From: Thermodesulfovibrionales bacterium
GTDB lineage: Bacteria > Nitrospirota > Thermodesulfovibrionia > Thermodesulfovibrionales > UBA9159
Direction of reading: 5' to 3'
DNA: 32,566 nucleotides
NCBI GenBank assembly: GCA_035686305.1
Contig: DASRZP010000138.1
Location: forward strand, 1-32,566
Each line of letters begins with the position of its first letter. Positions within the stretch are counted from its first letter, which is position 1. The notes under the pieces are model-generated. The model did not search any database, had not been told where the DNA came from, and saw nothing but the letters and a program-made list of their open reading frames with translations. The position numbers and the translations under genes are program-made. Shown here piece by piece: positions 1-32,566 of the stretch.

Positions 1-285
1 CCTGCACCCTTGTTATCACCATTAATTATAACAGACGGAAAGCCCCGCGAGTTGCGATCACGATACTGTGATGTGGTATCATTGCTCGAAGACCCACATG
101 ATGCTCCGCATATTCTTCTATCGATTAATATCGCGGGTTACCGGTAGACACACATTCTGCCAGAGATTGGCTTATGAGGCAGCGATAAAAAGAACGCCCG
201 TCAGCCTCACTTTTCAGCGACATAACCGATGGTGATAGTTATTATCCAAAACCAACACACGAAGGTCAGGTTACGCAAAAGGTAA

Positions 286-567
286 AATTTCGTTCGCAGA
301 GATTTCAGATGCAGGGATCGGAAAAAAGGTATATACTGTAAATACGGGGGCTGGCATGAGGAAGAAGGGAAAGACCACTTGTTTTTCAGGGAAGTGAAGG
401 AAGTGTCAGCAAAGGAGGCCGTCGAATCAGCTGAGAAATTTGTCAGTTGCAACGCCTCATTAAGCCGCAGCCCGGCGAGAAGGATCATTGCGCTGAACAG
501 TGATGTGGTCGGCTATGAGGAAAGGGCCCTCCACCTGCCATTCTCCTGTGGTGTTAAATGTGCTTGA
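286..567 (+). pseudogene. Possible decayed coding fragment
   Basis: The frame from 286 to the TGA at 565-567 reads like a real protein: one part runs YCKYGGWHEEEGKDHLFF, followed by a charged helix-like stretch with EVKEVSAKEAVESAEKF. There is no ATG, and only TTG (379) or GTG (394) occur inside it, both well after the protein-like part begins and neither with a good ribosome binding site. The frame is closed upstream by TAA at 283-285. This would fit the 3' remnant of a gene that lost its start, or a gene with an unusual start. I do not recognise the family. It may equally be a chance frame. Confidence 0.2.
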
Positions 568-579
568 ACGGCTTATCGA

Positions 580-609
580 TTGATGGATGATAGGGTAATC
601 ATTTATATA
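580..609 (+). promoter_or_regulatory. Candidate sigma70 promoter for the secreted protein/DUF2950 pair
   Basis: TTGATG at 580-585 is followed after 17-18 bases by TTATAT/TATATA at 603-609. It would start transcription near 616, leaving a leader of about 100 bases before the start codon at 716. Seen by eye only; other weak matches exist nearby. Confidence 0.3.
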
Positions 610-715
610 CGGCTGCTCCCCTCGATTAAGTGAATGCTCCAGAGTCATGACAGGGACAAATGATTTTTCAGGGATCCTTGTGAAGACAAACTCAGTTGCG
701 GCAGAAGGAAAGAAG

Positions 716-1759
716 ATGAAAAGGTCGCCCGTCAGGATTATTATTCTCGTGATCGGCTGTCAGTTACTGATGCCAGGATTCATTAAAGCACAGCCGGTTC
801 GGACGTCAGCCGAGAATCCACCTCTGGCCCAACCGCTGGTTCGTGAAGGAGATTTTGCTGTCCAACTGCTTGCTTCATTGGGCATCGGCACGACTGATGA
901 TGAGACAGAGGCAGAGAGCACACTGGGCGAAGTGGGAATCGCTCCGCGAAACGGCTGGATTGCCGACTACCCTGTTACTCCTGACATTTTGGGTGAATTA
1001 AAAAGAACGGTCAGTGATGCTGCTGCCTCCGGCAAAATGTCCATGAGTCAGGACGAGGCGATAAAAAGGCTCCAGGATGTTGCAGCCGAATATGGTTTAT
1101 CAATATGGGTTGATACCTCTGGCCAGGCGCCTGGGGATACATCCGGCCTGAGTTATCCGGCGCCTGATGTCATACAGGATTATTATGACACCGAGAGCCC
1201 CCCGGTGGTCACCTACTATGCGCCCCCGCCTCCCTACGCATATATGTATAGCTGGGTGCCTTATCCCTTCTGGTGGTGGGATGTCTGGTTCCCCGGGTTT
1301 TACGTCCTTGTGGATTTTCATGTCAGGGTACATGATCACAGGGGATATAGACACGGAGAATTCATCAGCAATCATTTCCGCGATTCCCGCACAAGCAGGA
1401 TTTTCAGGGTCGACCCCGCACACAGGTCTGAAGGCGGGGTATTTCCGTTTGGAAGGGCAGCCGGATGGACTAGCCCTGCAGCACGGAGCGGAGCGCAATC
1501 CATTATGGAACGCGGCCGGGCGACGACCACTCCGGGAGGCGCTGAGACAGCAGGTAGGGAATATAGAGGCTATCGGGGCTATGGTGTGTCCAGGTCTTCT
1601 CCCGGAACAGGGTCAAACGCATTTGAACATTCCATTAACAGAACCACTGAACAGCCTGCGAGCGACCGCGGGTTTCGGAGCCGATCTGCTGCCGGCCAGG
1701 TCTCCGGCGGAGTTTCCCATGGTGTCTCAGGATACCATGGCGGCGGTTCGCGACGATAA
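716..1759 (+). CDS. Secreted aromatic- and Gly/Arg-rich protein of unknown function
   Basis: This encodes a 347-residue exported protein of unknown function. The start at 716 is chosen because it directly precedes a signal sequence (MKRSPVRIIILVIG) and has an AGAAGGAAAG purine tract upstream; an ATG at 647 in frame would add 23 residues without export character. Cys15 sits in a VIGC context that could be a lipobox, although cleavage after FIKA near residue 26 is also possible. Residues 167-197 form a Pro/Tyr/Trp-rich stretch with a WWWD core, followed by His/Arg-rich sequence (HDHRGYRHGEF). The last 70 residues are rich in Gly, Ser and Arg and end GGGSRR, suggesting disorder. It is 63 bases upstream of a DUF2950 gene with no terminator between, so the two are probably cotranscribed. 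DUF2950 genes are often paired with a DUF3300-type secreted protein; this one resembles that type in composition but I cannot confirm membership. Confidence 0.75.
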   Translation: MKRSPVRIIILVIGCQLLMPGFIKAQPVRTSAENPPLAQPLVREGDFAVQLLASLGIGTTDDETEAESTLGEVGIAPRNGWIADYPVTPDILGELKRTVSDAAASGKMSMSQDEAIKRLQDVAAEYGLSIWVDTSGQAPGDTSGLSYPAPDVIQDYYDTESPPVVTYYAPPPPYAYMYSWVPYPFWWWDVWFPGFYVLVDFHVRVHDHRGYRHGEFISNHFRDSRTSRIFRVDPAHRSEGGVFPFGRAAGWTSPAARSGAQSIMERGRATTTPGGAETAGREYRGYRGYGVSRSSPGTGSNAFEHSINRTTEQPASDRGFRSRSAAGQVSGGVSHGVSGYHGGGSRR

Positions 1760-1822
1760 GATGGCACAATGTATGGCTATTAAAAAAAGAATTTTTAAGA
1801 GCAATGATGGATGGAGGAAAAA

Positions 1823-2782
1823 ATGTTCGGTAATAGAACAACATCAGAATCAGTTTTCCATTATGTCTTTGCAGCTTTGATCGCTGTCACCATTGCGATC
1901 ATTGCATCACATTATCCTGCCGCTGCTCAGGATGCCGGGCAAAGGAAGTTCAAATCCCCTGAAGATGCGTTCAAAGCGCTCGTTGATGCCGCCAAGGATA
2001 ATGACACGAAAGCACTCCTGGCCATTTTCGGTCCCGACAGCAAGGACATCATATCCTCGGGAGATTCAATTGCAGACAGCGCTGCGCTCAACCGATTTGT
2101 AAAGGCGGCAGGGGAGGAGGTAAGGTTTGCAAAATTGGATAATGGAGCAATGCTGCCGATTATCGGGAAAGGTGAGTGTTCCTTCCCGATCCCGATTGTC
2201 AAGTCAGGTAACGAATGGGTCTTTGCCACTGAAGAAGGGAAGGAAGAGATATTGAACCGAAGGATAGGCAAGAACGAGTTGAATACCATTGAGGTGGTCC
2301 GTGCGATTGCCGATGCTCAACGCGATTATGCAAGCAAGGACCGTGACGGTGATGGGGTACTGCAATATGCCGAGCATTTCCTGAGCCGCGAAGGTAAGAG
2401 GGACGGCCTATACTGGGAGGCTGAACCCGGAGGGGAGCAGAGTCCGCTCGGCCCATTGGTCGCCCATGCTGCTGAGGAGGGATACCCTGTGGGGAAACAC
2501 ACCGGAAAGTATACCCCGTATCACGGCTACTATTTCAAGATGCTGAAAGGCCAGGGCAGCAATGCCCCTGGCGGCGATTTTGATTATATAATCAACGGCA
2601 AGATGGTTGCCGGCTTCGGAGTTGTGGCATACCCTGCTGAATACGGAGTGTCAGGGATCATGACCTTCATGGTGAACCAGCTCGGCATGGTGTATGAAAA
2701 AGATCTGGGAACAAGAACCGAAGAGATTGCCAAGGCAATGACAAAGTATGACCCTGATAAGACATGGAAAAAGGTCAAATAG
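1823..2782 (+). CDS. DUF2950 family secreted protein
   Basis: The 319-residue product matches the DUF2950 family over its whole mature length, a family of exported proteins with no established biochemical role. The start at 1823 has GGAGG at the right distance; the ATG at 1811 in frame overlaps that site and is less likely. A signal peptide covers residues 1-36 with probable cleavage at AAAQ. Family features visible are the N-terminal KSPEDAFKALVDAA segment, which looks like an NTF2-type fold start, the EWVFATEEGKEEILNRRIG block, and the C-terminal PGGDFDYIINGKMVAGFGV block. Residues 173-184 (DRDGDGVLQYAE) fit the EF-hand calcium loop pattern, which is seen in other DUF2950 members, so calcium binding is possible but unproven. 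It follows the Gly-rich secreted protein and is convergent with nadB; I found no clear terminator in the 146-base gap. Confidence 0.85.
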   Translation: MFGNRTTSESVFHYVFAALIAVTIAIIASHYPAAAQDAGQRKFKSPEDAFKALVDAAKDNDTKALLAIFGPDSKDIISSGDSIADSAALNRFVKAAGEEVRFAKLDNGAMLPIIGKGECSFPIPIVKSGNEWVFATEEGKEEILNRRIGKNELNTIEVVRAIADAQRDYASKDRDGDGVLQYAEHFLSREGKRDGLYWEAEPGGEQSPLGPLVAHAAEEGYPVGKHTGKYTPYHGYYFKMLKGQGSNAPGGDFDYIINGKMVAGFGVVAYPAEYGVSGIMTFMVNQLGMVYEKDLGTRTEEIAKAMTKYDPDKTWKKVK

Positions 2783-2928
2783 ACAAAAGGGAGCATCGCT
2801 CAATCTGATGGGGAGTTAAATGCTATTCGCCTGAACTGAACGCATGTTACAAGCGAAGACTGCCGCAAGAAAAATTTGAGTGCCGACATCCATGTGACGC
2901 TTACTCGAAACCCTTCGTGGTTCTCTTC

Positions 2929-4497
2929 TTACACCGGAATACTTATTCCTTTCATACACGCAAAATGCTTGTTCCAGTCTTTGCCGCGCTCGGGGAAATC
3001 GGACCTGAAATGCGCTCCGATGCTCCCTCTTCTCGAAAGCGCAGTTTCGGCGATAAGATTGGCCACGGTCACCATATTCCTTATCTCCTGCTCCTGCCGC
3101 GTGAGAGATGCATTCTCGACAAGGGTGAGCCACTGAGCAAGTCTTTCATGGGCAATCGAAAGTGATTCGGAACACCGTATGATTCCAACCCTCTCCCACA
3201 TGAGTCTCCTCAGGGCCTTCCGTATCTCTCCCATGTTACGGTCAGGAGGATCTGCCGATGCCGGCGAAAGATGAGTAGCTGGTTCTTCCTTGAATCCGGC
3301 GACCGTGGGCTGATTTCTATGACGGGAGGCTGCGCTTCCTGCCCGTGCACCGAAGACGAGTCCTTCAAGAAGACTGTTGCTTGCGAGCCGGTTTGCACCG
3401 TGCACCCTCGTGCAGGCAACCTCTCCCGCCGCATAGAAACGCTTGATGTTAGTCGCTCCCTCCAGATCGGTCTTGATGCCGCCCATGATATAGTGCGCGG
3501 CAGGCGAAACCGGGATGAGGTCTTCAGCTATGTCAATACCGTAGGCCTTGCAGGTGGCACTGATCCTCGGAAACCTTTTCCTCACAAAATCGTGGTCGAG
3601 ATGGGTGAGGTCGAGATAGACATGGCTGCTCCCCGTCTTTACCATTTCCGAGATTATGGCCCTCGAAACCACATCCCGAGGCGCAAGCTCTGCCAGGGCA
3701 TTATAGTTCTTCATAAAGGGTTCCTTCTCTCTGTTCCTCAACACTGCCCCTTCTCCCCGCATCGCCTCGCTCAGGAGAAACTGTGGAGTGCCGGGAACGT
3801 AGAGGCTGGTGGGATGAAACTGGACGAATTCCATATCTTCCAGGACCGCCCCGGCCCTGAAGGCGATCGCCATGCCGTCTCCTGTTGCCACTTCGGGGTT
3901 TGTTGTCCTCTCAAAGAGCTGTCCTGCCCCTCCCGTAGCAAGGACCGTTGCCTTTGCAAAAAGGCTGATCGCCTTGCCTTCCCTTAGAACCGTTGCCCCA
4001 AGGCACTCGCCATCCTTCACGATGAGGTCAAGGGTAAAGGCGAAGGAATATTTCTCCACCGAAGGGAAGGTCCTGACCTTGGCGAGGAGTACCCTCTCGA
4101 GTTCTTTCCCTGTGGAGTCCCCCTGGGCATGGAGGATGCGGTTCTTGGAATGGGCCGCCTCCCTTGTGAAGGCGAGCTTTGTCCCTGCCCTGTCGAACTC
4201 AGCGCCCCATGAGATGAGCTCGGTGATCCTCTCGGGACCTTCCTCAACAAGTACCTTCACCGCCTCCCCGCTGCAGAGCCCGTCTCCTGCCCTCAGCGTA
4301 TCTTCGAAATGGATCCCTACCTCGTCTTCGTCGCTCAGGGCAACGGCAATTCCACCCTGTGCATATTCTGTGCTGCTCTCGGTGGGGAGATCCTTTGTGA
4401 CAATAAGGACCTTGCCGTGTGGAGCCAGCTCGATGGCAGCCCTGAGGCCGGCCACTCCGCTTCCGATAACGAGAAAATCGACGGCGAGTTCATCCAT
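2929..4497 (-). CDS. nadB: L-aspartate oxidase
   Basis: NadB oxidises L-aspartate to iminoaspartate with FAD, the first step of de novo NAD synthesis; it acts in the cytoplasm and hands its product to quinolinate synthase NadA. The 522-residue protein is of normal length. It shows the FAD dinucleotide fold GSGVAG at residues 12-17, the STEYAQGGIA segment at 42-51, FHPT at 228-231, the active-site PRDVVSRA at 273-280 and the diagnostic HGANRLASNSLLEGLVFG at 366-383. The C-terminal helical domain continues to residue 522. The start codon overlaps the end of larE by 8 bases, and an AGGAGCGG ribosome binding site lies inside larE, so the two are translationally linked. nadA and nadC are not in this window. 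It is the last gene of a four-gene operon (radical SAM, rng, larE, nadB). Confidence 0.95.
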   Translation of the reverse strand: MDELAVDFLVIGSGVAGLRAAIELAPHGKVLIVTKDLPTESSTEYAQGGIAVALSDEDEVGIHFEDTLRAGDGLCSGEAVKVLVEEGPERITELISWGAEFDRAGTKLAFTREAAHSKNRILHAQGDSTGKELERVLLAKVRTFPSVEKYSFAFTLDLIVKDGECLGATVLREGKAISLFAKATVLATGGAGQLFERTTNPEVATGDGMAIAFRAGAVLEDMEFVQFHPTSLYVPGTPQFLLSEAMRGEGAVLRNREKEPFMKNYNALAELAPRDVVSRAIISEMVKTGSSHVYLDLTHLDHDFVRKRFPRISATCKAYGIDIAEDLIPVSPAAHYIMGGIKTDLEGATNIKRFYAAGEVACTRVHGANRLASNSLLEGLVFGARAGSAASRHRNQPTVAGFKEEPATHLSPASADPPDRNMGEIRKALRRLMWERVGIIRCSESLSIAHERLAQWLTLVENASLTRQEQEIRNMVTVANLIAETALSRRGSIGAHFRSDFPERGKDWNKHFACMKGISIPV

Positions 4498-5296
4498 TCA
4501 GATTGCCGCTCCTGAATCCCCCGAGGTCGAGGGAGATGAATTTATATCCCAGAGACTTCAGTTTCTCGACGACGGCCCTTCTTGTCTCGCTCTTGAGCAT
4601 CTGAGGTATCTCATCCTCTTTCAGCTCGATCCTTGCCGTCTCCCTGTGGTGGCGCACCCTCAGCTCCCCGAAACCCAGGGACTTCAAAAACCGCTCGGCC
4701 TCACCGACCTGCTTGAGACCATCGAGGGTAATCGGTTCGCCGTAGGGGAACCTCGAGGACAGACAGGGAGATGCTGCCTTGTCCCAGGTTGGAAGGCCGA
4801 GAGCGCGGGAGAATCTCCTGATATCCCCTTTTCTGAATCCTGCCTCGATAAGGGGGCTCCGCACACCGTGTTTCAGGGCAGCCCTTCTCCCGGGTCTCCA
4901 GTCGTCCATGTCATCGAGATTGCTGCCGTCGAGGACAAACCGGTAGTGCTCTGACAGGCCGATCTCCTTTAGTTTCCAGAAGAGCTCGTCCTTGCAATAG
5001 AAACAGCGATCAACGGGGTTCCTGGCGAAGTCAGGGCTCTCGATCTCTGCCGTCTCTATGATCAGGTGAGGGATCCCGATCATCCCGGCAATCTCTCGTG
5101 CATCCCTGAACTCCTCTTCAGGCATTGAAGGTGATAGGGCGGTCACGGCCAGCGTTCGGATGCCCGAGAGCCGGGCGACCTTCAGGAGAAAGGTACTGTC
5201 AACGCCTCCGGAGAATGCGATGACGGCGCTCTCCATATCCGTGAGGAGCCTTGTCAGATGGTGCAGAGATGGGGTTTCAAAAAACGTGTCGGACAT
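4490..5296 (-). CDS. larE: LarE-type ATP-dependent sacrificial sulfur transferase
   Basis: LarE proteins adenylate the pyridinium dicarboxylate precursor of the nickel-pincer cofactor and insert sulfur, in some species taken from one of their own cysteines. The PP-loop FSGGVDST (SGGVDST at residues 29-35 from the ATG at 5296) binds ATP, and the family segment NPVDRCFYCKDELF holds Cys98 and Cys101. Cys178 in SPCLSSRFPYG is the position equivalent to the sacrificial cysteine; only one Cys is present there, so it looks like the single-cysteine type rather than the iron-sulfur cluster type with three cysteines. The C-terminal part carries the FGELRVRHHRETARIEL block. An in-frame GTG at 5320 would add 8 residues; neither start has a strong ribosome binding site. 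No larA, larB or larC is present here, and some LarE-like proteins serve other thiolations, so the substrate is uncertain. Confidence 0.88.
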   Translation of the reverse strand: MSDTFFETPSLHHLTRLLTDMESAVIAFSGGVDSTFLLKVARLSGIRTLAVTALSPSMPEEEFRDAREIAGMIGIPHLIIETAEIESPDFARNPVDRCFYCKDELFWKLKEIGLSEHYRFVLDGSNLDDMDDWRPGRRAALKHGVRSPLIEAGFRKGDIRRFSRALGLPTWDKAASPCLSSRFPYGEPITLDGLKQVGEAERFLKSLGFGELRVRHHRETARIELKEDEIPQMLKSETRRAVVEKLKSLGYKFISLDLGGFRSGNLNG

Positions 5297-5371
5297 AGGG
5301 TAACCCACAGAGTTTGGCACAGATACATAGGAAAGGATACTCTCACTCTGAATCTGCTGCCGGGAAAAGAA

Positions 5372-6877
5372 CTATAACTGCATGACTTCATAGTTTTCCT
5401 GATGGAGTTTGTCGTCTTCCTTGACGATGACCTTCACCCCGTATTTGTTCTCGATCTCTTCAATGCCGCCGCGTTCTTCATCGGAAAGGAGTTCTGCCAC
5501 CGACGGATGGGCGGTCACAATGATCTTCACACCGCCGTGACGGGCCATCCTGGTGATCTTCCGGAAGATCTCGTAACAGAGGGTCCTCGGCGACTTGACA
5601 AAGCCCTTGCCCTCACAGTATGGGCATGCCTCACAGAGTGTCCTGCCGAGGCTCTCTCTCACCCTCTTCCGTGTCATCTGGATGAGTCCGAGTTCAGAGA
5701 TGTGGAGGATCGTATTCTTTGCCCTGTCCCTCTTCATCGCCTCGAGGAAGGCATTGAAGACCTTCTCCCTGTTTTCCAGCTTTTCCATATCGATGAAGTC
5801 GATGATGATAATCCCCCCGAGATTCCTGAGTCTGATCTGATAGGCTATCTCCTTGACGGCTTCGAGATTTGTCTTGAGGATTGTGTCCTCCAGGTCCTCT
5901 TTGCCGACGAACTTCCCCGTATTCACATCGATGACGGTCATCGCCTCTGTCTGATCCACGACGATGTAGCCTCCGGACTTGAGCCAGACCCTTCTCCCCA
6001 GGGCCCGTGAAATATCGAGTTCCACGCCAAAGGCATCAAAGATGGGCTCGCTGTCATTGTAGACCTCTATCTTCGAAAGAAGCTTCGGGAAATAGGTCTT
6101 GACGAAATCCTTCACCCGGTCAGCCTCATCTTCAGAGTCTATCACGAGCCTTTCGACATCCTGACTCATGAGATCACGGACGCTCCTGAATTCAAGGTCG
6201 AGGTCGCTGTAGAGAAGCGTGGGCGCAACGACCCTGTCCCTCTTTCCCTGGATATTTTCCCAGAGGAGCAGGAGGAACTCCATGTCTTTCTTCAGCTCTT
6301 CTTCGGTGCATCCCTCGCTGGCAGTCCTGATGATGAAGCCATACCCCCTCGGCTTTATGGTTTCGAGAATCGCCCTCAGGCGGGCCCGCTCCTCTTCGTC
6401 CGATATCCTCCTCGATATGCCAATGTGCTCAACATTCGGCATGAGAACAAGATACCGGCCAGGCAGCGTGACATAGGAAGTGACGCGCGCCCCCTTGCTT
6501 CCGATCGGGTCCTTTGAGACCTGAACGAGGAGTTCCTGTCCTTCCTGTATGATCTCCTCGATCGGCAGGTCCTGCCTTCCCCTCTTTGAGAAGAGATCGA
6601 TGGAATTCTCCTTCTCCTCCTCATCGAGAAAGGGAGCATATGCCTCAAGGTCGGTCATGATGTCTGCGACATAGAGGAATGCTGCCTTTTCGAGCCCGAC
6701 ATCCACAAATGCCGACTGCATGCCGGGAAGTATCTTAACGACTCTGCCCTTGTAGATGTTCCCCACAAGACTTGCGTCGCGCTTCCTCTCGACGTAGAAC
6801 TCGATGACCTGTCCGCCCTCAAGCAATCCGACCCGTATCTCTTCCCGGGTCACACTAATCAATATCTCGTTCGCCAT
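5372..6877 (-). CDS. rng: Ribonuclease G/E family endoribonuclease
   Basis: This is a 501-residue RNase G-type enzyme, which cuts single-stranded AU-rich RNA in rRNA maturation and mRNA decay. Residues 35-125 form the S1 domain (SLVGNIYKGRVVKILPGMQSA start) with an insertion of about 25 acidic residues around 78-105, usual for the family. The catalytic magnesium-binding aspartates are visible as Asp317 in TVIDVNTG and Asp360 in IIIIDFIDM. The zinc-link that holds the dimer is present as CEACPYCEGKG at 415-425. The protein ends soon after the small domain, so it lacks the long degradosome scaffold of RNase E and is better called RNase G. It starts 6 bases after the radical SAM gene stops, a pairing seen in many bacteria, which often continues to rplU; here larE and nadB follow instead. 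Confidence 0.95.
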   Translation of the reverse strand: MANEILISVTREEIRVGLLEGGQVIEFYVERKRDASLVGNIYKGRVVKILPGMQSAFVDVGLEKAAFLYVADIMTDLEAYAPFLDEEEKENSIDLFSKRGRQDLPIEEIIQEGQELLVQVSKDPIGSKGARVTSYVTLPGRYLVLMPNVEHIGISRRISDEEERARLRAILETIKPRGYGFIIRTASEGCTEEELKKDMEFLLLLWENIQGKRDRVVAPTLLYSDLDLEFRSVRDLMSQDVERLVIDSEDEADRVKDFVKTYFPKLLSKIEVYNDSEPIFDAFGVELDISRALGRRVWLKSGGYIVVDQTEAMTVIDVNTGKFVGKEDLEDTILKTNLEAVKEIAYQIRLRNLGGIIIIDFIDMEKLENREKVFNAFLEAMKRDRAKNTILHISELGLIQMTRKRVRESLGRTLCEACPYCEGKGFVKSPRTLCYEIFRKITRMARHGGVKIIVTAHPSVAELLSDEERGGIEEIENKYGVKVIVKEDDKLHQENYEVMQL

Positions 6878-6883
6878 CCGTCC

Positions 6884-9466
6884 CTAACGCGTGCGGGAGA
6901 AGATCTTCTCCACCCGCACCCCCTTTCTCTCATCCTCTTGAAAATTCGGACGCAACGGAGCTGTCTGGGCCGCGTATTGAACAGCATAGAAGGGGTCGGT
7001 CCACCCGTTGTTCCACCCGTGCATGCCGGTCCTCGTTATTTCGAGCTCCTCGGCCGGAACCTGAAAAATGGCAGGTATAAGCTCTCCGAGTCTGACCTTT
7101 GAGTCAGCGTGTTCAACGGCAAGAATCCTGGCAGAGCCCTCACCGGTAACGAACCCATCAACGAGCATCTTCCTTATATCAACCTGCGTTATCGCGCCGT
7201 TTGCCCTCCTTCTCTCGATCAGAACAGTATCCTTTGCCAGAAAATCCTCTACCATCTTCGGATCAGGACAGCGTATCTCGTATTCGTATCTCGAGATGAA
7301 GCTGTCGAGGGAGGGTTCATTAAGGGCGACGACCCGCGCGTCTTCAACGCGTAGTCCTTCGGGAAGACTGCCATTGAGGGTGTCCCTCAGGTCGGCAACA
7401 GCAACGGGCCTCTTGACTTCGAGATCGAAATACTCCCTCAGGCCGCTCACACCGACGCTCAACGGAGGCCCAAAGGAGACGCGCGGTGAGGGATGAAATC
7501 CCTGTGAATAGACGAGGGGAATGTCCGCCCTTCTCAAGGCACGGATAAAGGTGGTCATCACTTCCCTGTGAGAGAGGTATCTCATGACCCCGGTCTTTGA
7601 AAAAAGAATCCTGATCCTTATAACCCGAAGGGGGGACGCAGAGATGGGGGTCTGGAAGGGAAATGACTTGTCTGCTGTCTTCGAAAGTTCCCTTTCTCCC
7701 CATCCCCCTGTCTCAGCACTGGTACACTGCAGTCCGCAACCGTAACAGGTCTTCCGGCAGTCCTCGGTCTTCTCGCAGGAAAGGGCCTTCTGAAGTTCAT
7801 TCCAGAGAAAATCTTTCCTGATGCCGGTACGGATCTTCTCCCACGGCAGCACATCGCCGTATGCATAAGACCTCTGTGCGTACTCATGGAGATCGATTCC
7901 GCTATTCTCAGCAGCCTTCTGCCACTTTCTGAAATCGAAGGTCTCGGTCCATGCGTCGAGCCTGCAACCACCTTTCCAGGCCTCCTCGATCAGGTCGGAA
8001 AGCCTGCGGTCCCCTCTCGAAAAGACGGCCTCAAGGAGACTCATCTCGGTACTGTGACCCTTATAGGTCATCTTCTTCCCCGACAGGCTCCGCCTGAGGT
8101 ACTCCATCTTCTTCTTTATCCTCCCGATAGGCTCCTGGCCACACCACTGCATAGGGGTATGAGGTTTGGGGACAAAGGGTGATATGCCGATATTCACATT
8201 CACGAATCTCCTCGTGTATCCCTTTGCTGTCTTGAGAGCCCTGAAAGCCATTTCGGGAATAGCTTCGATATCCTCGTCCCTTTCCGTGGGCAGACCGACC
8301 ATGAAATAGAGCTTGATCGTCTCCCATCCCTCTGCAAAGAGGGCGTGCAATGCCCTGTCATAGTCCTCTTCAGTAAAGTCCTTGTTGATCACCATCCTGA
8401 GCCTGTCTGTGGCTGCCTCAGGCGCCATGGTAAAGCCCGTCTTCCTGACGGTCTTTATCTCCCTCAGCACTTCCTGACTGACCGCTCCCACCCGCAGCGA
8501 CGGCAGAGAGAGAGAGACTACCTTATCGGAGAGACTCCTATTCAGTTCTTTCACGAGGGGCAAAAGGCATCGGTAGTCGCCTGCGCTGAGAGATGTAAGA
8601 GAGACCTCCTCATGGCCCGTTTTTCTGAGGGCCTCAGCCACGATCTCGAGGACCTTGTGCGGACTCCGCTCACGCAAGGGCCTGTAAATCATGCCTGCCT
8701 GACAGAATCTGCAGCCCTTTGTGCACCCCCTTGAGAGTTCTACGGTTATCCTGTCATGGACAACTGAAGTATACGGCACAACAGGAGACAGCGGATAGGG
8801 AGCGTCATCAAGGGATGTTAGGTATCTCCTCCTTATGGGGGGCTGAGGCATGAAGCCATGTACGGCAGGTACGTACACTCCCTCTATCGCCGAAAGTCCC
8901 CTGAGGAGAGAGTCTTTCTTTCCATCTCCTTCAATCTTCCACCGATAGAAGGCACCCACAATCTCCTTTGCCCCTTCTTCTCCGTCACCAACCAGAAAGG
9001 CATCAACAAATGCAGACATCGGCAAGGGATTTACCGTGCATGGGCCGCCGGCGATAACGAGGGGTTCCCCTCCCCCCCTCTCTTCAGACCGTATCGGTAT
9101 GCCGCCCATGGAGAGCATGTTCAGGACTGTCGTATAGGAGAGCTCGTACTGGAGACTGAAGCCGACGATATCAAATTCCCTGAGCGGCCTCTTCCCCTCA
9201 AGTGAAGCCAGGAGGATGCCTCGTACCTTCATCTCCGCCTCCAGGTCTGTCCAGGGGGCGAAGACCCTCTCGGCAGAGGCATAAGGGATGTCATTGAGCA
9301 CGGCATAGAGTATCCTCAGTCCGAGGTGGGACATTCCTATGTCATAGATATCGGGAAATGCCAGGGCGACCTTTACCGGCGCATCTTTATAGAGAGCGTT
9401 TATCTCCCTGTTTACATACCTGCTCGGCCTTTCAAACCTCCCGAAATTCATAGTTAAGAATACCAT
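6884..9466 (-). CDS. Radical SAM protein, TIGR03960 fused to TIGR03936 (DUF2344)
   Basis: This is a large fused radical SAM protein of about 860 residues. The first third resembles a B12-binding-type Rossmann domain (PDIYDIGMSHLGLRILYAVL and a later VIAGGPCTVNPLP). The radical SAM cluster motif CTKGCRFC lies near residues 248-255 and coordinates a [4Fe-4S] cluster that cleaves S-adenosylmethionine. A Cys-rich link (CEKTEDCRKTCYGCGLQC) sits near residue 583, and the last 220 residues are the radical-SAM-linked DUF2344 domain, recognisable from LFSKTGVMRYLSHREVM and YSQGFHPSPRVSFGPPL. In many genomes the two parts are separate genes. The reaction is unknown; consistent linkage to rng suggests RNA or ribosome modification, which is inference. 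Starts at 9472 (GTG), 9466 (ATG, with AAAGGG upstream) and 9451 (ATG) are possible; 9466 is chosen for its binding site. Confidence 0.92.
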   Translation of the reverse strand: MVFLTMNFGRFERPSRYVNREINALYKDAPVKVALAFPDIYDIGMSHLGLRILYAVLNDIPYASAERVFAPWTDLEAEMKVRGILLASLEGKRPLREFDIVGFSLQYELSYTTVLNMLSMGGIPIRSEERGGGEPLVIAGGPCTVNPLPMSAFVDAFLVGDGEEGAKEIVGAFYRWKIEGDGKKDSLLRGLSAIEGVYVPAVHGFMPQPPIRRRYLTSLDDAPYPLSPVVPYTSVVHDRITVELSRGCTKGCRFCQAGMIYRPLRERSPHKVLEIVAEALRKTGHEEVSLTSLSAGDYRCLLPLVKELNRSLSDKVVSLSLPSLRVGAVSQEVLREIKTVRKTGFTMAPEAATDRLRMVINKDFTEEDYDRALHALFAEGWETIKLYFMVGLPTERDEDIEAIPEMAFRALKTAKGYTRRFVNVNIGISPFVPKPHTPMQWCGQEPIGRIKKKMEYLRRSLSGKKMTYKGHSTEMSLLEAVFSRGDRRLSDLIEEAWKGGCRLDAWTETFDFRKWQKAAENSGIDLHEYAQRSYAYGDVLPWEKIRTGIRKDFLWNELQKALSCEKTEDCRKTCYGCGLQCTSAETGGWGERELSKTADKSFPFQTPISASPLRVIRIRILFSKTGVMRYLSHREVMTTFIRALRRADIPLVYSQGFHPSPRVSFGPPLSVGVSGLREYFDLEVKRPVAVADLRDTLNGSLPEGLRVEDARVVALNEPSLDSFISRYEYEIRCPDPKMVEDFLAKDTVLIERRRANGAITQVDIRKMLVDGFVTGEGSARILAVEHADSKVRLGELIPAIFQVPAEELEITRTGMHGWNNGWTDPFYAVQYAAQTAPLRPNFQEDERKGVRVEKIFSRTR

Positions 9467-9593
9467 AAGCACAGCCCTTTTATCAGGAAGGCTTGCAATA
9501 CGTTACAGAACTCTGTGAGCATCCGCCAGCCTCTGCTGCCTTCGACGGGTGATACCCTTGACAGAAGAGAGAGACGGAGGCTTTAATAGATAC

Positions 9594-10382
9594 ATGAAAC
9601 CCCATGACATCAGTCGCGCAAAGGGATTTACGCCTCGCCCAATCATGCTCTTTTTCCTCCTGCTCTTCGTTGTCGCATCCTGCTCGGGGAAGAAGGATAT
9701 CAGGCCTGAGGACGAATTCAACGCTGAAAAATACCTTGCCCGGGCAAACGAACTTTTAGACAACAAAGAGTACGACAACGCGCGCAAGTTGCTCCTTGAA
9801 GTCAAGAACAGGGACCTCACGAAGAAATATGCCCCTGTTGCCCAGATGAGGATCGCCGACTCCTATCTGAAGGAAGGGGAAGTTGAACTCGCTACCGAAG
9901 AGTACAAGAAGTTCCTTGATCTGTATCCCGACGATAGAAGCGCTTCATACGCGCAGTACCAGATAGCGATGGCCTACTTTTCCCAGATCGAAAGCCCCGA
10001 TCGCGGGTTCGGGCCGGCAGCGAAGGCCCTTGAAGAGTTCGAGAAGCTGAAACGCCTGTTCCCGAGAAACCCTTATAAGGAACTTGTCGATCTCAGGATA
10101 GAGAGATGCAGAGACACGATTGCCGATTATGAATTTCTTGTGGGTGAGTTCTACTTCAAGAAAGGATCCTATCATGCTGCCCTCGGAAGGTTTCGCGGTG
10201 TTCTTGCAAAATTTCCCGATTACAAGAAAGAGCCCACCGTCCTTTACCATATGGCACTGAGCTATAAGAGGACGGGAAACAGGGAGAAGGCAGAGGAATA
10301 CTTCAATCTCCTCATCGGGAAATATCCCCATGACAGTCTCGTCAGAGAAGCGAAAAAGGAGCTTGTCTCTGCCGGCAAGTAG
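9594..10382 (+). CDS. bamD: Outer membrane assembly lipoprotein BamD
   Basis: BamD is the essential lipoprotein partner of BamA in the beta-barrel assembly machine; it is anchored to the inner face of the outer membrane. The 262-residue protein starts with a lipoprotein signal sequence and lipobox VASC, with Cys30 as the acylation site. The body is a row of TPR-like helical repeats: AEKYLARANELLDNKEYDNA, the ADSYLKEGEVELATEEYKKF repeat, a repeat containing AQYQIAMAYF, and LVGEFYFKKGSYHAALGRF. These match the BamD/ComL/YfiO pattern. The start at 9594 is preferred over the GTG at 9549 because it places a basic n-region directly before the hydrophobic stretch; the GGAGG upstream is 13 bases away, rather far. 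It is divergent from the radical SAM operon and overlaps the next gene by 53 bases. Confidence 0.88.
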   Translation: MKPHDISRAKGFTPRPIMLFFLLLFVVASCSGKKDIRPEDEFNAEKYLARANELLDNKEYDNARKLLLEVKNRDLTKKYAPVAQMRIADSYLKEGEVELATEEYKKFLDLYPDDRSASYAQYQIAMAYFSQIESPDRGFGPAAKALEEFEKLKRLFPRNPYKELVDLRIERCRDTIADYEFLVGEFYFKKGSYHAALGRFRGVLAKFPDYKKEPTVLYHMALSYKRTGNREKAEEYFNLLIGKYPHDSLVREAKKELVSAGK

Positions 10383-10950
10383 GTTCTCCTATCCCCTTTT
10401 CCTGGACTTGACTGGAAAAGAATGCATCATCGTTGGCGGCGGAAAGGTCGCGGAAAGGAAATGTTCCACCCTCCTGAAAACAGGGGCCGCCGTTACCGTC
10501 ATCAGTCCTGACCTCACGGTAACCCTGGGGAAGTATAAAGACAAGGGGTTGGTCCTCCATAAGCAACGGCTGTACAGAAAAGGTGATATAGAGACCGCCT
10601 TTCTCGTCATTGCCGCTACGGATTCCCAAGAAACGAACAGAAGGGTGGCTGATGATGCAACTGTTGCCGGCAAGCTTCTCAATGTCGTTGATACCCCTTC
10701 TCTCTGTAATTGTATCATGCCCTCTGTCGTCCGACGCGGTCTTCTTACCATAGCCATTTCTACGAGCGGGGCAAGCCCTGCAATGGCAAAGGCGATCAGG
10801 AAGGAGATCGAAGAGCTCTACGGACCCGAGTTTGCAAGATACCTGAAAGCTGTCAAGATGGTCCGCGATAAGGCGGTGGAAGAGATCCCCAATAAGAAAG
10901 AACGGGAGAGGTTCCTCAAGGGACTCATCGAAAAGTTCTTTGAGCGATGA
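10330..10950 (+). CDS. Precorrin-2 dehydrogenase / sirohydrochlorin ferrochelatase (CysG N-terminal type)
   Basis: The 206-residue protein is the Met8/SirC/CysG-N type enzyme that oxidises precorrin-2 to sirohydrochlorin with NAD and may also insert iron to give siroheme. The NAD-binding Rossmann motif IIVGGGKVAERK covers residues 33-44. Asp121 in NVVDTPSLCNCIMP occupies the position of the catalytic aspartate, and STSGASPAMAKAIRKEIE at 144-161 is the family signature of the dimerisation region. The methyltransferase half found in full-length CysG is absent. Its ATG lies 53 bases inside bamD in another frame, and no better start is seen after the bamD stop, so the two genes are probably translationally coupled. 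Siroheme is the cofactor of sulfite and nitrite reductases and is also an intermediate towards haem in anaerobes. Confidence 0.92.
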   Translation: MTVSSEKRKRSLSLPASRFSYPLFLDLTGKECIIVGGGKVAERKCSTLLKTGAAVTVISPDLTVTLGKYKDKGLVLHKQRLYRKGDIETAFLVIAATDSQETNRRVADDATVAGKLLNVVDTPSLCNCIMPSVVRRGLLTIAISTSGASPAMAKAIRKEIEELYGPEFARYLKAVKMVRDKAVEEIPNKKERERFLKGLIEKFFER

Positions 10951-11022
10951 CGGGGAGAACGGCGGAACCTTTGGCAGCTCTTGGCAGACTCAGCCGGTTC
11001 GGAAGATCGAGGAAACCTCCCA

Positions 11023-11051
11023 TTGATTTCCGCAGGCTCTTTGGTTACAAT
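11023..11051 (+). promoter_or_regulatory. Candidate sigma70 promoter for the ferredoxin
   Basis: TTGATT at 11023-11028, a 17-base spacer and TACAAT at 11046-11051 make a good vegetative promoter. Transcription would begin near 11058, giving a short leader with a strong AGGAGGTG ribosome binding site at 11069-11076, 7 bases before the start at 11084. Confidence 0.5.
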
Positions 11052-11083
11052 AAGGCACAAGAATTCTTAGGAGGTGATGTTCG

Positions 11084-11269
11084 ATGTACATGGTTACCGT
11101 AAATGCAGCGACGTGCGAGGGCTGCGAGGAGTGTGTGAATGTCTGCCCTCAGGGCGTGTTTCAGATGAAGGACGCTAAATCAGACCCCTACCAGACCGCA
11201 GAGTGTGTCTTCTGCGAAAGTTGTCTCGGGGTCTGTCCTACAAATGCTATAACGATCACAGAGATGTAG
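11084..11269 (+). CDS. Small 2[4Fe-4S] ferredoxin
   Basis: This 61-residue protein is a bacterial-type ferredoxin, a soluble low-potential electron carrier. It has two complete cluster motifs: Cys11, Cys14, Cys17 and Cys21 (CEGCEECVNVCP), and Cys41, Cys44, Cys47 and Cys51 (CVFCESCLGVCP). The spacing between the halves is slightly long (KDAKSDPYQ). An in-frame ATG two codons downstream is possible, but AGGAGGTG is best spaced for 11084. It has its own promoter and is followed at once by a strong hairpin terminator, so it is likely monocistronic. Its nearness to a siroheme enzyme and the DsrE/F/H-TusA operon suggests a role with sulfur or other reductive enzymes, but nothing in its sequence fixes the partner. 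Confidence 0.93.
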   Translation: MYMVTVNAATCEGCEECVNVCPQGVFQMKDAKSDPYQTAECVFCESCLGVCPTNAITITEM

Positions 11270-11287
11270 GATAGAGAAGAGTACAAT

Positions 11288-11324
11288 AAAAAAAGGGGAT
11301 TTCGAAAGGACATCCCCTTTTTTT
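11288..11324. terminator. Bidirectional intrinsic terminator
   Basis: A stem made by GGGGAT at 11295-11300 and ATCCCC at 11312-11317 is flanked by a run of A on the left and seven T on the right, so the A/T runs extend the pairing and give a U tract on either strand. It lies between the end of the ferredoxin gene (+) and the end of the TusA operon (-) and can serve both. Confidence 0.85.
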
Positions 11325-11382
11325 ATTGGAACGACCACAAGGCCTTTTCCGTTCCTCAAGCCTCTTATGCCGGTGCTACGAC

Positions 11383-11634
11383 TCAGCTCTTCTGAATATA
11401 CAGCTCCCAGTAGCCCTTGTCGTCGAGCTTTACCGATTCAAACTTGTAGCCCTGCTTCTCGGCAAATCTCGGAAGGGAATCTTCAGCCGAGGCAGGCGCA
11501 TCGCAGAGAATCTTGAGCAATCCTCCGCTCGGCAGTTTCTCCATGGCCTTCTTGGTCAATACGAGGGGGTATGGACATACCCTGCCGAGGACATCGAGGG
11601 TCTCCGTTGGTGCCATGCCGCTCAGTTCACCCAT
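11383..11634 (-). CDS. tusA: TusA-family sulfurtransferase
   Basis: TusA-like proteins carry sulfur as a persulfide on a conserved cysteine and pass it to DsrE-type partners or biosynthetic enzymes in the cytoplasm. The 83-residue protein has the signature CPYP with Cys20 as the carrier residue (DVLGRVCPYPLVLTKKAM), the Gly-rich turn PSGGLLKILCDAP, and the two-layer sandwich pattern of the family ending in WELYIQ. The ribosome binding site AAGGAGGTGAAAG is excellent. It is the last gene of an operon with three DsrE/F/H-like genes, 14 bases after the preceding stop, which supports a role as relay partner. In dissimilatory sulfur metabolism TusA works with DsrE/F/H; in other bacteria it serves tRNA thiolation or molybdenum cofactor pathways. 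Confidence 0.93.
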   Translation of the reverse strand: MGELSGMAPTETLDVLGRVCPYPLVLTKKAMEKLPSGGLLKILCDAPASAEDSLPRFAEKQGYKFESVKLDDKGYWELYIQKS

Positions 11635-11648
11635 GTTCTTTCACCTCC

Positions 11649-12062
11649 TTAAAAGAAGAGCAGATGGTTTGATGATTCCATCTCCTTCATGATATCACGA
11701 AAAGGAACGATACTGGCCTTCGTTTCCCCACCAATATCCTCTGCATCCATGACAAGGGAGTCTTCGGAAAGGCCGAACCGTTCCACATCCTCTTTGCATA
11801 TGAGGACCTTCAGGTCGAGAAGCAGGGAGTTCTTCAGGTGCTGCTCGATGCTCGTAACGCCATAGAAGTCCATGGCCTTCTGATTCTTGAGACAGTTTAA
11901 CACGCCGTCGCCGATGAATGCCACAACAGGTTCGACCATATCCCCGTCTTCAAGGTATATCTCGACGGTCTGGCTCGCGATCGCATGAGTCAGCGACAGT
12001 CTCGATGCCTCAGTCTTGTACGGCAGGGTCTTGACCATAAATGCGAGTTTCTTTGTCGCCAT
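11649..12062 (-). CDS. DsrE/DsrF-superfamily protein (DsrF/TusC-like)
   Basis: The 137-residue product belongs to the DsrE/DsrF superfamily, small cytoplasmic proteins that form hexamers in sulfur relays. The real start is at 12062, with GGGAGGTGATTAAT directly upstream; the longer open frame to 12323 is only the reverse reading of the neighbouring gene. The segment EPVVAFIGDGVLNCLKNQKA, followed by MDFYGVTSIEQHLKN, resembles the DsrF/TusC pattern of a hydrophobic strand, a GDGV turn and a helix. Cys residues are present at LNCLKN and LICKED. It starts one base after the stop of the DsrE-like gene. Assignment as DsrF rather than another DsrE paralogue rests mainly on order in the operon and general resemblance. 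Confidence 0.82.
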   Translation of the reverse strand: MATKKLAFMVKTLPYKTEASRLSLTHAIASQTVEIYLEDGDMVEPVVAFIGDGVLNCLKNQKAMDFYGVTSIEQHLKNSLLLDLKVLICKEDVERFGLSEDSLVMDAEDIGGETKASIVPFRDIMKEMESSNHLLFF

Positions 12063-12063
12063 A

Positions 12064-12426
12064 TTAATCACCTCCCATATGAAGGACTCTGTCCGCTCCG
12101 AAGCAGCTTGCGAGGTACCAGTCCATGCTGTGGCGCTGCCAGCCTTCCTTGGTATCTTCCTTTTTGTAGCCCCTTGCCTCTGCGCAGGCTTCACAGGCGG
12201 TCGCCTCGAAAGCGCCTGTCGCAAAGAGTTCCTGAAGTTTCTTCTCCAAGGCCGAGTAGTCTTTAAACGCCTTTTGTCCCTTCTTCGAAAGCATAGTGGC
12301 ATTCCCTGAAACCCACATGTCAACCTTGTGTCCTTTCTTGATCGCTGCTTCCGACAATTTCACGGCAAAGTCGAGGGACAATGAACCGACGAGGGATGAA
12401 AAACAGCCGATTGTCAATTTACCCAT
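12064..12426 (-). CDS. DsrE-family sulfurtransferase (DsrE/TusD-like)
   Basis: This 120-residue protein resembles DsrE/TusD. The N-terminal strand and helix LTIGCFSSLVGSLSLDFAVK are followed by KKGHKVDMWVSGNAT, the usual superfamily layout in which the first strand precedes a partner-binding loop. Cys78 and Cys81 lie in ATACEACAEARGY, the position of the persulfide-carrying cysteine in active DsrE; the second Cys makes a CxxC pair. The C-terminus ADRVLHMG also matches the family. A GGAGGATAT site precedes the ATG. It lies 9 bases after the DsrH-like gene and one base before the DsrF-like gene. It is the best candidate for the sulfur acceptor of the TusA partner downstream. Confidence 0.85.
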   Translation of the reverse strand: MGKLTIGCFSSLVGSLSLDFAVKLSEAAIKKGHKVDMWVSGNATMLSKKGQKAFKDYSALEKKLQELFATGAFEATACEACAEARGYKKEDTKEGWQRHSMDWYLASCFGADRVLHMGGD

Positions 12427-12435
12427 GATATCCTC

Positions 12436-12732
12436 CTATACCCATATCACTTTCTCGTATTCGGAGAAGATCAGGTCTACGAGATCGCTGTATGTTATCG
12501 ATTTGACCCTGCTGTCAATCAGGGCTTCCGAGAATCCCTTTGTCCGCAGGTCTTCTGAAAGGACATACAGGTTCGGTGTCTTGTCCAGAAGCGGAGAAGC
12601 CTTTCCGTTCTCTTTTACCGCGGCATGATAGACACCGTTGCTGACAAAGATTACACCGAGCTTATCAGCCGTTAATCGCGAAACGGTGTCGTCCATGTTC
12701 CTGAAGTCGCTGACAAGTATACCTAACTTCAT
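12436..12732 (-). CDS. DsrH/TusB-like sulfur relay protein
   Basis: The 98-residue product resembles DsrH/TusB, the small third member of the DsrE/F/H (TusB/C/D) hexamer. The start at 12732 has CAGGAGGTG upstream; the open frame continues 14 codons further back without support. The segment LGVIFVSNGVYHAAV matches the family strand and GVY turn, and the C-terminus ITYSDLVDLIFSEYEKVIWV has the typical end pattern of a helix and an aromatic-rich strand. No Cys equivalent to the DsrH cysteine is seen, so it may be structural rather than catalytic. It is the first gene of the operon and follows a good candidate promoter. Order H-E-F-TusA differs from the E-F-H order of classic dsr clusters. Confidence 0.78.
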   Translation of the reverse strand: MKLGILVSDFRNMDDTVSRLTADKLGVIFVSNGVYHAAVKENGKASPLLDKTPNLYVLSEDLRTKGFSEALIDSRVKSITYSDLVDLIFSEYEKVIWV

Positions 12733-12776
12733 ATCCAACACCTCCTGTGAATTTTTTGCGGGAGTGCACTGCAATG

Positions 12777-12806
12777 GTTATATCACTTGGAAGGGGAAAT
12801 TGTAAA
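12777..12806 (-). promoter_or_regulatory. Candidate sigma70 promoter of the DsrH/E/F-TusA operon
   Basis: On the minus strand TTTACA (12806-12801) is followed after 18 bases by TATAAC (12782-12777). Transcription would begin near 12770, leaving about 38 bases before the start at 12732. Seen by eye only. Confidence 0.4.
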
Positions 12807-12810
12807 TAAA

Positions 12811-12837
12811 AAAACCTTTATAAATTCATTAGGTTTT
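12811..12837 (-). terminator. AT-rich hairpin after the response regulator gene
   Basis: AAAACCT and AGGTTTT can form a 7-base stem with a 13-base loop, and on the minus strand the stem runs into a T tract. It lies just downstream of the response regulator stop. It is weak because the stem is AT-rich and the loop long. Confidence 0.35.
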
Positions 12838-12871
12838 GTTATAACTTAACCTCATGAGCCGCGATACTGCA

Positions 12872-14578
12872 CTAGGTTAAGTCTTCGGGCACAATATTCA
12901 GGTCTCTTACTTTCCTATGGACTGTTCTCCTGCTGATACCGAGGAGACGGGCTGCCTTACTCTTATTCCCTCCTGCCTTCTCGAGGGCCTGAAGGAGCGC
13001 TTGCTGATCAGTGTCCTTGGTATTGTTCAAAGAAGGCATGGGTGATCTGCTCAAATCCTTCAGCTCTGAGTCAAGGTCATCGACAACGATTATGTTCTGA
13101 CGGGACAGAATGAAGGCATGCTCTATCGCGTGTTCCAGCTCCCTTATATTCCCCGGCCAGGGATACTCCATGAAGATCTTCCGCACTTCTGAAGACAGCG
13201 CCACAATCTCTTTCCCGAACTTCCCGTTGAATTTCCTGATAAAGTGATCGACAAGGAGCGGTATGTCTTCACGCCTTTCCCTGAGGGGAGGCAGGGCGAT
13301 TTCGACTACCCGCAGACGGTAAAAGAGATCTTCCCTGAATTCGCCGTTCCGTACCTTTTGACGGAGGTCTCTATTCGTGGCCGCAATGATCCTCACATCA
13401 ACCTTGATCGGATTGTGATCGCCGACCCTCTCAAACTCCTTTTGCTGGAGGACCCTCAGCAATCGGAGCTGGGTCGCCGGCGATATGTCGCCGATCTCGT
13501 CGAGGAAGAGAGAACCGCCGTGGGCCTTCTGGAATCTTCCAGTCTTGTCATGGATCGCGCCGGTAAAGGCGCCCCTCACATGCCCGAAGAGCTCGCTTTC
13601 GAGAAGGTTTTCAGACAGGGCTGAACAATTAACTTTGACGAGGGGTTTCAGCCTTCGGCTTCCCCCGTAGTGGAGGGCTTCTGCAACGAGTTCCTTCCCC
13701 GTACCGCTCTCGCCCAGAATGAGGACCGTTGTTTCAACATCGGCAAGAGATTCAATCAGGGAGTAAACCCTCTGCATTGCCTGAGCTTTGCCGATGATGG
13801 AGTGGAACCGGCATTTTTCGATCAGGTTTCTCTCGAGATTCGCGAGCGACGTCTCATCCCTGGCAACCATGACGGTGCCGGAGAAGATATTCTGCTGTTT
13901 CAGAAGCCGAAAGGTGTTCAGGGTAACAACCTGTCCCGGACGGTCCTTGCGCTGGCATTCCAGGCGGTAGAACTCCACGGGCTCCTGCTCGTCGACGGTC
14001 TTTCTCACGGCATCAAGGCATGTCCCGCTGCAAAGCAACGGCAGAGCATCAAGCCGCTTCCCGATGACCTCCCGGGAGAATCCGCAGATCTCCTTTGCCG
14101 AGTCATTCAACTCTATCACCGATAATTCTTTGCTGACAGTGATGATCGCATCCCTTACGCTCTTGAAGATGGCCTCGAGATTCGACCGGTAGGATTCCTT
14201 CTCGCCAAGCAGTGCCTTGTGCTGGAGTGCCATTCTCGTAATTCGCAAGAGCGTCTCCTGATCCACCGGTTTCGGAATGTAGTCGAAGGCGCCGAGCCTG
14301 AGGGCATCGGAGGCAGAGTTGTGATGGGGATAGCCCGTTATCATAACAACAGGGCAAGAGGGGTCAACTGCCTTGATCTCCCGCAAGAGGTCTATCCCGG
14401 TCTTCCCCTCGAGGATGATGTCTGCAAAGACGAGGTCGAACGTTCCTTCCGAGATTGCCGATAATGCCTCATGGTAGTCTCGTGCAGCAGTAACTGCATA
14501 TCCTTTTTCAGAAAGAAAATGATCAAAGGTAAAACGGATGCTCTCCTCATCGTCAACAACAAGGATCCTTGATTTCAT
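12872..14578 (-). CDS. Sigma54-dependent NtrC-family response regulator with PAS domain
   Basis: The 568-residue protein has four parts. Residues 1-120 are a receiver domain with acidic Asp9/Asp10, phosphorylation site Asp53 and Lys103. Residues 130-245 look like a PAS domain (LEAIFKSVRDAIITVSK, ELNDSAKEICGFSREVIGK) and hold a CSGTC cysteine pair at 183-187. Residues 258-490 are the AAA+ domain with Walker A GESGTGKE (289-296), the sigma54 contact loop GAFTGA (336-341), Walker B GGSLFLDEIGD and the R-finger region (FREDLFYRLRVV). The end is a Fis-type helix-turn-helix (NKSKAARLLGISRRTVHRKV, 538-557). It should activate sigma54 promoters after phosphorylation. It lies 85 bases after the histidine kinase gene in the same operon, so the two are likely cognate. 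I found no convincing sigma54 promoter upstream of the adjacent DsrH/E/F-TusA operon. Confidence 0.95.
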   Translation of the reverse strand: MKSRILVVDDEESIRFTFDHFLSEKGYAVTAARDYHEALSAISEGTFDLVFADIILEGKTGIDLLREIKAVDPSCPVVMITGYPHHNSASDALRLGAFDYIPKPVDQETLLRITRMALQHKALLGEKESYRSNLEAIFKSVRDAIITVSKELSVIELNDSAKEICGFSREVIGKRLDALPLLCSGTCLDAVRKTVDEQEPVEFYRLECQRKDRPGQVVTLNTFRLLKQQNIFSGTVMVARDETSLANLERNLIEKCRFHSIIGKAQAMQRVYSLIESLADVETTVLILGESGTGKELVAEALHYGGSRRLKPLVKVNCSALSENLLESELFGHVRGAFTGAIHDKTGRFQKAHGGSLFLDEIGDISPATQLRLLRVLQQKEFERVGDHNPIKVDVRIIAATNRDLRQKVRNGEFREDLFYRLRVVEIALPPLRERREDIPLLVDHFIRKFNGKFGKEIVALSSEVRKIFMEYPWPGNIRELEHAIEHAFILSRQNIIVVDDLDSELKDLSRSPMPSLNNTKDTDQQALLQALEKAGGNKSKAARLLGISRRTVHRKVRDLNIVPEDLT

Positions 14579-14663
14579 CTGAAAACCCTCCCCTCTTGCT
14601 ATCTCGATCCGCCTGAGGGCGGAACATCCCTCTCCGTCTCATCTAACAGAGAGACCATTTTCT

Positions 14664-16997
14664 TTAGATGACTCCCTGCTTCAGAGCGTGACAGCTTTTT
14701 TCATGAATATCGAGGCTTGCCGGCAGGACAATGGCGACCTCAGTGAATTCACCCTCGACGCTGTTTATGATAAGCTTCCCGTTATGTTTGTTCACAATGC
14801 TGTGGCTGATGCTCAACCCCAGGCCCGTGCCTTTACCGGTTGGTTTGGTCGAAAAGAAGGGGTTCTTCACCTTATCAAGGAGGGAAGCAGGGATCCCTGT
14901 GCCGTGGTCAAGAATGATGACCTGAAGAAAGGGTGAATCCTTGACGGTTATCTTTTCGCATGAGATCTCTATGACCTTCATTCCACCGGCGTCTGGATAT
15001 TTCTCGTTTAGGGCATAGCGCGCATTATTGATGATATTGAGAAATACCTGCTGAAGCTGCTGGGGACTTGCGTGTATCTCGGGAAGGGCTTCAGGAATGC
15101 GGAGAGCGGGAATGATCCCCTCCTTCCGCATCTGCGTCTCTATGAGGGAGAGTGAATCAGCGAGAATTCCTTCGATATGGCAGGGAACCATCTCTTCTTT
15201 CCTGTCGCGGGCAAAGACGAGAAGATTTCTGACGATCGCTGCGATGCGATTGCCCTCTCTCTTAATCCGCGTCGCAATATCATAGCCTTTGTCTTCTCCA
15301 TCGGCGCTGTTCATCAATATCTGGGCATAGTTGATGATGCCGTTGACGGGGTTGTTGATCTCATGGGCCACACCCGCAGCTAACTCCCCGATAGACGCAA
15401 GGTGGGCGGCCCGGATGGCCTCTGCCTGGAGCGCCAGTTTTTCGGTGATGTCGGAAACAACATCGATGACGCTGATGATCCTTCCATCTTCGTCCTTTAT
15501 GGGAAAAGACTTGTAGTCCCATATCCTTCCGTCGCTTGTCTGGTGTTGTGAGCTCTCTGATTCCCCGGTCCGGAAACTCTTCAGGACATGACAATTGTCG
15601 CAACTCGTGGTGCGGTTATGCCAGAGTTGGTAGCAGTATTGTCCGATAAGTTCAGACATTTCTCTGCCCATTACCGAAACGGCGCCTCTGTTTGCCCACA
15701 TGATCTTCAGGTCAGGGGAGAGCAACATAAGGAAGGGGTCCGAAATGGCATCGAGAAGGGTATTGAACTCCTGGTAGAGCTTGCGGAAGGTCTCTTCGAT
15801 GTGCTTGCGCTCGAGGATCTCAACCCGCAGTGCCTTGTTGACCTCGGTCAATTCAGCGGTCCGTTCGCGCACCCGGTTATCCAACTCGCGATGGGCCTTC
15901 TGAAGGGCCTCTTCCGCTACCATCCGTTCCGAGATTTCCCTCTGCAGTTGCTTCATCTGCCGCATATCCTGCCCGACAATCACGACGCCGATGAGATCTC
16001 CTCCCTTATCCTTGACGGCAGAACAGGAAATCATCACCGGGATCTCGTCACTCCCTTTGGTCTTATACCTCAGTTCGCCTGAGCATGTGCGGTTTGCGTC
16101 CTCTCTGATCTGCCGGAATTCTTCCCTGATGGAAGATCCCTCTGATAGTATTGCATCGAGGGGCTTACCGATCAACTCGTCCTCGTTATATCCGAGGAGG
16201 TCCATGGCCTGGCGGTTCACCTTGATGATGTTGCCTTCAGGATTGACCAGGACCAGTACGTCTATCATCTTCGAAATGATTTCATCAGCGGCAATGGACG
16301 GGGTAAGAATCATGAGCCTATAGTTCACCATCGAATACCATATCCCGAAGACCCACGTCAGGATGAGTATTGATGCGATCGACGGGAGAAGATGGATCTT
16401 CAAAGCAGGCAACAAACTGTCGGTTATCGCCGTTGTTATAAGAACAGGGAAGGCCGTTACAAAGATTACCCGGGCCTGTTTCTTCTTTCCCGCTGTCTTC
16501 GATCTCTTCCCCCACTGCAGAGTCAGCACAAGGCCGGTCAGAATAAAGACGGTATAGTAGAGCGCATAGAGCAGGAGACTTGCCTGGTTTGCAGGGGCTA
16601 CTTCGCACCATCCAAGTCCTCGGTAAATGAAGTCCTCAACGAGAAAGACGCCGGTTAACGCTTGATACGTAAAAACGAATCCCGGCAGGTAGAGCATGAC
16701 ATATGACCACCACTTCCTGAGGATCTCTTGATGCTCGGTGAGAAAGAGAAAAAAATGGAGGGCAACTCCCGGGAAAAGACACCAGCCCGGCGCTGATATC
16801 TTATACCAGAACCAGGCCGTCTCTTTATCGGGAGCGGAATACAGGAAGGTATAAGCGAAGGCCCAGACCGCAAAACAGAGACAGAGATAAGAAAAGGTCC
16901 TGCTCAAGGGGGATTTCTGGTCCAACCGAAGCGTGTAAATCCCGAGGTATGAGTAGACGATGAAGGCGAAGGAGGCAAAGAGGGAAAGTATATTCAT
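14664..16997 (-). CDS. Membrane histidine kinase with two PAS domains
   Basis: This 777-residue sensor kinase begins with about seven membrane helices in residues 1-225, resembling the 7TM histidine kinase N-terminal region. A first PAS domain (245-345) and a coiled-coil linker (350-405, rich in RERTAELTEVNKAL-like heptads) lead to a second PAS domain (410-520). That second PAS contains Cys455, Cys466 and Cys469 in QYCYQLWHNRTTSCDNCH, a pattern common in sensor proteins of anaerobes. The HisKA domain has the phospho-acceptor His545 (GVAHEINNP), and the ATPase domain shows the N box (NIINNARYAL, from 654), DHGTGIP (698-704), the F box (FFSTK) and GKGTGLGLS. It follows the PPC gene after 3 bases. 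The ligand is unknown; the cysteines suggest redox or metal sensing, as inference. Confidence 0.94.
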   Translation of the reverse strand: MNILSLFASFAFIVYSYLGIYTLRLDQKSPLSRTFSYLCLCFAVWAFAYTFLYSAPDKETAWFWYKISAPGWCLFPGVALHFFLFLTEHQEILRKWWSYVMLYLPGFVFTYQALTGVFLVEDFIYRGLGWCEVAPANQASLLLYALYYTVFILTGLVLTLQWGKRSKTAGKKKQARVIFVTAFPVLITTAITDSLLPALKIHLLPSIASILILTWVFGIWYSMVNYRLMILTPSIAADEIISKMIDVLVLVNPEGNIIKVNRQAMDLLGYNEDELIGKPLDAILSEGSSIREEFRQIREDANRTCSGELRYKTKGSDEIPVMISCSAVKDKGGDLIGVVIVGQDMRQMKQLQREISERMVAEEALQKAHRELDNRVRERTAELTEVNKALRVEILERKHIEETFRKLYQEFNTLLDAISDPFLMLLSPDLKIMWANRGAVSVMGREMSELIGQYCYQLWHNRTTSCDNCHVLKSFRTGESESSQHQTSDGRIWDYKSFPIKDEDGRIISVIDVVSDITEKLALQAEAIRAAHLASIGELAAGVAHEINNPVNGIINYAQILMNSADGEDKGYDIATRIKREGNRIAAIVRNLLVFARDRKEEMVPCHIEGILADSLSLIETQMRKEGIIPALRIPEALPEIHASPQQLQQVFLNIINNARYALNEKYPDAGGMKVIEISCEKITVKDSPFLQVIILDHGTGIPASLLDKVKNPFFSTKPTGKGTGLGLSISHSIVNKHNGKLIINSVEGEFTEVAIVLPASLDIHEKSCHALKQGVI

Positions 16998-17000
16998 GTC

Positions 17001-17435
17001 CTAGAGCTTGAGAAGGGTTAATCCCGACAACGGATCAAACTCCCTGACGGCTGTTACGCCGTTGATCTCCATAATCAGGGCCTCAAGCACGAGGAATGTT
17101 TCTGACTTTTCTCTCAGACACCCCACTTTTATGGAATCCCTCTTTCCAAAGGCGCCGTGAAAATGGACCTTCGGCTCTTCTCCCTGATAGAAGACCGTGC
17201 CGAAGCCGACTATCTCGTGGCTCTCGCCGAGTTCCCTCCAGACAGGGACGGGAGGCAACTCTTCGTTTTCAGGACCGACAACAATCTTCCCCTCGCGCAT
17301 CCCTCCGACGAGATAGAATGCGGCGGCCCGTATGTTCTCTTTCTTGACGATCGTGATGATGTTCCCCAAAACGTCTTCCTTATCCTCAAATCGGGATACT
17401 ATAACCCTGCCTATCTGACCAACCTGGTATTTCAT
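17001..17435 (-). CDS. PPC/DUF296 domain protein
   Basis: The 144-residue protein is a stand-alone PPC domain (plants and prokaryotes conserved, DUF296). In plants this domain is joined to AT-hook DNA-binding motifs; bacterial single-domain members form trimers and their role is not settled. Visible family features are the N-terminal strand VIVSRFEDKEDVLGNI, the AAAFYLVGGMREGKI block, EIVGFGTVF, and HFHGAFG with His91 and His93, which with His73 may bind a metal. No AT-hook is present. A GGAGGG site precedes the ATG. It is the first gene of an operon with the histidine kinase, whose start lies 3 bases after its stop, so it may act in the same signalling pathway, but the sequence does not show how. 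Confidence 0.9.
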   Translation of the reverse strand: MKYQVGQIGRVIVSRFEDKEDVLGNIITIVKKENIRAAAFYLVGGMREGKIVVGPENEELPPVPVWRELGESHEIVGFGTVFYQGEEPKVHFHGAFGKRDSIKVGCLREKSETFLVLEALIMEINGVTAVREFDPLSGLTLLKL

Positions 17436-17481
17436 GAAAGCCCTCCGCCCCTGTAGTTATAAGGATCACTGAGTACCCCAA

Positions 17482-17510
17482 ATCATACACGAAGTTTCCT
17501 AAAATCTCAA
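17482..17510 (-). promoter_or_regulatory. Candidate sigma70 promoter of the PPC-kinase-regulator operon
   Basis: On the minus strand TTGAGA (17510-17505), a 17-base spacer and TATGAT (17487-17482) form a good promoter. Transcription would begin near 17475, about 40 bases before the start codon at 17435. Confidence 0.5.
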
Positions 17511-17553
17511 ATGATTTCAGGCATGAGGAAGAGAAGGGTCCATTGCCGTCTCA

Positions 17554-17582
17554 TTGCTATTTAGAAGCCGATCTGGTATTAT
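17554..17582 (+). promoter_or_regulatory. Candidate sigma70 promoter of gspD
   Basis: TTGCTA at 17554-17559, a 17-base spacer and TATTAT at 17577-17582 fit the vegetative consensus well. Transcription would start near 17589, giving a leader of about 40 bases with GGAGGAG at 17616-17622 before the GTG start at 17631. It is back to back with the promoter of the PPC operon. Confidence 0.5.
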
Positions 17583-17630
17583 GGACGAATATGATTTCTG
17601 GACGGCAGACATGAAGGAGGAGCGTCCATA

Positions 17631-19802
17631 GTGTTTCTTCGTAGAGTCCTCATGACGCCTACCGCCGCAGGGCTTATCAGCATTGCATTATCAGGCGCCT
17701 TCCTTTTCTCGTTCCAGCTCATGCCTCTTTACGGGGAACAGGTTCCTCCGACGATGCCCCAGGCGCAGCCGAACAACCTCTTTGCGCCAGGTGCTCCATT
17801 GACTCAACCTCCTGCGAGACCGGTCCAGCAACCTTCTCAACCGGCGCCTCAGAGTCAGCCGGCAGGTCAGCCGACTTTCCCGATGCCTCAACCACAGCCG
17901 GTCCGGCCTCAGCAACAGCCTGCTCCGGCTTCTCAGCTTGCTCCTGTCCAACCCCAATTTCAGCCGCAGCAAATCGCGCCGCAGCCTGCTCCACCCGTTG
18001 CGACGAGACCTGCCGTTAAGAGGGGCGAAGTCAGCTTTAACTTCGATGACGCCGACGTTTTCTCGGTGATACAGACCATCTTTGGCGATGTCCTCAAGGT
18101 GAATTACATTGTGGACCCCAGTGTCAAGGGGAGGGTCAATTTCCGTTCCGTAGCGCCCGTTGCGAAAGAAGATGTTCTGCCTCTCATGGAAGTCATTTTG
18201 AGGCTGAACGGTATCGGCGTTGTCGAAGAAGGCGGCCTCTACAGGATCGTTCCTATTGCAGACATATCGAAGGAGCCTGCTCCCGTGGGAGTCGGGAGAG
18301 ATTCGGGAAAGGTCCAGATTACAGGAAAGGCACTGGTTCAGGTAGTGCCGGTGAAGTATGTCCAGTCCTCGGAGATGGTGCGGGTACTGACCCCGTTCCT
18401 CTCAAAAAATGCGGTGATTATCGACGTGCCCAAGAGCAATTACATCATCATATCCGACACCGATGCCAACGTGAGGCGGTTACTCCAGCTCGTCGATATC
18501 TTCGACAGCGAAGCGCTGAAGCAGATCACTCCACAGGTCTTTGTTTACGCTGTTCAGAACGGCAAGGCAAAGGACGTTGCTGCCTTGCTTCAGCAGATAT
18601 TCCTCGGTGCAAAGGCGCCGGCAGGTGCAGCCAAACCGGCGACAACACCACAACCGAGACCGGGACAGCCGGCTCAGCCTCCAACCGGTCAGCCTCAGGT
18701 ATCTATGGGTCAACCGACGGGAGAAGCCCTTGTCTCAGAGTCAACAAGGATAATCGCCGACGAGATTACAAACTCCATCATAATCCTTGCGACGCCTGAA
18801 GACTATGCACTTATGGCTGATACACTGACGAAGATCGATATAGCGCCGAGGCAGGTGATCATCGAAGGACTCATTGTCCAGGTAACTCTGACTGATAACC
18901 TCAGTTTCGGAACGACGTGGTCATTCAGTACCGATGTCAATATAAGCGGGTTGAAACCCTTCAAAAACCCGATCAACCTCAACGGGGACGTTACGACGGG
19001 TCAATCTGTGGACTCCTCCGGCAATTTAGTGCGGCCTTCAGGAGGAGGGTTCACATTTGTGGGCACGGACCCGACCGGTACTGTCAGGGCCGTCATTAGT
19101 GCCTTAGAAGATCAATCGAAGGCGAAGGTCCTGGCAGCGCCTCATATCCTTGTATCCGACAACCGGGAGGCGAGGATCCAGGTGGGATCTCAGATTCCGA
19201 TCGCTACATCAACGAGCGCTCAACCGACTGCAACGACCGTAGGCGGTGTAACTACGACAACTACAACGGCCGTCGTCGCCACTTCTACGATCCAGTACAA
19301 AGACATAGGTATCATCCTCAAGGTGAAACCCCAGGTGAATGACAGCGGGCTGATTGCCCTCGAGATATCACAAGAGATATCTTCTATAGGGGGGAGCGTG
19401 ACTGTCGGAGGCCTTCCCGAAATCACTATCAATAAGATAGAGGCGACAACGAATCTTGTAGCACAGGACAAGGAGACGATCGTTATCGGCGGACTCATAA
19501 GGGAAGATACATCAGCTGACAAGACTGGGATTCCCTTTTTGAGCAGGATCCCTATCATCGGTGCTCTCTTTGGTAACCAGAGTAATGTGAACACTAGAAC
19601 AGAACTCATCATCCTTCTCACTCCTCGTGTTGCAAGGAACCAGCAAGAGGCGCGGGAAGTGACATCGGATTATCTCGACAGGTATAAGGCCACGACCAAG
19701 GATAAAGATATAGATGATTTCATACGCGAAAGAAGTGAAAGAGAACAGGGCGGCAAGGATGCAGGAAGCAAGGCTCCCAAAAACAGTACCCCCCAGCCAT
19801 GA
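17631..19802 (+). CDS. gspD: Type II secretion secretin GspD
   Basis: GspD forms the outer membrane channel of the type II secretion system. The 723-residue protein starts with GTG, well spaced from GGAGGAG, and has a signal peptide to about residue 36. Residues 38-128 are an unusual Pro/Gln-rich linker. The N0 domain follows at 134-212 (VSFNFDDADVFSVIQTIF), then N1 at about 233-293 (VKYVQSSEMVRVLTPFLS), and one more N domain at about 300-404, interrupted by a second Pro/Gln-rich insert at 329-364. The secretin core covers 405-665, with the gate and beta-barrel pattern (ETIVIGGLIREDTSADKTGIPFLSRIPIIGALFG) and a Thr-rich loop near 540-547. It seems to have one N domain fewer than the usual four, by eye. 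The rest of the gsp genes lie 7.6 kb away on the opposite strand. Confidence 0.94.
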   Translation: MFLRRVLMTPTAAGLISIALSGAFLFSFQLMPLYGEQVPPTMPQAQPNNLFAPGAPLTQPPARPVQQPSQPAPQSQPAGQPTFPMPQPQPVRPQQQPAPASQLAPVQPQFQPQQIAPQPAPPVATRPAVKRGEVSFNFDDADVFSVIQTIFGDVLKVNYIVDPSVKGRVNFRSVAPVAKEDVLPLMEVILRLNGIGVVEEGGLYRIVPIADISKEPAPVGVGRDSGKVQITGKALVQVVPVKYVQSSEMVRVLTPFLSKNAVIIDVPKSNYIIISDTDANVRRLLQLVDIFDSEALKQITPQVFVYAVQNGKAKDVAALLQQIFLGAKAPAGAAKPATTPQPRPGQPAQPPTGQPQVSMGQPTGEALVSESTRIIADEITNSIIILATPEDYALMADTLTKIDIAPRQVIIEGLIVQVTLTDNLSFGTTWSFSTDVNISGLKPFKNPINLNGDVTTGQSVDSSGNLVRPSGGGFTFVGTDPTGTVRAVISALEDQSKAKVLAAPHILVSDNREARIQVGSQIPIATSTSAQPTATTVGGVTTTTTTAVVATSTIQYKDIGIILKVKPQVNDSGLIALEISQEISSIGGSVTVGGLPEITINKIEATTNLVAQDKETIVIGGLIREDTSADKTGIPFLSRIPIIGALFGNQSNVNTRTELIILLTPRVARNQQEAREVTSDYLDRYKATTKDKDIDDFIRERSEREQGGKDAGSKAPKNSTPQP

Positions 19803-20010
19803 CGAAGAACTCGCTTTGTTCGCAGTGTTTCAAAAAAAACACACCGGATACTAAAATGAACACAGTTTCCCGCGGCTTTCCCCGAAAAGAGGCTCAAAGA
19901 ATCATGTCTTAGAGTATGGCCTGATTTTTGCTAGCTATTCATTAAGAAGTTTGCGCTTTTGCAGGAAATATGAAACAATGTTCATGAGCGGTATGGACCC
20001 ACAGAAAGGC

Positions 20011-20039
20011 TTGACATACGGATTCTCTTTTAGTATATT
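20011..20039 (+). promoter_or_regulatory. Near-consensus sigma70 promoter of the lipoprotein gene
   Basis: A perfect TTGACA at 20011-20016, a 17-base spacer and TATATT at 20034-20039 make this the strongest promoter match in the window. Transcription would begin near 20046, only about 15 bases before the TTG start at 20061. Confidence 0.65.
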
Positions 20040-20060
20040 TTTTTACAGGTTGGAAGTGGC

Positions 20061-20516
20061 TTGCGTAAGCATGATATAACTTTTGAAAGAGTCGCATTTA
20101 CCTTTATTTTTTTCTTGATTATTTTTTCCGGATGTGCTAAAAAAGAGGCTATAAAAAGCGTAAGTGATGAAGAGGTTTTAAGAGGGCGGGTGACGGCTTA
20201 CTGGAACCATAAAGTGAAAGAAGAGTTCGATAGGAGCTATGAGTACGAGGATCCTCTCTATAGAAAAAAGGTTGGTCTCGTGAATTACATCAAGAGCTTT
20301 AATACCGAACGCGCAGGATGGACGAATTCCGCGGTAGAAGGCTTGAAAATCGAGAACGAGTCTGCTATAGTTGATATGAAGTTGAGGGTCAGGATTGTCG
20401 TGAAGCCTTCGAAGAATCTTGAGCAGGATGTTTTATTAAAGGAGAAGTGGGTAAAGGTTGACGGAATATGGTACCATGTTCCGCAGCAGTTTATGGAGCG
20501 TCGGAGCACTCATTGA
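20061..20516 (+). CDS. Small lipoprotein of unknown function (possibly NTF2-like)
   Basis: The 151-residue protein begins with TTG at 20061; there is no in-frame ATG before the hydrophobic segment. Residues 1-24 form a signal sequence and Cys25 (FSGC) is a likely lipidation site, although Phe at the third position before Cys is atypical. The mature part contains EEVLRGRVTAYWNHKVKEEF and ends LKEKWVKVDGIWYHVPQQF, the alternating strand pattern and closing Trp-rich strand seen in NTF2-like periplasmic domains. The family is not recognised. The gene is clearly richer in A/T than its neighbours, and stands alone between its own strong promoter and the next gene's promoter. A role at the inner or outer membrane in the neighbouring secretion system is possible but unsupported by sequence. 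Confidence 0.7.
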   Translation: MRKHDITFERVAFTFIFFLIIFSGCAKKEAIKSVSDEEVLRGRVTAYWNHKVKEEFDRSYEYEDPLYRKKVGLVNYIKSFNTERAGWTNSAVEGLKIENESAIVDMKLRVRIVVKPSKNLEQDVLLKEKWVKVDGIWYHVPQQFMERRSTH

Positions 20517-20604
20517 TCGTTAGGTGTTCCTTGGTGATGCAGAAGCCTTTACCGGAAAAAACTAGAAAAAGGAGGTGATGGGGACAGGAGGCAATAAGCA
20601 GTTC

Positions 20605-20632
20605 TTGACATAGAGTGTTTTTTCTGTCTAGT
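20605..20632 (+). promoter_or_regulatory. Candidate promoter of the 440-residue secreted protein
   Basis: A perfect TTGACA at 20605-20610 is followed after 16 bases by TCTAGT (20627-20632), which matches the -10 consensus at four of six positions. Transcription would begin near 20639, about 30 bases before the start at 20669. The -10 element is weak. Confidence 0.35.
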
Positions 20633-20668
20633 GAATCGGAGAATTTTATCAAAAAAGGAGGAAGGTAA

Positions 20669-21991
20669 ATGTCAAAGAAAGCAGTATTAATGGTTTTCGC
20701 GGTCATCCTGGTCGCCTTCGGCGCTGCATCAAGCGCTCTGGCTATCGATGGCCTGACGCCGGCTTTTCCGGCGTATGTGAACCCGGGCGGGCTCGGGGAC
20801 TCCCTTATCTATGGGTATTACAATGTAAGAGGTAATGTTGACCTCTTCAACGTCGTGAATACCTCCGCAATAGACGGTGCAAAGGTGAGGGTTGTATTCA
20901 GGGCAGGCAAGAATAGTGAAGAAGTTCTTGACTTCAGTGTATGTCTCAGCAAGGGCGATGTCTGGACCGCATTCCTTACTGACAGCGGCTCCACAGCAGA
21001 AATATGCCCGGTGTTCGATACGGATACGGTTACGGCTCCTCAGATACCGGCGTCATGTAAGACGTTCCAGATACCTTCTGGTTCAAGCCTTACCGCCGAC
21101 GACCTCAGGGAGGGCTATTTTGAAGTGCTCGGGCTGACATCGATCCCCGGGTATGACAAGAACAGTACCACCGCTAATGCTAACTGTATCAACGTCCCCG
21201 GCAATTGCATCAAGACAGAGGTGGACTGCGCAAACTGGCAGAGCACCACTGCGACACAGGGAACCCCAGCCCCTGTTTTTGATGTTCTCATGGGTAATAA
21301 CACCATCATTAATCTCAGCACCCTCGCTACTTACAGCTACAATGCAACGGCTATCGCATATCCCACTGTTGCAGCTCCAGTCATTGATCCGGGACCGGGC
21401 CAGGAGGTGAGCCTCGTTGATGTCGACGTTATCGGCTGTGGAGTGGAGCTCAGCTTGGCGAAGACGGATCTCATTTCACCGTTTGACATCATCTCTGGTC
21501 TCGGCGCTGGTACCGAGGTGATCGTCACATTCCCGACGAGGAGGGCGTGTCACGCTTCTGCCACAATTCCTGGTGGTACCGACCTCGGCTTAGGCAATGG
21601 CTCCGGCAATCTCTTCACATGCAAGTCTTTCACGGACAACACGACTACAGGCGCCAACAAGAAATGCGCCGTATACGCAACGCCTGTTAGCGTTGTTGCT
21701 CGTGACGACAAGGAGAATTCCCTCAACATCCTTAACTTCTCACCAGCAGGTCAGTCCACTCTGCCGAACGAGGTCAATGTCCTCAATATTGGCGGCAGCA
21801 AGATATGGACGAGCACCCTCGAAGTCGGTGTTAGTGTCGGCTCCTTCCAGCTTGGCTGGGTGGATATCGATCTCACGAACAGCACCACGGCTCCGGATGG
21901 GTTACCGGCGCTTGGCTACACCACGCAGGCCCTTGTGGGCGGTAGTGTAAGCTATATGGTGCCGACAGCGTATAAATCACTCATACCTTAA
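20669..21991 (+). CDS. Cysteine-containing secreted protein of unknown function
   Basis: The 440-residue protein has a clear signal peptide (residues 1-25, cleavage near ALA) and an AAGGAGG site before the ATG. The mature part has ten cysteines, an even number, concentrated in 90-200 and 250-340, for instance CINVPGNCIKTEVDC. It starts with a segment containing YGYYNVRGNVDLFNVVNTS, followed by AKVRVVFRAGKNSEEVLDF, which looks like a beta-sandwich. The remainder is rich in Thr, Asn, Ser and Gly with low charge, as in surface or extracellular proteins. It has no transmembrane segment after the signal, no catalytic motif I recognise, and no anchor. A strong terminator follows at once, and the good ribosome site suggests abundant expression. 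A T2SS substrate or surface-layer component would fit; that is inference. Confidence 0.8.
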   Translation: MSKKAVLMVFAVILVAFGAASSALAIDGLTPAFPAYVNPGGLGDSLIYGYYNVRGNVDLFNVVNTSAIDGAKVRVVFRAGKNSEEVLDFSVCLSKGDVWTAFLTDSGSTAEICPVFDTDTVTAPQIPASCKTFQIPSGSSLTADDLREGYFEVLGLTSIPGYDKNSTTANANCINVPGNCIKTEVDCANWQSTTATQGTPAPVFDVLMGNNTIINLSTLATYSYNATAIAYPTVAAPVIDPGPGQEVSLVDVDVIGCGVELSLAKTDLISPFDIISGLGAGTEVIVTFPTRRACHASATIPGGTDLGLGNGSGNLFTCKSFTDNTTTGANKKCAVYATPVSVVARDDKENSLNILNFSPAGQSTLPNEVNVLNIGGSKIWTSTLEVGVSVGSFQLGWVDIDLTNSTTAPDGLPALGYTTQALVGGSVSYMVPTAYKSLIP

Positions 21992-22011
21992 ACATATCAC
22001 GGTTACGCACA

Positions 22012-22050
22012 AGAGAGGTGAGGGATATTTCCCTCACCTCTCTTTTTTTT
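22012..22050 (+). terminator. Strong intrinsic terminator
   Basis: AGAGAGGTGAGGGA at 22012-22025 pairs perfectly with TCCCTCACCTCTCT at 22030-22043 around a 4-base loop, followed by seven T. It ends transcription of the 440-residue secreted protein. Confidence 0.93.
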
Positions 22051-22072
22051 CTCTCACTAAACGATTTTCATG

Positions 22073-22118
22073 GAGTGTCAAAAAAGGTTAATTGGCTGCC
22101 GGTTTTTGGCACTCTTTT
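22073..22118. other. Second long hairpin in the same gap
   Basis: GAGTGTCAAAAA (22073-22084) pairs with TTTTTGGCACTC (22103-22114) over 12 bases with one G-U pair, enclosing an 18-base loop and followed by TTTT. It is not needed as a terminator because a strong one precedes it. It may be a backup terminator or the remnant of a small repeat. Apart from this hairpin and a candidate promoter, the stretch from 22051 to 22354 holds nothing I can support, and it is AT-rich. Confidence 0.5.
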
Positions 22119-22275
22119 CGGAGGGAAGACCCTAGTCATTTGGAGGGGAAACGTTGATTCAGAGTTAAAATCAATGTGTTGTTCCGTATTGACCGCATCA
22201 CAAGTCTCCGTTAGTATCTCGCATGGAACTTGCTCTGTTATTTTTATTATGTTTATTTCACAATTACGTTACAGC

Positions 22276-22305
22276 TTGAATTATGATTAAGGATTCACTT
22301 AATAT
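22276..22305 (+). promoter_or_regulatory. Candidate promoter of the Ig-like secreted protein
   Basis: TTGAAT at 22276-22281 and TAATAT at 22300-22305 are separated by 18 bases. Transcription would start near 22312, leaving about 43 bases before the ATG at 22355. Confidence 0.4.
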
Positions 22306-22354
22306 AGAGAGGGTTACTTATCAGAACGAAGCATCTCGCATGAAGGAGGAAAAG

Positions 22355-23221
22355 ATGAAAGCAAAAATGATTCTGCTTTCGGTAGTGATGGTGGCCGCTT
22401 TTGCGGCAAATGCGATGGCACAGGGCCTGACCATTCATTTTGGAGATGGAAAGACAATACCCTTTACGCGTACAGGTTCAATGACAGTTGATGATGCCGG
22501 AAATATCGATTTATCAGTCTCGGACCCGGTACCTGCTGGTGGCAACCCGGGGACGCTGTCACTTTCCCTCAGTCCAAATTCACTTCCCGCAGCAACGCAA
22601 GGCATTCAATATAGTCAGTCCGTGACGATGTCTGCGTCCGGTGGCAGCGGCTCTGGCTATATCTATGGCTGCTCAGGGTCTGGTGTTGCGGGGATAACGG
22701 CATCGGCGAGCGGTTCAAACGGTTCACCATGTGTCATAAGCGGTACCCCGACAGCGACCGGCACATACACTGTCAGTTTCAATGTCATGGATTCATTAGC
22801 CGCTCAAGCTGCAAACTCCGTATCTTTTAACGTCAATCAGTCCGGAGGCGGGAACACCGGCGGCGCTACACTGCTCGCCGAGGGACCCAAAGTCAGTATG
22901 CAGATTGCCGCCTCGGGGGAGAACGATTTTTATTTTACCCTTAACAGGGCCGTTAGCATGGTTCAGGTCTATATCACGACGATGGACTGGCAGACAAATC
23001 AGGATCTGCTGGTAAGCGACGTGGCACAGCCGTCATGCAGTGTTGCAGTGGGAAGCTATAGTCTACCTCCCAGTCCTGCTCCCTGGTATGTTGTGACAGC
23101 ATCGAGCAACGAAACGGTCAGCATTAGAAAGAGCTTCTCCGCGGGCACGACAATCTATGTCACTGTCTGCAACCGCTCAAACACAGCGGGAAGTTACGCG
23201 ATTTACTGGAAGGGATATTAA
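22355..23221 (+). CDS. Secreted protein with Ig-like domain
   Basis: The 288-residue protein starts at 22355, where AAGGAGG is 5 bases upstream and a signal peptide follows directly (MKAKMILLSVVMVAAFAANAMAQ); an open frame extending to 22283 adds nothing export-like. Residues 60-160 resemble a putative Ig/cadherin-like domain of the He_PIG type (LPAATQGIQYSQSVTMSASGG, then ISGTPTATGTYTVSFNVMDS). A Gly/Asn linker leads to a C-terminal beta-sandwich of about 100 residues (FYFTLNRAVSMVQVYITTMDW, then GTTIYVTVCNRSNTAGSYAIY) that resembles a pre-peptidase C-terminal type fold. There are four cysteines and no anchor. A strong terminator follows. It looks like an extracellular or cell-surface adhesive protein; substrate of the neighbouring T2SS is possible. 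Confidence 0.78.
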   Translation: MKAKMILLSVVMVAAFAANAMAQGLTIHFGDGKTIPFTRTGSMTVDDAGNIDLSVSDPVPAGGNPGTLSLSLSPNSLPAATQGIQYSQSVTMSASGGSGSGYIYGCSGSGVAGITASASGSNGSPCVISGTPTATGTYTVSFNVMDSLAAQAANSVSFNVNQSGGGNTGGATLLAEGPKVSMQIAASGENDFYFTLNRAVSMVQVYITTMDWQTNQDLLVSDVAQPSCSVAVGSYSLPPSPAPWYVVTASSNETVSIRKSFSAGTTIYVTVCNRSNTAGSYAIYWKGY

Positions 23222-23280
23222 GGACGATGTTTTTTTCTGAACTATACCTCTGAAGAGTTGCGGTTGAAAGAGATTAACTA

Positions 23281-23308
23281 AAGAGGGGCGCTCAGCCCCT
23301 CTTTTTTT
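23281..23308 (+). terminator. Intrinsic terminator
   Basis: AAGAGGGGC at 23281-23289 pairs with GCCCCTCTT at 23295-23303 around a 5-base loop, followed by a run of T. It ends the transcript of the Ig-like secreted protein. Confidence 0.9.
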
Positions 23309-23353
23309 GTCTTTCTACGTCACAATCGTCTGCCCTTCGCCATGATCCTTTAT

Positions 23354-23383
23354 TTGAAAAATGAAGGCACGATTTGCTATCAT
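23354..23383 (+). promoter_or_regulatory. Candidate promoter of the parvulin gene
   Basis: TTGAAA at 23354-23359 and TATCAT at 23378-23383 are separated by 18 bases. Transcription would start near 23390, giving a leader of about 75 bases before the ATG at 23465. Confidence 0.4.
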
Positions 23384-23464
23384 GTCCGCATCGCCACCTC
23401 AGCAATCTCTTCATACCTTTGAGGAGACGTCAAAAAAAGAGTCTGTAAAACGAGGAGGTTTTTT

Positions 23465-24340
23465 ATGAACAGAGTAATCGGAGCAACCGTTGTGCTTTTC
23501 GTTATGCTGTGCGCTCAGGCATTCGCCTCGGATGATACGGTCCTCGCCAAGGTAGGTGACAAGACGATCACCATGGCGGATTTTATGAGGATCGTCGGAT
23601 ATTATGATGAAGATAAACAGAAGCTCTTGGAGCATCAGCCGTCTTACAAGATAGTGATCCTTAAGAGGATTGTACAAGGCATGGTTATCGCTCAGATTGC
23701 CAAAGAAAAGGGATTCGACAAACGGCCTGATGTGAAGGAACAGGTCGAATTACTGGTCAATGATTTTATCTCATCGGATTTTCTTAAAAAAGAGATCCTG
23801 GAGAAGATAACCGTCACAGAAGACGACATGCAATTGTACTATAAGACCCACAAGGAAGAGTTTACGACACCCGCTATGGTGAGGGCGCGGCACATCTTGA
23901 TTCATGTCGACAAGTCGGCGTCCAATGACATGAAGGAGAAGGCAAAGGCAAAGGCGGAGGATATCTTGAGAAAGATAAAGACAGGGGAGGACTTTGCAAA
24001 ACTCGCTGCCGAGTTCTCAGATGACCCGGGCTCTAAAACAAACGGTGGAGACCTGGGCTTCTTCCCGAAGGGGAAGATGATGCCCGATTTTGAGAAGGTT
24101 GCATACTCTCTGAAACCAGGCGAGGTAAGCGATGTCTTCGAGACACCATTGGGATATCATATCGCAAGAGTCGAAGAGAAGAAAGAGTCAGTCATCGAGC
24201 CTTATGACAAGGTGAGAGATAAGGTGAAGGACAAACTCTTGGCTGATTTCAGGAAGGCACGCGCAGAGGAATTCCTCGATAAGGCTATGAAAGAAAACAA
24301 TGTGGAGTTGAATCTCGAACCTCTTTTACAAAAAAAATAG
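23465..24340 (+). CDS. Periplasmic parvulin-type peptidyl-prolyl isomerase
   Basis: The 291-residue protein is a PpiC/SurA/PrsA-like foldase that catalyses cis-trans isomerisation of proline bonds and helps exported proteins fold in the periplasm. A signal peptide covers residues 1-22 (cleavage near AFAS). An N-terminal helical chaperone part with VGDKTITMADFMRI leads to a rotamase domain at about 137-240: VRARHILIHVD, the helix EDFAKLAAEFSDDPGSKTNG, then GDLGFFPKGKMMPDFE and the closing TPLGYHIARVEEK. The C-terminal helices complete the SurA-like fold. GAGGAGG lies just before the ATG. A role in folding the exported proteins encoded on both sides is likely from context. Confidence 0.93.
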   Translation: MNRVIGATVVLFVMLCAQAFASDDTVLAKVGDKTITMADFMRIVGYYDEDKQKLLEHQPSYKIVILKRIVQGMVIAQIAKEKGFDKRPDVKEQVELLVNDFISSDFLKKEILEKITVTEDDMQLYYKTHKEEFTTPAMVRARHILIHVDKSASNDMKEKAKAKAEDILRKIKTGEDFAKLAAEFSDDPGSKTNGGDLGFFPKGKMMPDFEKVAYSLKPGEVSDVFETPLGYHIARVEEKKESVIEPYDKVRDKVKDKLLADFRKARAEEFLDKAMKENNVELNLEPLLQKK

Positions 24341-24440
24341 TATCTTTGCCTCTTCTCATTGATAATTGGTGCCCCTGCAAAGCGTGAGTGACCTTCGTTT
24401 TCCCTTTCCTTTTTTAAGATGATACAATGAAATAAAATGT

Positions 24441-26705
24441 ATGGGTCGGGGAAAGAATAAGAAAATAACGCCTGACGCGAGTCAGGCAGGATCCAATAAG
24501 AACCGGTTTTTTGCAATCGCCCTCGTATTCATTTCCCTTTGCATCGCCTATTCAAATTCCCTGAACGGCACCTGGGCCATGGACGATTTCTATGTGAACA
24601 GGGCCTTTGGAATTCACGATATCCATGACATCGTCGGCTTCAGGAAGGTCACCTATATAACGTTCCTCCTGAATCACTATGTCGCACCTTTTACCCCCGC
24701 CAATCTGAGACTCTTCAACATCTTCATCCATTTCCTCAATGCCCTTTTTCTGTATGTGCTCGCCTACAAGACAATACTGCTCAGCCTCAGGGTACGTGGC
24801 GAGACACTAAAAGGAACGGAGAGAGGTGAGGGTAACGGAGGCGACTCTTTACAGGGGAGGCTCGCTTTCTCTGTTGCCGCACTCAGCAGTATCGTTTTTG
24901 CCCTCCATCCGATCAATATCAATGCCGTCTCCTACATCGTCCAGAGGGCAGCCTCCCTTGCAGCGCTCTTTGTGCTCCTCTCGCTCCTCTGCTATCTTTG
25001 GGCGACGCTATCGAGGAGAACAGGGGTTGCTCTTCTGTTGTATGCCCTGAGCGGATTCATGATCGTCTCCGGCATTCTGTCAAAGGAGAACGCTGTCATG
25101 GCTGTGCCTCTCATTATGCTCTACGATTATATTTTCCTCTCGAACTTTGACCGCAAGGTTTTCTTAAAGAGATTTGCCATTATCTGTGGTATAGGGGGAG
25201 TGGCCATCGGACTGAGTTCGTACTTCATGAAGTTTCACTTCACCGTCGGCCAAATAATCGGGTTTCTCATGAATCCGAATCAGCCCCTTAAGGAAACGGG
25301 ATGGATGGCTGTCGATGTTTATTGGACACCCATCCAGCATATCCTTACGGAGTTCAGGGTCATCTCGAGGTATATCGCTTTGATTCTTTTCCCCCTTCCC
25401 CAATTCTTTGTCTTTGACTGGTGGGGGTTCCCTGTATCGAAGGGGTTGACAGAGCCGATAACCACGGTAGCGTCAATGATCTTGCTGATGGCGCTTACGA
25501 TTCTTGCAATAGTGCGAATGAAGCGTTATCCCTTGCTCTCCTTCGGGGTCCTCTGGTATCTCATCGCACTCTCACTCGAGAGTTTTGTTGCCCTCGGTTC
25601 TGACCTCTATTTCGAGCACAGGAACTACCTCCCGGTGTCGGGGCTGTTTATTGGGATCTTCGGGCAGATATTCGTATCGTGGAAGAAGACGTTTAGCGAC
25701 AAGACACTATGGACGATGATGGTCGTTCTGGCCATGATCCTTGGATCCCTGACGTTCTCAAGAAACACGGTCTGGAAAGACTCGCTGAGTTTGTGGCAGG
25801 ACAGTCTCAGAAAAGCCCCCTCAAATGTCAGGGCCATGATGGCTGTAGGGAATGCATACCTGAAGGTCCCTGACTTTGCGAAAGCCAAGAAGTATTATAA
25901 CGAGGCTGTCAGGACAAGCATCGAAAACAGGTGGCTCTCTTCTTTCAATGCTGCCGTTTTCCGGCTGGGGATGGCCTATTTATTCGAAAAAAACCTCGCG
26001 GAGGCGAGGAAGCTTATTGATTCAGCAAAGGCACAGATCGATTCTTACAACCTCAGGATCCTCGAAGGTTTTTACAAGGCCCTCAGTGGCAGACTTGATG
26101 AGGCCCTGGAGAATTACAACAAGGTCTTGCCTGAAACATCAGGCGTCGACAGAGTTGTTGTGCATGAGCTTAAGGGTGACGCGTACAGAGAAAAGGGGAT
26201 GTGGGACGCTGCGATCGAGAACTATAACAAGGTGATCGCGCAGGACCAGAGTTTTGCATCTGCCTATTACGGCATCGGCATGGCGTATCTCGGCAAGAGA
26301 AATATTGCTTCAGCCCTTGAATACATTGATCGGGCATTGTCTCTCGAACCTAACAATATCCTCGCCCTTTCCGACAAGGCCGATCTCATGCTTATCACAA
26401 AGAAGGCTAGGCCTGAAGAGGCGCTTCTTTATGCCCAGAGGGCAATCTCAAAGTCCCCGCCCTTTTATCAGCCCTATCTGACTATGGGAGCGATCCTTAC
26501 GATCCTCGGAAGGGAGAAGGAGGCGGATGATTCCTATAAGAAGGCCGTGGAGCGCAAAGCGCCGGACTATATGGTACCCCTCAGCAGGGCACGGGCATAC
26601 TACATAAAGGGCGATCCTGAAAAGACCAGGTATTATCTTTCGGAAGTCCGTAAATACCGGCTGCCCGAGAATGTCAAAGCCATGCTGCAGCAAAACCAGC
26701 CCTGA
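24441..26705 (+). CDS. Membrane GT-C-like protein with C-terminal TPR repeats
   Basis: The 754-residue protein has about ten membrane helices in its first 430 residues and TPR repeats from about 455 to 740. The N-terminal half resembles the TMTC/ArnT-like GT-C fold: an acidic pair after the first helix (WAMDDF, Asp48-Asp49), ALHPININAVSYIVQRA at 154-170, and SKENAVMAVPLIMLYDY at 214-230. These positions match known GT-C features for lipid-linked sugar transfer. TPR examples are AMMAVGNAYLKVPDFAKAKK and ALLYAQRAISKSPP. In animals TMTC proteins O-mannosylate cadherins; bacterial members are uncharacterised, so O-glycosylation of exported proteins is a reasonable but unproven idea. No good ribosome binding site is seen before the ATG; a TACAAT at 24423-24428 raises the possibility of a very short leader. 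Confidence 0.85.
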   Translation: MGRGKNKKITPDASQAGSNKNRFFAIALVFISLCIAYSNSLNGTWAMDDFYVNRAFGIHDIHDIVGFRKVTYITFLLNHYVAPFTPANLRLFNIFIHFLNALFLYVLAYKTILLSLRVRGETLKGTERGEGNGGDSLQGRLAFSVAALSSIVFALHPININAVSYIVQRAASLAALFVLLSLLCYLWATLSRRTGVALLLYALSGFMIVSGILSKENAVMAVPLIMLYDYIFLSNFDRKVFLKRFAIICGIGGVAIGLSSYFMKFHFTVGQIIGFLMNPNQPLKETGWMAVDVYWTPIQHILTEFRVISRYIALILFPLPQFFVFDWWGFPVSKGLTEPITTVASMILLMALTILAIVRMKRYPLLSFGVLWYLIALSLESFVALGSDLYFEHRNYLPVSGLFIGIFGQIFVSWKKTFSDKTLWTMMVVLAMILGSLTFSRNTVWKDSLSLWQDSLRKAPSNVRAMMAVGNAYLKVPDFAKAKKYYNEAVRTSIENRWLSSFNAAVFRLGMAYLFEKNLAEARKLIDSAKAQIDSYNLRILEGFYKALSGRLDEALENYNKVLPETSGVDRVVVHELKGDAYREKGMWDAAIENYNKVIAQDQSFASAYYGIGMAYLGKRNIASALEYIDRALSLEPNNILALSDKADLMLITKKARPEEALLYAQRAISKSPPFYQPYLTMGAILTILGREKEADDSYKKAVERKAPDYMVPLSRARAYYIKGDPEKTRYYLSEVRKYRLPENVKAMLQQNQP

Positions 26706-26779
26706 TGAGGATTCATAGCGTCTTCATGATTTCCTGATAAGATCAAGCTGTGTAAAAGAGTTGCGTCGAGAAGGAGGTG

Positions 26780-26878
26780 ATGAAGCTTATCGCATATGTT
26801 TATGTAAGAGACACGCAAGGGAGAGAAAGGGGTAGGGTACAATATTCATGTATCTATGAAAGGAGATCAAAGAAATGA
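26780..26878 (+). other. Possible 32-residue open frame behind a very strong ribosome binding site
   Basis: AAGGAGGTGAT at 26771-26781 is fully complementary to the usual 3' end of 16S rRNA. The ATG at 26780 overlaps it, too close for normal initiation, and opens a 32-codon frame (MKLIAYVYVRDTQGRERG start) whose TGA overlaps the ATG of the next gene. It may be a leader peptide for translational coupling, or chance. No homology recognised. Confidence 0.2.
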
Positions 26879-27201
26879 AAAAGCTCGCTTTGATACTTTT
26901 CGCAATTTTTTCGATTGCGGTCTTGATTTCTTCGAACACTGAGGCAACCACATTTGAAGCCGATTCTCCAGCCACTGGGGATTTCATGTTAGTATTCAGC
27001 GCAGCAAGCATCGATGGGTACAGTCATGCTGTTGCAACCTTCAACAATGTCGATAACACCGCCTTTGCCGTTGTACTCGATCCGTACGGCGTGCCTGATT
27101 CTGTTCCCTATGGATATGCCTATCTCTTTGCCGACTACTACTATCATCAGCTCTGGGGTTCAAACGACGGAGTGAATTGGTATGTAATTGGAAGTATTTA
27201 A
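26875..27201 (+). CDS. Small secreted protein of unknown function
   Basis: The 108-residue protein has a signal peptide (MKKLALILFAIFSIAVLISS, cleavage near TEA) and an AAAGGAGA site 8 bases before the ATG. The mature domain of about 80 residues has alternating hydrophobic strands and is rich in Tyr, Asp and Val, with FADYYYHQLWGSNDGVNWYVIG at its C-terminus (longest shown part abbreviated by its key Trp and Tyr residues). It has no cysteines and few charges other than Asp. The pattern WGSNDGVNWYVIG recalls discoidin/F5-8 or BNR-type repeats, but the protein is too short for me to place. It follows the GT-C/TPR gene by 169 bases and is the last gene of the plus-strand group before the convergent gsp operon. 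Confidence 0.7.
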   Translation: MKKLALILFAIFSIAVLISSNTEATTFEADSPATGDFMLVFSAASIDGYSHAVATFNNVDNTAFAVVLDPYGVPDSVPYGYAYLFADYYYHQLWGSNDGVNWYVIGSI

Positions 27202-27217
27202 GAATAGTGCTTTCACA

Positions 27218-27235
27218 GGGGGATAGATATCCCCC
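27218..27235. other. GC-rich hairpin after the small secreted protein
   Basis: GGGGGAT at 27218-27224 pairs with ATCCCCC at 27229-27235 around a 4-base loop. There is no T run after it on either strand, so it is a weak terminator at best; it may protect transcript ends or be part of a convergent-end structure. Confidence 0.4.
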
Positions 27236-27285
27236 CGATCATGGTTACGTATTATTACTGCGGCAAGTAGATACTCTAAAAGCCC

Positions 27286-27356
27286 TCATTCCTGCAAGCG
27301 AAGTGCGTCGGGAACTCTCCTGAAAACGAAGAGAGATTCCGGACAAGCCGGAATGA
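27286..27356. repeat. Short palindromic intergenic repeat (REP/MITE-like)
   Basis: The segment of about 71 bases begins TCATTCC and ends GGAATGA, forming 7-base terminal inverted repeats. Its right part contains ATTCCGG-ACAAG-CCGGAAT, a perfect 7-base palindrome stem. This type of sequence (TCATTCC with GTCC/CCGG core) is scattered in intergenic regions of many proteobacterial and related genomes. It lies between the converging small secreted protein gene and gspC, the usual position for such elements. No other copy was found in the window. Confidence 0.5.
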
Positions 27357-27398
27357 CAAACTGCAATACGTTTTATATATTCAACTGCCGGAGTAATA

Positions 27399-28175
27399 TT
27401 ATCTTCCTCGTCTAAAGAAGTCGAGGAACGTCTTCCGTGCGTCTTCCGATGATGCAGGCTGTCCTGGTTGTGCAACAGGCTGAGCCGGCTGAGCAATGGG
27501 TTGTGCCGGTTGTGCAACAGGTTGTCTCGGCTGTGGAGCAGGCTGGGGTTGGACCTGAGGAGGCGCCTGTGCCGCTGGAGGGAAAGGTTGTTGTTGCGGC
27601 TGTCCTGGAACTGTCCCAGGCTGCTGAGGGGCGCCGGGAGCAGCAGGAGAGCCTTCCCTTGTCTTCGGTTTCATCGACTCGTTCAGTTGCACCGTCATGG
27701 TTTCCTCTCCCCTCACCATAACAACCTTCGTCGCCTCGATCTCCTTCAGGGTGAAGCCGCTCAAGGTGTCACCCTTCTTCAGGGATATCTGGCGCTTGCC
27801 CCGTCCGGCAGTCGTCTGAGGCGCTTTCTTGTCTTCCATATAAGCCACGACAGTGTCGCTTGTTATCAACGTTCCGTAAAGCACGAATTCCGGCGTCGGA
27901 AGGGGCTGCACCGGGGGCTTGTCCACAGGTATCTTTCTATCCGGGTGGAAGAGGTTCTGCTCTCCTATGATCACGTAATCCTGCGGTGAAGGGGCCTGAC
28001 TCTGAGGATGGGTTTCCTCTTTTGCCGTCTCAGACTTCTTTGCCGGTTGAGCCGTATATCTGACGTTCATGTTGAACAAGGGTGGAACAATATAGCCGGC
28101 GCACGTGATGACGACGATCATGAGGACAATATTGAGGACAGTCAGATTTCTCGTTAGAATGTGCAAAAGGCGCAT
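27399..28175 (-). CDS. gspC: Type II secretion protein GspC-like, with Pro/Gln-rich tail
   Basis: GspC is the inner membrane clamp that connects the T2SS inner platform to the secretin. The 258-residue protein has a short cytoplasmic start, one membrane helix at about 10-31, and a homology region at about 66-165 (NLFHPDRK, PEFVLYGTLITSDTVVAYMED, ISLKKGDTLSGFTLKEIEA) that fits the domain which contacts the N0 domain of GspD. Instead of the usual PDZ or coiled-coil domain, residues 171-240 are a Pro/Gln/Ala-rich tail with repeats such as AQPAQPIAQPAQPVAQP, then a basic end (FLDFFRRGR). It is the last gene of the gsp operon, one base after gspM. The assignment rests on the helix plus homology region and operon position. 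Confidence 0.85.
   Translation of the reverse strand: MRLLHILTRNLTVLNIVLMIVVITCAGYIVPPLFNMNVRYTAQPAKKSETAKEETHPQSQAPSPQDYVIIGEQNLFHPDRKIPVDKPPVQPLPTPEFVLYGTLITSDTVVAYMEDKKAPQTTAGRGKRQISLKKGDTLSGFTLKEIEATKVVMVRGEETMTVQLNESMKPKTREGSPAAPGAPQQPGTVPGQPQQQPFPPAAQAPPQVQPQPAPQPRQPVAQPAQPIAQPAQPVAQPGQPASSEDARKTFLDFFRRGR
27456..27548 (-). repeat. Short in-frame repeats encoding the Gln-Pro tail of GspC
   Basis: Within gspC, codons for residues 210-240 form imperfect tandem repeats built on a Gln-Pro-Ala/Val-Ala-Gln-Pro theme, visible on the plus strand as repeated TGTGC/TGAGC, GG and TTG/CTG units. Such tracts may vary in length between strains by slippage. Confidence 0.6.
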
Positions 28176-28176
28176 A

Positions 28177-28728
28177 TCATTTCCCCGCCGTCAGCGCCGC
28201 AACGTCTAACTTTACGGTAAGTTCCTTCGGTTCCCGGTAGTTCCTTACCCTCGAGTCAACCTCTTTCACAACGAGGTATGGCGTCCGTGTCTCGATGGAG
28301 TAAAGGATGTCGCTCAGGGCCCTCGGATCGGGAAGAACAATGTCTACGCTGACGCTCACGATCTTGAATTTTCCGAGGTCCTCGGGCTTGCCGACACGCT
28401 CGCTCGATATCGTCCCCCCCCGGCCCATGACGATGCCTCTTACTCCGTCCTGCAGGGACGCAGCAGCGAGCGACAGGGTTTGGCCCTCTATGAGTTTCGA
28501 ATCATCAGCAGCCCTCGTATCTTTCAGCGAGGCAAGTTTCTTCTCTAGCTGGGGTTTTTCCGCTATAAGGGCGGTGTATTTTTCAAGGGTCCTTATCTTT
28601 ATCGCCTCGCTGTCCTTTATCGAGCCCATTTCAGTCCGGACCAGCACGTATCCGTACTGGTATATGACAAGTCCGAGAAGCAGGGCCATAACAGGTATGG
28701 CGAACTTAAGAGACCTATTTCTTTCCAT
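28177..28728 (-). CDS. gspM: Type II secretion protein GspM-like (PilO-like)
   Basis: The 183-residue protein has one N-terminal membrane helix (about 8-28, FAIPVMALLLGLVIYQYGYV) followed by a coiled coil (residues 40-75, with EKPQLEKKLASLKD) and a periplasmic ferredoxin-like domain (KIVSVSVDIVLPDPRALSDI, then YLVVKEVDSRVRNYREPKELTVKLDV). This is the layout of GspM/PilO, which binds GspL/PilN and supports the inner platform of the secretion motor. Its start overlaps the end of gspL by 14 bases, and its stop is one base before gspC, which fits the L-M-C order. Sequence conservation in this family is low, so the name rests on layout and order. Confidence 0.85.
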   Translation of the reverse strand: MERNRSLKFAIPVMALLLGLVIYQYGYVLVRTEMGSIKDSEAIKIRTLEKYTALIAEKPQLEKKLASLKDTRAADDSKLIEGQTLSLAAASLQDGVRGIVMGRGGTISSERVGKPEDLGKFKIVSVSVDIVLPDPRALSDILYSIETRTPYLVVKEVDSRVRNYREPKELTVKLDVAALTAGK

Positions 28729-30250
28729 TTTTTACGGTTGTCCCCTCGGCCTTTTTGATGCCTTCGATCTCCATCTTGATGATAAATCTATCGGAGTTCA
28801 TCCTTGCGTCCCTGAAGGTCGGAGATGCAAACTCGGCCTTCTTGAAGAAAGGCGATGCCTCGAGCTTCGGCAGGAGTTCTGTTGCCGAACCTGCGTATCC
28901 CTCAATTTCAACGTTTGTCTCGGTGATCCTGACCCGCGTGAGCCATGACGTCTTCGGAAGGACCGTTGTAAGCTCCTTGAGGATATTCAATGCCATCGGC
29001 CTGCTCTCCTTGAAGGCCGCTATCGTCGAGATATCGGTGTTAAGGGCGTCGATCTCTTTTTTCAGGTTCTCAACCTTCCTTGCCTCATCTTTCTTCATGC
29101 TGATCTGACGGTCAATATCTTCGAGCCTCTTACCTTCAATCTGGAAGGGAGTTACCATATAGGCGATCAAGAGGGCGATGACTGTGATGAGAAGGATAAT
29201 CGTAAATCCTACGGGCGCCTTCGATCTCTCATGACGTCCCATGGAGAAGAGATTCAATCCCCTCGATTTCGGCCACAGTGAGTCGACCATCCCTCCGAGA
29301 GAGGCGTAGGGGATATCTCTCTGTGACCCCGGGATCTTCAGGGCAGTCTCATCGAGGAGCGTGATCGGCAAAGACGCATGGAGTTTCAGCAATTCCTTCA
29401 ATGAAGGGCTCTTATCTCTGAGGAGAAGAATGACACGGGGGTCTCTTCCTTGCTGTTTCGCTGCATTGGTTAAGGTCTCGATTTCGCTTACGACGACATC
29501 AACCTTCGACTTTTCGTCGGCCCCCGCAAAACTGTCAGTCATCACTTCCGTCAATGCCCCCTCTGAAAAGAGCGCCCCTTCGTAGCCGTCCGCGCGAACC
29601 TCAATGAAAATCAGATCCCTCTTCTGCTCTCCATAGTGCAGAAGGGCCCCCATTCCGGAAAGATTGACTATCAACCTGCTGACAGTCAGTCCCTTTTCTT
29701 TCAAGGCGTTTAGATAGGGGTTTATCAGGTCGGCCTTTGCCGCTATGATCAACAGGGTGAGTTTGCCGTCAGTTTCCTTCAGTATCCCGAAGTCATAGTA
29801 GGCCTCTTCAGCTGCAAAAGGAGTCAGACGGTCCAGTTCGTACGAGACCACCTCAGGGAGGGTATCTCTCACAACAGAGGGCATCTCTGCAGTCCTGATG
29901 ATTGCCCATGCCTTAGGTATGCTGAGCGTTATTTCTGCCTTCGTTGCCCTCAAGTCACTGACGGCAAGTGCAGCCGAAGATGCAAGCTCCTCGGTTTGCG
30001 GGAATCCCGTCCCGTCAAAAGATTGCCTCTTATACCCGTTCAGTTTTAACCGGGAGAAAGACCGTGAGCCATAGGAAACAGAGACCTCTGCCCTTTCGAC
30101 AGCAACACAGACGCTCTTCTTGGCTGAGATTGCGTCATGGGCAGGGCTGAAGGTGAGGAGCCGCCAGAGAGGCTTCCCCATTCCCTTCAATCTTGCCGTT
30201 GAACCGGAGGCAAGCAACGAGAGTTTCTTGATCGATAATGCCTCACTCAT
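28715..30250 (-). CDS. gspL: Type II secretion protein GspL (PilM/PilN-like fusion)
   Basis: GspL is the bitopic inner membrane protein that recruits the GspE ATPase. The chosen start at 30250 (MSEALSIKK) overlaps the end of gspK by 8 bases; the open frame runs 65 codons further back without meaning. The 511-residue protein has a cytoplasmic actin-like part, residues 45-335 (VCVAVERAEVSVSYGSRS; ITLSIPKAWAIIRTAEMP; DTLPEVVSYELDRLTPF, which is the PilM/GspL signature), one membrane helix at about 347-366, a coiled coil at about 371-405, and a periplasmic PilN-like domain (SWLTRVRITETNVEIEGYAG). No gspE is in the window. Confidence 0.92.
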   Translation of the reverse strand: MSEALSIKKLSLLASGSTARLKGMGKPLWRLLTFSPAHDAISAKKSVCVAVERAEVSVSYGSRSFSRLKLNGYKRQSFDGTGFPQTEELASSAALAVSDLRATKAEITLSIPKAWAIIRTAEMPSVVRDTLPEVVSYELDRLTPFAAEEAYYDFGILKETDGKLTLLIIAAKADLINPYLNALKEKGLTVSRLIVNLSGMGALLHYGEQKRDLIFIEVRADGYEGALFSEGALTEVMTDSFAGADEKSKVDVVVSEIETLTNAAKQQGRDPRVILLLRDKSPSLKELLKLHASLPITLLDETALKIPGSQRDIPYASLGGMVDSLWPKSRGLNLFSMGRHERSKAPVGFTIILLITVIALLIAYMVTPFQIEGKRLEDIDRQISMKKDEARKVENLKKEIDALNTDISTIAAFKESRPMALNILKELTTVLPKTSWLTRVRITETNVEIEGYAGSATELLPKLEASPFFKKAEFASPTFRDARMNSDRFIIKMEIEGIKKAEGTTVKNGKK

Positions 30251-31202
30251 GGGCCACCTTTGCCGGGCTCTTGTAAGAGAGATAACTGAATTTGTTATTG
30301 CTCTCGATGAATATTGTCGCTTTGATGGGATGCCCCGTCTTCTCTGTTCCCTTATACCCAACTGCCTCAATGCTGAAGGAATTCGAAATAACGGGCAAGA
30401 GATACAACTGACTCTGCTGAGGGAACCCCGGGATCTCGTTGACACCCATGATCTCCTTGTCCTGTCGCATGGCTATGATCGCGTCGGCAAGCTCAGGCGT
30501 CATCCCGGGGACCGCCGCCATAAGCTCCTTCGAAGCTGCATTGACATTGATCTTGTCCCCGGTGCCGGGACTGATGGTGATGAACTCGATCAAGCCCTTC
30601 TTCTCACCGTCTCCATAAAGGATCTGGGGTGTAACTCCCTTCACGAGCAAGAGTTCTTCCAGGGTGTCGAAGTTTGCATTTTTTGCCTTGTAGGGGTTCG
30701 GAAGAGACATGTAGTAATCGCTCTCAGCGCCGTTCAGCCTGCGCAGATCGTCAGCGTCTTTCCAGTCGAGTATGGAATCCACAATCGTGTCCACGTCTTC
30801 GTCGCCCACCCCGAGATTTGTCAGAAGTTGTTTTAATATTATAGCATTTGCATCATTCATTGTGTTTATGTTGAACTTCCCTGACTCGTCCATGATGCTG
30901 ACCGTGTAGTATCCGTCACCGAAGTTGTCGGAATAGGGTGTCCCGTCCGTTTTCCAGACCTCCATCCCCTCGAGCAGTCCCTGGGGCTGGCCCTTGTTAA
31001 CCCTCCGGTAAAAGGTCTCAGCGATGCCCCGCTCGATTCCCGCCTCGGCAATAAATCTCTTCTGTATCCCTTCCTTGAACGATACGGTCGCTTGGGTCTC
31101 GGTCCGTGTTATGAATGAGAATGAAAGGACGATGACCATGAGGACCGTCATGACCCATAATACAAGGAGAAGGGCTATGCCCCTTTCTGTCCTTTCATGC
31201 AT
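30243..31202 (-). CDS. gspK: Type II secretion minor pseudopilin GspK
   Basis: GspK caps the pseudopilus tip with GspI and GspJ. The 319-residue protein has a short leader cleaved after Gly8 (MHERTERG) followed by a hydrophobic helix (IALLLVLWVMTVLMVIVL). As is normal for GspK, the helix lacks the Glu at position 5 found in other pseudopilins. The large globular part has the family signature DSILDWKDADDLRRLNGAE and a helix-hairpin-helix-like segment (INVNAASKELMAAVPGMTPE). It starts one base after gspJ ends and overlaps gspL by 8 bases. Confidence 0.95.
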   Translation of the reverse strand: MHERTERGIALLLVLWVMTVLMVIVLSFSFITRTETQATVSFKEGIQKRFIAEAGIERGIAETFYRRVNKGQPQGLLEGMEVWKTDGTPYSDNFGDGYYTVSIMDESGKFNINTMNDANAIILKQLLTNLGVGDEDVDTIVDSILDWKDADDLRRLNGAESDYYMSLPNPYKAKNANFDTLEELLLVKGVTPQILYGDGEKKGLIEFITISPGTGDKINVNAASKELMAAVPGMTPELADAIIAMRQDKEIMGVNEIPGFPQQSQLYLLPVISNSFSIEAVGYKGTEKTGHPIKATIFIESNNKFSYLSYKSPAKVAHE

Positions 31203-31203
31203 G

Positions 31204-31848
31204 TTATCTCGCCACCGGCAGGGGCTGAGACCCTGTCAGCGTTGGCGTGAGGGTCCCTCTTGTCCTCATAGGGATGATCACCCCGAGTTCTTTCCTTCCG
31301 TCAGTAAGGTTGAGACGGATACTCTCGGGGATGCTGTTCGTATCTGTCCATTTGTCTGTCCATTTCCCTGTCTCGTCAGTAGGCTCTTTGTAGAAGTAGT
31401 CGAAGGAGATATCGTCATGAGGGGTCAGAAGGGTTGTCGCTGCGCCGCCCGCCAGTCCGACGATATTCTCTGACACCGCCAAGACCTTCTTCCCGTTCGC
31501 GTCGGTCTCCACCGTATAGGTGACGGTCACATAGCCCTTCTTCCCCCCCCAGATGGAGTAGTTCGTCGAGAATTGGAGGGAGTCCTTCGTACCCGTGAAG
31601 GTATATTTCTTGATGCCGTCGTCATCAAAGGTGAGGGGAATCTCAGACTGGATCTGGTAGTCGATAATATTCATGGATGACCTCATCCTTTCAAGAGACT
31701 CTATCCGTTTCTCTCCGGTGTCCACAGACCTGAATCCGAGCCTCATAGCGGCGGCGACAATGAGGATGATCACCCCGATGATGGCAATGGAGACGATCAG
31801 TTCAAGGAGCGTAAAGCCCCTCTGCCGATCGCATTTGTAGTTCCGCAT
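31204..31848 (-). CDS. gspJ: Type II secretion minor pseudopilin GspJ
   Basis: The 214-residue protein begins MRNYKCDRQRG with cleavage before FTLLELIVSIAIIG, including the conserved Glu at position 5 that pairs with the next subunit. The ATG at 31848 has GAGG 5 bases upstream; the open frame could begin at a TTG at 31872, which overlaps gspI, and is less likely. The body is a beta-rich pseudopilin domain with strands such as KDSLQFSTNYSIWGGKKGYVTVTY and a calcium-binding type acidic segment is not clearly seen. It is 7 bases after gspI and one base before gspK, the standard order for the tip complex GspI-GspJ-GspK. Confidence 0.92.
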   Translation of the reverse strand: MRNYKCDRQRGFTLLELIVSIAIIGVIILIVAAAMRLGFRSVDTGEKRIESLERMRSSMNIIDYQIQSEIPLTFDDDGIKKYTFTGTKDSLQFSTNYSIWGGKKGYVTVTYTVETDANGKKVLAVSENIVGLAGGAATTLLTPHDDISFDYFYKEPTDETGKWTDKWTDTNSIPESIRLNLTDGRKELGVIIPMRTRGTLTPTLTGSQPLPVAR

Positions 31849-31855
31849 CACAGCC

Positions 31856-32317
31856 TCATATCTTTTTCTCAACGGTTTTCAGCGTCCGCAAGGTTATCGC
31901 CCTTTCCTGTGTCCCCTTGGCCCAGGTGACTGTCACGACGATCTCGAGCAGCTTTACCTGCAGGTTCTCTGTCCTCTCTTTCATCGCCTCCGAGACCGAG
32001 ACGTCAATTCTGTAACCATCCTTTGTCCTGTCGGTCGATGATTTCTCAGTGAGTTTCTCATCAGCGAGGACCTCTCTCATCGCAGCATTGGCCTTAAGGC
32101 TGGCAGAAAGGTAATCCTCTGACGCAGCGATCGCCCTCAGATCTGCAGAGAAGAGCTGGAAGATAAGGGCCACAGCTGTAGCCAGGAGGGCAATGGAAAC
32201 GAGGACCTCGAGGAGGGTGAAGCCTGCCCGGGAATTACGCCTCGCAGCAAAGGGATCGAGAGCCCCATGGTCCCCCAAACGGTTATTCAAAATGGTGAAG
32301 CGTGGTCTCTGTATCAT
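31856..32317 (-). CDS. gspI: Type II secretion minor pseudopilin GspI
   Basis: GspI is a small pseudopilin of the tip complex that initiates pseudopilus assembly. The 153-residue protein has the prepilin peptidase site AG/FTLLEVLVSIALLATAVAL with Glu at position 5, then a short globular domain with SASLKANAAMREVLADEKL and a strand RIDVSVSEAM. The leader before cleavage is unusually long, 32 residues, if the ATG at 32317 is used; TTG codons at residues 10 and 14 would give shorter leaders. No good ribosome binding site is seen for any of them. It is 2 bases after the gspH stop. Confidence 0.9.
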   Translation of the reverse strand: MIQRPRFTILNNRLGDHGALDPFAARRNSRAGFTLLEVLVSIALLATAVALIFQLFSADLRAIAASEDYLSASLKANAAMREVLADEKLTEKSSTDRTKDGYRIDVSVSEAMKERTENLQVKLLEIVVTVTWAKGTQERAITLRTLKTVEKKI

Positions 32318-32319
32318 CG

Positions 32320-32566
32320 CTACTTTATGATTACCGACCCGACGATGGGATCGGTCTCTATGCTTATTGACTGCTTCTTACTCGATAATACAATCGTCCC
32401 GCCCTCAATGGCGCCGGCGCCGTCGAATTGTATCTGGTATTTCCCCTTGTCGATCTCGCCGGATATCCCGTCGAGGATCTTCACGGCAATATCGTTGGGG
32501 ATGCCTCTGTTCCCCTTGCCTTCAAGGCCATAGAATTTCGAGTCCAGGTCTATGGTCACGATCTCC
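32320..32566 (-). CDS. gspH: Type II secretion pseudopilin GspH, C-terminal part (cut by window edge)
   Basis: This is the last 81 residues of a protein that continues beyond the right edge. The segment has the typical end of a FimT/GspH pseudopilin domain: a Gly-rich stretch, FDGAGAIEGGTIVLSS and a closing strand pair SISIETDPIVGSVIIK. Identity as gspH also follows from the order H-I-J-K-L-M-C. The N-terminal methylation site is outside the window, so this is partial. Confidence 0.8.
   Translation of the reverse strand, partial: EIVTIDLDSKFYGLEGKGNRGIPNDIAVKILDGISGEIDKGKYQIQFDGAGAIEGGTIVLSSKKQSISIETDPIVGSVIIK

Follow-up and report, generated by a model that had tools for sequence, protein, structure and literature searches.

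Six genes for secreted or membrane proteins lie in a row on one strand of a contig from a Thermodesulfovibrionales bacterium, and the question is whether they act together. The initial annotation had read them as a possible system that folds, glycosylates and secretes proteins. We confirmed all six ORFs, in the listed order and on one strand, within the window, by which we mean the whole stretch of DNA analysed (contig C138, 32566 bases). The contig ends just after the GspI-like gene of a second type II secretion system (T2SS-2), and gspE, gspF, gspG and gspH of that system presumably lie beyond it. An Rfam scan of the window found no RNA. The features are the following.

17631 to 19802, plus strand: GspD-2, secretin of the second T2SS, P1-associated clade (TIGR02517)
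20061 to 20516, plus strand: lipoprotein with NTF2-like predicted fold (TTG start as listed; lipobox ..FSGC, C25)
20669 to 21991, plus strand: P1, 440-aa Cys-rich, beta-rich secreted protein (signal peptide, 10 mature Cys)
22011 to 22044, plus strand: terminator-like hairpin 3' of P1 (15-pair stem, then T-run)
22283 to 23221, plus strand: P2, the slot-4 protein, between P1 and the parvulin (variable N-terminal/Ig-like part, shared C-terminal domain)
22892 to 23218, plus strand: PPC-like C-terminal domain of P2 (profile A7, hhalign)
23280 to 23304, plus strand: terminator-like hairpin 3' of P2 (10-pair stem, then T-run)
23465 to 24340, plus strand: periplasmic parvulin-type PPIase, SurA/PrsA/HP_0175-like (Rotamase_3, PF13616, E 2.5e-35)
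24441 to 26705, plus strand: TMTC-like GT-C membrane enzyme with C-terminal TPRs (TPR matches; GT-C motifs)
26875 to 27201, plus strand: small secreted protein, 108 aa (ORF)
27399 to 28175, minus strand: putative GspC of T2SS-2 (single N-terminal TM, adjoins gspM; by position only)
28177 to 28728, minus strand: GspM, subtype b (PF10741, E 1.7e-11)
28715 to 30445, minus strand: GspL-type protein with PilM/PilN domains (PF05137, E 6.6e-14; PF11104, E 2.2e-6)
30243 to 31202, minus strand: GspK minor pseudopilin (PF21687, E 1.4e-20; PF03934)
31204 to 31872, minus strand: GspJ-like minor pseudopilin (N_methyl, E 1.7e-9; weak T2SSJ, E 0.003)
31856 to 32317, minus strand: GspI-like pseudopilin (N_methyl, E 9e-7)

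A conserved cassette and a second secretion system

Among Nitrospirota and Deltaproteobacteria MAGs, the order lipoprotein, P1, slot-4 protein, parvulin is kept in 14 of the 16 loci that are not cut by a contig end (the window, L059, L061-L064, L066, L067, L071-L074, L076 and L077; the two that deviate are L060 and L068). The lipoprotein gene adjoins P1 at all 21 strong P1 loci (located by frame search in L060, L063 and L077), and the parvulin is the constant last gene, so that its place in the proposed set is borne out. Five of the six window genes belong to a conserved unit. The exception is the 108-aa protein, which the initial annotation had counted as a member and which we rejected: its weak homologues, found in only 3 of the 60 relatives, lie in unrelated genomic positions. 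The same annotation had made its case depend on co-occurrence of the families across genomes, and the families do co-occur. P1, the NTF2-like lipoprotein and the slot-4 tail are three unnamed families with a common context in Nitrospirota, including Candidatus Magnetocorallium. Literature searches, with subscription papers mostly outside their coverage, returned no description of the cassette. The genes from lipoprotein to parvulin are probably not a single transcription unit because strong terminator-like hairpins follow both P1 and P2.

The neighbouring secretin scores 413.9 bits against the TIGR02517 cut-off of 351.35 for T2SS secretins, yet it shares only about 30 % identity with the other GspD of the same genome (G000:C50), a canonical one belonging to a separate T2SS operon elsewhere. 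In a tree, the secretins linked to the cassette group together in a single clade (support 1.0), apart from canonical GspD. GspK, GspM, the GspL-type protein and the minor pseudopilins are grouped in one cluster, with the matches expected of T2SS components (PF21687/PF03934, PF10741, PilN/PilM, N_methyl). The putative GspC has no Pfam match, and homologues of it lie beside T2SS genes in L043, L046 and L101. The window thus resembles other T2SS loci in its secretin and its clustered GspM, L, K, J and I homologues and differs from them in being a second, divergent system with putative cargo genes between gspD and gspC, an arrangement also seen in L073 and L074.

In 14 Nitrospirota loci gspD lies upstream of the cassette on the same strand, with two ABC-exporter genes in between in L066 and L074. 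The Deltaproteobacteria cassettes (n = 4) have neither an adjacent gspD nor a member of the TMTC subfamily; gspD is present in each of these genomes, though away from the cassette. The linkage to T2SS-2 is therefore not universal, and the tie to type II secretion put forward initially is supported by the position of the Nitrospirota cassettes, downstream of a distinct second secretin, but not by that of the Deltaproteobacteria ones.

Properties of the cassette proteins

P1 carries its 10 cysteines in the mature part, behind a signal peptide. Eighteen homologues were aligned, and the predicted model (pTM 0.82) is beta-rich. Searches with P1 gave no Pfam or NCBIfam family at cut-off, nothing meaningful among PDB sequences and, with Foldseek, no PDB structure at E<1e-3. 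A known fold was rejected, as the only matches were galectin/lectin-like beta-sandwiches with E above 1e-3 and low TM. With P1 lacking a significant structural match, an adhesive role is a guess. The P1 profile also aligns with distant P1-like proteins encoded next to gspD in G001, G006 and G018 (hhalign E 2e-12). We call these only likely relatives because the signal peptide contributes to the alignment and the member G036 was found by its similarity to P1.

Proteins in slot 4 share one PPC-like domain in their last ~140 residues under unrelated, varying fronts that are adhesin-like and fast-changing. A profile of this tail built without the window (A7) has a single match in the window genome, in P2 (E 5.1e-5), and the P2 tail aligns to the slot-4 tail with an hhalign E of 2e-6. 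P2 has few full-length relatives and could be taken for an unrelated one-off, but the tail profile places it as a slot-4 protein by a match that is real but weak (E 5e-5). Translation of P2 probably begins at the ATG at 22355, which follows AAGGAGG. Among 60 relatives the tail occurs in five genomes, all of them P1-positive, and in none of the 52 genomes without P1. Two of the genomes, G058 and G003, have a further copy of the tail on another contig, one within a 938-aa frame, which is what one would expect if the tail were a tag for sorting or assembly. The domain is called PPC-like only, because PF04151 matches one of 13 members below its gathering score (24.0 against 25.9 bits, E 7e-5) and the other 12 not at all. 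At cut-off, neither Pfam nor NCBIfam has a family for the tail, and nothing meaningful matches it among PDB sequences. It resembles the PPC domain in its C-terminal position on exported proteins, as well as in that one sub-threshold match, and differs in sitting on non-peptidase proteins with variable fronts that are tied to P1.

The lipoprotein keeps its lipobox cysteine and, from its AlphaFold model (pLDDT 88), is predicted to have an NTF2-like fold, a helix-capped curved beta-sheet; Foldseek matches to NTF2-like folds in the PDB reach an E of 5e-6 at probability 1.0. The family has no Pfam or NCBIfam match at cut-off, the pilotins GspS and AspS included, and with this predicted fold a classical pilotin is not supported. 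For the parvulin, the nearest solved structure is HP_0175 (E 3e-21).

The TMTC-like enzyme

In human TMTC1-4 O-mannosyltransferases, a GT-C fold with DD in external loop 1, KE in EL3, D-W in EL4 and E..R..Y in EL5 is followed by TPRs (PMC7801869). The window enzyme has DD in its first external loop, KE in EL3, D in EL4 and R..Y in EL5, the last as EHRNY rather than ERxxY, and the DD, KE, DxW and ExRxY residues are invariant in 9 orthologues. Its C-terminal TPR array matches TPR_1/TPR_2 with E below 1e-20. As no Pfam TMTC domain was among its matches at E 0.01, we file it as TMTC-like only. It further differs from the human enzymes in being bacterial, with no EC/cadherin substrate, and its activity is putative. 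TMTC homologues have been noted in prokaryotes as a class described as mostly uncharacterised (PMC7801869).

Across 245 genomes the TMTC subfamily is present in 6 of the 7 with P1 (p = 2e-9; 2e-6 at genus level) and in all 5 with the slot-4 C-terminal domain (p = 1e-6; 4e-5 at genus level). It was not found in the draft assemblies of the P1-positive Nitrospirota genomes G256 and G263. In L064, glycosyltransferase-2 and DUF2304 genes lie between TMTC and gspD, as they do in L073 and L074 judging by position and sequence start. Genes of this kind are able to make lipid-linked sugar donors. Because the Deltaproteobacteria cassettes have no TMTC subfamily member, we regard glycosylation, plausible as it is, as a Nitrospirota-specific add-on to the cassette rather than its core. 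The three-part reading given to these genes at the outset is thus narrowed: folding and secretion are well supported by genomics, while glycosylation is no more than plausible and would be confined to Nitrospirota.

Proposed mechanism and its alternatives

We consider it reasonably probable that the locus is a T2SS-2 with its own cargo cassette, whose product is a pair of adhesin or matrix proteins delivered by that system. Both P1 and the slot-4 protein would reach the periplasm via Sec, and the lipoprotein would be acylated and carried to the outer membrane. The dedicated parvulin, together with disulfide formation, would fold the Cys-rich beta-domains. In Nitrospirota the TMTC-like GT-C may then glycosylate beta-strand Ser/Thr of P1, of the slot-4 protein or of both, drawing the sugar from a polyprenyl-phosphate carrier. 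The GspD-2 machine would export both, recognising P1 and/or the constant PPC-like tail. Outside the cell, P1 and the tail may make a constant base on which the variable, adhesive front is presented. The NTF2-like lipoprotein, polysaccharide or both would anchor this assembly to the cell surface; polysaccharide genes flank the cassette in relatives.

One alternative is that P1, the slot-4 protein, the lipoprotein and the parvulin are periplasmic or outer-membrane helpers of polysaccharide export or assembly and T2SS-2 is a mere neighbour. The deltaproteobacterial cassette of L062 does sit without gspD inside an EPS locus (polyprenyl glycosylphosphotransferase, Wzz, O-antigen ligase), that of L076 has a Wzz-like gene nearby, and the Nitrospirota cassettes are intermingled with genes for ABC exporters, PIG-L deacetylase, sulfotransferase and GT2. 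We nevertheless think this unlikely: the cassette is tightly tied to one secretin clade across families, fast-changing adhesin-like fronts would not suit a conserved export factor, and a Pfam search of the window showed no cluster of polysaccharide genes surrounding the cassette. Less likely still, the lipoprotein, perhaps with P1, could belong to the secretion machine itself, for instance as a novel type of pilotin serving GspD-2. It is a lipoprotein of the outer-membrane type whose gene adjoins gspD in most Nitrospirota loci, and known pilotins are small lipoproteins. This lipoprotein, however, accompanies P1 where gspD is absent (L062, L063, L065, L076), its homology falls within 576-637-aa proteins in L101, L095 and L096, which is odd for a pilotin, and to our knowledge an NTF2-like fold has not been described for any pilotin. 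That unrelated secreted-protein genes came together by chance would suit the separate terminators and the indeed unrelated 108-aa protein; we give it next to no credence, since conserved order in two phyla and strict co-occurrence refute it for the four genes from lipoprotein to parvulin.

A tentative but serious possibility is that the TMTC-like enzyme acts elsewhere, on another secreted protein, a lipid or a glycan, and that it co-occurs with P1 and the slot-4 domain through a shared lifestyle or co-transfer, not because they are its substrates. Its absence from all four Deltaproteobacteria cassettes would fit, as would the abundance of related TMTC-type proteins in these genomes (several in G000:C94) and the close orthologue in G045, which has neither P1 nor the slot-4 domain. 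Against it stand the patchy joint presence of enzyme and P1 in at least four families and their physical linkage, with the TMTC-like gene near the cassette gspD in the window, L064, L073 and L074 and on the same contig in G257. Human TMTCs, moreover, modify Ig-like beta-strands of adhesion proteins (PMC11292533), and P1 is predicted to be beta-rich. This alternative touches no step but glycosylation; the other parts of the proposed mechanism could stand alongside it.

Several known systems share features with the adhesin or matrix pair that we favour. The Vibrio cholerae biofilm matrix (RbmA, RbmC, Bap1, vps genes) has T2SS-linked FN3/beta-rich matrix proteins with exopolysaccharide, and an OTase-like protein, RbmD, has an influence on secretion by the T2SS (PMC6901666; PMC5605196). 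Compared by features rather than sequence, the window cassette differs in its constant/variable pair with a shared tail, its parvulin and its NTF2-like lipoprotein. Precedent exists for an effect of glycosylation on T2SS secretion and biofilm formation (PMC6901666) and for surface lipoproteins delivered by T2SS (PMC12802150). The Acinetobacter chaperones LipB and CpaB are likewise dedicated folding helpers encoded beside T2SS cargo (PMC4713064), but they are membrane-anchored, whereas the window helper is a signal-peptide parvulin in a larger gene set.

It is not yet understood how folded cargo is recognised by the T2SS (PMC7325957). The slot-4 series, with one constant tail, unrelated fronts and a dedicated secretin clade, is natural material for asking whether a tail can be the signal, and the cassette points to proteins that are likely targets of a TMTC homologue in bacteria. 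More speculatively, and with rather low expectation, we hypothesize that the PPC-like tail, alone or with P1, may be a portable export or assembly tag read by the dedicated secretin clade and that a bacterial TMTC may mannosylate adhesin-like beta-domains before export, which would be the bacterial equivalent of O-mannosylation of cadherins, here linked to type II secretion.

A conserved cassette tied to a second secretin lineage

The six ORFs of the initial annotation are all present where it had placed them. Of their products Pfam recognises just the parvulin and the TPR repeats, and at NCBIfam's own cut-offs the lipoprotein, P1, P2 and 108-aa protein match no family.

17631-19802, +, gspD (GspD-2), upstream of the cassette
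20061-20516, +, lipoprotein
20669-21991, +, P1, Cys-rich secreted protein
22283-23221, +, P2, secreted protein
23465-24340, +, parvulin
24441-26705, +, TMTC-like enzyme with C-terminal TPRs
26875-27201, +, 108-aa small secreted protein
downstream of the cassette, opposite strand: putative gspC, plus gspM, gspL, gspK, gspJ and gspI

With gspD upstream and the putative gspC, gspM, gspL, gspK, gspJ and gspI downstream, the cassette lies inside a T2SS gene cluster. The window is one entire contig (32,566 bases) of the draft genome (3.23 Mb), which contains another gspD match (C50:45792-47585, 541 bits), whose operon also holds E-, F-, pseudopilin-, K- and L-like genes and whose product shares only ~30% identity with the GspD of the window, so that the cluster in the window belongs to a second T2SS (T2SS-2). 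In a tree of 45 secretins every cassette-associated GspD falls in a single clade (support 1.0) apart from the canonical GspD clade, tying the cassette to a particular secretin lineage. This clade also takes in GspDs of four genomes (G001, G006, G018, G036) that neighbour more distant P1-like proteins, and one further secretin from G033. The cassette sits between the clade's gspD and gspC in the window and in loci L073 and L074.

We searched 60 relatives and named genomes for P1 homologues. Named genomes with a match are 'Nitrospirae' or Thermodesulfovibrionales MAGs, Candidatus Magnetocorallium and 'Deltaproteobacteria' MAGs. The gene neighbourhoods of the P1 loci show lipoprotein, P1, a variable secreted protein (slot-4) and parvulin in the same order and strand in 14 of the 16 loci free of contig-end cuts. 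The exceptions are L060, where the parvulin is ~6 kb off on the other strand, and L068, from a divergent bacterial MAG, where P1, lipoprotein, slot-4-like protein and parvulin are rearranged (6311-9875). All 21 strong P1 loci have the lipoprotein next to P1. A same-strand gspD precedes the cassette in 14 Nitrospirota loci, in L066 and L074 with two ABC-exporter genes in between. None of the four Deltaproteobacteria cassettes (L062, L063, L065, L076) has gspD beside it; their genomes carry gspD elsewhere.

One relative, G003, has several P1 paralogues or fragments (C18, C16, C190), explained in part by contig breaks and possibly by multi-copy P1. Directly before gspD-2 (12872-17435, -) are a sensor histidine kinase, a sigma-54 response regulator and a PCC-domain gene, a possible regulator of the cassette; the PCC gene adjoins gspD in G003 too (L051). 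In the T2SS-2 of relative G029, GspN lies between gspM and gspC (L043:4302-5084; TIGR04411, 92 bits against a cut-off of 50), and no separate gspN was seen at this position in the window. GspN reportedly carries lipoproteins to the surface (PMC12802150).

Slot-4 proteins keep a constant tail under a variable front

Slot-4 proteins range from 238 to 1018 residues and seem unrelated at first look: one has InlB-like repeats (Pfam), others TSP1-like, BACON- or FN3-like repeats as judged by eye. When profile searches were iterated over every ORF of the cassette loci, the C-termini of these proteins came together and no other ORF joined them. The profile built from 13 tails without the window (A7) gives a single match in the whole window genome, the C-terminus of P2 (E 5.1e-5; hhalign E 2e-6), identifying this protein, initially described as Ig-like, as the slot-4 member. 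Of the 60 relatives, five carry the tail, every one of them P1-positive; none of the 52 P1-negative genomes has it. Pfam finds a sub-threshold PPC domain in 1 of the 13 tails. Extra copies lie on contigs other than the cassette's (G058:C99:77378-77752, G003:C219:2618-3040), one in a 938-aa open frame. We infer that the exported cargo is P1 together with slot-4, and that the tail would act as a recognition or assembly tag.

The predicted P1 model (set A4, 19 sequences) is mostly beta (pLDDT 76, pTM 0.82), with no PDB match at E <1e-3. The lipoprotein is confidently predicted as NTF2-like (pLDDT 88). Some genomes carry its homology within 576-637-aa proteins, and in more distant cassette versions (L098, L094, L093, L056) FG-GAP beta-propeller proteins adjoin it, which makes it odd as a pilotin and fits an outer-membrane or surface role.

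A TMTC-like enzyme, and polysaccharide genes around related cassettes

The GT-C residues DD, KE, D-W and E-x-R-x-Y are kept in 9/9 orthologues; in human TMTCs these sites are described as binding ligand (PMC7801869). The close TMTC subfamily co-occurs with P1 and with the slot-4 tail (plain Fisher tests, relatedness corrected only in part by genus collapse).

Co-occurrence of the close TMTC subfamily
60 relatives: 5/8 P1-positive, 1/52 others; p = 6e-5, genus level 1.5e-3
60 relatives, tail-positive: 5/5; p = 1e-6, genus level 4e-5
Phylum-wide sample (n=245): 6/7 P1-positive, 3/238 others; p = 2e-9, genus level 2e-6

The loci led to 14 more P1-positive genomes, of which seven have the subfamily, all Nitrospirota; none of the four Deltaproteobacteria does. 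The fold-glycosylate-secrete idea first proposed survives in modified form the check it had set itself, a lack of co-occurrence across genomes: fold-and-secrete would be the core and glycosylation a Nitrospirota add-on. The 108-aa protein was left out of the set.

Between TMTC and gspD, L064 has a glycosyltransferase-2 gene and a DUF2304 gene, and L073 and L074 have similar-looking genes; enzymes of this type can provide lipid-linked sugars. The window genome has a cluster of several more TMTC-type proteins (C94:6662-39342; L102, L103), one adjoining a GT2-like and a DUF2304-like small gene. Human TMTCs mannosylate Ser/Thr on beta-strands in Ig-like domains of adhesion proteins (PMC11292533). 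By this analogy P1 and slot-4 are natural candidate substrates, which the TMTC-like enzyme may modify. In V. cholerae, glycosylation affects T2SS secretion (PMC6901666).

L062 (Deltaproteobacteria) carries a polyprenyl glycosylphosphotransferase, Wzz and an O-antigen ligase, and Nitrospirota cassette loci carry ABC exporters, PIG-L deacetylase, sulfotransferase and GT2 genes. These surroundings suggest that the exported pair acts together with a surface polysaccharide, a joint working in which it would resemble the matrix proteins of V. cholerae. The product of the system would be adhesive or matrix.
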